From NCBI GenBank assembly GCA_903876765.1, contig CAIRBH010000044.1, forward strand, positions 1-44,483: 44,483 nt of DNA, written 5' to 3'. The notes under the pieces were generated by a model. The model ran no database searches. It worked only from the letters and a program-made list of their open reading frames with translations, and had not been told where the DNA came from. Origin of the DNA: an uncultured Pseudomonadota bacterium. GTDB taxonomy: Bacteria > Pseudomonadota > Gammaproteobacteria > Burkholderiales > Methylophilaceae. The translations under genes and the position numbers were made by a program. Shown here in pieces: positions 1-44,483 of the stretch (position 1 is its first letter; every line of letters begins with the position of its first letter).

Positions 1-3000
1 TCGCCCCTGAGGTAACTGATATAGTGCCTGTACCAAAGGCTTTAGCATTACCTGCTTTAAGGGTACCCGCACTGATAGTAGTCGTGCCAGTGTAGGTGTT
101 AGTGCCAGAAAGGGTTTGCGTAGCACCACCAATCTTGTTAAGTGAGCCTACCCCAGTGAGGGTGCCTGCATAAGTATTGCTTGAGGATCCTCTAATGATC
201 AATGTAACAGCAGCGGGAGTGGTGGCTAAATTAGATAGGCTAAAAGTGGCAGTAGTGCCAGAACCCGCTAAACCATAGACCGTTACCGCACTGATGCCAG
301 AAGCCACATTGACAGTGGCATTATTGGTCAGCACGCCTGTGCCTACTGCATTGGCATGGCCTAAAGTTAAAGTCCCTGCTGATACCGTGGTGCCGCCTGT
401 GTAGGTGTTAGCAGCGGTTAGGATAACTGAGTAACTACTGCCCGTGCTGATAGTTAATGCGCCAGCACCAGAGATGGTGTTGGGGATGGTAGTTGTAATA
501 CTTCCTGTATTTATAGTTGCACTGCCATCTAGGGTAATTGTGCCATAAACGTTCACTGCGTTTAGAAGACTACAAGCACTAGCAGTACACCCAGCGCTAA
601 AAGTAACTGGGTTTGCTAAGTCGTATAATCCCGAAAAGCGTATAAAACCAGAGTTAATCGTAACAGAGCCCTTACCCAGTGGAGCAGTGCTAATTGTACT
701 GCCTGTTGTGCAAGTTACACCGCAATTTGGATCATATAACGAACCAACACTTCCCCCATTGATGGTGGTGCCACCACTGTATGTGCTTTGGCCAGATAAG
801 TAAACATTACCCGTTTGGCTAGCACTATTGATACTTAATGCGGTGCTACCTGCTATCACTCCAGCATAAGTCAGTATGTATGAGCTGGTGGCAGCGAGGC
901 CGCCGCCAGAGGCACCTAAGGTAATGCCTCTATTGGTCACTAAGGTAAAGGTGGCGGTTGATTGCAGTGTGCCACCGTTTAAAGTAATAGCAGAGGCGGT
1001 CACTGTGCCTGGTGCCGTGCCCAAATTAGCGTCTGCGCTAATGGATAAAATACCGCCTGATATGGTGGTGCCACCAGTGTAGGTATTGGCGCCAGATAAG
1101 ACTAAGGTGCCGGAACCTGTTTTAGTGACAGTGCCTGCCCCACTGATAACACCAAGTAAAGTTCCAGTTGCATCTGCGTCTTTGACATTAAAAGTCACCC
1201 CACCCGTCACGGCCAAGGTTCCGCTACCACTGATTGAGCCAGTGGTAGTGGTGATTCCAGAATTAAGTACCAGCGCTAATGTGCCCGCACTATTACTAAT
1301 CCCAGCACTGATCACAATATTATTGTCTGCGTTTAGGGTGAGGGTGGGCGTTCCTGTGGTGCCTGTTTTAGTGATGGCACTGCTAACCGTAATGGTGCCT
1401 AATCCATTGCCAAGGCTAGCGTTGGTAGCAGTATTAATCGTTACACTGGTGCCTGCATTGAGTGATGTAACAATTGAAGCCGCTAGTATGGTGCTTGTTT
1501 GAGTTGGGGTGTAGTTTGCCGCATAAGTAGTACCAGTAGCACCTGAACCAGCTATCGTTACATCATAAGGATCTAGTAACCACATACCGGCATGGCCAGC
1601 ATTAATAGTTGCTAAGGTGCTCAGTATGCCGCCTGAAGTTTCTATATAGCCACCGTTAATATTGCTTGTGCTGTTATCTTGTTGTGCGGCATTGATGATG
1701 GTGCTTTCATCAAGCACAGTGTTAGCTGAAAATGGTAGGCTTTGATGAATGTCGTCATAGCCGATTTTGATGGTGCCGCCATTGGTAAAACCTGTGGCTT
1801 GGATGTTGGTATTTGAGATGAGGGTTTGATGCAATCCTGAAATTAGTACAGTGCCACCTAAACCTGAACCACCATTTGTTTGAATTAAACTGTTTTGTAA
1901 ATTGACATCACCGTGGTTGGCGATGATTTTGATAGTGCCGCCATCTTGTTTGGCGTTAGAGATTAAACTTGTATTTGCGATTGTGATAGATTGATAAGCG
2001 TCAATTGCAATCGTACCGCCTCGGCCATTTTCGCCATTGGTCATGACTGTGCCGGCAATGCTCACTTTGCCATTAGCAGAAACCATCTCTACTGATCCAC
2101 CTTGGTCACCGCTCATGTCTATTGTTGCCGTTGCACCGATGGCCACTTCGTCTGAACCTGATAATAAAACGCGATCTGTATTTTGGTTGCTGCGTGCACG
2201 AACTCTGCCAGTGATGCTTAAGCGTGACGCAAACAATGCCATGAATAATGGTGAGCTTTCACCTGATTGACCATAAGCAAATAAATCACCTGCAACTGAA
2301 ATAGTGGGTGCTGCGGCAGCAATTTTTGCTGCTTTAGCCGCGGCCAATAATTCAAGCACTACTGAGTTGCCTGCAACTAAATTAATATTCAGTGGTGCGC
2401 TAGTATCGCTGATTATGCTACCTGCAATGTTGATGTCTGTGTTTGCGTTGATTTCTAAATTGCTAGTGTCACCAGCTGTTTTTTCTATCACTTGGTCTTT
2501 TAGCAAATTGAATGAACCGCTCAAAGCGTTTAAAGAAACATGGCTGCTATTGAGTGTGTTTGAAATCACTTTTGCCATGCCTGCGTCCATGGTGATGCTA
2601 GGCATGTTAATTGTCCAGTTACCTTTTGCGCTGATGCCATCTTGGTTGTTGGTATTTACAAGGGCAGTCGGTGCTAGTTCCAATTTTTCTGCATTGGTTT
2701 GCACAACACCACCTTTACCTGAAACAGCACCACCAGTTGCAAGCATAGCGCCAGCTAATTTGCTGATAGGCGCTGTGGTTTTAATCACACCACCTTGACC
2801 TGCATCTACCGCTGACACATTGATCACTGAAGCGGCTTCTGTCACCAAAGTCTTGCTAGCTGTAATTGTCACTTCACCACCAGCAGCTGAACCTTTAGCC
2901 AAGGTTTGTGAACCAGCAGCTAGAGTGACGTTGTCGCCGTCAATCATAATGCGACCACCTACGCTGACAAGTTTGGTGCCCACATTGCTGGCGTCTAAAG

Positions 3001-3787
3001 TGCCGCTTTGTTTAATCACCCCAGCGACTAATGCGTTCATGGCTTTTGCTGAGAGGATAATAGTACCGCCGCTGACGGTGATTGCTGATTTATTTTCTAC
3101 CAGGGTGTTGATGCTTGCCGCGGTTGTAGTGATTGAAGCGAGGTGACTGTTGCTATCAAAATTTAGGGTGATGCGCTCACCTGAAGCCATCACCACGGTA
3201 CCCATTTGTGCCACGATCACACCACCGTTTCTAACCTCAGGCGCTAGCAATGCCACATAGCCTTTTAGGCCAGCTTTAATGCTGCCATCATTCACAACAC
3301 TACCGCTAGAGCCGTTGCGGTCAAAATGGTATTTGCCGTTGTTGTAATCGTCATTGCTGATGCTGTGCGTGGTGGCTGTGAGTGAGCCTACATCCAAGCT
3401 GGCCGATGGGCTGAAATATACCCCAGCAGTATTTTGTAAAATCACTTCGCCAGGTGCGTTGATTTTGCCATAGACTTGTGATGGGCTGGCACTACCGATT
3501 TTGTTCAGGGTTGAGGCGCTGCTATTGGGTTGCTTGAAGTTGACCGTAGCGTCTTTGCCGACGTTAAATGACTCCCAATTTACAATGGCGCGTTGCGAGG
3601 TTTGATTGACGTTCAAAGTCTCGCCAGTGCTGGATATGGAGGCATTTCCAGACACCACTTGCCCCCCAGTTGGCAGGGCGTTGGCGGCAGGCTCGGCGTA
3701 GGCAATACCATACGCCCCTATCAACAACATAGGGGCACAGAGTATTAACCGTAATAAATACCTATTGGTTTGCCTTAAATTCAACAC
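1..3787 (-). CDS. TpsA-type filamentous haemagglutinin-like adhesin (3' end outside the window)
   Basis: An open frame on the minus strand runs from a probable GTG at 3787 to the window edge, giving about 1262 residues with no stop seen in the parts I translated. An in-frame TAA lies just upstream of the start. An ATG at 3730 is an alternative but would cut the signal peptide short (…LLIGAYGIAYA|EP). Residues about 35–200 form the TPS/haemagglutinin N-terminal domain, with 'VNWESFNVGKDATVNF' and 'YFSPSASLDVGSLTATT' near residues 116–135. A 'MWLLDPYDVT' motif, usual in this family, lies near residue 733. The C-terminal visible part carries beta-strand repeats. Family knowledge: such proteins are exported through a dedicated TpsB pore and form a right-handed beta-helix on the surface, acting in adhesion or competition. 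The cognate transporter lies immediately upstream. Its C-terminus, and hence any toxin or release module, cannot be seen. Confidence 0.88.
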   Translation of the reverse strand, partial: MLNLRQTNRYLLRLILCAPMLLIGAYGIAYAEPAANALPTGGQVVSGNASISSTGETLNVNQTSQRAIVNWESFNVGKDATVNFKQPNSSASTLNKIGSASPSQVYGKINAPGEVILQNTAGVYFSPSASLDVGSLTATTHSISNDDYNNGKYHFDRNGSSGSVVNDGSIKAGLKGYVALLAPEVRNGGVIVAQMGTVVMASGERITLNFDSNSHLASITTTAASINTLVENKSAITVSGGTIILSAKAMNALVAGVIKQSGTLDASNVGTKLVSVGGRIMIDGDNVTLAAGSQTLAKGSAAGGEVTITASKTLVTEAASVINVSAVDAGQGGVIKTTAPISKLAGAMLATGGAVSGKGGVVQTNAEKLELAPTALVNTNNQDGISAKGNWTINMPSITMDAGMAKVISNTLNSSHVSLNALSGSFNLLKDQVIEKTAGDTSNLEINANTDINIAGSIISDTSAPLNINLVAGNSVVLELLAAAKAAKIAAAAPTISVAGDLFAYGQSGESSPLFMALFASRLSITGRVRARSNQNTDRVLLSGSDEVAIGATATIDMSGDQGGSVEMVSANGKVSIAGTVMTNGENGRGGTIAIDAYQSITIANTSLISNAKQDGGTIKIIANHGDVNLQNSLIQTNGGSGLGGTVLISGLHQTLISNTNIQATGFTNGGTIKIGYDDIHQSLPFSANTVLDESTIINAAQQDNSTSNINGGYIETSGGILSTLATINAGHAGMWLLDPYDVTIAGSGATGTTYAANYTPTQTSTILAASIVTSLNAGTSVTINTATNASLGNGLGTITVSSAITKTGTTGTPTLTLNADNNIVISAGISNSAGTLALVLNSGITTTTGSISGSGTLAVTGGVTFNVKDADATGTLLGVISGAGTVTKTGSGTLVLSGANTYTGGTTISGGILSISADANLGTAPGTVTASAITLNGGTLQSTATFTLVTNRGITLGASGGGLAATSSYILTYAGVIAGSTALSINSASQTGNVYLSGQSTYSGGTTINGGSVGSLYDPNCGVTCTTGSTISTAPLGKGSVTINSGFIRFSGLYDLANPVTFSAGCTASACSLLNAVNVYGTITLDGSATINTGSITTTIPNTISGAGALTISTGSSYSVILTAANTYTGGTTVSAGTLTLGHANAVGTGVLTNNATVNVASGISAVTVYGLAGSGTTATFSLSNLATTPAAVTLIIRGSSSNTYAGTLTGVGSLNKIGGATQTLSGTNTYTGTTTISAGTLKAGNAKAFGTGTISVTSGA
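60..1100 (-). repeat. Autotransporter-type beta-strand repeats within tpsA
   Basis: At least four copies of a motif of the form (S/A)(G/A)xxTY(T/S)GxTT(I/V)(S/N)(A/G)G occur in the translated minus strand, near plus-strand positions 1046–1097, 751–797, 377–421 and 67–116. They are spaced roughly 300–370 bp apart. They match the passenger-associated transport repeat (PATR, PF12951/TIGR02601) pattern known from type V secretion passengers. The array continues towards the window edge, so the true copy number is unknown. Confidence 0.75.
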
Positions 3788-4305
3788 AACATTTAATCTT
3801 TTTAGAAATTACACCTAAAACAGGTTCGTCTGCCTCTTACGGCAGCTTTCTGAAAAACTTAAATGTTTTTTTAAATTTTTTTAAATTTTTTATTATTTAT
3901 AAGTTATTTGATACTTTTTATCATTTATATAGCCTGGCATTGAAGGGCTAACAGCCCATGGCATGGCATTAAAAACTGGCTAATTTATGACTTATTTGAG
4001 GGCTAAAACCATGCTGTGGGGATTAAAAAAGATGGTGATACAGGCGCGAAAAAATGGCTAAAGGCGAGCTGAAAATTTAGCCGAAGTGACAAAAAAGGAT
4101 AAAAAAATCCTAGTAAAAAAACATGAAAAAAGATGCTAAAAAACGAATGGAACAACTTTGAAAAAGATTTTTGCGCAAAGTTGATGCGGAAATGTTGGCC
4201 TGAGAAAACACTAAAACTGGTCTTATGCTAGCTTACAAAATAAGCTTAAAAATAGTAAAACCAGCTTATAAAATTGCCCTGTCTATCTATATGACGACTA
4301 GCAAT
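3788..4305 (-). other. tpsB–tpsA intergenic region with structured leader
   Basis: This 518-bp gap holds no convincing gene. Close to the tpsA start, two hairpins are visible in the minus-strand transcript: a 5-bp stem (3830–3834 with 3841–3845, loop 3835–3840) and a 4-bp stem (3813–3816 with 3822–3825). A long A/T tract lies at 3861–3900. Further away are small inverted repeats: 3945–3949 with 3953–3957, 4056–4062 with 4076–4082, and 4096–4100 with 4107–4111. None has a run of T that would make a classic terminator. The length and the structured leader suggest that tpsA may have its own promoter, but I cannot point to convincing −35/−10 boxes. Confidence 0.4.
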
Positions 4306-6042
4306 TTATGGCAAGTTGATACTGGCATTAATCCAATAAAAATTGTCATGGCGCGTGCCGTCAGAATCTGTGCCGTCGGCCTGAGGCTTGGGGTTATCGC
4401 CTATGCGTTTTGACCAAACCAGTGAGATGCTGGAATGCAGTTTTAAGAAGCTAGGCTTCCATTCTAGTGACGCACCATAGCCATTCATATTGAAGCCATT
4501 TTGACCTGTGGCGTTGGGCAGATGAGTCAATTTATTGGTGTTGTTCACATATTCTTTGGCGAGTCCATAGTCATAAAAACCGACTAAGCTAAGGTCTGCT
4601 GGCAGCTCTTTATGTAGCTCTAGATTAACTAATAAGCCATCACTGCCACCGCCCTCACTAGAAGGATATGCGCGAACACCAGTGGCACCGCCGAGGTAAA
4701 ATTTTTGTGAAGAATCTAAATTGCTATCTGCTAACTGACCATTGAATTTAATCACGCTACTGATGGTTTGCGTATAAAACTGCGTGTTGTTGAGGTTCCA
4801 TCTTAAACGGGCAAATCGGCCTTCTACTTCTTGGCTAATTTTGCCCGCTCTAAAGCTGGCAGGCGAATTACCGTAGTCGGCGTAGCCTAGGTCAAGATCA
4901 AGCGAAGCAGATGTTTGCCCAGCAAGCGTCAGGCTATTGCGATGCCCAAGCGAGCTGCCTATCGTGAACAAATCGACTTTATAATCACTTTCTAGGCCAT
5001 TGCTGCTGGTGTTTTTATAATGTTTTATTTCTAGTGCGGCATTGCTGGTGATATTCAAATTTCTGCCGCGTAAACTAGGATAGCTCGCCGCTAAAGATAT
5101 GGTTTGCGCGTTGCCCGCAGGTTTAAGCGACAGCCCAGCACCTTCAATAACGTCATATTTTAATGCGCTGGCGTTGATGCCTAGACTTAATCCTGAGTAG
5201 CCTATAGGACGGTTAAATCCAGCTCTAGCGTAGTCGTTGCCAGTGGTGTGCATATAGGAAAAATCAATGCGATCGCCTATATTGAGCGGGCTAAATAACG
5301 AGGCAGCGGCCAAATAACGCTGACGCCCAGTCGAGAGGAAGCCATAGTTATCAGATGAAATGCTGGCAGCATAAGCCGCCGTGTTGCTAATCTTGACTAG
5401 CGATTCGGCCTGACCTTCTTTATCGCCTGCACGTAATGACTGACTGACCGCAACGCCAGGTAATTCATTGGCAATTAATATTGCACGGTCTAGCGTATCG
5501 AGTTTCAATACTTGATCTGGCGGGTTATTGGCTTCAATAAAACGCTTAATGATCTCTGGATCCACCTGATAAGTAACACCTGCCTCGCCGTCTATCTTAG
5601 CGCCGCCATACTGCGCTTCGACTATCTGCACCTTAACCTCACCCTCGCTAATATCTTGCTTAGGCAAGCTTGCGGTGGCTAAGTAAGCGCGATCTTTGTA
5701 GTACAGACTAATGCTATCAACCGCCAGTTTTAACTCGTCAAAGGTAATTTCTCTATTAAGATAATCTTTTAAGTAAGCTTCTAACTGATTAGCGCTAAAC
5801 AGATGGTTGCCCTCAAACACAAAATGCTTAACGCTGAAGCGAAAACCCTCTTGAGATGGCTTCTCTACTGGCTTTTCTTGCTCTATCGTGGGCGGTGTTC
5901 TAAGCGGCTGTTTTTGATCTAGTATGCGCTCAATTTGGTTGAGTTGCTGCCCAGCATCTGCCGCCCAAATACCTTGGCTATGCCCTAATAATAGCAGCGT
6001 AATCAATGCAGACTTTGGTTTAAAGGAATGATTGGCGAGCAT
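4306..6042 (-). CDS. TpsB-type outer-membrane transporter (ShlB/FhaC/HecB family)
   Basis: The 578-residue protein is the pore that exports the downstream TpsA adhesin across the outer membrane. A signal peptide is visible (hydrophobic residues 12–26, probable cleavage after 'GIWA'). A proline-rich linker follows, then a POTRA domain at about 67–155 ('HFVFEGNHLFSANQLEAYL'), and a long 16-strand-barrel region. The conserved loop-6 motif appears as 'GVRAYPSSEGG' near residues 455–465, a variant of VRGY. Length is normal for the family. One oddity is that the last strand ends in '…INASINLP' rather than the usual terminal aromatic residue recognised by the BAM complex. Start is ATG at 6042, with no strong ribosome-binding site. 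The order tpsB then tpsA on one strand is the classic two-partner arrangement. Confidence 0.9.
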   Translation of the reverse strand: MLANHSFKPKSALITLLLLGHSQGIWAADAGQQLNQIERILDQKQPLRTPPTIEQEKPVEKPSQEGFRFSVKHFVFEGNHLFSANQLEAYLKDYLNREITFDELKLAVDSISLYYKDRAYLATASLPKQDISEGEVKVQIVEAQYGGAKIDGEAGVTYQVDPEIIKRFIEANNPPDQVLKLDTLDRAILIANELPGVAVSQSLRAGDKEGQAESLVKISNTAAYAASISSDNYGFLSTGRQRYLAAASLFSPLNIGDRIDFSYMHTTGNDYARAGFNRPIGYSGLSLGINASALKYDVIEGAGLSLKPAGNAQTISLAASYPSLRGRNLNITSNAALEIKHYKNTSSNGLESDYKVDLFTIGSSLGHRNSLTLAGQTSASLDLDLGYADYGNSPASFRAGKISQEVEGRFARLRWNLNNTQFYTQTISSVIKFNGQLADSNLDSSQKFYLGGATGVRAYPSSEGGGSDGLLVNLELHKELPADLSLVGFYDYGLAKEYVNNTNKLTHLPNATGQNGFNMNGYGASLEWKPSFLKLHSSISLVWSKRIGDNPKPQADGTDSDGTRHDNFYWINASINLP

Positions 6043-6167
6043 ATGGTGAGTTAAAGAATATGTTTGTTAGTATCAATTATGGCGATATTTTTTATATTTA
6101 ATATATACATAACCTGCTGATTTTAATGGTTTAAGTAATGAGTTTTTGACTAAAAATTAGTACTTAT

Positions 6168-6173
6168 ATTATA
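6168..6173 (-). promoter_or_regulatory. Possible −10 box upstream of tpsB
   Basis: A perfect TATAAT lies on the minus strand about 126 bp before the tpsB start. No good −35 box is visible at 16–18 bp. The rest of the gap 6043–6380 is AT-rich and shows no gene. Confidence 0.25.
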
Positions 6174-6380
6174 GCAGCTTGCATTTTAACCAAAGAAACT
6201 GGCTACAAACAGCTGATTAGACCCAAAAAATATAATCACTTTTTGCTTAAACTACACTGCTAGCCTAGGCAAATCAGGGCTAAGCTTAGCGTTTACGCCT
6301 ATATAAAATTATCACAATAACTTAAAAAACCCACTGTCATCGGCAGTTAATTATCTGGCTTATCATGATACGTCATTTAA

Positions 6381-6408
6381 TAAAAAGGGCTGGAATTCAT
6401 TCCAGCCC
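6381..6408 (-). terminator. Rho-independent terminator downstream of erpA
   Basis: A perfect 10-bp inverted repeat (6387–6396 with 6399–6408) with a 2-base loop is followed on the minus strand by a T run (A's at 6382–6386 on the plus strand). It lies about 50 bp after the erpA stop and separates erpA from tpsB transcription. Confidence 0.8.
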
Positions 6409-6458
6409 TTGTATTTTACCGCGTTTGAGCATCACCCAAAATAGCGATTTAATTGCCT

Positions 6459-6833
6459 TTATACTGAAAAAGAAGAGCCACAACCGCAGGTCGTGGTCGC
6501 TTGTGGGTTGCGAATAACAAATTGCGAACCTTGCAAACTATCTTGATAATCAATTTCAGCACCCATTAAATACTGCAAACTCATGGGGTCTATCAGCAAG
6601 GTTACACTGTCTTTTTGTACTTGCGTATCGTCGTCATTGACTTCTTCTTCAAAGGTAAAACCATACTGAAACCCAGAACAGCCACCGCCACTGACAAATA
6701 CGCGCAGCTTTAAATCAGGTGAGCCTTCCTCATCTATCAACTCTTTTACTTTTTTTGCAGCGTTATCTGTAAACACCAACGGCGCTGGCATAGCTTGTAT
6801 ATCAGCATTTTGTATTTCAGTGACAGCATTCAT
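6459..6833 (-). CDS. erpA: Iron–sulfur cluster insertion protein ErpA
   Basis: This 124-residue A-type carrier delivers Fe–S clusters to apo-enzymes in the cytoplasm (in E. coli including isoprenoid-pathway enzymes). The three cluster cysteines are visible: C52 in '[12 protein letters not shown]' and C116/C118 in 'TTCGCGSSF'. The length and the acidic stretch after the first cysteine ('FEEEVNDDD') fit ErpA better than IscA or SufA. The start at 6833 has a good AGGAG ribosome-binding site 7 bases upstream. The gene is followed by its own terminator. The neighbour upstream is a bactofilin about 100 bp away. Confidence 0.93.
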
Positions 6834-6937
6834 TATGTACTCCTAAATTTCTTAATAAAATCATTATGCTACAGTAAGTTAGCAAGGTCAATCAGCCAGT
6901 CTCTGTCGGCCAGTTTCAAAGTCTCTAACTTAAGTGT

Positions 6938-7330
6938 CTAATTATTCGCATCGACTAGCGTTTGTAGATGATCTGCCAGAAAAACCAGCTTGCCTTCTAT
7001 GACTGCGCCCGTGTGCATTTCTAGAGATTTGTAATGCAAATCGCCAGTAATGTGCGCTTTAGATTGCAACTCTATGAACTGCCCAGCCTTAACTGTACCG
7101 ATCACTTTGCCGTTGATGATAACTTTAGAGGCAGTAACTGCCCCTTCAATAGAGCCATGCTCACTTAAAATGAGCGTGCTTGGCGTCGCATTGGGTTCAC
7201 TGACATTGCCATGAATTGTGCCATCTACACGCAAACCGCCAGTAAAATTTACATCGCCGTTAATCTGTGTCTCTATACCTACTAGCGTGTCTATGTTGTC
7301 TAGGCTTTTACTACTTTTCTTAAAAAACAT
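6938..7330 (-). CDS. Bactofilin (polymer-forming cytoskeletal protein)
   Basis: The central region (about residues 15–115 of 130) shows the short hydrophobic/glycine repeat of bactofilins ('IETQINGDVNFTGGLRVDGTIHGNV'-type strands; PF04519), which polymerise into filaments that organise cell shape and wall enzymes. I chose the ATG at 7330 ('MFFKKSSKSLDNIDTLVG') because bactofilins typically begin with this short basic tail and a GGGAA sequence lies 5–9 bases upstream. The frame is open to an ATG at 7360, which would add ten residues but has no ribosome-binding site. In related bacteria a bactofilin often sits between erpA and argC, as here. Confidence 0.88.
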   Translation of the reverse strand: MFFKKSSKSLDNIDTLVGIETQINGDVNFTGGLRVDGTIHGNVSEPNATPSTLILSEHGSIEGAVTASKVIINGKVIGTVKAGQFIELQSKAHITGDLHYKSLEMHTGAVIEGKLVFLADHLQTLVDANN

Positions 7331-7418
7331 ACTGATTCCCATTCGGTTCGTTAGCGTCATATTTTACTATAAAGTTCAATCAAACTTAGCTAGCTATCAG
7401 GCCAAGTTTCAATCAGGT

Positions 7419-7787
7419 TTACTTTGCCAGCCTTTTATTGCCCAACATATTTTTATAAAACAATAAATCTTCTTTGATTTTTATATTCTCATCTTGTACC
7501 ACATTGAGCTCTCGTCCGAGATTACTTTGTGCCGCTTGCTCAACTTGTAATTGCCGCTCTAGTTGAATAATTTTAGTCTGTAAACTTTGACTTTCTGCCG
7601 TTGCCAGTTTTAATTTTTCAGCGATATTGGCATAATCAGAAAATTGCCAGCTGGCAATCGCGTAGCCTAGCAGGATAAATAAGCTCGCGACTCCCCACTG
7701 AAAATACCAAGGACGCTGTGAGCGCACCGCCACTTGTTTGGCAGTTAAACCAAAATGCCGGCGAATTCTTCTTCTAACTGGTTTCAT
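7419..7787 (-). CDS. Small membrane-anchored coiled-coil protein (DUF6776-like N-terminal part)
   Basis: The protein has 122 residues: a very basic N-terminus ('RRRIRRHF'), one transmembrane segment at about residues 31–48, and a coiled coil at about 55–110 rich in L, Q and E, ending '…KIKEDLLFYKNMLGNKRLAK'. The sequence resembles the first half of a betaproteobacterial family usually near argC and a bactofilin. From memory, those proteins continue after a 'KEDLxFF…LLP' motif into a second globular domain, which is missing here. A good ribosome-binding site (AAGGTAG) precedes the ATG at 7787. Function unknown; the position suggests a role in the cell envelope with the bactofilin. Confidence 0.7.
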   Translation of the reverse strand: MKPVRRRIRRHFGLTAKQVAVRSQRPWYFQWGVASLFILLGYAIASWQFSDYANIAEKLKLATAESQSLQTKIIQLERQLQVEQAAQSNLGRELNVVQDENIKIKEDLLFYKNMLGNKRLAK

Positions 7788-7813
7788 GCACTACCTTATA
7801 TTGGGTCTGGCAG

Positions 7814-8863
7814 TTAAGGTAAAAGTGGCACCACTTCTAGGCCAGTGTTCTCTGCTAAATCAAACATAATATTCATGTTTTGCACAGCCTGACCAGCAGC
7901 GCCTTTGACCAAGTTATCTTGCACCACCACTAGCGTCAAATAGCCTGTTTGCGCATGTTGATGCAGCGCAATACGGATTTGATTAGAGCCGCGCACCGAA
8001 CGTGTTTCAGGAAAAACCCCAGCAGGCAATACATCGACAAACCGTTCATGCTGGTAGCGTTGTTCAAACAATGCCTGCAAATCAAGGGATTGGGCTGACG
8101 CTGATAGTTTAACGTATATCGTGGTCAGCATGCCACGTATCATAGGAATTAAATGTGGCACAAAAATAAATTGCAGCGGTTTGCCTGCCAATTGTGTCAG
8201 CTGAGCATGAATTTCTGGATGATGCCTATGTCCTGCCACCCCATAGGCTTTCATATTGTCACTGGATTCTGCAAACAAAGTGGCTACTTCAGCTTTTCTT
8301 CCTGCGCCAGACACGCCAGATTTAGCATCCGCGATGATGGGTGCAGCAAGATCTATCAAGCCTTGCTCTAGTAAAGGGGCTAATCCTAATAATACGGTGG
8401 TTGGGTAACAGCCTGGATTGCCGATAATTTTTGCAGCTTTAATTTGCTCGCGATACAACTCTGGAATACCGTACACCGCTTCAGCCAAAACCGCTGGGCA
8501 GCTATGGGGCATTTTGTACCAAGTTTCAAACACGGCGACATCTTGCAAACGAAAATCTGCGGCAAGATCAATCACTTTTACCTGGGCATCCAATAATGCC
8601 TGCGCTTGGCTCATTGCCACACCATGCGGAGTGGCAAAAAATACCACATCGCAGTCTTGCAAATTGGCTAGTGCTGGGTCAGTAAAAGCTAAGTCTACAT
8701 AGCCACGCAAACTAGGAAACATGTCTGCCACTGGCAAGCCAGCTTCACCTCTTGAAGTAATCGTCGTCAGCGCGACATTGGGGTGCAGCGCCAATAGACG
8801 TAACAACTCTACGCCCGTGTAACCCGTGCCACCTACTATGCCAACTTTTAGTTTTTTATTCAT
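7814..8863 (-). CDS. argC: N-acetyl-gamma-glutamyl-phosphate reductase
   Basis: ArgC catalyses the third step of arginine synthesis, the NADPH-dependent reduction of N-acetylglutamyl phosphate to the semialdehyde. The N-terminal nucleotide-binding motif '[10 protein letters not shown]' (residues 8–17), the catalytic cysteine in 'GNPGCYPT' (about C152) and the histidine-containing 'AGHRHHPEI' are intact. The frame opens at a TTG (8866), but the adjoining ATG at 8863 is the more likely start, giving 349 residues, normal for the long form. It is not in an operon with other arg genes here; argH is 20 kb away. Confidence 0.95.
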
Positions 8864-8941
8864 CAATTTTTAATTACCCCATGACGTCATCATAACAAAA
8901 AATGCCTAAAAAATTTATTCGTGTACGCCATCGCTAAAAAT

Positions 8942-8965
8942 AAAAAAGGCCGCGTAAGCGACCTT
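8942..8965 (-). terminator. Rho-independent terminator downstream of rpsI
   Basis: An 8-bp stem (8946–8953 with 8958–8965, one G·U pair, loop 8954–8957) is followed on the minus strand by a T run (A's at 8942–8947). It lies about 40 bp after the rpsI stop. Confidence 0.8.
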
Positions 8966-9002
8966 TTCGTTCTTCAAGCGCCAAACAACAGCATCTGAAG
9001 TA

Positions 9003-9395
9003 TTAACGTTTAGAGAATTGTTTACGACGACGCGCTTTGCGGAAACCGACTTTTTTACGCTCAACTTCACGTGCATCGCGAGTCACAAAGCCAGCTTGTG
9101 ATAATGCACTTTTTAAATTTGCATCAAAGTCTATCAAGGCGCGTGTAATACCATGACGCACGGCACCCGCTTGACCAGATTCACCGCCACCAATGACATT
9201 AACCATAATATCAAAGCTGGCTAAATTGTTAGTCAATTCAAGTGGTTGACGTAAAATCATACGTGCTGTTACACGTGAAAAATATTCATCAACAGGCTTG
9301 TCATTGACAATAATATTACCTTTACCTGTTTTCAAAAACACGCGCGCTACTGAGCTTTTGCGGCGGCCTGTACCATAATTATATTTACCGATCAT
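9003..9395 (-). CDS. rpsI: 30S ribosomal protein S9
   Basis: This 130-residue protein has the family's start ('[20 protein letters not shown]'), the '[15 protein letters not shown]' motif and the strongly basic C-terminus ending in '…QFSKR' that reaches the decoding centre. The start at 9395 is an ATG with AAGGG upstream. It follows rplM by 12 bp, the near-universal rplM–rpsI operon, and is closed by a terminator. Confidence 0.98.
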
Positions 9396-9407
9396 CTTTA
9401 TATACCC

Positions 9408-9836
9408 TTAGATTTTCAATTCTTGCGGTTGTTGTGCCGCGTGCTCATGCGAACTGCCCGCATAAACCTTCATTTTTTTAATCATTGCGTAACCTAAAGG
9501 ACCTTTAGGTAACATGCCTTTTACTGCCTTTTCTAAAGCACGACCTGGAAAACGATCTTGCATTTTTGCAAAAGTAGTGGTGCTGATACCACCAGGATAA
9601 CCTGAGTGACTATGGTAAAGCTTGCCTTCGGCCTTGTTACCTGTCACTTTTAATTTATCCGCATTAATCACGACAATATAGTCACCTGTATCAACGTGTG
9701 GCGTATAAATCGTTTTATGTTTACCACGTAAACGGTGCGCAACTGCACTGGCTAAACGGCCTAGCACTAGGTCTGTGGCATCAACCACAAACCAATCGCG
9801 CTTCACTTCATGAGATTTTGCTGAGAAGGTTTTCAT
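9408..9836 (-). CDS. rplM: 50S ribosomal protein L13
   Basis: The protein has 142 residues, the standard length. Typical motifs are '[18 protein letters not shown]', '[18 protein letters not shown]' and '[20 protein letters not shown]'. L13 is an early assembly protein of the large subunit. It is first gene of the rplM–rpsI operon and has a near-consensus promoter upstream. Confidence 0.98.
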
Positions 9837-9876
9837 TGTCTTATCAATACTATGAGCTAAAAAAATTAAGAGGCGG

Positions 9877-9906
9877 ATTTTATGCTGAAGCGAGGCTGTT
9901 TGTCAA
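9877..9906 (-). promoter_or_regulatory. Sigma-70 promoter of rplM–rpsI
   Basis: On the minus strand a perfect TTGACA (9906–9901) is followed after 18 bp by TAAAAT (9882–9877), about 40 bp before the rplM ATG. This is the clearest −35/−10 pair in the window. The remaining gap to 10121 is AT-rich and divergent with the next gene. Confidence 0.65.
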
Positions 9907-10121
9907 ACATTATGTTCAGCTTAAATGCGAATTATTGCAAATTACTTGAATTAAAAACTCAAGCTTAAATAAATAAGTGTGCTTGATCACTATTTAGTGC
10001 CAACTAGTTTATGCTAGGATAAACGCTGCTCAGCTATAGTAACACTTATGCTTAGCTCTTCAGGTAATTTTGGGAATGAATTTTAGCTCTAACTCACACT
10101 CATTTTAGAACTATCGACAAA

Positions 10122-11555
10122 TTGAGATTATTTACATTTTTATCTTTGCTTGTTTATACCAACTTTGGCATTGCGCTAGGTTTAGGTGATATAGCACTCA
10201 AATCTCAACTGGGTGAGCGGCTTTTAGCTACAGTCACTGTCAGTGATATTGACCCACAAGCAGATGCCAACTGCTTTGCTGTGCAGGACAACAGTGAGCC
10301 GCCTGCATTTAAAAACACTAGCCTAGTATTGCAAGCTAACCATGATGGCTATGAGCTCACCATCAGCAGCAATGAGATGGTCACAGAACCTATCATCAAT
10401 CTTAGTCTTAGTTTTATCTGTCAACCCAGTGTTAGGCGTGAATATGTATTGCTGCTAGACCTCATGCCAGTGAACGGCATTGGGCAAATACCAATAAAAG
10501 ATACAGCACCTATCTTGGCTGAGAATGTAAATTCTGCTACAAACTCAGTACTTAGTATGCCTGCAACTTTGGCTCACGACCCCCCCAATAGCGCTAACAC
10601 GGCTGCGGTAACAAGGCCTAAGAGATTGGCCATCAAAAAAATTCACGCCGCCACTAAAGTCGAAGATCAATTAAATGCTGCTTACACTGGTCAGCACATT
10701 GGCCGCATCAGAGCTGCTGCCAAAACAAAAAATCTCGTAGAGCAACCATCTCAAGTCAGTCAGGCCACATCGTCCAATCAGCCTTTTTTGGTAATTTCTG
10801 GGGATGAGGCTAACGATTTACCTGCCTTATCGCTGCGCTTAACTAAAGAGATTGATGTGAACAGACCCGCACCAGTGACCATGGTAAGTACTGAGACGGA
10901 CAGCCTAGATGAAGCGACTATGATGACTAATCGCCTCAAGCACTTAGAAGATCAAATTACCCGCTTGCAAAAACGTAACCTAGAACTAATCGCTGAGTCG
11001 GCTGAAGCAAAAAAAATTATTTGGGTTAGCCACTGGCAACAAATTTTTCTAACTGCCCTACTCGTTATTATTGGGCTTACAGGCATCACATGGTTACGCA
11101 GAAAGCTTTTGACTAGGCGTAAGAAAATTGCTGGCCCTAAGTGGTTTGATACTGAGGCTATTGCTGCACTTAGAGAAAATTCCGCTGTTGGCAAAAAACC
11201 AGCTTTTGCCGATGCTAATTTTAATGTGCAATTAAGCGAGCGTAATATTCAATCACAGGCGGTTCAAGCGGCATCTACAGAAAATGATTTACCAAAAACT
11301 TCAGCAGTAGCGTTGCCGACTTTTGATCTTGAGCAACATCCCCCGTCCGCCCCCCTCGAAGAAACGCAAAAAGATGACTTGCTGGAAAGCATAGATTTTA
11401 CTGAAATCGCTAATAACAGCGCTAGTGCAGCGACGGATGAGGCAGAAAAAATAGACCTCTTTGCATCAACAGCAGAAGTAATACTGCCAACTTTTGAGCT
11501 TGAGGAAAATGCTATGTCAGGGACACCACAAGCCACTATAAAAAAGCCTGACTAA
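10122..11555 (+). CDS. Short FimV-like membrane protein
   Basis: The protein has 477 residues. A signal peptide (1–19) leads into a FimV N-terminal domain ('LGLGDIALKSQLGERLLA', about 19–120). Then come a low-complexity linker, a coiled coil at about 265–298, a transmembrane segment at about 305–325 followed by basic residues, and an acidic cytoplasmic tail. The tail contains two copies of 'LPTF(D/E)LE' (about 398–404 and 455–461). Classical FimV/HubP proteins have a LysM domain and a C-terminal TPR/FimV-C domain; neither is visible, so this is a reduced or truncated relative. FimV family members act at the cell pole in type IV pilus function. Start is TTG at 10122; no ATG lies between the upstream in-frame stop at 10077 and it. 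It converges on ubiA with 26 bp between stops. Confidence 0.7.
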   Translation: MRLFTFLSLLVYTNFGIALGLGDIALKSQLGERLLATVTVSDIDPQADANCFAVQDNSEPPAFKNTSLVLQANHDGYELTISSNEMVTEPIINLSLSFICQPSVRREYVLLLDLMPVNGIGQIPIKDTAPILAENVNSATNSVLSMPATLAHDPPNSANTAAVTRPKRLAIKKIHAATKVEDQLNAAYTGQHIGRIRAAAKTKNLVEQPSQVSQATSSNQPFLVISGDEANDLPALSLRLTKEIDVNRPAPVTMVSTETDSLDEATMMTNRLKHLEDQITRLQKRNLELIAESAEAKKIIWVSHWQQIFLTALLVIIGLTGITWLRRKLLTRRKKIAGPKWFDTEAIAALRENSAVGKKPAFADANFNVQLSERNIQSQAVQAASTENDLPKTSAVALPTFDLEQHPPSAPLEETQKDDLLESIDFTEIANNSASAATDEAEKIDLFASTAEVILPTFELEENAMSGTPQATIKKPD

Positions 11556-11581
11556 ATTTAGCCTTAGCTAAGCAGCCCAGT

Positions 11582-12451
11582 CTAGTGAAGCAAATAATGG
11601 CTATACAAGCCAACAAACACCAATAAACCCAGCCAATTGTTGTGTAAAAACGCCTTGAAGCATAGCGCTGTTTCGCGGGTTCTAATCAAATAATAGTGAT
11701 ATACGGCAACAGTAGCAGCCATGGCCAAACCCAGATAATAGGCTGCCCCAAGCATCAACCAGTGCCCTGCAAGCATTAACAGTAATATCATTAAAGTATA
11801 AGAAATCATCACTGCCAACACGTCAAAGCGGCCAAAGGTAATAGCGGATGATAGTATGCCAATCTTGACATCATCTTCACGATCAACCATGGCGTACTCG
11901 GTATCATAGGCCACCGCCCAACATATATTAGCCAGCAGTAGCAACCATGCAATACTGGGGATGTAGCCCAATATGGCAGAAAAAGCCATGGGAATACCCC
12001 AACCAAAGGCAATGCCTAGATAGGCTTGTGGTATGGCAAAAAAACGCTTAGTAAACGGGTAAGTCGCCGCCAGCAGCATGGCGACGATAGATAGTTTAAT
12101 AGTTAGCGTATTGAGTAAACACACCAGCAAAAATGCGCTTAATACTAGGCCTAACGCCAAGCCATAGGCTTCTTTTTTTGTCACTTCATGATTGACTAGA
12201 GGTCGATGTTGGGTACGGGCTACTAAGCCATCATATTGGCTGTCTGCAATATCGTTCATCACACAACCAGCGCTACGCATTAATACCGTGCCTGTGACAA
12301 AAATCAGCACGATTGCCCAATCAGGTTTACCCTGCCCCGCAATGACCAAGGCCCACAAAGTAGGCCACAATAGCAATAAAATGCCGATAGGCTTATCTAA
12401 TCGCATTAAGCGTTCATAAGCATCTAATTTTTCAATCAATCTTTTCATCAT
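11582..12451 (-). CDS. ubiA: 4-hydroxybenzoate polyprenyltransferase
   Basis: UbiA attaches the polyprenyl tail to 4-hydroxybenzoate, the first membrane step of ubiquinone synthesis. Both Mg-diphosphate motifs are present: 'NDIADSQYD' at about residue 66 and 'DREDD' at about residue 190. The rest of the protein is hydrophobic with eight or nine membrane segments. The frame opens at TTG 12454, but ATG at 12451 overlaps the ubiC stop by one base (TGATG), indicating translational coupling, so I use 12451 (289 residues). Last gene of the gmk–rpoZ–spoT–recG–ubiC–ubiA string. Confidence 0.95.
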   Translation of the reverse strand: MMKRLIEKLDAYERLMRLDKPIGILLLLWPTLWALVIAGQGKPDWAIVLIFVTGTVLMRSAGCVMNDIADSQYDGLVARTQHRPLVNHEVTKKEAYGLALGLVLSAFLLVCLLNTLTIKLSIVAMLLAATYPFTKRFFAIPQAYLGIAFGWGIPMAFSAILGYIPSIAWLLLLANICWAVAYDTEYAMVDREDDVKIGILSSAITFGRFDVLAVMISYTLMILLLMLAGHWLMLGAAYYLGLAMAATVAVYHYYLIRTRETALCFKAFLHNNWLGLLVFVGLYSHYLLH

Positions 12452-13023
12452 CAAACTTTAATAACACTAAGTAGTTGTGGTAAAAATACTTCGGTGACCA
12501 TAATGCGTGCGTCATGCAAACTAAACACTGAACGGCGCGCCCATAAGTATAAAGGTTTGACTTGCATCGTTTGTGTCGCATGCTGATAAAGCAAATGCTG
12601 GGGTGATAACTTTTTATAAGTTAAAGGTGTGCGTTTAACTTGCGGATTAGCAAATAAGCTAGCGCCTAAAGGCTGGCTGCCTAAGCGGCGCAAGCCTGCC
12701 CATGGGCCACGCAAACTGCTAGCGGGTAATACGCTGTGGGCAAATACTAAGGCTTGTTGATTGCCCATCAACATCACTTCTCGTATCAGCGCTTTTTGGC
12801 GTACTGGCATTTTTAATAAGGACGCTTCATCCAAAAAAGCTTTTGCGCTCATTACTTGCACAGGCTGCACTAAAAAATCCGCATATTTTTTCTTTAATCG
12901 TGCCGTCAAAGAGCCTTTATCGATTAGCCAATGATGATACTTGCCGCTTTGCATAGGGTTTTTTAACCAATTAGCTCGATTGCTGTGATTTGGCTGAAAG
13001 TCATTTAAAGAAGTTTTTTTCAC
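12451..13023 (-). CDS. ubiC: Chorismate pyruvate-lyase
   Basis: UbiC converts chorismate to 4-hydroxybenzoate and pyruvate, feeding UbiA, whose gene is translationally coupled directly downstream. Recognisable parts are 'WLIDKGSLTARL' (usual 'WL…GSLT' region), 'RGPWAGLRRLGSQPLG', 'LWARRSVF' and the C-terminal 'VTEVFLP' with the catalytic glutamate. The frame is open to a TTG at 13080. A GTG at 13023 gives about 190 residues and retains the conserved N-terminal tryptophan-containing segment. An ATG at 12954 would give 167 residues and lose it. No candidate has a strong ribosome-binding site, so the start is uncertain. Confidence 0.88.
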   Translation of the reverse strand: MKKTSLNDFQPNHSNRANWLKNPMQSGKYHHWLIDKGSLTARLKKKYADFLVQPVQVMSAKAFLDEASLLKMPVRQKALIREVMLMGNQQALVFAHSVLPASSLRGPWAGLRRLGSQPLGASLFANPQVKRTPLTYKKLSPQHLLYQHATQTMQVKPLYLWARRSVFSLHDARIMVTEVFLPQLLSVIKV

Positions 13024-13102
13024 CTGGAAAATTATGCCACATAAACCTAGTGAATTAATTTCTGATGCTTTATTTAGCAAATACTAAGCCGCAACGCTTA
13101 CA

Positions 13103-15142
13103 TTAAACTTTTACTAATTGGCTCACGTCTGCCATCCACCTAGCTAAATGCTGCTCCACTGCTTGCGGATAATCGTGCAATAACTGATCGGCCAGCGTTT
13201 TAGCGGTTTGTAATAAGGCCAAGTCTCTATTTAAATCGGCAATTTTTAACATAGGCACACCACTTTGGCGCACCCCTAAAAACTCGCCGGGGCCACGTAA
13301 ATTAAGGTCTGCCTGCGCTATGGCAAAACCATCATTGCTTTCATAGATGACTTTCAAACGGGCGCGCGCCGTTTCAGATAGTTTATTTTGATAAAGTAAG
13401 ATGCAAGTGCTTTTTGCCGCCCCACGACCGACGCGGCCACGCAACTGATGCAATTGACTCAGGCCCATGCGTTCGGCGTGCTCTATCACCATTAAACTAG
13501 CATTAGGCACATCTACACCGACTTCTATTACCGTAGTTGCCACCAGCAATTGCAAATCACCGCGACTAAAAGCAGCCATCACCGCTTGTTTTTCTGCCGC
13601 TTTCATACGGCCGTGTATCAAGCCGACTTGCAATTCAGGAAAGGCTTCTTGCATCAAGGCATAAGTATCGTTTGCCGTGACTAACTGCAAGGTCTCCGAA
13701 TCCTCAATCAAAGGGCATACCCAATAAGCCTGATGCCCTTCTGCGCAAGATTCTCGCACCCGTTGTAAAATTTCATCGCGACGCACGTCTGACACCAACT
13801 TAGTGACAATTGGTGTGCGCCCTGGTGGCAACTCATTAATCACCGAGACGTCCAAATCGGCGTAATAGCTCATAGACAAAGTACGTGGAATAGGCGTGGC
13901 TGTCATCATCAGCTGGTGCGGCTCTGGCTGGCCTTTTTGGCGCAAAGCTAAACGCTGCTGTACGCCAAAACGGTGTTGCTCATCTATCATCGCTAAGCCT
14001 AATTGCTTAAACTGCACCGCCTCTTGAAACAAAGCATGCGTGCCTACGATTAACTGCGCACTGCCATTGGCAATGCTGTGCATGGCTAATTCACGGTCTT
14101 TTTTAGATTGACTACCAGTCAACCAAGCAATTTGAATGTTCAGCGGGGTCAGCCATAGCAGCATTTTTTGATAATGTTGCTCGGCTAAAATTTCTGTCGG
14201 CGCCATAAACGCCACTTGCCAGCCACTTTCTATGCTTTGCAAGGCGGCCATACAAGCGACTATTGTTTTACCACTGCCCACATCCCCCTGCAAAAGCCGC
14301 TGCATAGGGTGAGCATTGGTCAAATCATGCTCGATTTCTAGCGCTACTTTTTGTTGTGCTTGCGTCAAGGCAAAAGGCAGGCTTTTTAGCAAAGCCGAAA
14401 CTAAATTTTTAGATGGACTAAATTGTGGCGCATCCACGCTGCGGCGACGCGCATAATGTTTTCGCATAGAAAGCTGTTGCGCCAGCAGCTCATCAAAGGC
14501 CAAACGCTGCCATTCTGCTGTGGTTTTGTTTTCTAAAGCCTGTCTATCCGCCTGCGGTGCTGGGTGATGCAGAGCCTGCAAGCTGTCTGAAAAACTAGGA
14601 AACTGAAATGTTTGGTAAATATAAGCTGGCAAAGTCTCAGATAAATCGGCGTGCTTTAATGCTATGCCTATGGCTTTGCGCAAAGCGCCTTGTGTCAGCC
14701 CTGCCACGGTTGGGTAAACTGGCGTTAAGGTTTCTGCAACAAAGCTGCTTGCACCCACCGCTTTACAGGTGGGGTGCACCATTTCATAGCCAAAAAATCC
14801 GCTACGCACTTCACCATAGACCCTGAGCTTATTACCCACTTTTAAGGCAGCAATTTGGCTATGGTAAAAATGTAAAAATCTTAAGGTAAACTGGCCGCTG
14901 GCGTCTTCTAATCTGGCAATTAATGCCTTGCGGGGCTTGTAAGTGAGCTCAGCGTGTACTATTTCGCCTTCAACCTGGGCCGATTCGCCTAGCCGTAAAT
15001 CGCGCACCGCCGTCAGGTGCGTTTCATCAATATAGCGCAGCGGCAAATGGAGCAATAAGGCTTGAAGATTACCAATCCCTAGCTTGTTTAAATTGGCAAT
15101 CAGCGGCTTGCTGAAGCTGTGGATCTCGCAAAGCTTGGTCAT
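13103..15142 (-). CDS. recG: ATP-dependent DNA helicase RecG
   Basis: RecG remodels stalled replication forks and branch-migrates Holliday junctions. The 679-residue protein has the N-terminal wedge/OB region, then the helicase motor: Walker A 'GDVGSGKT' (about residue 287), motif II as 'IDEQHRFG', motif III 'MTATPIPRTL', and 'RGRVGRG' in motif VI. Start is ATG 15142; 19 bp separate it from the spoT stop, and about 80 bp separate its stop from ubiC. Length and motifs are complete. Confidence 0.97.
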   Translation of the reverse strand: MTKLCEIHSFSKPLIANLNKLGIGNLQALLLHLPLRYIDETHLTAVRDLRLGESAQVEGEIVHAELTYKPRKALIARLEDASGQFTLRFLHFYHSQIAALKVGNKLRVYGEVRSGFFGYEMVHPTCKAVGASSFVAETLTPVYPTVAGLTQGALRKAIGIALKHADLSETLPAYIYQTFQFPSFSDSLQALHHPAPQADRQALENKTTAEWQRLAFDELLAQQLSMRKHYARRRSVDAPQFSPSKNLVSALLKSLPFALTQAQQKVALEIEHDLTNAHPMQRLLQGDVGSGKTIVACMAALQSIESGWQVAFMAPTEILAEQHYQKMLLWLTPLNIQIAWLTGSQSKKDRELAMHSIANGSAQLIVGTHALFQEAVQFKQLGLAMIDEQHRFGVQQRLALRQKGQPEPHQLMMTATPIPRTLSMSYYADLDVSVINELPPGRTPIVTKLVSDVRRDEILQRVRESCAEGHQAYWVCPLIEDSETLQLVTANDTYALMQEAFPELQVGLIHGRMKAAEKQAVMAAFSRGDLQLLVATTVIEVGVDVPNASLMVIEHAERMGLSQLHQLRGRVGRGAAKSTCILLYQNKLSETARARLKVIYESNDGFAIAQADLNLRGPGEFLGVRQSGVPMLKIADLNRDLALLQTAKTLADQLLHDYPQAVEQHLARWMADVSQLVKV

Positions 15143-15161
15143 GCTAGTTCATCATGCAAAA

Positions 15162-17423
15162 CTATAGGCTTGGCTTTTTAACAACGCTCGCCACATTGCC
15201 TTTGGCTCGATTGATTCTCACCACATCGGGTATTTTGCGTAAACCACGCATTAAATCGGCTAAGTGAACGCGGTTTTTCACTTGAACGGTAAAGTAAAGA
15301 TTAGCATAGGCGCTACCGTCAGCCTCTTCCACACTGACATTGTCAATATTAGAACCAGCATCAGCGATGCCTGAAGCAATTTTAGCCAACATGCCTGGTT
15401 GATTGGCCACAGTAAGATTTAGGTTGGTTTTGAATAAGCGCTCACTTTCTGGCTCCCACTCTACGTCCAGCCATTTATCGGGGTCTAACTTAAATTTTCT
15501 AACGCTAGGACAATCATGCGTATGTATGACCAAACCTTTATCTTTATTGATAAAGCCTAGAATGGGGTCGCCAGGGATGGGTCTGCAACATTGGGCAAAT
15601 TGCACCGCCATGCCTTCAGTGCCGTGTATGGTAATCGTATCTAAAGATTTAGCGGGCAACTTGGTATGTTTTGCTAAGTTTTCATCGGTCATGGCTAATA
15701 ATTGATGGGCCACCATCAAATTTTGACGTTTGCCTAAGCCTATATCCGTCAAAATTTCAGATTTCTTTTTAAGACCATAGTCGCGTACCAGCTTTTGCCA
15801 ATGCGCTTCGGTAATGTGGCTAGGTTCAACGTGCAAAGCACGCAAAGCCTGATTGAGCATACGTTCACCTAAATGTGCTGACTCTGTCGATTGCTGTGAC
15901 TTTAAAAATTGTCGAATATGTGCGCGGGCGCGACCCGTCACCACGTAATTGAGCCAAGCAGGATTAGGTTTAGCAAGTGCGCCTGTAATAATTTCTACAT
16001 GATCGCCGTTGTGCAGTTCTGTTCGCAGTGGCGCTAAGTCTTGATTAATCCGCACAGCCACGCAACTATTGCCTATGCCAGAATGCACGGCATAGGCAAA
16101 ATCTACCGCTGTTGCGCCTTTTGGCAAAGCTAATATTTTACCTTTGGGCGTAAATACATAGACTTCATCGGGAAACAAATCAATTTTAAGATGTTCAAGA
16201 AAATCTAAAGAATCGGCACTGTCACTTTGAATTTCTAGTAAGCGCTGCAACCATTGATGAGTTTTTTGCTGCAATGCCGTGAGCTGCGCATCATTAGCCT
16301 TATAAAGCCAATGCGCCGCCACCCCAGCGTCTGCAATATTGTGCATCTCTATACTACGAATTTGCACTTCTATTGGCGTGCCAAACGGACCAAATAAAGT
16401 GGTGTGTAAAGACTGATAGCCATTCGCCTTAGGAATGGCAATGTAGTCTTTAAATTTGCTCGCGATAGGCTTATATAAAGTATGCAGCGCGCCTAAGGCA
16501 ACATAGCAGCTGGTTAAATCTTTGACGACGACACGAAATCCGTAAATATCATAAATTTGTGAAAACGCCGTCATCTTGCCAGTCATTTTCTTATAAATAC
16601 TGTAGAGATGTTTTTCGCGGCCTGATACTTCTGCATCAACGTTCATGGTCACTAGCTGGTGCTTGATGGATTCTAGTATCTTGCTCACTACTTCTTTGCG
16701 ATTACCACGTGCCGCTTTTACCGCATTAGAAATGGCCTGATAGCGCATGGGGTGTAGATACTGAAAACTTAAATCTTCTAGCTCTTGATAAATCGCATTC
16801 AAGCCTAGGCGATTGGCAATAGGCGCATAAATATCCAGCGTTTCTTTAGCAATCAGCTTTTGCTTCTCTGGCCGCATTGCCTCTAGCGTCTGCATATTAT
16901 GCAATCTATCGGCCAGTTTCACTAAAATCACCCGTACATCTTGTGACATTGCCAGTAGCATTTTGCGAAAGTTTTCTGCCTGCGCCACACTAGCACTTTG
17001 AAACTCAATTTTATCTAACTTGGTCACGCCATCGACTAGCTCGGCCACTTGCTGACCAAACTTTTCTTTAATATCCAATGTGCTAATGTCGGTATCTTCG
17101 ACAACATCATGCAGTAGCGCAGCAGAAATTGTCGGCACATCCATGTGCAGTTCAGCCAATATACAAGCCACCGATACTGGGTGGGTGATATAGGGTTCGC
17201 CTGTTTTGCGCACCACGCCCTGATGCGCCTCATCGGCATAGCGATAGGCATTCCAAATCTGGCTAATATCTTGCTGTTTGAGGTATTGCTGCAAGCGCAA
17301 AGTTAAGGCTGAACCCACAATGTCTGCTGGTAAAAGCGGAGCTGCGCCTAATTTTGATGTAGCTAGATTAATAGCATTAGGCTTTGATGATTCCGCGGTA
17401 TGGGGTGTTGCCGGTTTAGGCAT
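15162..17423 (-). CDS. spoT: Bifunctional (p)ppGpp synthetase/hydrolase
   Basis: The 753-residue protein makes and degrades the alarmone (p)ppGpp. The N-terminal HD hydrolase domain retains 'LLHDVVEDTD' (intact HD and ED residues, so hydrolase activity is expected). The synthetase domain contains 'YGFRVVV' and 'IPKANGYQSLHTT'. A TGS domain ('VYVFTPKGKILALPKGATAVD') and a C-terminal ACT domain ('NQPGMLAKIASGIADAG') follow. It directly follows rpoZ (28 bp), the common proteobacterial arrangement. No second relA lies in the window, so whether this is the sole Rel enzyme is open. Confidence 0.96.
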   Translation of the reverse strand: MPKPATPHTAESSKPNAINLATSKLGAAPLLPADIVGSALTLRLQQYLKQQDISQIWNAYRYADEAHQGVVRKTGEPYITHPVSVACILAELHMDVPTISAALLHDVVEDTDISTLDIKEKFGQQVAELVDGVTKLDKIEFQSASVAQAENFRKMLLAMSQDVRVILVKLADRLHNMQTLEAMRPEKQKLIAKETLDIYAPIANRLGLNAIYQELEDLSFQYLHPMRYQAISNAVKAARGNRKEVVSKILESIKHQLVTMNVDAEVSGREKHLYSIYKKMTGKMTAFSQIYDIYGFRVVVKDLTSCYVALGALHTLYKPIASKFKDYIAIPKANGYQSLHTTLFGPFGTPIEVQIRSIEMHNIADAGVAAHWLYKANDAQLTALQQKTHQWLQRLLEIQSDSADSLDFLEHLKIDLFPDEVYVFTPKGKILALPKGATAVDFAYAVHSGIGNSCVAVRINQDLAPLRTELHNGDHVEIITGALAKPNPAWLNYVVTGRARAHIRQFLKSQQSTESAHLGERMLNQALRALHVEPSHITEAHWQKLVRDYGLKKKSEILTDIGLGKRQNLMVAHQLLAMTDENLAKHTKLPAKSLDTITIHGTEGMAVQFAQCCRPIPGDPILGFINKDKGLVIHTHDCPSVRKFKLDPDKWLDVEWEPESERLFKTNLNLTVANQPGMLAKIASGIADAGSNIDNVSVEEADGSAYANLYFTVQVKNRVHLADLMRGLRKIPDVVRINRAKGNVASVVKKPSL

Positions 17424-17451
17424 GGCGTTGTCACAAACTATCTATCGGTGC

Positions 17452-17658
17452 TTAACTGCGTAATAAGATTTCCACGCCCACTTTACCCGCTGCAATTTCA
17501 CGTAAGGCGAGCACAGTTGATTTATCGCGCAAGCCTTGTACGTTAATTAAAGGCTCTGCGCCATTATGTAGCTGACGAGCGCGATACGCTGCCACTAAAG
17601 TTAATTGAAATCTATTGGGGATTTGCTCTAAGCAGTCATCTACCGTAATACGTGCCAT
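17452..17658 (-). CDS. rpoZ: RNA polymerase omega subunit
   Basis: This 68-residue protein opens with the family signature '[23 protein letters not shown]'-type sequence followed by 'AYRARQL'. Omega stabilises the beta' subunit and, in other proteobacteria, forms part of a ppGpp site, which fits its position between gmk and spoT. The start ATG 17658 has a purine-rich stretch (GGAAAAACC) upstream. Confidence 0.96.
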
Positions 17659-17726
17659 GATGGTTTTTCCTGTTATGCGCTAAATAAAAGTCTTAGCTAA
17701 AATTTTAAAGATTGATCACATCAGCG

Positions 17727-17744
17727 TTTAAGTAGCTACTTAAA
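17727..17744. repeat. 18-bp perfect palindrome between gmk and rpoZ
   Basis: A loop-free 9+9 palindrome begins with TTTAAGTAG and lies eight bases past the gmk stop. There is no T run. It could be an operator or an RNA-processing/pausing site in the gmk–rpoZ message; nothing decides between these. Confidence 0.5.
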
Positions 17745-17751
17745 TGACTAA

Positions 17752-18366
17752 TTACGTGAGTGTTTGAATTAAGCCAGCGTGACGCTGCATCTGAACTAAG
17801 ACTGCCAAACGATGCGAACGCACAATGGCTCGAATATCTTGCAAGGCAACATCAAAGTCATCGTTGATTGTAACATAATCGAACTCAGCTACGTGACGCA
17901 TTTCTGTTCGGGCTGCTGCGACTCGCTTGGCGATTACCTCGGCACTGTCTTGACCACGACTATTGAGCCTCTGCGCTAGTGCATCTATCGAGGGCGGCAA
18001 TATAAAAATACTAATGGCTTGCGGGTAGAGCCGTCTGACTTGCGCCGCCCCCTGCCAATCTATCTCTAGTACAACATCATAAGCTTGTTTTAACAATGTC
18101 TGCACCGCAGACTGAGCCGTGCCATAACGCGCCCCATGCACTTCTGCACTTTCTAAAAACTGGGCTTGGCCTAGCATGGCCAGAAATGTTGCATCATCAA
18201 CAAAGTGATAGTCCAGGCCATTCACCTCGCTAGGCCTAGGCTGACGTGTGGTGTGAGAAATAGAAAGTTTTAACTGTGCATCATCGGCTAATAAGGCTTT
18301 AATTAAGCTGGTTTTGCCCGCCCCTGAAGCTGCGGTGATAATAAAAAGATTGCCGTTAGTCATCAT
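17752..18366 (-). CDS. gmk: Guanylate kinase
   Basis: Gmk phosphorylates GMP to GDP with ATP. The P-loop 'AASGAGKTSL' (residues about 13–22), the GMP-binding 'SHTTRQPRPSEVNGLDYHF' and the lid 'RLNSRGQDS' are all present in a normal 204-residue protein. Two tandem ATGs (18366, 18363) are possible starts. First gene of the gmk–rpoZ–spoT–recG–ubiC–ubiA run; the Anbu gene lies 43 bp upstream on the same strand. Confidence 0.96.
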   Translation of the reverse strand: MMTNGNLFIITAASGAGKTSLIKALLADDAQLKLSISHTTRQPRPSEVNGLDYHFVDDATFLAMLGQAQFLESAEVHGARYGTAQSAVQTLLKQAYDVVLEIDWQGAAQVRRLYPQAISIFILPPSIDALAQRLNSRGQDSAEVIAKRVAAARTEMRHVAEFDYVTINDDFDVALQDIRAIVRSHRLAVLVQMQRHAGLIQTLT

Positions 18367-18409
18367 TTACCGTTACTTATCATTTAATCCACCCTTGAAC
18401 TGCGCTCAA

Positions 18410-19144
18410 TTAGCACCAATCTGGGTTGGGCAATGCGCTAAATACTGACTTCAATCCCTCAGCCCAACCTTGCCTAACCTGTAAATAATAAGGGTCGTTC
18501 TCGGTAATTCTTTGCTGGCAATCGGCATGTAAGGTATCTACTCTATATAGCAACAAATCAATAGGCGCTGCCACACTGACGTTACTGCGTATAGTAGAGT
18601 CAAATGAAATCAATAAGCATTTTACCGCATCCATCATTTCTGTATTGTATTTAACCACACGGTCGATAATAGGCTTACCGTACTTGGTTTCACCTATTTG
18701 AAAATAAGGGGTTTCACTACAAGTTTCTATAAAGTTTCCCGCTGCATAGACATTAAACAATCTCGGTTTTTCACCTTTAATTTGCCCGCCGAGCAAAATA
18801 CTGGCATTAAATTCTATGTGATGATTTTTAAGGTATTCGGCATCTCGCTCAAAGGCTGCTCTTAGCTCGGAGCCGACTAAACCTGCCGCTTCAAATAAAC
18901 TATCTACATTATGTAAATGCTTGCTAGCTTTTTTATTGCTTTCTATGGCGGCCTTTAAATGGCCGATGACAGACTGCGTAATCGCTAAATTACCCGCCGT
19001 CATTAAGACGATGACACGGTCATTTTTAACTTCAAACACGTGCATCTTAGGGGAAATGGCAACTTGATCTACCCCAGCGTTGGTGCGCGTATCAGAAGCA
19101 AATACCAAGCCTTGTTTTAACAATAGTCCTACGCAATAAGTCAT
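18410..19144 (-). CDS. Anbu: proteasome-like N-terminal-nucleophile hydrolase
   Basis: The 244-residue protein begins 'MTYCVGLLLKQGLVFASDTRTNAGVDQV', the Anbu/BPH signature. After methionine removal, Thr2 would be the N-terminal nucleophile, with the usual Asp (SDTR) and Lys ('SPKM', about residue 33) of the active site. Anbu is a self-compartmentalising relative of HslV and proteasome beta subunits with an unknown substrate. It shares the strand and neighbourhood with transglutaminase-like, alpha-E and ATP-grasp genes, the established Anbu context. The gap of about 135 bp to the next gene upstream suggests it may also have its own transcript. Confidence 0.9.
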   Translation of the reverse strand: MTYCVGLLLKQGLVFASDTRTNAGVDQVAISPKMHVFEVKNDRVIVLMTAGNLAITQSVIGHLKAAIESNKKASKHLHNVDSLFEAAGLVGSELRAAFERDAEYLKNHHIEFNASILLGGQIKGEKPRLFNVYAAGNFIETCSETPYFQIGETKYGKPIIDRVVKYNTEMMDAVKCLLISFDSTIRSNVSVAAPIDLLLYRVDTLHADCQQRITENDPYYLQVRQGWAEGLKSVFSALPNPDWC

Positions 19145-19224
19145 AACTCACTCTTCTATAATCTAGCCCAAATCATACCATTAGCCATGGCCTAACTTAA
19201 CAGAAATTCTTAATATCAGTTAGT

Positions 19225-19254
19225 GCCTAATGTCTTAGGCATGGCCAAGCTGGC
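19225..19254 (-). other. Two small hairpins between the DUF2721 gene and Anbu gene
   Basis: A perfect 6-bp stem with 4-base loop (19225–19230 with 19235–19240) is followed by a 4-bp stem (19244–19247 with 19251–19254). There is no T run on either strand, so an intrinsic terminator is not supported. An RNA-processing or attenuation element is possible. Confidence 0.35.
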
Positions 19255-19279
19255 TTAATATTGTGCTATCTGGGTGTTT

Positions 19280-19747
19280 CTATCTGGGTAATTCAATCTT
19301 GGCATTTAAATCTTGGCGATGGCGTGTAATCACCTCTTGTGAGGCAAGAATAATCTCTCGCAAAAAACATAATAGGCCAAAAATTAAGGAAAACATGGCG
19401 GTGATAAACGTCATTAACACAAAACCTGATAAGTGAATATTAATAGCAACGCCAATAAATATGGAGGCAATCGCTAAAGATACGCACAATCCAGCAAAGA
19501 TAAACAAGCCTACTGACCAGCGCATCCAAGAAGTTCTGACTGCAATAATATCTAGCTCATCTAAGAACAATTTGCGCTGCTCCAGATTAAATGCATTTAA
19601 GTTTCTGGCTCTATCTATCGCGCGGCCCAGTCGATTAACCAGTACACCAAGAATAGAGCCGATGCCAGTTAATAAAAAAACTGGCGCGACTGCGTCATGA
19701 ATGGCTAGAGACACATCACGGATATCGGAAGGAGAGTTAATGATCAT
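19280..19747 (-). CDS. DUF2721-family membrane protein
   Basis: This 155-residue protein has a hydrophobic N-terminal segment ('VFLLTGIGSILGVLVNRLGR', about 23–42) followed by a basic amphipathic stretch. Two further membrane segments are at about 78–102 and 107–130. The pattern 'APVFLLTGIGSxLxxLxxRLxRxxDRxR' is that of DUF2721, of unknown function. It is placed between Anbu and the transglutaminase gene on the same strand, so it may belong functionally to that cluster. The ATG at 19747 lacks a clear ribosome-binding site. Confidence 0.82.
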   Translation of the reverse strand: MIINSPSDIRDVSLAIHDAVAPVFLLTGIGSILGVLVNRLGRAIDRARNLNAFNLEQRKLFLDELDIIAVRTSWMRWSVGLFIFAGLCVSLAIASIFIGVAINIHLSGFVLMTFITAMFSLIFGLLCFLREIILASQEVITRHRQDLNAKIELPR

Positions 19748-19807
19748 AAAATTCAGCTTAATCTAGATATGGTTTAGGCTAGTCAGCCAGTCACAATAAT
19801 AAAAAAC

Positions 19808-20683
19808 TTACTGCTGTATTTGCTGCATCTGCCGCATCGACTCGGCCTTTTGGGCAAGTGCGGCAATATCAATGCTGCGTTGCTGAGCTGACGCTGTGCC
19901 AGATTGATTAACCAGCACGCTAGTGGCCATGCCCTCTACGCCGCCGCCAGAACGCAAGCCGCTGACTGGGTTTGCGCTGCGATAGTCTAAGCCAGTCGCC
20001 AGTCGCACATGGCCTTCGCCCGCACGGCAACCGTTAGCAACATCAAAACTTTGCCAGCCTAGGTCAGTTAAATAAACGTCTGCCCAAGCGTGCGTTTGCA
20101 TCAAACTGCCGTCGGCGGTAAATAAATAGCCGCTGACATAGCGTGCTGGCAAACCCATGCTTCGGCAGCACGAAATAAAAATATGGGTATGATCTTGGCA
20201 TACCCCTTGGCCAAGCGCATAAGCGTCTATGGCTGAAGTAGTGACTTGCGTAACCCCAGTGAGGTAATGCACACGCAGAAGTAAAGCATGCATCATTGCC
20301 TCTAGCGCCGCCAGCTGGCCTTGCTCTGCTGCTTTAAACTGTGTCGCAAATGTGCGTATGGCCTCGCTACTTTGGGTAAGCGGGGTATCTCTAAGATAAA
20401 TAGCTAAAGGTAAGTTTTGCTGTACCGATGTCACGGCCAAACCTGTTTCAATCTCACCCATGGCCACGATAGTAATTGCTTGGTGCGGGCTATCAATCAC
20501 TAGCGTGTGTGTGCTATTGCCATAAGCATCTGCTGTGGGGTTGAGTGCGCCTAGTACTTTAATATCCCAACGTTTAACCTGCTGACCAAAGCCATTTTGC
20601 GGTGTTAGTCGTAATTGCTGTATGGTGTAATTCACTGGCTCGCTATACACATAGCGAGTGTGATGCTCTATGCTAAGCAGCAT
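19808..20683 (-). CDS. Transglutaminase-like cysteine peptidase of the Anbu cluster
   Basis: The 291-residue protein starts 'MLLSIEHHTRYVYSEPV', the N-terminal strand domain (Bact_transglu_N) typical of this family. The transglutaminase core follows with Cys162 ('GQGVCQDHTHIF'), His198 ('QTHAWADVYL') and Asp214 ('GWQSFDVANG'), a complete triad. Family members may cleave or form isopeptide/peptide bonds. It follows the alpha-E gene with one base between stop and start, so the two are surely co-transcribed. The C-terminal glutamine/methionine-rich tail ('QKAESMRQMQQIQQ') is variable. Confidence 0.9.
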   Translation of the reverse strand: MLLSIEHHTRYVYSEPVNYTIQQLRLTPQNGFGQQVKRWDIKVLGALNPTADAYGNSTHTLVIDSPHQAITIVAMGEIETGLAVTSVQQNLPLAIYLRDTPLTQSSEAIRTFATQFKAAEQGQLAALEAMMHALLLRVHYLTGVTQVTTSAIDAYALGQGVCQDHTHIFISCCRSMGLPARYVSGYLFTADGSLMQTHAWADVYLTDLGWQSFDVANGCRAGEGHVRLATGLDYRSANPVSGLRSGGGVEGMATSVLVNQSGTASAQQRSIDIAALAQKAESMRQMQQIQQ

Positions 20684-20684
20684 A

Positions 20685-21647
20685 TTAACTCGCCACTATG
20701 CTGAAAAAAGTCTTATGTATTTCTGTACCTAGTTTGTTGTTGGCTTGCACAAAGTCTTCTAAAAATTCATGCAGGCCGTGCTGAAAAATACTGCGCATTT
20801 TGCCAAAACGTAATTTAGCGTGTAGCTCCCCAGCCAAGCGCTTACATTCGGTCTGTCTAGCGCCTGACAGCTGCTCTAAAATAAGGGTAATTTCATCAAA
20901 ACAAGCGTGTAATGATCGCGGCATATCACGCCTTAAAACCAGCAACTCCGCCACCCGCCAAGGCTCTATGGTGTCGCTATAAATTTTCTGATAGGCCTGA
21001 AAAGCTGATACCGAGCGCAAAATAGCGCTCCATTCGTAGTAATCGACCGCGCCGCCTATTTCTTCTTGTTCTGGCAGTAATAAGTGATATTTCACATCTA
21101 GCAATCTGGCGGTATTGTCTGCGCGTTCTATAAACGTACCTAAACGCACAAAACTAAAGGCATCATCCCTTAGCATGGTGCCAAAGCACACCCCTCTAAA
21201 TAAATGTGAGCGGGCTTTTACCCAATCGCAAAATTCACGTAAGCCAGTCTTGGCTAAATCTTGATCAATAAATTGGCTAAATTCTAGCCAAAGTGAATTG
21301 ATGTTTTCCCAAGTTTCTGACGTCATGGTTACCCGCACTGCATGGGCATTTTCGCGGGCACTTCGTAAGGAATTATAAATGCTAGAGGGGTTATTGCTAT
21401 CCATGGCTAAATAATGAATCACGCCAGCGGCGGTATATTCATCATCTTCATATTTAAAGTAGTCGCGCTCGTAGGCCTCTACATTGCCAGATATTTCTAG
21501 TGCTGTTACCCATAACGCGGCTTCACTTTCTGCGGCATTGGGCACTAAGGACATGTTATACGTCACATCCAATACTCTTGCCATATTTTCTGCACGCTCT
21601 ATATATCGCGCCATCCAATAAAGATGATCTGCTGTACGACTTAACAT
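20685..21647 (-). CDS. Alpha-E domain protein (COG2307)
   Basis: The protein has 320 residues and is mostly helical, beginning 'MLSRTADHLYWMARYIERAENMARVLD' and repeating the same helical motif near 'SFVRLGTFIERADNTARLLD' (about residue 170), the duplicated signature of the alpha-E domain. The biochemical role is unknown. It is almost always encoded next to the circularly permuted ATP-grasp and transglutaminase genes, as here. It overlaps the upstream ATP-grasp gene by 7 bp. Confidence 0.9.
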   Translation of the reverse strand: MLSRTADHLYWMARYIERAENMARVLDVTYNMSLVPNAAESEAALWVTALEISGNVEAYERDYFKYEDDEYTAAGVIHYLAMDSNNPSSIYNSLRSARENAHAVRVTMTSETWENINSLWLEFSQFIDQDLAKTGLREFCDWVKARSHLFRGVCFGTMLRDDAFSFVRLGTFIERADNTARLLDVKYHLLLPEQEEIGGAVDYYEWSAILRSVSAFQAYQKIYSDTIEPWRVAELLVLRRDMPRSLHACFDEITLILEQLSGARQTECKRLAGELHAKLRFGKMRSIFQHGLHEFLEDFVQANNKLGTEIHKTFFSIVAS

Positions 21648-23140
21648 GTGCTCACCTCTTGTGTTGCGTCTGTTGGGCTGGCACTATGCATTGCCTCGCC
21701 CGCTGCTTCTTGCAGCACCCAAGTATCTTTAGTGCCACCCCCTTGCGATGAATTCACCACTAGCGAACCTTCTTTCATCGCCACTCTACACAATGCCCCT
21801 GGCACTAAGCTGACGGTTTTTCCGGATAAAACAAAAGGTCGCAAATCCACATGCCTAGGGGCAATACCCTGCTCCACTAGGGTAGGGCAGGTGGAAAGCG
21901 CCAATGTGGGTTGGGCAATATAATTAGCAGGGTTTGCAATAATCCGCTCTTTAAAGTCTGCTAACTCTTTTTTAGACGCAGCAGGGCCTACCAACATGCC
22001 ATAACCGCCTGAGCCTTGCACTTCTTTAACCACCAGCTCTGCTAAATGGGCCAAGGTATAAGCTAAATCATCTGCTTTACTTAATTCATAAGTCGGTACG
22101 TTCTCTAACAGAGGCTCTTCACCTAAATAAAATTTGATCATCGCTGGCACATGAATGTAAGTAGCCTTGTCATCGGCCACCCCAGTGCCCACCGCATTGG
22201 CGAGGGTCACGCCGCCATCACGATACACCGATAGCAAGCCTGGTACGCCTAGCATAGAGTCGGCATTAAACACCAACGGATCTAAGTAATCATCATCTAT
22301 GCGGCGGTAAATCACATCCACCCGTTGCGGCCCTTCAGTAGTGCGCATATACACCGCATTGTTGCGCACAAATAAATCAGATCCCTCTACCAGCTCTACC
22401 CCCATTTGCTGCGCCAAAAATGCATGTTCAAAATAGGCACTGTTATACGCCCCTGGCGTTAATACCACGACGGTAGGCTCATGCACCCCAGCTTGTGCTA
22501 CCGCACGTAAATTTTTCAGCAGTACTTGTGGGTAATGGTCAACTGGCGCAATAGAGTAGCGGCGGAATAATTCGGGGAAAAGTCGCATCATCATTTTGCG
22601 ATCTTCCAGCATATATGAGACGCCAGAAGGGGTGCGTAAATTGTCTTCTAACACATAAAATTGTGATTCGCTGGTACGCACTAAATCTATACCAGCAATA
22701 TGTGCGTAAATTTGATTAGGCACATCCACGCCAAACATCTCAGGTCGGTATTGACTATTGCCCAGCACACTTGCTGGCACTAGCCCCGCTTGAATGATGT
22801 CTTGCTTATGATAAATATCGTGCAAAAACATATTGAGTGCACGAACTCGTTGTATCGCCCCAGCAGATAATTTTGCCCATTCTTTAGCCGCCAATATCCG
22901 CGGCACAATATCAAACGGTATCAGACGTTCAGCCCCGTCATCATCGCCATACACATTAAAGGTGATCCCCACCCGACGAAACAGCAATTCTGCCTCTTGA
23001 CGTTTACTATTGAGCTGATGATGTGGCACGCCTTTAAGCCAATGCTTATAAGCGGCATAGATTTCACGCACGCCAGCCTCGTCGCCACTGGCGCTATTGA
23101 TTTGCATTTCATCAAAAAATGCTATGGCGGAATTTTTCAT
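21641..23140 (-). CDS. Circularly permuted ATP-grasp protein (COG2308)
   Basis: A protein of 499 residues from ATG 23140 ('MKNSAIAFFDEM'). The frame extends to ATG 23185, but the added 15 residues are not typical. Motifs of the family are 'MFGVDVPNQIYAHIAGIDLVR', 'YVLEDNLRTPSGVSYM', 'DVIYRRIDDDYLDP' and the C-terminal 'VDLRPFVLSGK…NSSQGGG'. ATP-grasp enzymes ligate carboxylates to amines, so a peptide- or amide-forming ligase is predicted; the substrate is unknown. First gene of the ATP-grasp–alpha-E–transglutaminase overlap chain. A 258-bp gap with strong inverted repeats separates it from yicC. Confidence 0.9.
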   Translation of the reverse strand: MKNSAIAFFDEMQINSASGDEAGVREIYAAYKHWLKGVPHHQLNSKRQEAELLFRRVGITFNVYGDDDGAERLIPFDIVPRILAAKEWAKLSAGAIQRVRALNMFLHDIYHKQDIIQAGLVPASVLGNSQYRPEMFGVDVPNQIYAHIAGIDLVRTSESQFYVLEDNLRTPSGVSYMLEDRKMMMRLFPELFRRYSIAPVDHYPQVLLKNLRAVAQAGVHEPTVVVLTPGAYNSAYFEHAFLAQQMGVELVEGSDLFVRNNAVYMRTTEGPQRVDVIYRRIDDDYLDPLVFNADSMLGVPGLLSVYRDGGVTLANAVGTGVADDKATYIHVPAMIKFYLGEEPLLENVPTYELSKADDLAYTLAHLAELVVKEVQGSGGYGMLVGPAASKKELADFKERIIANPANYIAQPTLALSTCPTLVEQGIAPRHVDLRPFVLSGKTVSLVPGALCRVAMKEGSLVVNSSQGGGTKDTWVLQEAAGEAMHSASPTDATQEVSTC

Positions 23141-23248
23141 AATCTTATTCTTTCTTATATATATGAATGAATAAGCAAAACTCATACCAAACTATTTATT
23201 ATAAAAATCAATAAGTTACATCATAAAAAAATCGGCGCGGCGCTTTAA

Positions 23249-23293
23249 TGCACGTAATCCGTGCATAGAGGTTAAGCCAGCTAACCTCTATGC
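23249..23293. repeat. Two overlapping inverted repeats upstream of the ATP-grasp gene
   Basis: A perfect 12-bp stem (23263–23274 with 23282–23293, 7-base loop) shares three bases with a perfect 6-bp stem (23249–23254 with 23260–23265, 5-base loop). They lie downstream of yicC and upstream of the ATP-grasp gene on the minus strand. A GC-rich stretch and a T7 run (A's at 23225–23231 on the plus strand) follow on the minus strand. They could act as a yicC terminator or as an attenuator for the Anbu cluster. The rest of the gap 23186–23398 shows nothing else. Confidence 0.6.
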
Positions 23294-23398
23294 CATATTT
23301 AAGTGCAAAAATTTGGCGGCATCATGAGTGTAAAAGTTGGGGCATCTGGCATCTGGCCATAGCAAACTCCCCCTAGCGGGATGGTTGAAAACGCGACA

Positions 23399-24265
23399 TC
23401 ACTCAATATTCTGGATTTGTTCTCGTATTTGCTCTATCAGGACCTTGAGCTCCATGGATACTTGCGTCGTCTGCACAGACACAGATTTAGACCCCAAAGT
23501 GTTGGCCTCTCGATTTAGCTCTTGCATCAAAAAGTCTAAGCGCTTACCCGCTGGGGCACTGCTATTCAAAATACGTTTAACTTCACTGATATGCGCCGTC
23601 AATCGACTTAGCTCTTCATCCACATCAATACGCTGAGCAAATAACACCAGCTCTTGAGCGATACGCTCTTGGTCTATATTTTTTAGGCTCTCATATAATT
23701 TAGCCTCTAACTTAGCTTGATAGGCTTTAGTGAGTTCAGGCAATAGCGGTTTAACTTTTTCGACCAACTGCTCAATTTGCGTCAATCGCTCCAGTACTAA
23801 ATTTTTCAGCTTTTCACCCTCTCTGGCACGAGAATCATTGAGCGCTTGCAAACCTTGTTGCACTAATTTTTTTACATCCTCCACGAGCGTGTCATCACTT
23901 GCAAAATCATTTAACAGCACGCCTGGCCAGCGCAGTATATCGGCCACACTGAGCTCACGGCTTTGAGGAAAATGTAGCCGCGCTTTAGCCTGCATGATGA
24001 CTAGCTGTTGCAGTGCAGCTTCATCCAATTGCTCAGTTTGATGGGCTGAGGTTGCTTGCATTAAATTCAGCTTGCATTCAATTTTACCGCGACTCAATTG
24101 GGCGCTAATAAGCTCACGAATAGCGGGTTCTAAGCTTCTTAAATTTTCATCTAGCTTAAAATGCACATCCAAATAACGGCTATTGACTGCGCGTAATTCC
24201 AGTAGCAAGGTAGCGTTTTCTATGGGGTGTTCCAGCGCGGCGTAGCCTGTCATGCTAAAAATCAT
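23399..24265 (-). CDS. yicC: YicC-family endoribonuclease
   Basis: The 288-residue protein has the N-terminal 'SMTGYA' motif, 'ELRAVNSRYLDVHFKL' and the C-terminal DUF1732 region ('GKRLDFLMQELNREANTLGSKS'). YicC proteins are Mg-dependent RNases; in E. coli YicC participates in decay of the small RNA RyhB. It is divergent from rph with 98 bp between starts. In many relatives yicC directly precedes gmk; here the Anbu cluster intervenes. Confidence 0.93.
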   Translation of the reverse strand: MIFSMTGYAALEHPIENATLLLELRAVNSRYLDVHFKLDENLRSLEPAIRELISAQLSRGKIECKLNLMQATSAHQTEQLDEAALQQLVIMQAKARLHFPQSRELSVADILRWPGVLLNDFASDDTLVEDVKKLVQQGLQALNDSRAREGEKLKNLVLERLTQIEQLVEKVKPLLPELTKAYQAKLEAKLYESLKNIDQERIAQELVLFAQRIDVDEELSRLTAHISEVKRILNSSAPAGKRLDFLMQELNREANTLGSKSVSVQTTQVSMELKVLIEQIREQIQNIE

Positions 24266-24363
24266 ACGGGTACTTTCTCATGAAATAGGAATAAAATTAG
24301 TGTCATGTTATCAAATACTCATGATTTCATGCCAAAATAAAGCACTTCATCAGGAATTTAACC

Positions 24364-25095
24364 ATGCAAAACCCTCACCGCCCAAGTCAACGCCAGCTTA
24401 ATGAACTGCGTCATGTAGAAATTATTCGCCATTACACCAAACACGCTGAAGGTTCAGTGCTAGTGAAGTTTGGCGATACCCAGGTATTATGCACCGCCAG
24501 CGTAGAAGATCGCGTCCCTGGCTTTTTAAAAGGTAAAGGCCAAGGCTGGGTAACCGCAGAATATGGCATGCTACCGCGCTCGACTGGCAGTCGCATGGAC
24601 AGAGAAGCTGCTAAAGGCAAACAATCTGGCCGTACTCAAGAAATCCAACGGCTGATAGGCCGCTCATTACGGGCAATTATTGACTTAGAAAAACTGGGAG
24701 AACGCAGCATTCAAATTGATTGTGACGTGATTCAAGCCGATGGCGGCACTCGAACTGCAAGTATTACTGGCGCTTATGTGGCTTTGCATGATGCTATATC
24801 CACCTTATTAGCCAGCGGCAAAATCACACAAAGCCCGCTGATACAAAGCATCGCTGCTATTTCAGTGGGCATTTACCAAGGCCAGCCCGTGCTTGATTTA
24901 GACTATATTGAAGATTCTGACTGCGATACCGACATGAATGTTGTCATGACAGCCGATGGTGGTTTTGTTGAGGTGCAAGGCACTGCTGAAGGCCAGCCAT
25001 TTAGCCGCGAAGCCATGAATGCCATGTTAGATTTAGCCTCACTTGGCATTACACAACTCATCAAAAAACAAAATGAGGTGCTAAGTGCTAACTAA
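24364..25095 (+). CDS. rph: Ribonuclease PH
   Basis: RNase PH trims tRNA 3' ends phosphorolytically. The 243-residue protein shows '[11 protein letters not shown]', '[19 protein letters not shown]', '[12 protein letters not shown]' and '[20 protein letters not shown]', all typical. The ATG at 24364 has an AGGAA ribosome-binding site. Its end overlaps the rdgB start by 11 bp, indicating coupling. Confidence 0.97.
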
Positions 25096-25684
25096 GCTGG
25101 TGATTGCCTCAGGCAATCAAGGTAAGTTACGTGAAATCCAACACTTACTCTTGCCACTGAACATCGAAATCATTCCACAATCTATGTTGGCTGTGCCTGA
25201 GTGCGAAGAACCCTACTTTACCTTTTTAGAAAACGCACTGGCCAAAGCGCGTCATGCAAGCAAACACACTGGCTTGCCTGCTCTAGCCGATGATTCTGGC
25301 TTATGTGTAGATGCCCTGCAAGGCGCTCCTGGCGTACTTTCTGCGCGCTATGCTGGCGAACCAAAATCTGACCAAAAAAACAATGCAAAATTGCTAGCGG
25401 TATTGGCGACTGAGCAAAATCGTCATGCGCATTTCTATTGCGTCATGGTGTTAGTACGGCATGAATACGACCCTGAGCCGCTTATCGCCGAAGGGCGCTG
25501 GGCGGGTGAAATTTTAACTGAGTATCGTGGCAATGACGGCTTTGGCTACGACCCGCTTTTTCTGGATGCGAAAACCGCTAAAACCGTGGCTGAATTACCA
25601 TTAGAAATTAAAAGTCGCATCAGCCACCGTGGCCATGCCATGAGTAAATTACTACTGCAACTGGAAAGACTGCGCCATGAGTAA
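25085..25684 (+). CDS. rdgB: XTP/dITP pyrophosphatase (non-canonical purine NTPase)
   Basis: RdgB hydrolyses ITP, dITP and XTP to keep deaminated purines out of nucleic acids. The 199-residue protein begins '[15 protein letters not shown]', with the metal-binding '[12 protein letters not shown]', '[11 protein letters not shown]' and '[11 protein letters not shown]'. The start is GTG at 25085, inside rph; the next gene begins 8 bp before its stop. The rph–rdgB–hemW order is common in betaproteobacteria. Confidence 0.96.
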
Positions 25685-25898
25685 GACCCATATAACTTGG
25701 CCTAAATGGCTACGTGATGACAATAGTGTGGTGGCTTGTACTGAAAAAGTAAAAGTCATGAACGAAAATTTTGATGAGCTTAAACAAATCGCGCAAGATG
25801 CACTTGAAGATGGATTGTTGATGGAAGTCAGTGAATCGCAAATGCGAGCAGCCCTACATGAACTGGTTGACGCCCTCATCAATCCTTACAAAAGGTAA
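25677..25898 (+). CDS. Small conserved-looking protein between rdgB and hemW
   Basis: A 73-residue protein, start ATG 25677, overlapping rdgB by 8 bp and abutting hemW with zero spacing. The second half ('MNENFDELKQIAQDALEDG…VSESQMRAALHELVDALINPYK') looks like a two- or three-helix acidic domain; the first part has 'WPKWLRDD'. I do not recognise the family. The tight overlap on both sides argues that it is translated as part of the operon. Confidence 0.75.
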   Translation: MSKTHITWPKWLRDDNSVVACTEKVKVMNENFDELKQIAQDALEDGLLMEVSESQMRAALHELVDALINPYKR

Positions 25899-27146
25899 GT
25901 GACTATCAAAAAAATCATTGATATTATTGCTGCGGATAAGCTAGGCCCTAGGCCGGCTAACGCTGCTGTACCAGTACTAGGCCAACCGACTATTTCAGGC
26001 CTGACTCAGCCACCCCCACTGTCTTTATATATACACATTCCTTGGTGCGTTAAAAAATGTCCTTATTGCGACTTTAATTCGCATGAAAACCGCAATAATA
26101 GTGAGCTACCTGAAAGCGCTTATATCGACGCGCTGATTGCAGACCTTGAACTCGCCACGCCCAAAATATGGGGGCGTAAAATAAAAAGTGTATTTTTTGG
26201 CGGTGGCACACCCAGTTTATTTTCAGCCGCATCTATAGACCGAATTTTAAGCCAAGTGTGTATGCTCACCGCCTTAGAATTTGATGCAGAAATTACCTTA
26301 GAAGCCAACCCAGGTACAGTGGATGCCGCGCATTTTTTGGGCTACCAACAAGCAGGGGTAAATCGACTCTCTTTAGGCATACAAAGTTTTAATAACGCGC
26401 ATTTAAAAGCACTAGGCCGCATACACGATAGCGAACAAGCCAAGCAAGCCATCGCGCTGGCGATGAATACTTTTGAACAAGTGAATTTAGATATGATGTA
26501 TGGTTTGCCTGAGCAGACACTCAACGACGCATTAGAGGATGCACAAACTGCCGTGCAGTTTCAGCCTGCGCATTTATCTTTTTACCACTTAACTTTAGAA
26601 CCTAATACGCCGTTTTATCGCACGCCGCCTAGCTTGCCTGACGAGGACACTAGTTGCGATATGCAAATTGCCATTGAAACCCTATTAGCCCAGCATGGTT
26701 ACCAGCATTACGAAACCTCAGCATTTGCTAAAAAAGCTAAACAAGCTAAGCATAATCTAAACTACTGGCAGTTTGGCGATTATTTAGGCATAGGGGCTGG
26801 GGCGCACAGCAAGCTTAGCTACCACGATAAAATCACCCGCGAAGTGAGGCCTAAGCACCCAAAAGCCTATATGGAGCAAGCCTTGCAAGCTAATGCAGTA
26901 GAAAGAGTATGGCACATCGCTAAAGACGAACTGGGCTTTGAATTTATGATGAACGCACTGCGCCTGATAGACGGCGTTCCGCTGGATTTATTTGAGCAAC
27001 GCTGCGGTTTGCATATACACACACTGCAAGACGCTATTAAAAAAGCGCAAGACAAAGGCCTACTGGTGATTGAGCACGGCTTTATTAAACCCAGTTTATT
27101 GGGGCAACGTTTTTTAAATGAATTGCTCGCATTGTTTTTAGTTTGA
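25899..27146 (+). CDS. hemW: Radical SAM heme chaperone HemW
   Basis: A 415-residue protein formerly called oxygen-independent coproporphyrinogen oxidase. The radical-SAM cluster motif is 'CVKKCPYCDF' (about residues 50–59), followed by 'FFGGGTPSLF', 'ITLEANPGT' and 'GVNRLSLGIQSF'. HemW-type proteins bind heme and deliver it to respiratory enzymes; they lack the features needed for true HemN activity. The start is GTG at 25899, immediately after the stop of the preceding small gene, with AAAGG upstream. An extended N-terminal tail of about 40 residues precedes the core. Confidence 0.93.
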   Translation: MTIKKIIDIIAADKLGPRPANAAVPVLGQPTISGLTQPPPLSLYIHIPWCVKKCPYCDFNSHENRNNSELPESAYIDALIADLELATPKIWGRKIKSVFFGGGTPSLFSAASIDRILSQVCMLTALEFDAEITLEANPGTVDAAHFLGYQQAGVNRLSLGIQSFNNAHLKALGRIHDSEQAKQAIALAMNTFEQVNLDMMYGLPEQTLNDALEDAQTAVQFQPAHLSFYHLTLEPNTPFYRTPPSLPDEDTSCDMQIAIETLLAQHGYQHYETSAFAKKAKQAKHNLNYWQFGDYLGIGAGAHSKLSYHDKITREVRPKHPKAYMEQALQANAVERVWHIAKDELGFEFMMNALRLIDGVPLDLFEQRCGLHIHTLQDAIKKAQDKGLLVIEHGFIKPSLLGQRFLNELLALFLV

Positions 27147-27188
27147 GGCCTTAGCCTGGCCCCAAACTCAATAGTCTGGCCCCAAACT
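27141..27188 (+). repeat. Hairpin and 20-bp-period duplication after hemW
   Basis: A 13-base sequence starting CTGGCCCC occurs at 27156–27168 and again at 27176–27188, exactly 20 bp apart. The end of hemW (27141–27150) can pair with either copy (27158–27167 or 27178–27187) to form a 10-bp stem with one mismatch. There is no T run, so a conventional terminator is not clear; two alternative hairpins are possible. Confidence 0.5.
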
Positions 27189-27210
27189 TATCAGACTTAA
27201 ATTAGGGCAA

Positions 27211-28278
27211 TTAAGGCCTATCTAAACTGCCCATAGATTTTGGATAAGTCACTATGCCCCAAGGCATATCTTTGACGGTAATGCGTTTAGTCACTTCTAA
27301 CTTATTGGCATCAATCACAATTACTTCATTTGACTTGCCGCAGGCGAGCAATATTTGCTGGTCATCTGGAGTAAAACTAAAATGCCAGCAACGGTCGCCG
27401 GTTGTGATGTCTTTAATCTTCTCATAAGTCTTAGCATCAAACACCTGCAAAGCTTTTTCTTTGTTAGACGCTACAAATATACGATTACCCGCGCGGTCAA
27501 AAGAAACGCCATACGGCGATTTGCCAGTAGCCACTTCTTTAATCACTTCAAACTTATCATTGAGTACCAGCATTTTGTCGGCATATTCTAGCGTAGTCAC
27601 TAGCGTTTTACCGTCTGGTGAAGTCTTAATGCCGCGCGGACGTTCGCCGTATTTACCCACCGAGATGCTTTTTAGCAGCTTGCCAGATTGCATATCGTGA
27701 ACAGTAATGGAATTATCAGATTCGTTGGTGACCAGCATTTGCTTGCCATTTTTTGAAAACTCCACCCCCTCTGTTTCTGGTTTACCAATGATTTCACTAA
27801 TCATCTTGCCTGTTTTTAGATCGACAATAGCAATACGGCCTGGTATTTTTTCTTCATTATCGTCATCTTTACTCGCCTCAGCGCCTGGTTTAGCGGGCGG
27901 CCCAGACTTAGCGCTAGGTTCATAAGTCACGTAAGCTCGATTACCCAACACGCGGACAAATTCAGGGTTTTTACCGATATTCACAAAAGTCGGGCTAGTA
28001 TTACCCGTAGTATCCACCAGCGAGATATTGCCGTCATCTTTATTGGCCGTCACCAGCAATTTGCCATCTGCCGTCACGCCTATGCCACGCGGTCCTTTAG
28101 CGCCAATATCAAGGCTACCTTTAGTTTCCATGGTGGCTAGGTCAATCACAATCACTCCGCCATCCTGATTAGATACATAAGCTAGACCTTTATCTGCCGC
28201 CATCGAAGATGTAACAGTTAAAACGCCAAAGGCAAGCAACATCGTTGCAGAAAATTGTTTAATTAACTTTTGTTTCAT
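27211..28278 (-). CDS. Periplasmic YVTN-type beta-propeller protein
   Basis: A 355-residue protein with a signal peptide (hydrophobic 10–27, cleavage near 'SSMA|ADK'). It contains repeated blades of the form 'xxxVxVIDxxTxExxxxIxxGxxPxGIxxxxDGKxLxVxx', for example 'GLAYVSNQDGGVIVIDLATM' and 'FVASNKEKALQVFDAKTYEK', about seven in all. One blade carries an inserted proline/lysine-rich loop ('KSGPPAKPGAEASKDDDNEEK', about 123–143). Such proteins are scaffold or binding proteins; some are linked to PQQ-dependent alcohol oxidation, which would suit a methylotroph, but nothing here proves that. The ATG at 28278 has AGGA upstream. It lies 110 bp downstream of the BON-domain gene on the same strand. 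Confidence 0.8.
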   Translation of the reverse strand: MKQKLIKQFSATMLLAFGVLTVTSSMAADKGLAYVSNQDGGVIVIDLATMETKGSLDIGAKGPRGIGVTADGKLLVTANKDDGNISLVDTTGNTSPTFVNIGKNPEFVRVLGNRAYVTYEPSAKSGPPAKPGAEASKDDDNEEKIPGRIAIVDLKTGKMISEIIGKPETEGVEFSKNGKQMLVTNESDNSITVHDMQSGKLLKSISVGKYGERPRGIKTSPDGKTLVTTLEYADKMLVLNDKFEVIKEVATGKSPYGVSFDRAGNRIFVASNKEKALQVFDAKTYEKIKDITTGDRCWHFSFTPDDQQILLACGKSNEVIVIDANKLEVTKRITVKDMPWGIVTYPKSMGSLDRP

Positions 28279-28388
28279 GACTTAAATATCCTAAATGGGT
28301 GAAATAATACAAACTATTGTTAAGCATATTGAAAATTTCTTAAATGATTCTTAACGAAAAATATCTGAACTAAATAAATTTACCATAC

Positions 28389-28727
28389 CTATTCTTTAAT
28401 GCTTAGTTCGCTATGTATAGTATGCACACCTTCGACATTACGAACTAATTTATCTACATATGCTACTTGGCTTTGACTATCAACAAAGCCCATAAGTTTA
28501 ACGTCACCTTTAAGCGTTGCAACAGCAATATTCAAGTGCTTAATTTTATCATCAAGTAACAAGACTTTCTTAACCCTTGCAGTCACTTCACCGTCTTTAA
28601 CTTCAGCCGCAACAACGCCTTTTATTTTTATGGCGCTTGGTAATTCCGAAGATTGACCACAACCTGACATTAGGTTGAATGTTATTAGTGTTGCACTAAT
28701 AACAAATAATTTTGTATGTAATTTCAT
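28389..28727 (-). CDS. BON-domain lipoprotein
   Basis: A 112-residue protein with a lipoprotein signal ('LMSGC' lipobox, Cys at about residue 23) followed by one BON domain ('VLLLDDKIKHLNIAVATLKGD…LMGFVDSQSQVAYVDKLVRNVEGVHTIHSEL'). BON domains bind phospholipids or peptidoglycan-associated partners and are often induced by envelope or osmotic stress (OsmY, DolP). It is transcribed away from a large palindrome at 28774–28822. Confidence 0.85.
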   Translation of the reverse strand: MKLHTKLFVISATLITFNLMSGCGQSSELPSAIKIKGVVAAEVKDGEVTARVKKVLLLDDKIKHLNIAVATLKGDVKLMGFVDSQSQVAYVDKLVRNVEGVHTIHSELSIKE

Positions 28728-28773
28728 TCTAATTTAACGCCTTATCATGTTATAAATTTTGATGACGATTATG

Positions 28774-28822
28774 ATTGTCGCTTACTTAACTTAAGATATT
28801 CTTAAGTTAAGTAAGCGACAAT
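28774..28822. repeat. 49-bp perfect palindrome (22-bp arms, 5-bp centre)
   Basis: Arms 28774–28795 and 28801–28822 are exact inverted copies around a 5-base centre (28796–28800). It sits between the divergent BON-lipoprotein and cation-transporter genes, 47 bp from the former and 100 bp from the latter. No T run follows, and it is in a promoter region, so it is not an ordinary terminator. Possible natures are a miniature mobile-element remnant with abutted ends, a dyad operator, or an extended cruciform/hairpin. Confidence 0.9.
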
Positions 28823-28885
28823 GCAGATATTCAGCAATCGCACTGATCAATATATTGTAGCCATAAAAAAATCTACAAATAACCG

Positions 28886-28891
28886 TATAAT
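28886..28891 (+). promoter_or_regulatory. Possible −10 box of the cation-transporter gene
   Basis: A perfect TATAAT lies 31 bp before the ATG of the cation diffusion facilitator, at a spacing that would give a short leader. No recognisable −35 box is visible. Confidence 0.35.
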
Positions 28892-28921
28892 CTGATAAAT
28901 ATCACTCATAAAGCACATATC

Positions 28922-30094
28922 ATGACCAATCAAGATAACCCGGAAATTTCTTTCGATGACCCTAAGCGACATAGCCTAGCCAACCGCTCCACTTGGGTCA
29001 GTGTGGCAGTCAATACTTTATTAACATTGGCCCAAATTGCCGCTGGCTTTTTTGCACATTCGCAAAGTTTAATCGCCGATGGCATGCACTCATTATCTGA
29101 CTTGGTCTGCGATTTTTTAGTGCTGATTGCCAGCCATCACAGCAAAAACCCCGCCGATGAAGGTCACCCTTATGGACACGGTAGAGTAGAAACTGCCGCT
29201 TCGTTTGTACTAGGCGCAATTCTGGTGGCAACCGGGGGTGCCATCATGGTCGCTGCGGCGATCAAATTGCAACACCTAGAACACCTACCCACGGTTGCCC
29301 CCTTGGCCTTATGGGTTGCGCTGATCGCGCTGGTGACCAAAGAACTATTATTTCGCTATATGCTGGGCGTAGGCGAAAAACTGCGTTCACCTATGCTGAT
29401 TGCAAATGCTTGGCATGCCCGCTCTGATGCCGCATCTTCATTAGTTGTCGCCATCGGTATAGGCGCTAACCTATTGGGCTTTATTTATGCAGACTCTGTG
29501 GCGGCGATCTTAGTCGGCTTTATGATTGTGCGCATGGGCATCGTGTTTGCTTGGGATGCTTTTCAAGAGCTGATTGATGCGGGGCTTGCTATTGAAGAAG
29601 TCGATAGCATAAGGCAAACCCTGATAGATACTGAAGGGGTAGAAAGCCTGCATGAGCTGCGTACCCGCAGAATGGCGCACCGAGCCTTGGTCGATGCGCA
29701 TATTTTAGTGAACCCACGCATCAGTGTTTCTGAGGGGCACAGCATCGCCGAACATGCCCGCAAACGGGTACTTAAAAGCCATCTTACCGTGTCTGATGTG
29801 TTAGTCCACGTTGACCCCGAAGATGATATTGATCATGACAACAATGCTCAGCGTATGCTGGGCCGTGAAAGCCTATTGGTTCACCTTGCGCCCTTGCTTG
29901 AAGGCCTGCCAGAGCCGCAACGAGTGGTATTTCACTACATCAGCGGCAAAGTTGAGGCGGAAGTCTATTTATCGCATGAATTTTTTGAAAATGGCAGCAC
30001 CTTAGTTAAGGCTGAAGCCAAGGTGGCCGAACGCCTGATTGATAACCAATATTTCAGCGCGGTATCGCTTAATTGCCTGGTTGTAACTAAGTAA
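28922..30094 (+). CDS. Cation diffusion facilitator family transporter
   Basis: A 390-residue protein of the CDF (FieF/CzcD) family that exports divalent metals such as Zn or Fe by proton exchange. Six membrane segments are visible from about residue 25 to 215. The metal-site motifs are 'LIADGMHSLSDL' (segment II) and 'AWHARSDAASSL' (segment V). A cytoplasmic ferredoxin-like domain follows ('RTRRMAHRALVDAHILVNP'), extended by about 80 residues beyond the standard length. The usual segment-II aspartate and histidine are present; the metal cannot be deduced. Confidence 0.92.
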   Translation: MTNQDNPEISFDDPKRHSLANRSTWVSVAVNTLLTLAQIAAGFFAHSQSLIADGMHSLSDLVCDFLVLIASHHSKNPADEGHPYGHGRVETAASFVLGAILVATGGAIMVAAAIKLQHLEHLPTVAPLALWVALIALVTKELLFRYMLGVGEKLRSPMLIANAWHARSDAASSLVVAIGIGANLLGFIYADSVAAILVGFMIVRMGIVFAWDAFQELIDAGLAIEEVDSIRQTLIDTEGVESLHELRTRRMAHRALVDAHILVNPRISVSEGHSIAEHARKRVLKSHLTVSDVLVHVDPEDDIDHDNNAQRMLGRESLLVHLAPLLEGLPEPQRVVFHYISGKVEAEVYLSHEFFENGSTLVKAEAKVAERLIDNQYFSAVSLNCLVVTK

Positions 30095-30155
30095 GGTCTT
30101 ATTTGGTCAGGTGAAATTTGGCTTTTGTTTATATTGGATTTTTGTTTATATTTTC

Positions 30156-31562
30156 TTATAAATTGATTGCCGCTCTGGCCCTAAGAATGGCCGCTTTAAC
30201 TTGAACTGGCGCTGTGCCGCCAATATGATTACGGCTATTGAGCGAGCCTTCTAGCGTTAATACGGCATAAACATCGTCGCTGATTTCGGGGGCAAATTGC
30301 TGCAATGTCGCTAACGGCAACTCACTTAACTCTAGTTTTTTATCCACGGCGTAGCGCACCGCAAGTGCCACAACCTCATGGGCGTCTCTAAACGGCATGC
30401 CTTTTTTCGCTAAATAGTCGGCAAGGTCTGTCGCAGTGGCATAGCCTTCACTGGCGGCTTGACGCATATTTTCTTTGTTCACGGTGATGCCACGCATCAT
30501 ATCGGCATAAATTTCTAGCGTCACCAATATGGTATCCACCGTGTCAAATAAGGGTTCTTTGTCTTCTTGATTATCTTTGTTGTAAGCTAAAGGCTGAGCT
30601 TTCATCAAGGTTAACAAGGCAGTTAAGTGCCCGTAAACCCGCCCTGTTTTGCCACGCACCAGCTCTGGCACATCGGGGTTCTTTTTTTGCGGCATGATAG
30701 ATGAGCCCGTACAAAAACGATCTGCAATGTCTATGAAGGCAAATCTTGGTGAGCTCCATAAAATAAGCTCTTCTGACAATCTGGATAAATGCGTCATCAC
30801 CAAAGAGGCGGCAAAGGTAAATTCAATCGCAAAATCACGGTCAGAAACAGCGTCTAGTGAGTTTTCACAGACGCCATCAAAGCCTAATTTTTTGGCCACT
30901 AACGCACGGTCAATTGGGTAGCTAGTACCCGCCAAGGCGGCCGCACCCAATGGCAAACGATTAATGCGGCGGCGGCAATCAGTAAAGCGCTGCGCATCCC
31001 GACTTAACATTTCAACGTAGGCCATTATATGGTGGCCAAAGGTCACAGGTTGGGCCACTTGCAGGTGGGTAAAACCTGGCATGACGGTATCAAAATGAGC
31101 TTCTGCCAAATCTAATAAGCTCAACTGTAGTTTTTTTAAGGCCGCAAGCACTTGGTCTGTGCTTGCTCGCAGCCACAACCTAACATCGGTTGCCACTTGG
31201 TCGTTACGGCTTCTGCCAGTATGTAAGCGCTTGCCTGCATCGCCTATTTTATCGGTAAGACGCTTTTCTATATTTAAATGTACGTCTTCTAAATCTAGCA
31301 GCCAGTCAAACTGGCCAGCTTGAATTTCTAGGCCTATTTCTGTCAGCCCAGCTTCTATCGCTTTGACGTCATCTAGGCTAATAATTTTTTGTGCGCCCAA
31401 CATTTGGGCATGGGCTATCGAGCCTTGAATATCATATTCTGCTAGCCGATAATCAAACCCAACGGATGCCGTATATTTTTTTACCAGCTCGGCCACTGGC
31501 TCATTAAAACGGCCTGACCAGCTGCTATTTTTATTGTTGAGTGCGCTTATCTTTTGTGTCAC
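30156..31562 (-). CDS. argH: Argininosuccinate lyase
   Basis: ArgH splits argininosuccinate into arginine and fumarate, the last step of arginine synthesis. The 468-residue protein carries the signature '[12 protein letters not shown]' (about residues 284–295), '[10 protein letters not shown]' and '[11 protein letters not shown]'. The start is GTG at 31562; no ATG precedes the core. It is transcribed divergently from algZ. Between its stop and the CDF gene lies a 61-bp gap with a 13-bp direct repeat (30123–30135 and 30140–30152). Confidence 0.97.
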
Positions 31563-31757
31563 TTTACTGGTCTCATTTACAGGTCAAGGTTAATTAAATA
31601 GACAACATATCAATCTATCATTTGACTTAAGTTTATTTAGGTAGCTTATTTAACTATTTTTTACATAAATAGCTAAATATTGTTTAATAATATACTTATG
31701 CCGTCATTATAATGCAAAACAGAAAAGCCACGTTGCCACTCAAACCGAAAACCAGCG

Positions 31758-32750
31758 ATGATAAAATCGAATAGATTGCCTAATTTGCATAATTTGGGCG
31801 TTAACTTAAGAATATTAGTGATCGTTAATAGTTTACTGGCCTTGGCGGCACTAGTCTTAAGTAAAAATCTTAGCGAATTTTCTAACACTATCGCCAACGT
31901 CTATGTACTGGCGCTGCCTATGCTGCTGTTAAGTCTCTTGCTGTTATATACCACCTACTCACTACTTTGTAAGCTAAACTATTGGCTAGGCGTTTTAGCC
32001 ATCTTGCTGATCACATTATTCGCCTCTAGTGCTGGCTATGGGCTGATTTCACGATTATTAATATTCCCTGACTTGCCAAGTTACCCACGTGCGCTTTTGT
32101 TCGTGGTGATGGTGGTGGTTATCAGCTTATGCTATTTTGATTTACAGCAACGCGCCCTCTCACCAGCGATTGATGAAGCCAGACTGCAAGCCTTGCAAGC
32201 ACGCATACGGCCACATTTTTTGTTTAACTGCATCAATGCCGTGCTATCCATCATGCGTAGCCAGCCCAAGCAAGCAGAAACGGCATTAGAAGATATGGCA
32301 GATTTATTTCGTGTGTTAATGGCTGACAACCTTGAATTAGTAGGGCTGGCAGAAGAAATCGCCTTATGTCGCAAGTATTTAGCACTAGAAAAACTGCGCT
32401 TAGAAGAGCGGCTGACTATTCAATGGCTAATAGACGACATGCCACCAGACGCCTTAATACCGCCACTTGTGCTGCAACCGCTGATAGAAAACGCCGTCTA
32501 CCACGGCATAGAACCACTGGCCACTGGCGGTATAATAACCATACAAATCTACACCCAAGGTAAGCAAGTGCACATAGTATTGACTAACCCGTATCAACCT
32601 GCAAAACCGCGTCACATTGGCAACAAAATTGCACTTAACAATATTAAAGAGCGCTTAAATTTACATTTTGATCTTGAAGCAGCTTTAAAAAGCACGCAGT
32701 CCAATGGTGAATACCAAGTACATATTATTTTGCCGTACAGTACAAGATGA
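31758..32750 (+). CDS. algZ: LytS/AlgZ-type sensor histidine kinase
   Basis: A 330-residue protein with four predicted N-terminal membrane segments (about 15–125), then a His_kinase (PF06580) domain with the phospho-acceptor in 'RIRPHFLFNCINAV', an N-box in 'PLVLQPLIENAVYHGIEP' and a C-terminal 'ALNNIKERL' G-box. It resembles Pseudomonas AlgZ/FimS. Its stop overlaps the regulator start by 4 bp (ATGA). The gene sits between argH and algR–hemC, as in Pseudomonas. Signals sensed are unknown. Confidence 0.88.
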   Translation: MIKSNRLPNLHNLGVNLRILVIVNSLLALAALVLSKNLSEFSNTIANVYVLALPMLLLSLLLLYTTYSLLCKLNYWLGVLAILLITLFASSAGYGLISRLLIFPDLPSYPRALLFVVMVVVISLCYFDLQQRALSPAIDEARLQALQARIRPHFLFNCINAVLSIMRSQPKQAETALEDMADLFRVLMADNLELVGLAEEIALCRKYLALEKLRLEERLTIQWLIDDMPPDALIPPLVLQPLIENAVYHGIEPLATGGIITIQIYTQGKQVHIVLTNPYQPAKPRHIGNKIALNNIKERLNLHFDLEAALKSTQSNGEYQVHIILPYSTR

Positions 32751-33532
32751 CAGCGCAACTCAAACTTATCATTGCCGATGACGAAGCGCCTGCGCGCAAT
32801 CGTCTTCGTGAACTGCTAGGCGATATTCATCATGTCAATATCGTAGCAGAAGCCAAAAATGGCCAAGAAGCGGTCCATCTTATCAATGAGCATCAACCCG
32901 ATATTGTGCTGCTAGACATACGTATGCCGCAGATGACTGGCATAGAAGTCGCGCAACATTTGCAAAAAATGGCGTCCGCGCCAGTGGTGATTTTTACTAC
33001 CGCTTTTGACCGCTATGCCATACAGGCGTTTGATTTAAATGCCGTAGATTACCTATTAAAGCCTATACGACTAGAACGCTTGCAGGCCGCCATATATAAG
33101 GCACAAACCTTACGACCTAAGCAATTGGTTGCGCTAACCCCACTTAACAGCATAAGAACACACCTAAGCATTGCAACGGCTAGTCGTATTTTATTAATTC
33201 CAGTGGCTGATGTGATTTATTTTCGTGCTGATCAAAAGTACACCACGGTGCGTACCGCCGAAAAAGAGTATCTAATAGAAGAAGCGCTGAATCATCTAGA
33301 GCAAGAATTTGGCGAGTTTTTTATACGTTTACATCGCAACTGTTTGGCAGCAAAAGCTTATATATTAGGCTATGAGCAGCGTCAGCATAGCGCTTATGAC
33401 AATCTCGACGGCTTAGACAATATAGCGCCTGAAGATAAAAACCCAGATAAACACTGGGTCGCTTTATTAAAAGATATTCCGGAAACCATTACCATTAGCC
33501 GCCGCAAAAAACGCTTAATTCGCTACAATTAA
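32747..33532 (+). CDS. algR: LytTR-family response regulator, AlgR-like
   Basis: A 261-residue regulator. The receiver domain begins 'IIADDEAPARNRLRELL' with phosphorylation site D57 in 'VLLDIRMPQMTG' and the conserved lysine in 'DYLLKPIRLERL'. The C-terminal LytTR DNA-binding domain spans about residues 143–258 ('RILLIPVADVIYFRADQKYTTV', 'RLHRNCLAAKAYI'). In Pseudomonas AlgR controls alginate and type IV pilus genes, which may be relevant given the adhesin and FimV-like genes here, but no target site can be asserted. Translationally coupled to algZ. Confidence 0.9.
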   Translation: MTAQLKLIIADDEAPARNRLRELLGDIHHVNIVAEAKNGQEAVHLINEHQPDIVLLDIRMPQMTGIEVAQHLQKMASAPVVIFTTAFDRYAIQAFDLNAVDYLLKPIRLERLQAAIYKAQTLRPKQLVALTPLNSIRTHLSIATASRILLIPVADVIYFRADQKYTTVRTAEKEYLIEEALNHLEQEFGEFFIRLHRNCLAAKAYILGYEQRQHSAYDNLDGLDNIAPEDKNPDKHWVALLKDIPETITISRRKKRLIRYN

Positions 33533-33549
33533 AGTCTGAGCAATGCTTG

Positions 33550-33558
33550 TGTTAAAAT
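33550..33558 (+). promoter_or_regulatory. Possible extended −10 promoter of hemC–hemD
   Basis: TGTTAAAAT (extended −10 TG plus TAAAAT, one mismatch to TATAAT) lies 41 bp before the hemC ATG, just after the algR stop. No good −35 is visible, as is usual for extended −10 promoters. Confidence 0.35.
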
Positions 33559-33598
33559 TAGCATCTCATATTAACCTTCATTAGCCAGCCTACCATCC

Positions 33599-34567
33599 AT
33601 GACTACCTTATCTACCGCGCCTACTGCTAGTTTTGCTATTCCAGATAGACTAGTCATCGCCTCACGTGAAAGTCCATTAGCCATGTGGCAAGCGCTACAC
33701 ATACAAAGCCGTTTGCAAGCGCTCTACCCCAAAACTACGGTCGAAATTTTAGGCATGACCACCACTGGCGACCAAATTTTAGACACGCCTTTGGCTAAAG
33801 TGGGTGGTAAAGGCTTGTTTGTTAAAGAGCTAGAAATGGCACTGGCGGACGGCCGTGCCGATTTAGCTGTGCACAGCATGAAAGACGTGCCCATGAACTT
33901 ACCTGACGGCTTCATCATGGCTGCTACTGGTGAGCGTGAAGATCCACGTGATGCCTTTGTTTCTAACAATTTTGCATCGCTAGAAGACTTGCCAATTGGC
34001 AGCATTGTTGGCACATCAAGCCTGCGTCGACAAAGTCAGTTGCAAGCACGTTTACCGCATTTAACCATTGAATCTTTGCGCGGCAATCTGCAAACCCGCT
34101 TACGCAAACTGGATGAGGGCCAATATGCTGCCATTATTTTGGCAGCGGCAGGGCTAATTCGGCTAGGTCTGAGTGCCCGTATTCGCAGCGTGATCTCACC
34201 AGAGCTTAGCATTCCAGCAGTTGGGCAAGGTGCTTTGGGCATAGAAATTAACGCTAACCGCCCTGATTTGCTTGCCATACTCGCGCCACTTAATCATGCC
34301 GATAGCCAAGTGTGTGTTGAGGCAGAGCGCGCCATGAGCCGTGCCTTAGCAGGCAGTTGTACTGTGCCTTTAGGGGCTTATGCCACATGCCATGCAGAGC
34401 TCATTCATATCACTGGCTTTGTCGCCACTTTAGATGGCAAACAAATGTTGATTGAAACCGCCAGTGGTCACAGGCATCAGCCAGATGCTTTGGGGCAAAA
34501 GTTGGCTAAGCAGCTAGTGGCAAAAGGTGCAAACGACATATTGTCAGCCTTAGATGGGCATCCATAG
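33599..34567 (+). CDS. hemC: Hydroxymethylbilane synthase (porphobilinogen deaminase)
   Basis: HemC assembles four porphobilinogens into hydroxymethylbilane in heme synthesis. The 322-residue protein has '[13 protein letters not shown]', '[14 protein letters not shown]', 'AVHSMKDVP' and the cofactor-binding cysteine in '[12 protein letters not shown]' (about residue 256). It is followed by hemD after 20 bp. Confidence 0.97.
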
Positions 34568-34587
34568 CAGACCTGTATTGAATCACC

Positions 34588-35358
34588 ATGGCCAATGATT
34601 TACTAAAAGGGCTTTATGTTGCAGTGACACGCCCGCTAGAGCAGGCTGCCAGTCTAAGCCTAGCCATTGAAAGTCATGGTGGGCAGGTCATCACATTTCC
34701 GCTCATTGTCATATCTGCTTTAGACGATTATCGTGAATTTGACCAAGCAATTACCCAGCTTGAAAATGCCGATTGGGCCATATTTATCAGTAGCAATGCG
34801 GTAGATAATGCTTTACCAAGAATAATTAGACAATTTGGTGAACTGCCTAAAAATCTAAAATTTGCTGCAATAGGCCCACAAACGGCAAAACAACTTAGCC
34901 TTTATGGTGTTGCCCATATACTGACACCACAGACGCGGTTTGACACGGAAGCACTATTGGCTTTACCGAAAATGCATGCCGTTGCAGGCCAAACAGTTGT
35001 CATTTTTCGCGGCTTAGGCGGGCGTGAGGTATTGGCAGAAACGCTCAAATCTAGAGGTGCCAATATCATTTTTGCTGAATGTTATCGCCGTACTAATCCT
35101 CAGCAAGACGCTCAATTACTCAGCTGCCACTGGCAGCAACATGAGCTCGATGCCGTGGTTGTGACCAGTAGCGAGGCCATGCGCAATTTAATTAGCCTAG
35201 CCAGTAGTACAGACTATTTGCAGCACGTTACCCTTTGTGTCAATCATGCCAGAATCGCCGAGCCAGCGTTGCAACTAGGCTTAAAAGTGCTGGTAGCTGA
35301 TGCGCCTAGTGACGAGGCGATGCTTGACTGCCTATCTCAGCTAGCCAAGGATGATTGA
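34588..35358 (+). CDS. hemD: Uroporphyrinogen-III synthase
   Basis: HemD cyclises hydroxymethylbilane with inversion of ring D. The 256-residue protein is divergent, as is normal for this family, but shows 'VAVTRPLEQAASLSLAIESHGG', 'FISSNAVDNAL', 'FAAIGPQTAKQL' and 'AVVVTSSEAMRNL'. The usual next genes hemX and hemY are absent; instead a tandem repeat begins on the stop codon. Confidence 0.92.
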   Translation: MANDLLKGLYVAVTRPLEQAASLSLAIESHGGQVITFPLIVISALDDYREFDQAITQLENADWAIFISSNAVDNALPRIIRQFGELPKNLKFAAIGPQTAKQLSLYGVAHILTPQTRFDTEALLALPKMHAVAGQTVVIFRGLGGREVLAETLKSRGANIIFAECYRRTNPQQDAQLLSCHWQQHELDAVVVTSSEAMRNLISLASSTDYLQHVTLCVNHARIAEPALQLGLKVLVADAPSDEAMLDCLSQLAKDD

Positions 35359-35416
35359 GTAAGTATGCTTGAGTGGGTATGGTTGAATGAGCACGCTTGA
35401 GTGAGAAAGCTTGAGT
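35355..35416 (+). repeat. 14-bp tandem repeat starting on the hemD stop codon
   Basis: TTGAGT (TTGAAT once) recurs at 35355, 35369, 35383, 35397 and 35411, exactly 14 bp apart. The units share TTGAGTGxGxAxGC in their full length, with the last unit diverging after its first seven bases. The hemD TGA (35356–35358) lies in the first unit. This looks like a small degenerate minisatellite from replication slippage. Confidence 0.85.
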
Positions 35417-35424
35417 GTATTCAG

Positions 35425-35748
35425 CGGTCAAAAAATAAAATATCCCTAAAATAACGCCCGCACCTAACAACAAATTTTACAACGCATTTATTCTGTATTT
35501 TAATCAGCACGCCATTCAACCCGTCTCGTTAACATCCTAGCCAGCATGTCTTTGCGGCTAAACGCCACTAAATTTTCTAAGCAATTTCTAGGCAACTTCT
35601 ACTCATTTGACCTTAGCACTCCAAGCTTAAGCCAGGCTTTATATTCTATTTAGTTATTAATTTATAAATAAATATTCTTTTTAATTGTTTAATAAAGTTT
35701 ATATAGTGCATGGGTTCGCATTTTAAGCATTTGATTTGAGGTTACGCC
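35425..35748. other. Gap upstream of the sulfur island
   Basis: The stretch is 324 bp with no gene or clear terminator for hemD. From 35640 it becomes very AT-rich, ending with TATAGT at 35702–35707, a weak −10 candidate for the DUF2292 operon. A sulfur-responsive (CysB-type) site would be expected here but its consensus is too loose for me to call. Confidence 0.3.
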
Positions 35749-35982
35749 ATGACATTGAGTAAACAAACGATTACCAACCCTAATCCCCGCAATTCCTTAA
35801 CTCGAGATGTTGAGCAAGAAATTTTACGGGCGGTTGATGCTCTTAAAAATGGCTCTGGCTTTGGCTCAGTAGAAATCGTGTTGCACGAAGGGCGGGTCAC
35901 GCAAATTGAAAAACGAGAAAAACTTAAATTCACACAAGATAACAGTAAACCTAGCACTACTGCACCTGCAGCGGCCAAATAA
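35749..35982 (+). CDS. DUF2292 (YezD-like) small protein
   Basis: A 77-residue protein whose core 'VEQEILRAVDALKNGSGFGSVEIVLHEGRVTQIEKREK' matches the DUF2292/YezD family, short proteins often encoded beside sulfate-uptake and cysteine genes. The function is unknown. The tail is low-complexity. ATG 35749 has a GAGG ribosome-binding site. First gene of the plus-strand sulfur block, 65 bp before the porin. Confidence 0.82.
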   Translation: MTLSKQTITNPNPRNSLTRDVEQEILRAVDALKNGSGFGSVEIVLHEGRVTQIEKREKLKFTQDNSKPSTTAPAAAK

Positions 35983-36047
35983 ATAGAACCAACCATTAAA
36001 CACACTGGCGGACCAGAACACTGGATGCTTAAAAAAAGGAGATTAAA

Positions 36048-37733
36048 ATGCAATTCAAATTTTCAAAATTCGCCACTGTGCTTATCACAAGCGGCATCAT
36101 TTCATTACCATTGGCAGCGCATGCTAATGACAGCTCTGAGCTTGAAGAGCTCCGTGCTTTAGTACAGCAACTAGATCAACAAGTAAAAGTCTTGGCACGT
36201 AAAGGTGAAATTTCAGAGGAAGAAACCGCTGCGGCTAAGAAAACAAACCCAGTAGTAAAAGCCAGTGAAAAAGGTTTTGGCCTAGAGTCTGCTGATGGCA
36301 AAAGCGTGATTAAATTTCGCGGTTTATTACAAGCGGATGGCCGTAACTTTTCTAGCGGTAAAAACTTAACTTCAAAAGCAGCCTCTGGTGCAAGTACTGC
36401 TGGGTATCTTGATAATACAGAAAGTGCAAAAGATACCGCTTTATTAAGACGCATTAGACCAACGCTTGAAGGTACCGTATATGGTAAATATGATTTCCGC
36501 TTTACGCCAGAATTTGGTGATGGTAAATCTCAAGTGGTTGATGCGTATATTGACGCACGACTTGACCCTGCATTTAAAATCCGTGCGGGTAAATATAAAC
36601 CGTTTGTAGGTTTAGAGCGCTTACAAAGCGGTTCAGATATTAAATTCTTAGAGCGTAGTTATGTGAGCAATATTTTACCTAACCGCGATGTCGGTATTTC
36701 TGCTTTCGGCGATGTATTAGATGGTAAATTTAGCTATGCCGTAGGGGTGCATAATGGCGTGACCGATGGTGGTGACAACGTCACCTCTAGTGATGCAAAC
36801 AGTGATAAAGATTACGCTGCGCGTATTTTTGCAACCCCATTTAAAGACGCCGATAACGCATTGGCGGGCTTAGGTGTGGGGATTGCTGGTACTTACGGCA
36901 AAGTGACAGGTACTACTAAAGATACGATTAACGGCTCTACAACGGAATTAACCTCTGGCTATAAAACAGAAGGTCAACAAACGTTCTTTAAATACGTTGA
37001 TAGCTCAGTATTACGCTCAGGTATTGGTGAAGGCGTTAGTTCTACAGGCGGTCCTGGAGCCTCATGGTTGGTGCATGCAGATGGCAAGCGTTCTCGCTTT
37101 GCACCACAAGCCAGTTACTATTACGGCCCATTTGGTTTAATCACAGAATACGTGCGTGAATCACAAGAAGTCAGTGTAGGTGCACAAAATTTGAAAAAGA
37201 CCACACTGCATAACAATGCATGGCAAGTGGCAGGAACTTGGTTAATTACCGGTGAAGACGCGTCATTTAAAGGGGTAAAACCTAAAAATAACTTCGACTT
37301 TGACAAACGCACTTGGGGTGCTTGGGAAATTGTAGGGCGCTACAGCGAACTAAATATAGACAATGACGCGTTTACCTTCGGTAATCTTGGCGCAGGAACA
37401 GGGGTAACAGCGACTGCGTTCAATACACTAGCCTACAGCCCTGCTGGTACTGCATCACTGCAAACAATAAACCATTATTTATATGCTGATCCAAAGGCTT
37501 CAGCCAAGTCAGCTAAAACTTGGACGGTGGGTGTCAATTGGTACCTAAATCCAGAGGTTAAATTAGCACTAAATTATGAACAAACTAAATTTGATGGCGG
37601 AGGCGGCGACCTAACAAGTAGCACTGGCGCAGGTACCACCAATGCAACTTTCACTGACTTAATTAGAAATTCAACAGTACGTGACCGTGAAGATGAAAGA
37701 GCCATCTTGGCGCGCTTCCAAGTTGCTTTCTAA
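36048..37733 (+). CDS. Outer-membrane porin (OprP/OprO-like)
   Basis: A 561-residue protein with a signal peptide (cleavage after 'AAHA'), an N-terminal coiled coil ('ELEELRALVQQLDQQVKVLARKG', trimer-forming in related porins) and a beta-barrel of alternating strands ending in a terminal phenylalanine ('RFQVAF') for BAM-dependent insertion. 'GLLQADGRNF' and 'RIRPTLEGTVYGKYDFRF' match the phosphate-selective porin family (PF07396). The position between DUF2292 and a sulfate-binding protein suggests an oxyanion such as sulfate or a sulfonate as solute, by inference only. Very strong ribosome-binding site (AAAGGAG). Confidence 0.88.
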   Translation: MQFKFSKFATVLITSGIISLPLAAHANDSSELEELRALVQQLDQQVKVLARKGEISEEETAAAKKTNPVVKASEKGFGLESADGKSVIKFRGLLQADGRNFSSGKNLTSKAASGASTAGYLDNTESAKDTALLRRIRPTLEGTVYGKYDFRFTPEFGDGKSQVVDAYIDARLDPAFKIRAGKYKPFVGLERLQSGSDIKFLERSYVSNILPNRDVGISAFGDVLDGKFSYAVGVHNGVTDGGDNVTSSDANSDKDYAARIFATPFKDADNALAGLGVGIAGTYGKVTGTTKDTINGSTTELTSGYKTEGQQTFFKYVDSSVLRSGIGEGVSSTGGPGASWLVHADGKRSRFAPQASYYYGPFGLITEYVRESQEVSVGAQNLKKTTLHNNAWQVAGTWLITGEDASFKGVKPKNNFDFDKRTWGAWEIVGRYSELNIDNDAFTFGNLGAGTGVTATAFNTLAYSPAGTASLQTINHYLYADPKASAKSAKTWTVGVNWYLNPEVKLALNYEQTKFDGGGGDLTSSTGAGTTNATFTDLIRNSTVRDREDERAILARFQVAF

Positions 37734-37743
37734 ACCATAAGTA

Positions 37744-37773
37744 AAAGCGCATTCCTTCATTGGAATGCGCTTT
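37744..37773 (+). other. Strong hairpin between porin and sbp
   Basis: A perfect 12-bp stem (37744–37755 with 37762–37773, 6-base loop) lies 10 bp after the porin stop and 41 bp before sbp. Only three T's end the stem, so it may be a leaky terminator or a 3'-end stabiliser that gives the porin more message than sbp. Confidence 0.65.
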
Positions 37774-37814
37774 CAGAAAATAAATAGCATTACACTTAAT
37801 TTTAAGGATTATCC

Positions 37815-38825
37815 ATGAAAAAATCACTACTCACCATTGCCTTACTATCGGCCATTTATGGCATCGCTGCACCGTTGACGGCACTTGCTAAAGACGTTAA
37901 TTTACTGAACGTATCTTACGACCCAACGCGAGAGTTGTACCAAGATTTCAATAAAGCATTCGCTGCATTTTGGAAAACAAAAACGGGCGATAACGTTATT
38001 GTTAAAACCTCACACGGCGGTTCAGGCAAACAAGCCCGTGCCATTATTGATGGCTTAGACGCTGACGTTGCCACGCTGGCCTTGGCCTACGACGTAGACC
38101 AGCTGCAAGAAAAAGCCAAACTAATTCCTAAAGATTGGCAAACGCGTTTACAACACAACAGCTCACCTTACACATCAACTATTGTATTTTTGGTGCGTAA
38201 AGGCAATCCAAAAGGCATTAAAGATTGGGATGATTTAACCAAATCAGGCGTATCTGTGATTACGCCAAACCCTAAAACATCAGGTGGCGCTCGCTGGAAT
38301 TACCTAGCAGCTTGGGCCTATGCACAGAAACATGATGGCGGCGATGAGACAAAAACCAAAGAATTTATCGGTAAATTGTTTAAAAACGTACCCGTGTTAG
38401 ATACAGGGGCGCGTGGCTCTACCACTACCTTTGTTGAACGTGGTATTGGTGACGTATTACTGGCTTGGGAAAACGAAGCATTTTTAGCTCAAAAAGAATT
38501 AGGGGTAGGCAAGTTTGAAATCGTTGTGCCTTCACTTTCTATCTTGGCTGAACCCCCAGTGACCGTGGTCGATAAATTTGCTAAAAAGCATGGTAATGAA
38601 GCGGTTGCTAAAGCTTATTTAGAGTATTTATATACTGAAGAAGGCCAAGAGATTGCAGCTAAAAACTACTATCGCCCGACCTTAGCCTCTGTGGCTAAGA
38701 AATACGATGCTCAATTTCCAAAAGTGAACTTGGTAAAAATTGATGAGGAATTTGGTGGTTGGCAAGCTGCTCAGAAAAAACACTTTTCTGATGGTGGTAC
38801 GTTTGATCAGATCTACCAAAAGTAA
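37815..38825 (+). CDS. sbp: Periplasmic sulfate-binding protein
   Basis: A 336-residue protein with a signal peptide ('ALA|KDV'). Conserved parts of the sulfate/thiosulfate-binding family are '[20 protein letters not shown]', '[20 protein letters not shown]', '[18 protein letters not shown]' and 'YYRPT'. Sbp/CysP proteins deliver sulfate to the CysTWA ABC importer. No permease or ATPase gene is in the window, so the importer must be elsewhere. Confidence 0.93.
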
Positions 38826-38860
38826 TTTTGCAAAAATAGTTTTTAGTTATTTAAGTTCAA

Positions 38861-38887
38861 GCAGCGTTAGGCAAAACCTGACGCTGC
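38861..38887 (+). other. Hairpin between sbp and the DUF2325 gene
   Basis: An 11-bp stem with one G·T pair (38861–38871 with 38877–38887) and a CAAAA loop lies 35 bp after sbp and 21 bp before the next ATG. No T run follows; it is probably an attenuator or mRNA-stabilising hairpin. Confidence 0.6.
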
Positions 38888-38908
38888 ATTTAGAAAAAGG
38901 CTCTTACC

Positions 38909-39253
38909 ATGAGTTCAGTATTAATTGTTGGTGGTGACCGCATTGATGGCATCAAGCAAGTACTGTTTGATTACGGTGTTAATCAAATCCATCATTGGCC
39001 AGGTCGCAAAGCGGGCGACAGCAACAAAGTGATTCCGCAAGATACCAAAGCCATCGTCTTGGTGACTAATTGGATTAGTCACGCCTTTACCCATAAAGTG
39101 AAAAAGACTGCTACTAAACGTGGCATCAAGGTGATTTACACCCCCAATGGCGCGATGGCATTGCACAATAGATTGCAGAATGTTGTCTCGAATTTTTCTC
39201 TGGAGAGCGATTGTGCAAACACTCAAGATAGCTACTATGCATTACTCCACTAA
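38909..39253 (+). CDS. DUF2325-family protein
   Basis: A 114-residue protein whose pattern 'VLIVGGDRIDGIKQVLFDYGVNQIHHWPGRKAGD' and 'VLVTNWISHAFTHKVKKTATKRGIKVIYTPNG' fits DUF2325, a small Rossmann-like family. The family has no established function that I know. It lies between sbp and cysK on the same strand. Start ATG 38909 with AAGG upstream. Confidence 0.82.
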   Translation: MSSVLIVGGDRIDGIKQVLFDYGVNQIHHWPGRKAGDSNKVIPQDTKAIVLVTNWISHAFTHKVKKTATKRGIKVIYTPNGAMALHNRLQNVVSNFSLESDCANTQDSYYALLH

Positions 39254-39275
39254 TATTCAACCTTTAGTCATTCAA

Positions 39276-39293
39276 TTTCAGTTAACACTGAAA
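39276..39293 (+). other. Small hairpin upstream of cysK
   Basis: A perfect 7-bp stem with loop TAAC (39276–39282 with 39287–39293) is followed by AAATG. It lies 88 bp before the cysK ATG, in a 127-bp gap. A second long-range pairing (39297–39302 with 39326–39331) is possible. A leader or attenuator role cannot be proved. Confidence 0.35.
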
Positions 39294-39380
39294 AAATGTA
39301 GGTGATAACATTGCAAATTTAGCGCTCCCTACAATTAATCGGGGCTTATGAATTTACTGAGTTCATCACACGGAGGAATT

Positions 39381-40361
39381 ATGTCAAGTTGGTTTGAAGA
39401 CAACGCACAATCTATTGGCAATACGCCTTTAGTTAGATTAAATCGCATTACTGATGGCGCTGGTGCAACAGTGCTCGCAAAAATTGAAGGCCGCAACCCG
39501 GCTTATTCGGTCAAATGTCGCATTGGTGCGGCCATGATTTGGGATGCCGAAGAACGTGGCTTGCTGGGTCCAGGCAAAGAACTGGTAGAGCCCACTAGCG
39601 GTAATACTGGCATAGCGCTGGCTTTTGTGGCGGCGGCGCGCGGCATTCCACTAACACTGACCATGCCAGAAACCATGAGCATAGAGCGCCGAAAATTATT
39701 AGTCGCTTATGGCGCAAAGCTCGTGTTAACCGAAGGTGCAAAAGGCATGAGTGGCGCCATTGCAAAAGCAGAAGAAATTGCCGCCTCAGACCCTAGTCGC
39801 TATGTATTACTACAGCAGTTCAAGAACCCAGCTAACCCTGCTATTCATGAAAAAACGACTGGCCCCGAAATTTGGCATGACACTGATGGAAAGGTTGATA
39901 TATTTGTTGCAGGGGTAGGTACTGGCGGCACTATCACTGGGGTTTCTCGTTACATTAAGAACACTCAAGGCAAAGCGATTATTAGCGTAGCAGTTGAGCC
40001 CGCCGCCAGCCCAGTGCTAAGCCAATATCGTGCAGGTGAGGCGCTTAAACCAGCACCGCATAAAATACAGGGCATAGGTGCAGGATTTGTGCCTAGCATA
40101 CTAGACCTGACGCTGGTCGATGACATTGCCCAAGTCAGTAATGAAGAAGCGGTGCTTTATGCCAAACGCCTAGCGCTTGAAGAGGGCATACTGTGTGGCA
40201 TTTCTTGTGGGGCGGCTGCCGCTGTTGCGGTGCGCTACGCCAAGCGTGCTGAAAACACTGGTAAAACCATCGTGGTCATACTCCCAGATTCTGGCGAGCG
40301 TTATTTGAGTTCGATTTTATTTGAAGGTTTATTTGATGCACAAGGCATTGCTATTGCCTAA
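39381..40361 (+). CDS. cysK: Cysteine synthase A (O-acetylserine sulfhydrylase)
   Basis: CysK makes cysteine from O-acetylserine and sulfide. The 326-residue protein (ATG 39381, chosen because GGAGG lies 6 bases before it; the frame opens at 39348) has the PLP lysine K45 in '[11 protein letters not shown]', '[13 protein letters not shown]', '[13 protein letters not shown]' and the PLP phosphate loop '[10 protein letters not shown]'. The sequence is CysK- rather than CysM-like. It is the last gene of the plus-strand sulfur run and ends at a strong terminator. Confidence 0.96.
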
Positions 40362-40439
40362 ATTGCTGCATCTTCATAAAAAAAGTGTTGGTTGCCTAAC
40401 ACTCTAAACTAGGCGATGTTCTCTCCTTGTTGTGTTTTG

Positions 40440-40472
40440 CCGGTAAGCCAAAATCTGGCTTACCGGTTTTTT
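40440..40472 (+). terminator. Rho-independent terminator of cysK
   Basis: A perfect 10-bp GC-rich stem (40440–40449 with 40457–40466, 7-base loop) is followed by six T's (40467–40472). A weaker inverted repeat lies at 40384–40403. Together they separate the convergent cysK and desulfurase genes. Confidence 0.9.
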
Positions 40473-40483
40473 AACTTCAAGTT

Positions 40484-42304
40484 TTAGTGAGTCAAGCCAG
40501 CTGGCACTTTATGCGATGTTAAATGTAACAATACATTAATCATGGCATCGACTTCTGCTCTGGTATTGTAAAAAGCCAGCGATGGTCTAACGGTAGTTTC
40601 AAGACCAAAACGACGCAAGATGGGCTGCGCGCAATGATGTCCAGAACGCACCGCTATGCCCTCTTTATTTAATGCGGCACCCACCTCTTCGCTAGTAAAT
40701 CCAGCCAAGGTAAATGACAACACACTGGCCTTGTCGGCAGCCGTTCCTACTAAATGTAAGCCTGGTACTTTTTGCATAACAGCGGTCGCGTAAACCAATA
40801 ACTCATGCTCATAACGGGCAATGTTATCTATGCCTATGCGCTCAACATAGACCAATGCTGCACCTAAACCGACCGCATCGGCTATATTGCCTGTGCCCGC
40901 CTCAAACTTGGCCGGGGCCTCGTGGTATATGGTTTTATCAAAGATCACATCTTGTATCATATTGCCGCCACCTTGCCATGCGGGCATGGCATTGAGCAGC
41001 TCGGACTTACCATACAATGCCCCTATACCCGTTGGCGCAAATACTTTATGTCCTGAGAACACAAAAAAGTCAGGGTCTAAAGCCTGAATATCAGTTCGCA
41101 TGTGCGATACTGATTGTGCGCCATCCAACAAGACTTTTGCGCCTATGCTATGCGCCATTTGTATCATCTGTTTGGCAGGGGTAACCGTGCCTAGTGCATT
41201 AGAAACTTGCGTAAACGACACTAATTTAACGCGGGGAGTCAGTAGTTTTTGATATTCATCCAACCGCACTTGGCCGCTATTATCCACGGGGGCAACTTTT
41301 AACTTAGCGCCTGTTTCTAGGCATAACTGCTGCCATGGCACAATGTTGGCATGGTGCTCTAGGTGAGTAATTACAATCTCATCGCCTGCACTCAGGTTCT
41401 TTTTACCCCATGACTTAGCGACTAAATTAATCGCTTCGGTGGTGCCACGTACAAAGACAATGTTATCCACTGAAGGCGCATTAATAAAGCGACGTACGGT
41501 TTCCCTAGCATCTTCATAGGCATCGGTTGCTCTCGCGGCAAGCTCATGGGCAGCACGATGGATATTTGAGTTTTCGTGTTGATAAAAATAGCTCAGCCTA
41601 TCAATAACCGCTTGCGGTTTTTGTGTGGTCGCCGCGTTGTCAAACCAAATCAATGGCCTTCCATTGACTAGCTCGCTCAAAATTGGAAAGTCCTTACGCA
41701 CCAAGTGAACATCAAATGCTGGATGCGCTGAGACTGGCAATTCAATGGCCGTATTTGAAGGTAATCCTTGCAAAAAGTAGTAAGGACTAGCCTCTGCTGG
41801 AATGCCGCTAGCCGCGCTGGTAATGCCAGCTTGACTGCTATAGCCAGCACCGCCTAACAAGTTTGTTAGTTGGCTGTCATACGGATTATCTATACCCACT
41901 AGCAACTGAGTAATATCAATTTCAGCTGGCACAGACTGACTATGTTGCAAATATAGCGCTTGTAAACTTGCAACATCAGGCTTACTGGTAACACTTGGCA
42001 ACTGAGCTGGTGTAGCACTTCGTGGTGCAGGGGTGCTGGGTAATACTGAATCTCCCGCAACATGTGATAAAGATGCCGTTGTAGGCACTTCAGCTTGTTT
42101 TGCCAAGGGAGAACCGGCAGGAAAGCCTTCAGCATACAGTTCATTGACGATGCGACTTAGCTCTGCAACATCTAAATTTCCCGTTTCACTCGCTTGCCTA
42201 CCTAATGCAAGCGCTGAAGCCATGCGTGGATGATCTCCAGGCAAAGAAGCGAGGATCGCCTCTGGCTCGAAAGACGACAAGTCGTTTAGATTATTTATAC
42301 TCAT
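40484..42304 (-). CDS. SufS-like cysteine desulfurase with long N-terminal encapsulin-cargo extension
   Basis: A 606-residue protein. The catalytic part (about 203–606) is a group II/SufS-type PLP enzyme: 'YFDNAATTQKPQAV'-like start ('WFDNAATTQKP', 220–230), 'THLEHHANIVPW', 'LLDGAQSVSHM', PLP lysine K420 in 'FSGHKVFAPTGIG' and the active cysteine C558 in 'RSGHHCAQP'. It removes sulfur from cysteine as an enzyme persulfide. In front are about 200 residues of proline-, serine- and alanine-rich sequence with short conserved-looking segments ('ELSRIVNELYAEGFPA', 'VASLQALYLQH', 'SPYYFLQGLP'). A normal SufS lacks this. In family 2A encapsulins such an extension is the cargo-loading region. It overlaps the shell gene by 14 bp. 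Confidence 0.93.
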   Translation of the reverse strand: MSINNLNDLSSFEPEAILASLPGDHPRMASALALGRQASETGNLDVAELSRIVNELYAEGFPAGSPLAKQAEVPTTASLSHVAGDSVLPSTPAPRSATPAQLPSVTSKPDVASLQALYLQHSQSVPAEIDITQLLVGIDNPYDSQLTNLLGGAGYSSQAGITSAASGIPAEASPYYFLQGLPSNTAIELPVSAHPAFDVHLVRKDFPILSELVNGRPLIWFDNAATTQKPQAVIDRLSYFYQHENSNIHRAAHELAARATDAYEDARETVRRFINAPSVDNIVFVRGTTEAINLVAKSWGKKNLSAGDEIVITHLEHHANIVPWQQLCLETGAKLKVAPVDNSGQVRLDEYQKLLTPRVKLVSFTQVSNALGTVTPAKQMIQMAHSIGAKVLLDGAQSVSHMRTDIQALDPDFFVFSGHKVFAPTGIGALYGKSELLNAMPAWQGGGNMIQDVIFDKTIYHEAPAKFEAGTGNIADAVGLGAALVYVERIGIDNIARYEHELLVYATAVMQKVPGLHLVGTAADKASVLSFTLAGFTSEEVGAALNKEGIAVRSGHHCAQPILRRFGLETTVRPSLAFYNTRAEVDAMINVLLHLTSHKVPAGLTH

Positions 42305-43208
42305 AGTAGTTGCCTACATCAACATTTTCTAGCACGGCAATCGCATCATCCGTTAAAACAGCGAGTGAGCAATACAATGAAACTAGATACGAGGCGATTG
42401 CCTTGTGGTTAATGCCCATAAAACGTACTGATAAACCCATACTTTGTTGGCCAGGTAAATTTGGTTGATAGAGCCCTACCACTCCTTGGCGACTTTCGCC
42501 GGTGCGAAGTAATAAAATATTCGTTTTACTTTTGGTCACTTTAAGCTTGTCACAAGGAATAATAGGTACGCCACGCCATGTAATGAACTGTGAGCCAAAT
42601 AAGGCTACCGTTGGAGGCGGCACGCCGCGGCGAGTACACTCGCGGCCAAAAGCAGCTATGGCTTGCGGATGCGCTAAAAAGAATGCTGGCTCTTTCCAAA
42701 CTTTGGTCAGCAATTCATCAAAATCATCTGGGGTTGGTGCGCCCGTGCGAGATTTTACTTTTTGTGTAGCAGCAATATTATGCAATAAACCATATTCTTT
42801 ATTGTTAATCAGCTCACTCTCTTGACGCTCTTTAACGGTTTCAATCGTTAAGCGTAATTGCTCTTTAATTTGGTTGTGTGGGCTACTGTACAGATCTGAA
42901 ACGCGGGTATGCACATCGACCACAGTGTTCACTGCATTAAGTACATACTCACGACCCCATTCCTCATAATCGACAAAAGTTGCAGGCAAATCACGCTCAT
43001 CTTTGGCAGAGCAATCAACCTCAATGGCACTCGGATCTTTAGCCTTATTGACGCGATAAATACCCGCTTCTATTGGCACCCATTGCAGTAAATGTACCAG
43101 CCAGCGCGGCGTAATGGTACTGAGCATAGGTACGGTTTTAGTGGCATTAGAAAGCGTCCGTGCGGCGACGTCACTCAATGCGGTTTGATGATATTGCTGA
43201 TCTGTCAT
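42291..43208 (-). CDS. Family 2A encapsulin shell protein (SrpI-like)
   Basis: A 305-residue protein with the SrpI-type sequence: 'LSTITPRWLVHLLQWVPIEAG' (about 29–50), 'DERDLPATFVDYEEWGREY', an E-loop-like region, and the C-terminal 'GLYQPNLPGQQSMGLSVRFMGIN'. These match the HK97-fold shell proteins once annotated as major membrane protein I. There is no cyclic-nucleotide-binding domain, which argues for family 2A over 2B. Members assemble into closed shells that enclose a cysteine desulfurase; that gene is directly downstream and overlaps. A strong AGGAGA ribosome-binding site precedes ATG 43208. It is not a phage capsid gene: no other phage genes are nearby. Confidence 0.92.
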   Translation of the reverse strand: MTDQQYHQTALSDVAARTLSNATKTVPMLSTITPRWLVHLLQWVPIEAGIYRVNKAKDPSAIEVDCSAKDERDLPATFVDYEEWGREYVLNAVNTVVDVHTRVSDLYSSPHNQIKEQLRLTIETVKERQESELINNKEYGLLHNIAATQKVKSRTGAPTPDDFDELLTKVWKEPAFFLAHPQAIAAFGRECTRRGVPPPTVALFGSQFITWRGVPIIPCDKLKVTKSKTNILLLRTGESRQGVVGLYQPNLPGQQSMGLSVRFMGINHKAIASYLVSLYCSLAVLTDDAIAVLENVDVGNYYEYK

Positions 43209-43241
43209 GCTGTTCTCCTGATAAAAATTTTTAGCTAACTA

Positions 43242-43271
43242 TTAAGTAATGCCTATTTAAGTAATACCTAT
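43242..43271. repeat. 15-bp tandem duplication between cysE and the shell gene
   Basis: TTAAGTAATxCCTAT occurs at 43242–43256 and 43257–43271 with one difference. The second copy reaches the cysE stop codon. It probably arose by slippage. Confidence 0.7.
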
Positions 43272-44287
43272 TAATGGGATTGGTGTACTTCGTGAAATTC
43301 ATTGCTGTTATCTAAATTACTACTATGGTGTGAGGCCAGATCTATAGGAGCGGCCAAGCTATTTGCCTGTGTTATATTGCCGCCTTCTGGCACGCTGCGT
43401 GTAAGCCAAACATTACCTCCGATGGATGAACCTCGACCAATCGTAATTCTGCCGAGCACTGTTGCACCGGCATAGATCACCACGTTATCTTCTACTATTG
43501 GATGGCGTGCGTTGCCTTTAAGTAGGTTGCCATCTTGATCGGTTGGGAAGCGTTTAGCGCCTAGCGTCACGGCTTGATAAATGCGCACGTGCTTGCCAAT
43601 AATCGCGGTCTCACCAATCACAACGCCCGTGCCATGATCGATAAAAAAACTTTCACCAATTTGTGCGCCAGGGTGAATATCAATCGCCGTTGCTGAATGT
43701 GCTATTTCTGAAATAATGCGGGCAATTAGTGGTAACCCCAAGTTGTATAACGCATGGGCTAAGCGGTGATAAATCATGGCTTGCATGCCTGGGTAACAAA
43801 CCAGTACTTCATCTACGCAGCGGGCTGCAGGATCTCCTTCATACGCTGCTTTAATGTCAGTATCCAAAATGTCACGCACCGCTGGAAGTTGACGGGCAAA
43901 TTTTCTAACAATTTCTGTAGGCGTTGTATTTGATTGCAAGCTCTCTTGGCCTTGCATGTCTGCTTCAAAGGTGAGTTCTAGCTTTACTTGAGAAATTAAC
44001 TCGGTCAGTGCAACATCAAGTGTATGCCCAACAAAATAATCTATTCCCTCGCTTTTTAAATCGGGCAAACCTAATCGATTAGGAAATAGCGCCGCAGCCA
44101 AGCCATCGATGACAGATTGCAGTGCTTTTCTTGATGGCAATTTAGGAGGTTTATTGCGCCGATTTCTATGTTCTAGTGATGTAAGGCGCAAGTCCCTAAG
44201 CTGCATCACAATTTGACTAATTCCTAAATCGTTAGAGGATGCATTTTCAATGCTACTTGAGCTATAAATTTTTTGATTTGATTTCAT
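43271..44287 (-). CDS. cysE: Serine O-acetyltransferase (EpsC/CysE type)
   Basis: A 338-residue enzyme making O-acetylserine from serine and acetyl-CoA, the substrate of CysK. An N-terminal helical domain (about 1–190, longer than E. coli CysE) precedes the left-handed beta-helix built of hexapeptide repeats, with 'IDIHPGAQIGESFFIDHGTG' (D203 and H218) and 'VTLGAKRFP'. The C-terminus ends in '…EFHEVHQSH' and lacks the terminal isoleucine that lets E. coli CysE bind CysK. The shell and desulfurase genes follow on the same strand, giving the order cysE–shell–desulfurase. A terminator-like structure sits upstream. Whether the ATG at 44287 is exact is uncertain, as it has no ribosome-binding site. 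Confidence 0.92.
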   Translation of the reverse strand: MKSNQKIYSSSSIENASSNDLGISQIVMQLRDLRLTSLEHRNRRNKPPKLPSRKALQSVIDGLAAALFPNRLGLPDLKSEGIDYFVGHTLDVALTELISQVKLELTFEADMQGQESLQSNTTPTEIVRKFARQLPAVRDILDTDIKAAYEGDPAARCVDEVLVCYPGMQAMIYHRLAHALYNLGLPLIARIISEIAHSATAIDIHPGAQIGESFFIDHGTGVVIGETAIIGKHVRIYQAVTLGAKRFPTDQDGNLLKGNARHPIVEDNVVIYAGATVLGRITIGRGSSIGGNVWLTRSVPEGGNITQANSLAAPIDLASHHSSNLDNSNEFHEVHQSH

Positions 44288-44331
44288 AAATTTTTTAAAA
44301 GTTAGTTATAGATATCTACGTTGCAAAATGC

Positions 44332-44398
44332 AAAAAGCCAGCGGTCTTTCGACGCACTGGCTTCCGGTTGTCCGGTCAGCGATGGCTAACTACGAGAA
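44332..44398 (-). other. Two-hairpin element with terminator-like stem upstream of cysE
   Basis: On the minus strand a short stem (44372–44375 with 44364–44367) is followed by a larger one (44353–44361 with 44337–44343, two-base bulge) and then T5 (A's at 44332–44336). It lies 45 bp before the cysE ATG. It could be the terminator of a gene beyond the window, or a riboswitch/attenuator controlling cysE and the encapsulin operon. No known riboswitch class could be matched by eye. Confidence 0.55.
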
Positions 44399-44483
44399 TA
44401 TGGTATTGCTAGGTATTAATGTGTTTAAAAACAGCCTTAAATTTATTTGTATACAAGCAATATACACCAGTCTAACAACTTAA

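Follow-up and report, generated by a model that had tools for sequence, protein, structure and literature searches.

A family 2A encapsulin operon in a Methylotenera-like bacterium and a conserved leader element that may switch sulfur-assimilation genes on or off

The family 2A encapsulin of Acinetobacter baumannii, which has the same type of cargo as the locus described here, reportedly stores elemental sulfur. For the cargo of SrpI, the family 2A shell of Synechococcus elongatus PCC 7942, the available text of the original account gives two N-terminal motifs, LARLANEFFS and AASPYYFLDG (PMC8049743). Because S. elongatus knockouts had no growth defect according to the same portion of that account, the role of the family 2A compartment is not settled by genetics (PMC8049743). 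Two kinds of leader RNA are also relevant. In the accessible sections of its description, the betaproteobacterial metXZ element has six conserved regions, a proposed pseudoknot and a terminator lacking sequence conservation, and its targets are metX and metZ (PMC4239095), while the HMP-PP riboswitch (thiS motif) is described, again in the part available, as an aptamer embedded in a terminator (PMC6478431).

The encapsulin operon and its sulfur-gene setting

The window, i.e. the whole 44,483-nucleotide stretch of DNA analysed, comes from a methanol-eating bacterium. The betaproteobacterial host proposed in an earlier note on this DNA was confirmed as Methylotenera-like, the shell being 95-96% identical to its three nearest named records. 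The genes and protein segments considered below are as follows.

43271..44287, minus strand: serine acetyltransferase (EpsC/CysE-type), 338 aa, first gene of the operon (NF041874, TIGR01172)
42291..43208, minus strand: srpI-like family 2A encapsulin shell, 305 aa (PF19307, NF041162, SrpI 6x8m)
42291..42304, minus strand: overlap of shell stop and CyD start, 14 bp
40484..42304, minus strand: encapsulated cysteine desulfurase (CyD), 606 aa, catalytic part SufS-type (NF041166, TIGR01979, PF00266, 8kg1)
41717..42304, minus strand: CyD N-terminal targeting domain, residues 1-196 (composition, AlphaFold2 pLDDT; mostly low-confidence)
42119..42172, minus strand: CyD island 1, residues 45-62, with LSRIVNELYA (conservation, published motif)
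41855..41887, minus strand: CyD island 2, residues 140-150, NPYDSQLTNLL (conservation)
41765..41788, minus strand: CyD island 3, residues 173-180, SPYYFLQG (conservation, published motif)
40439..40467, plus strand: terminator-like hairpin between the convergent cysK and CyD operon, 12-pair stem with T tail
39348..40361, plus strand: cysK, cysteine synthase A, convergent neighbour (TIGR01139, 455 versus 351 bits)
38909..39253, plus strand: DUF2325 protein (PF10087)
37815..38825, plus strand: sulfate-binding protein of an ABC transporter (NF008022, 527.8 versus 288 bits)
36048..37733, plus strand: PF07396 (O/P-type) porin, head of the sulfur cluster

As proteins, the shell and its cargo add one more example to an already known type of system. 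When searched against encapsulin family profiles, the shell, earlier called SrpI-type, passed the curated family 2A cut-off (NF041162, 537.4 bits; cut-off 380), and it aligned over nearly its whole length with SrpI (6x8m, 514.5 bits by phmmer). It also matched 8t6r, which we take to be the A. baumannii family 2A encapsulin, at 484.8 bits. The family 2B model was likewise over its cut-off (429.5 versus 400 bits), although the 2A score was higher, and the 2B match fell into two stretches, the best of them covering model positions 210-449 of 450; the cyclic-nucleotide-binding domain that marks family 2B was absent from the 305-aa shell, in which SrpI-like PF19307 (361.7 bits) was the sole Pfam match. 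The match to solved SrpI implies a predicted HK97 fold; an AlphaFold2 model built with 19 sequences was poor (pLDDT 48.3) and was set aside. No second shell match was present in the host assembly, which is 90% complete.

The shell and desulfurase reading frames sit where the earlier note placed them, both on the minus strand; the 14-bp overlap that it reported proved exact, and it is kept in 70 of the 79 loci, window included, in which both genes are readable; it probably couples their translation. CyD lies downstream of the shell in 78/80 loci, and a serine acetyltransferase stands immediately 5′ of the shell in 65/80. On this last gene and on the operon leader the earlier note was silent. 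The window's serine acetyltransferase exceeds the cut-off for EpsC (NF041874, 164.4 bits; cut-off 150) and falls under that for cysE (TIGR01172, 172.1; cut-off 210.65), and a second cysE, over the cut-off, is located on contig C38. By profile match, the neighbours of the shell/desulfurase pair are sulfur genes, in keeping with the sulfur-handling compartment proposed in the earlier note. Elsewhere, several loci have cysK on the operon strand immediately before the serine acetyltransferase, and many from Methylophilaceae have DUF2325-like genes close to the operon.

The desulfurase, which had been read as a family 2A cargo, adjoins the shell gene and scored 878.4 bits (cut-off 800) against NF041166, "family 2A encapsulin cargo cysteine desulfurase", 546.2 versus 475.1 against TIGR01979 and 473.9 bits against PF00266; its best PDB match was 8kg1 (619.8 bits), and it contains the SGHK lysine and SGHHC cysteine segments. 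The extension of about 200 residues described in the earlier note comprises 196 residues before the catalytic part and is indeed rich in Pro, Ser and Ala (together 37%, versus 21% in the catalytic part). Its disordered look agrees with an AlphaFold2 prediction that gave pLDDT below 50 at residues 69-175 and 178-190, with predicted helices at 26-41 and 46-59 (pLDDT about 60-69). Conserved islands, also seen earlier, stood out at residues 45-62, 140-150 and 173-178 in an alignment of 75 sequences that includes the window and leaves aside L071 and L111, whose starts are unclear. The commonest residues were D45 (91%), L49 (89%), N54 (97%) and P62 (95%) in island 1 and P141 (92%) and L146 (84%) in island 2, while in island 3 Y176 and F177 were invariant (100%) and L178 reached 95%. 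Counts by regular expression over the same 75 sequences were lower: 21 strict or 48 loose for island 1, 31 for island 2 and 65 for YFL after an aromatic residue. Relative to the motifs in the accessible text on the SrpI cargo, LSRIVNELYA is the counterpart of LARLANEFFS with only 4/10 letters shared, EASPYYFLQG is the counterpart of AASPYYFLDG with 8/10 shared, and island 2 lies outside both (PMC8049743).

By analogy with solved relatives, 60 shell subunits would form a compartment in which the desulfurase is held by its disordered N-terminus; cysteine would enter the shell, and the sulfur would be kept inside or passed on, with the serine acetyltransferase supplying new cysteine synthesis. 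It is rather unlikely that the enclosed CyD mainly supplies sulfur to Fe-S clusters or thio-cofactors, or restrains cysteine breakdown, instead of serving storage. Such roles, which would suit a SufS-type catalytic part, are raised in the portions available of PMC8049743 and PMC8346489, but storage is the stated role of this cargo class in the accessible text of PMC12407261, and two more desulfurase-like genes on contig C38, both under the SufS cut-off, could do the housekeeping.

A conserved leader element

Upstream of the serine acetyltransferase lies a compact element, listed here with its parts and with a candidate promoter motif ahead of it.

44459..44464, minus strand: TATATT preceded by TG, a weak candidate -10 of the operon promoter (sequence)
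44329..44380, minus strand: conserved leader element, 50 nt (model R1, covariation)
44364-44375, minus strand: P1 hairpin CCGG-ACAA-CCGG, 4 bp, part of the element
44337-44361, minus strand: P2 terminator, 3′ of P1 at fixed spacing
44332-44336, minus strand: T-run after P2

The window leader scored 68.1 bits against model R1 (E 6.9e-13), the next best match in the host genome reaching 20.3 bits. Across 53 distinct sequences, 11 of the 15 pairs covary with two-sided changes, and 95.5% of cells are paired, a level reached in 0/500 shuffles, versus 19-50% in slid versions; the elements of L083 (truncated in extraction), L068 and L095 (long loop) and L098 (near-duplicate) are left out of A1 and A4. 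An intrinsic terminator, P2 with its T-run, is present in the 54 aligned copies. A known RNA family was rejected as the identity of the leader: Rfam 15 gave no match over the window element at the gathering score or at E up to 5, nor over the element in 14 other copy-holding loci at E up to 1, and two weak matches, in L121 and L256, fall outside it. The element was likewise absent from the literature searched, a search that stopped short of most subscription papers and all preprints. A further 5′ helix, GUUAGC-N4-GCUGAC, forms at least 5/6 pairs in just 19 of the 37 copies from Methylophilaceae and is therefore treated as lineage-specific, not as a general part.

The element recurs in Methylophilaceae and in methane-oxidising gammaproteobacteria. 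In one methanotroph family it was found at 40 bits or more in 46 of 71 encapsulin-positive versus 3 of 80 negative genomes, and among the window's relatives in 28 of 32 positive versus 1 of 69 negative genomes; in 35/80 family 2A loci, Nitrosomonas included, the stretch examined held no match at 40 bits. That threshold misses true copies, such as L199 and L252 (both 33 bits, with the core), and matches below it were inspected in part. L072 (32 bits) has a degraded core. Weak matches of 30-41 bits in other proteobacteria (L155 included) are terminator-like, and the Methylomonas set L194-L198 resembles ordinary terminators; both groups are without the two-arm 5′ core, L154 starting with GCTGACCGG but lacking the second arm, and were not counted.

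Distinct copies were collected by sequence pattern, identical 100-nt stretches being counted once; the pattern missed L072 as well as L243, L248, L249 and L250 (these four read separately), and L259, which repeats L184, was left out. The first downstream gene was sought within 500 nt by tblastn with fixed queries (shell, CyD, serine acetyltransferase, cysK, DUF2325, sulfate-binding protein, porin, cysJ, sigma-54 activator, TodX, YeeE and CysA), a procedure that a small unrelated gene in between would escape. It was recognisable for 120 of 123 distinct copies: serine acetyltransferase in 50, cysK in 42, the shell and a sigma-54 activator in 9 each, cysJ in 6 and a TodX-type porin in 4. Thus, 107/120 copies precede serine acetyltransferase, cysK, cysJ or the shell, and none has metX or metZ as first matched gene, neither being among the query proteins. 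The distance from a copy to the extrapolated start of that gene is mostly 0-200 nt and never exceeds 349 nt. Two Methylomonas genomes (L073, L108) carry the element twice in one operon, before cysK and before the shell (rows L172, L190, L108, L179); in L258 serine acetyltransferase and shell are mere remnants. We infer a tie to sulfur for the sigma-54 activator and TodX-type porin; the neighbours of the activator in L262 include no recognisable sulfur genes, although the place of one plasmid relative bears the label aliphatic sulfonate transporter.

Of 75 gammaproteobacterial copies, 57 have a promoter resembling TTGACA/TATAAT no more than 60 nt upstream (100 rounds of shuffling: mean 4.1, maximum 11). 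In the window's own group such a consensus is not above shuffles (4/39 copies versus 3.6), and TATATT is found upstream of several Methylophilaceae leaders besides that of the window.

Attenuation and competing readings

The leader, which in related bacteria stands mostly before sulfur-assimilation genes, may switch those genes on and off, and our best reading of it is a transcription attenuator serving a sulfur regulon to which the nanocompartment belongs. Taken together, a three-gene operon of the sulfur-starvation type (serine acetyltransferase, family 2A shell and cargo cysteine desulfurase) and RNA-attenuator control shared by a sulfur regulon make an account that we consider probable. 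RNA polymerase would start upstream of the element and, by default, be stopped by the P2 terminator. Under sulfur shortage, the RNA would be held in another shape, with P1 extended by bases 1-3 pairing with bases 19-21, which P2 also needs, or alternatively would be bound by a factor; the operon would then be read through. Alternative pairs 1-21, 2-20 and 3-19 would compete with P2: among 53 sequences, pair 3-19 is UA in 46, CG in 3, UG in 3 and unpaired in 1, while base 19 pairs with base 52 in the terminator as AU in 47, GC in 4 and GU in 2. The 3-19 pairing covaries weakly, on few changes, and is broken in L048 and L256. The extended-P1 state is 4-5 kcal/mol less stable in folding, and a shorter version of the terminator stem persists in it, so that on its own it may fail to prevent termination.

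That the leader is a new, very small riboswitch for a sulfur-assimilation metabolite (e.g. cysteine, O-acetylserine or a sulfide-derived compound), switching the whole regulon, is a possibility that we hold tentatively and lean somewhat against. Such a regulon would embrace cysteine synthesis, sulfite reduction, the sigma-54 activator, a putative sulfur uptake set and the sulfur-holding nanocompartment; the riboswitch would be, to our knowledge, the first cis-RNA known for this gene set, and it would offer a compact regulator for methanol or methane biotechnology strains. The shared leader provides a simple reporter for finding the signal. Its occurrence before the compartment genes as well as before cysK, serine acetyltransferase and cysJ suggests that, for these methylotrophs, the shell belongs with the assimilation of cysteine and sulfite.

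Proteobacterial sulfur regulons are usually protein-controlled (CysB, Cbl, SfnR), and the dyad-symmetric changes that make P1 covary would fit a palindromic protein site as well as a hairpin. The 5′ part, CCGG-N4-CCGG, might accordingly be a DNA operator for a sulfur-responsive transcription factor, with the hairpin an ordinary terminator or roadblock, but we judge this improbable: the distance from the dyad to the terminator stem that follows it is constant across the 54 aligned copies, base 3 varies together with base 19, the element sits just 3′ of the promoter-like sequence in those 57 of 75 gammaproteobacterial copies, and G-U wobbles occur (7-16 once, 19-52 twice, 20-51 three times), although only pair 7-16 falls within the dyad. 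More doubtful still is a reading in which the element is no attenuator but the 3′ terminus of a trans-acting small RNA transcribed beside sulfur genes. With about 60 nt between promoter and terminator, a discrete short RNA would be expected, but one element before six gene kinds, twice per operon in two genomes and so close to the first matched gene, suits control in cis. A leader peptide is not favoured, no common short ORF being seen: start codons near the element, outside the P2 stem, are commonest at -2 (35/114 copies) and -4 (14/114), and some short ORF is present in 36 of 39 longer Methylophilaceae leaders, but inspection by eye found no common peptide in them beyond the string from the promoter-like GTGTATAT. 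Finally, a misread phage capsid has a negligible chance of explaining the shell gene, for although the HK97 fold is common to phage capsids (PMC8346489, in the part available), the shell passes an equivalog cut-off beside its cargo in a conserved sulfur context, and no phage gene was seen by eye among the window ORFs.

Relation to described systems

Storage of sulfur, reported for the A. baumannii encapsulin, would be a putative property of the window system. With SrpI/CyD of S. elongatus it shares, according to the accessible text, an adjacent cargo with a disordered N-terminus, two motifs and a sulfur-gene setting (PMC8049743; 6x8m); unlike that system, the window operon is chromosomal, is headed by serine acetyltransferase and has an RNA leader element, of which the available portion of the SrpI/CyD account makes no mention (PMC8049743). 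The metXZ element, which extends to Methylophilales, is also a leader RNA before sulfur amino-acid genes for which, in the sections available, a terminator-antiterminator idea was put forward (PMC4239095), but the window leader is 50 nt long with a conserved terminator stem, and leaders of its type target cysteine-synthesis, sulfite-reductase and encapsulin genes. The HMP-PP riboswitch, compared here by description, is named for other genes, whereas the window leader matches no Rfam family; in the part of its account available, it nevertheless sets a precedent for a small aptamer fused with a terminator (PMC6478431).

Shell, cargo desulfurase and operon

The earlier note had proposed that 40484..43208 encodes a family 2A encapsulin with an encapsulated cysteine desulfurase, and its description of the genes held up throughout. 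Both reading frames lie where it placed them and overlap by 14 bp; the SrpI-type shell scores 537.4 with the NCBIfam family 2A equivalog profile (cut-off 380), the desulfurase 878.4 with the cargo desulfurase profile (cut-off 800), and the approximately 200 extra N-terminal residues of the latter form an extra domain, residues 1-196. The features concerned are:

40484-42304, minus strand, cargo cysteine desulfurase (CyD)
42291-43208, minus strand, family 2A encapsulin shell
44329-44380, minus strand, leader element, the window's copy of a conserved block

The alignment of the shell with solved SrpI spans nearly its entire length. According to PMC8049743, F262 and Y273 of SrpI lie near cargo density, and G194 and P196 are conserved pore residues; with structure-chain and paper numbering taken as equal and a one-residue offset, these map to F263, Y274, G195 and P197 of the window shell, all invariant in 19/19 aligned shells, the window's included. 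Three islands stand out in the CyD N-terminus when 75 sequences are aligned, one of which (residues 140-150) is additional to the two published motifs. AlphaFold2 models the catalytic part of CyD mostly with confidence and residues 69-175 with low confidence.

The window makes up all of contig C44; its assembly has a size of 1.91 Mb and a completeness of 90%, and holds a single copy of the family 2A shell. The closest relatives with a name belong to Methylotenera (shell identity 95-96% in three records). Because another contig, C38, carries two mutually adjacent desulfurase-like genes, neither of which reaches the SufS cut-off, as well as a cysE that exceeds its own, CyD and the serine acetyltransferase of the window look like additional, dedicated copies. 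Among the best 80 of more than 590 relatives, hence close ones, serine acetyltransferase is the immediate 5′ neighbour of the shell at 65 loci, and CyD lies 3′ of it at 78, with cysK ahead of serine acetyltransferase in some, mostly methanotrophs; the 14-bp overlap is retained in 70 of 79 readable loci. A DUF2325 protein (38909-39253, plus strand) is found near the encapsulin operon or a sulfate-binding gene in many Methylophilaceae loci.

Elsewhere in the window (18410-23185, minus strand), a run of genes appears to encode an Anbu proteasome-like peptidase and, beside it, transglutaminase-like, alpha-E and circularly permuted ATP-grasp proteins. At 2-6042 (minus strand), a filamentous haemagglutinin-like exoprotein, cut off where the contig stops, appears to form a two-partner secretion pair with a TpsB-like transporter.

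Distribution of the leader element

Side-by-side comparison of 5′ leaders revealed a block conserved across genera, GCTGACCRG-N4-CYGGAAGCCAG, followed by a loop, complementary arm and T-run, in which both helices (the P1 hairpin and the P2 terminator) are backed by two-sided changes. After pair counting, a covariance model was built from 44 aligned copies and used on whole genomes. The window's genome gave one strong match (68.1 bits; runner-up, 20.3), and 29 of 101 relatives had a match of at least 40 bits. Encapsulin-positive relatives numbered 32, and 28 of these accounted for all but one of the 29. The remaining one, G034, has a transposase-like fragment downstream of the element, and a search of its fragmented assembly found no shell; its locus (L127, 1-482) keeps the element and the divergent sulfate-binding gene, with the fragment at the expected place of the encapsulin operon. 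When 398 genomes were drawn from across the phylum, none exceeded 41 bits apart from the window and a Methylobacillus relative (G060); a 40.8-bit match in G300 and weaker ones looked terminator-like and were rejected.

A second model (54 copies) was run on 151 genomes around Methylobacter and on class-level and order-level sets of 369 and 399 genomes, respectively. Around Methylobacter, 49/151 genomes carried the element at 40 bits or more and 71/151 an encapsulin (70 over the cut-off); 46 of the 49 were also encapsulin-positive, and in the exceptions, G536, G641 and G648, the element precedes cysK, cysJ and cysK, respectively. Divergent shell-like genes at G535:C2:1276993-1277877 and G589:C13:5539-6420 score 274.5 and 258.8 bits for family 2A (cut-off 380). 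The methanotroph chromosome G573 holds two equal-scoring copies each of the element and the shell (L225, L214), which suggests a duplicated sulfur operon.

Downstream genes and possible mode of action

By first downstream gene, the 123 distinct copies comprise serine acetyltransferase (50), cysK (42), shell (9), sigma-54 activator (9), cysJ (6), TodX-type porin (4), contig end (2) and transposase (1), shares that are biased by the many copies entering via loci fetched by shell. In the scans of the window's genome, the 101 relatives, the 39 shell-carrying genomes described below and the Methylobacter, class and order sets, every match of at least 40 bits precedes one of these gene kinds, save for the transposase case and the two copies at a contig end. 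A search of the 39 genomes behind the compared loci, all selected for carrying the shell, found extra copies remote from the encapsulin, before cysJ, a sigma-54 activator and another cysK. The link to sulfur is direct in 107/120 copies (serine acetyltransferase, cysK, cysJ, shell) and is inferred for the activator, whose ATPase domain begins near the N-terminus, and for the porin, which the element precedes in Methylophilaceae. At L199 (element 2550-2601, minus strand), the porin is followed by two short membrane proteins, which we take to resemble YeeE-type sulfur transporters; this suggests a role for the porin in sulfur uptake. L258, counted among the 50, has merely remnants: in this locus (1501-2260; genome G1260), the element is followed by the first 40-odd serine acetyltransferase codons and first 20-odd shell codons, both broken off, an apparent operon deletion that spared the leader.

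Pairing of bases 1-3 with 19-21 would lengthen P1 and take up bases required by P2. Base 19 changes in step with both its partners, the pattern that would be expected of a switch, on few changes. A consensus-like promoter lies at most 60 nt upstream in 57/75 gammaproteobacterial copies (100 shuffled rounds: mean 4.1, maximum 11), and in 53 of the 57 the -10 box ends 9-19 nt ahead of the element. A good terminator standing within ~60 nt after a good promoter would make most sense under regulated readthrough. The same scan of Methylophilaceae copies (4/39) did no better than shuffles, and a leader promoter there is a guess. In 7/9 activator copies, a sigma-54-type promoter, GG-N10-GC, lies 72-76 nt upstream.

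Relation to known systems

The nanocompartment itself is a new member of a family already known. No description of the leader element was found in Rfam 15 or in the literature searched. The nearest published idea found is the metXZ element (PMC4239095), whose shape and targets, as given there, are unlike those of the leader element.
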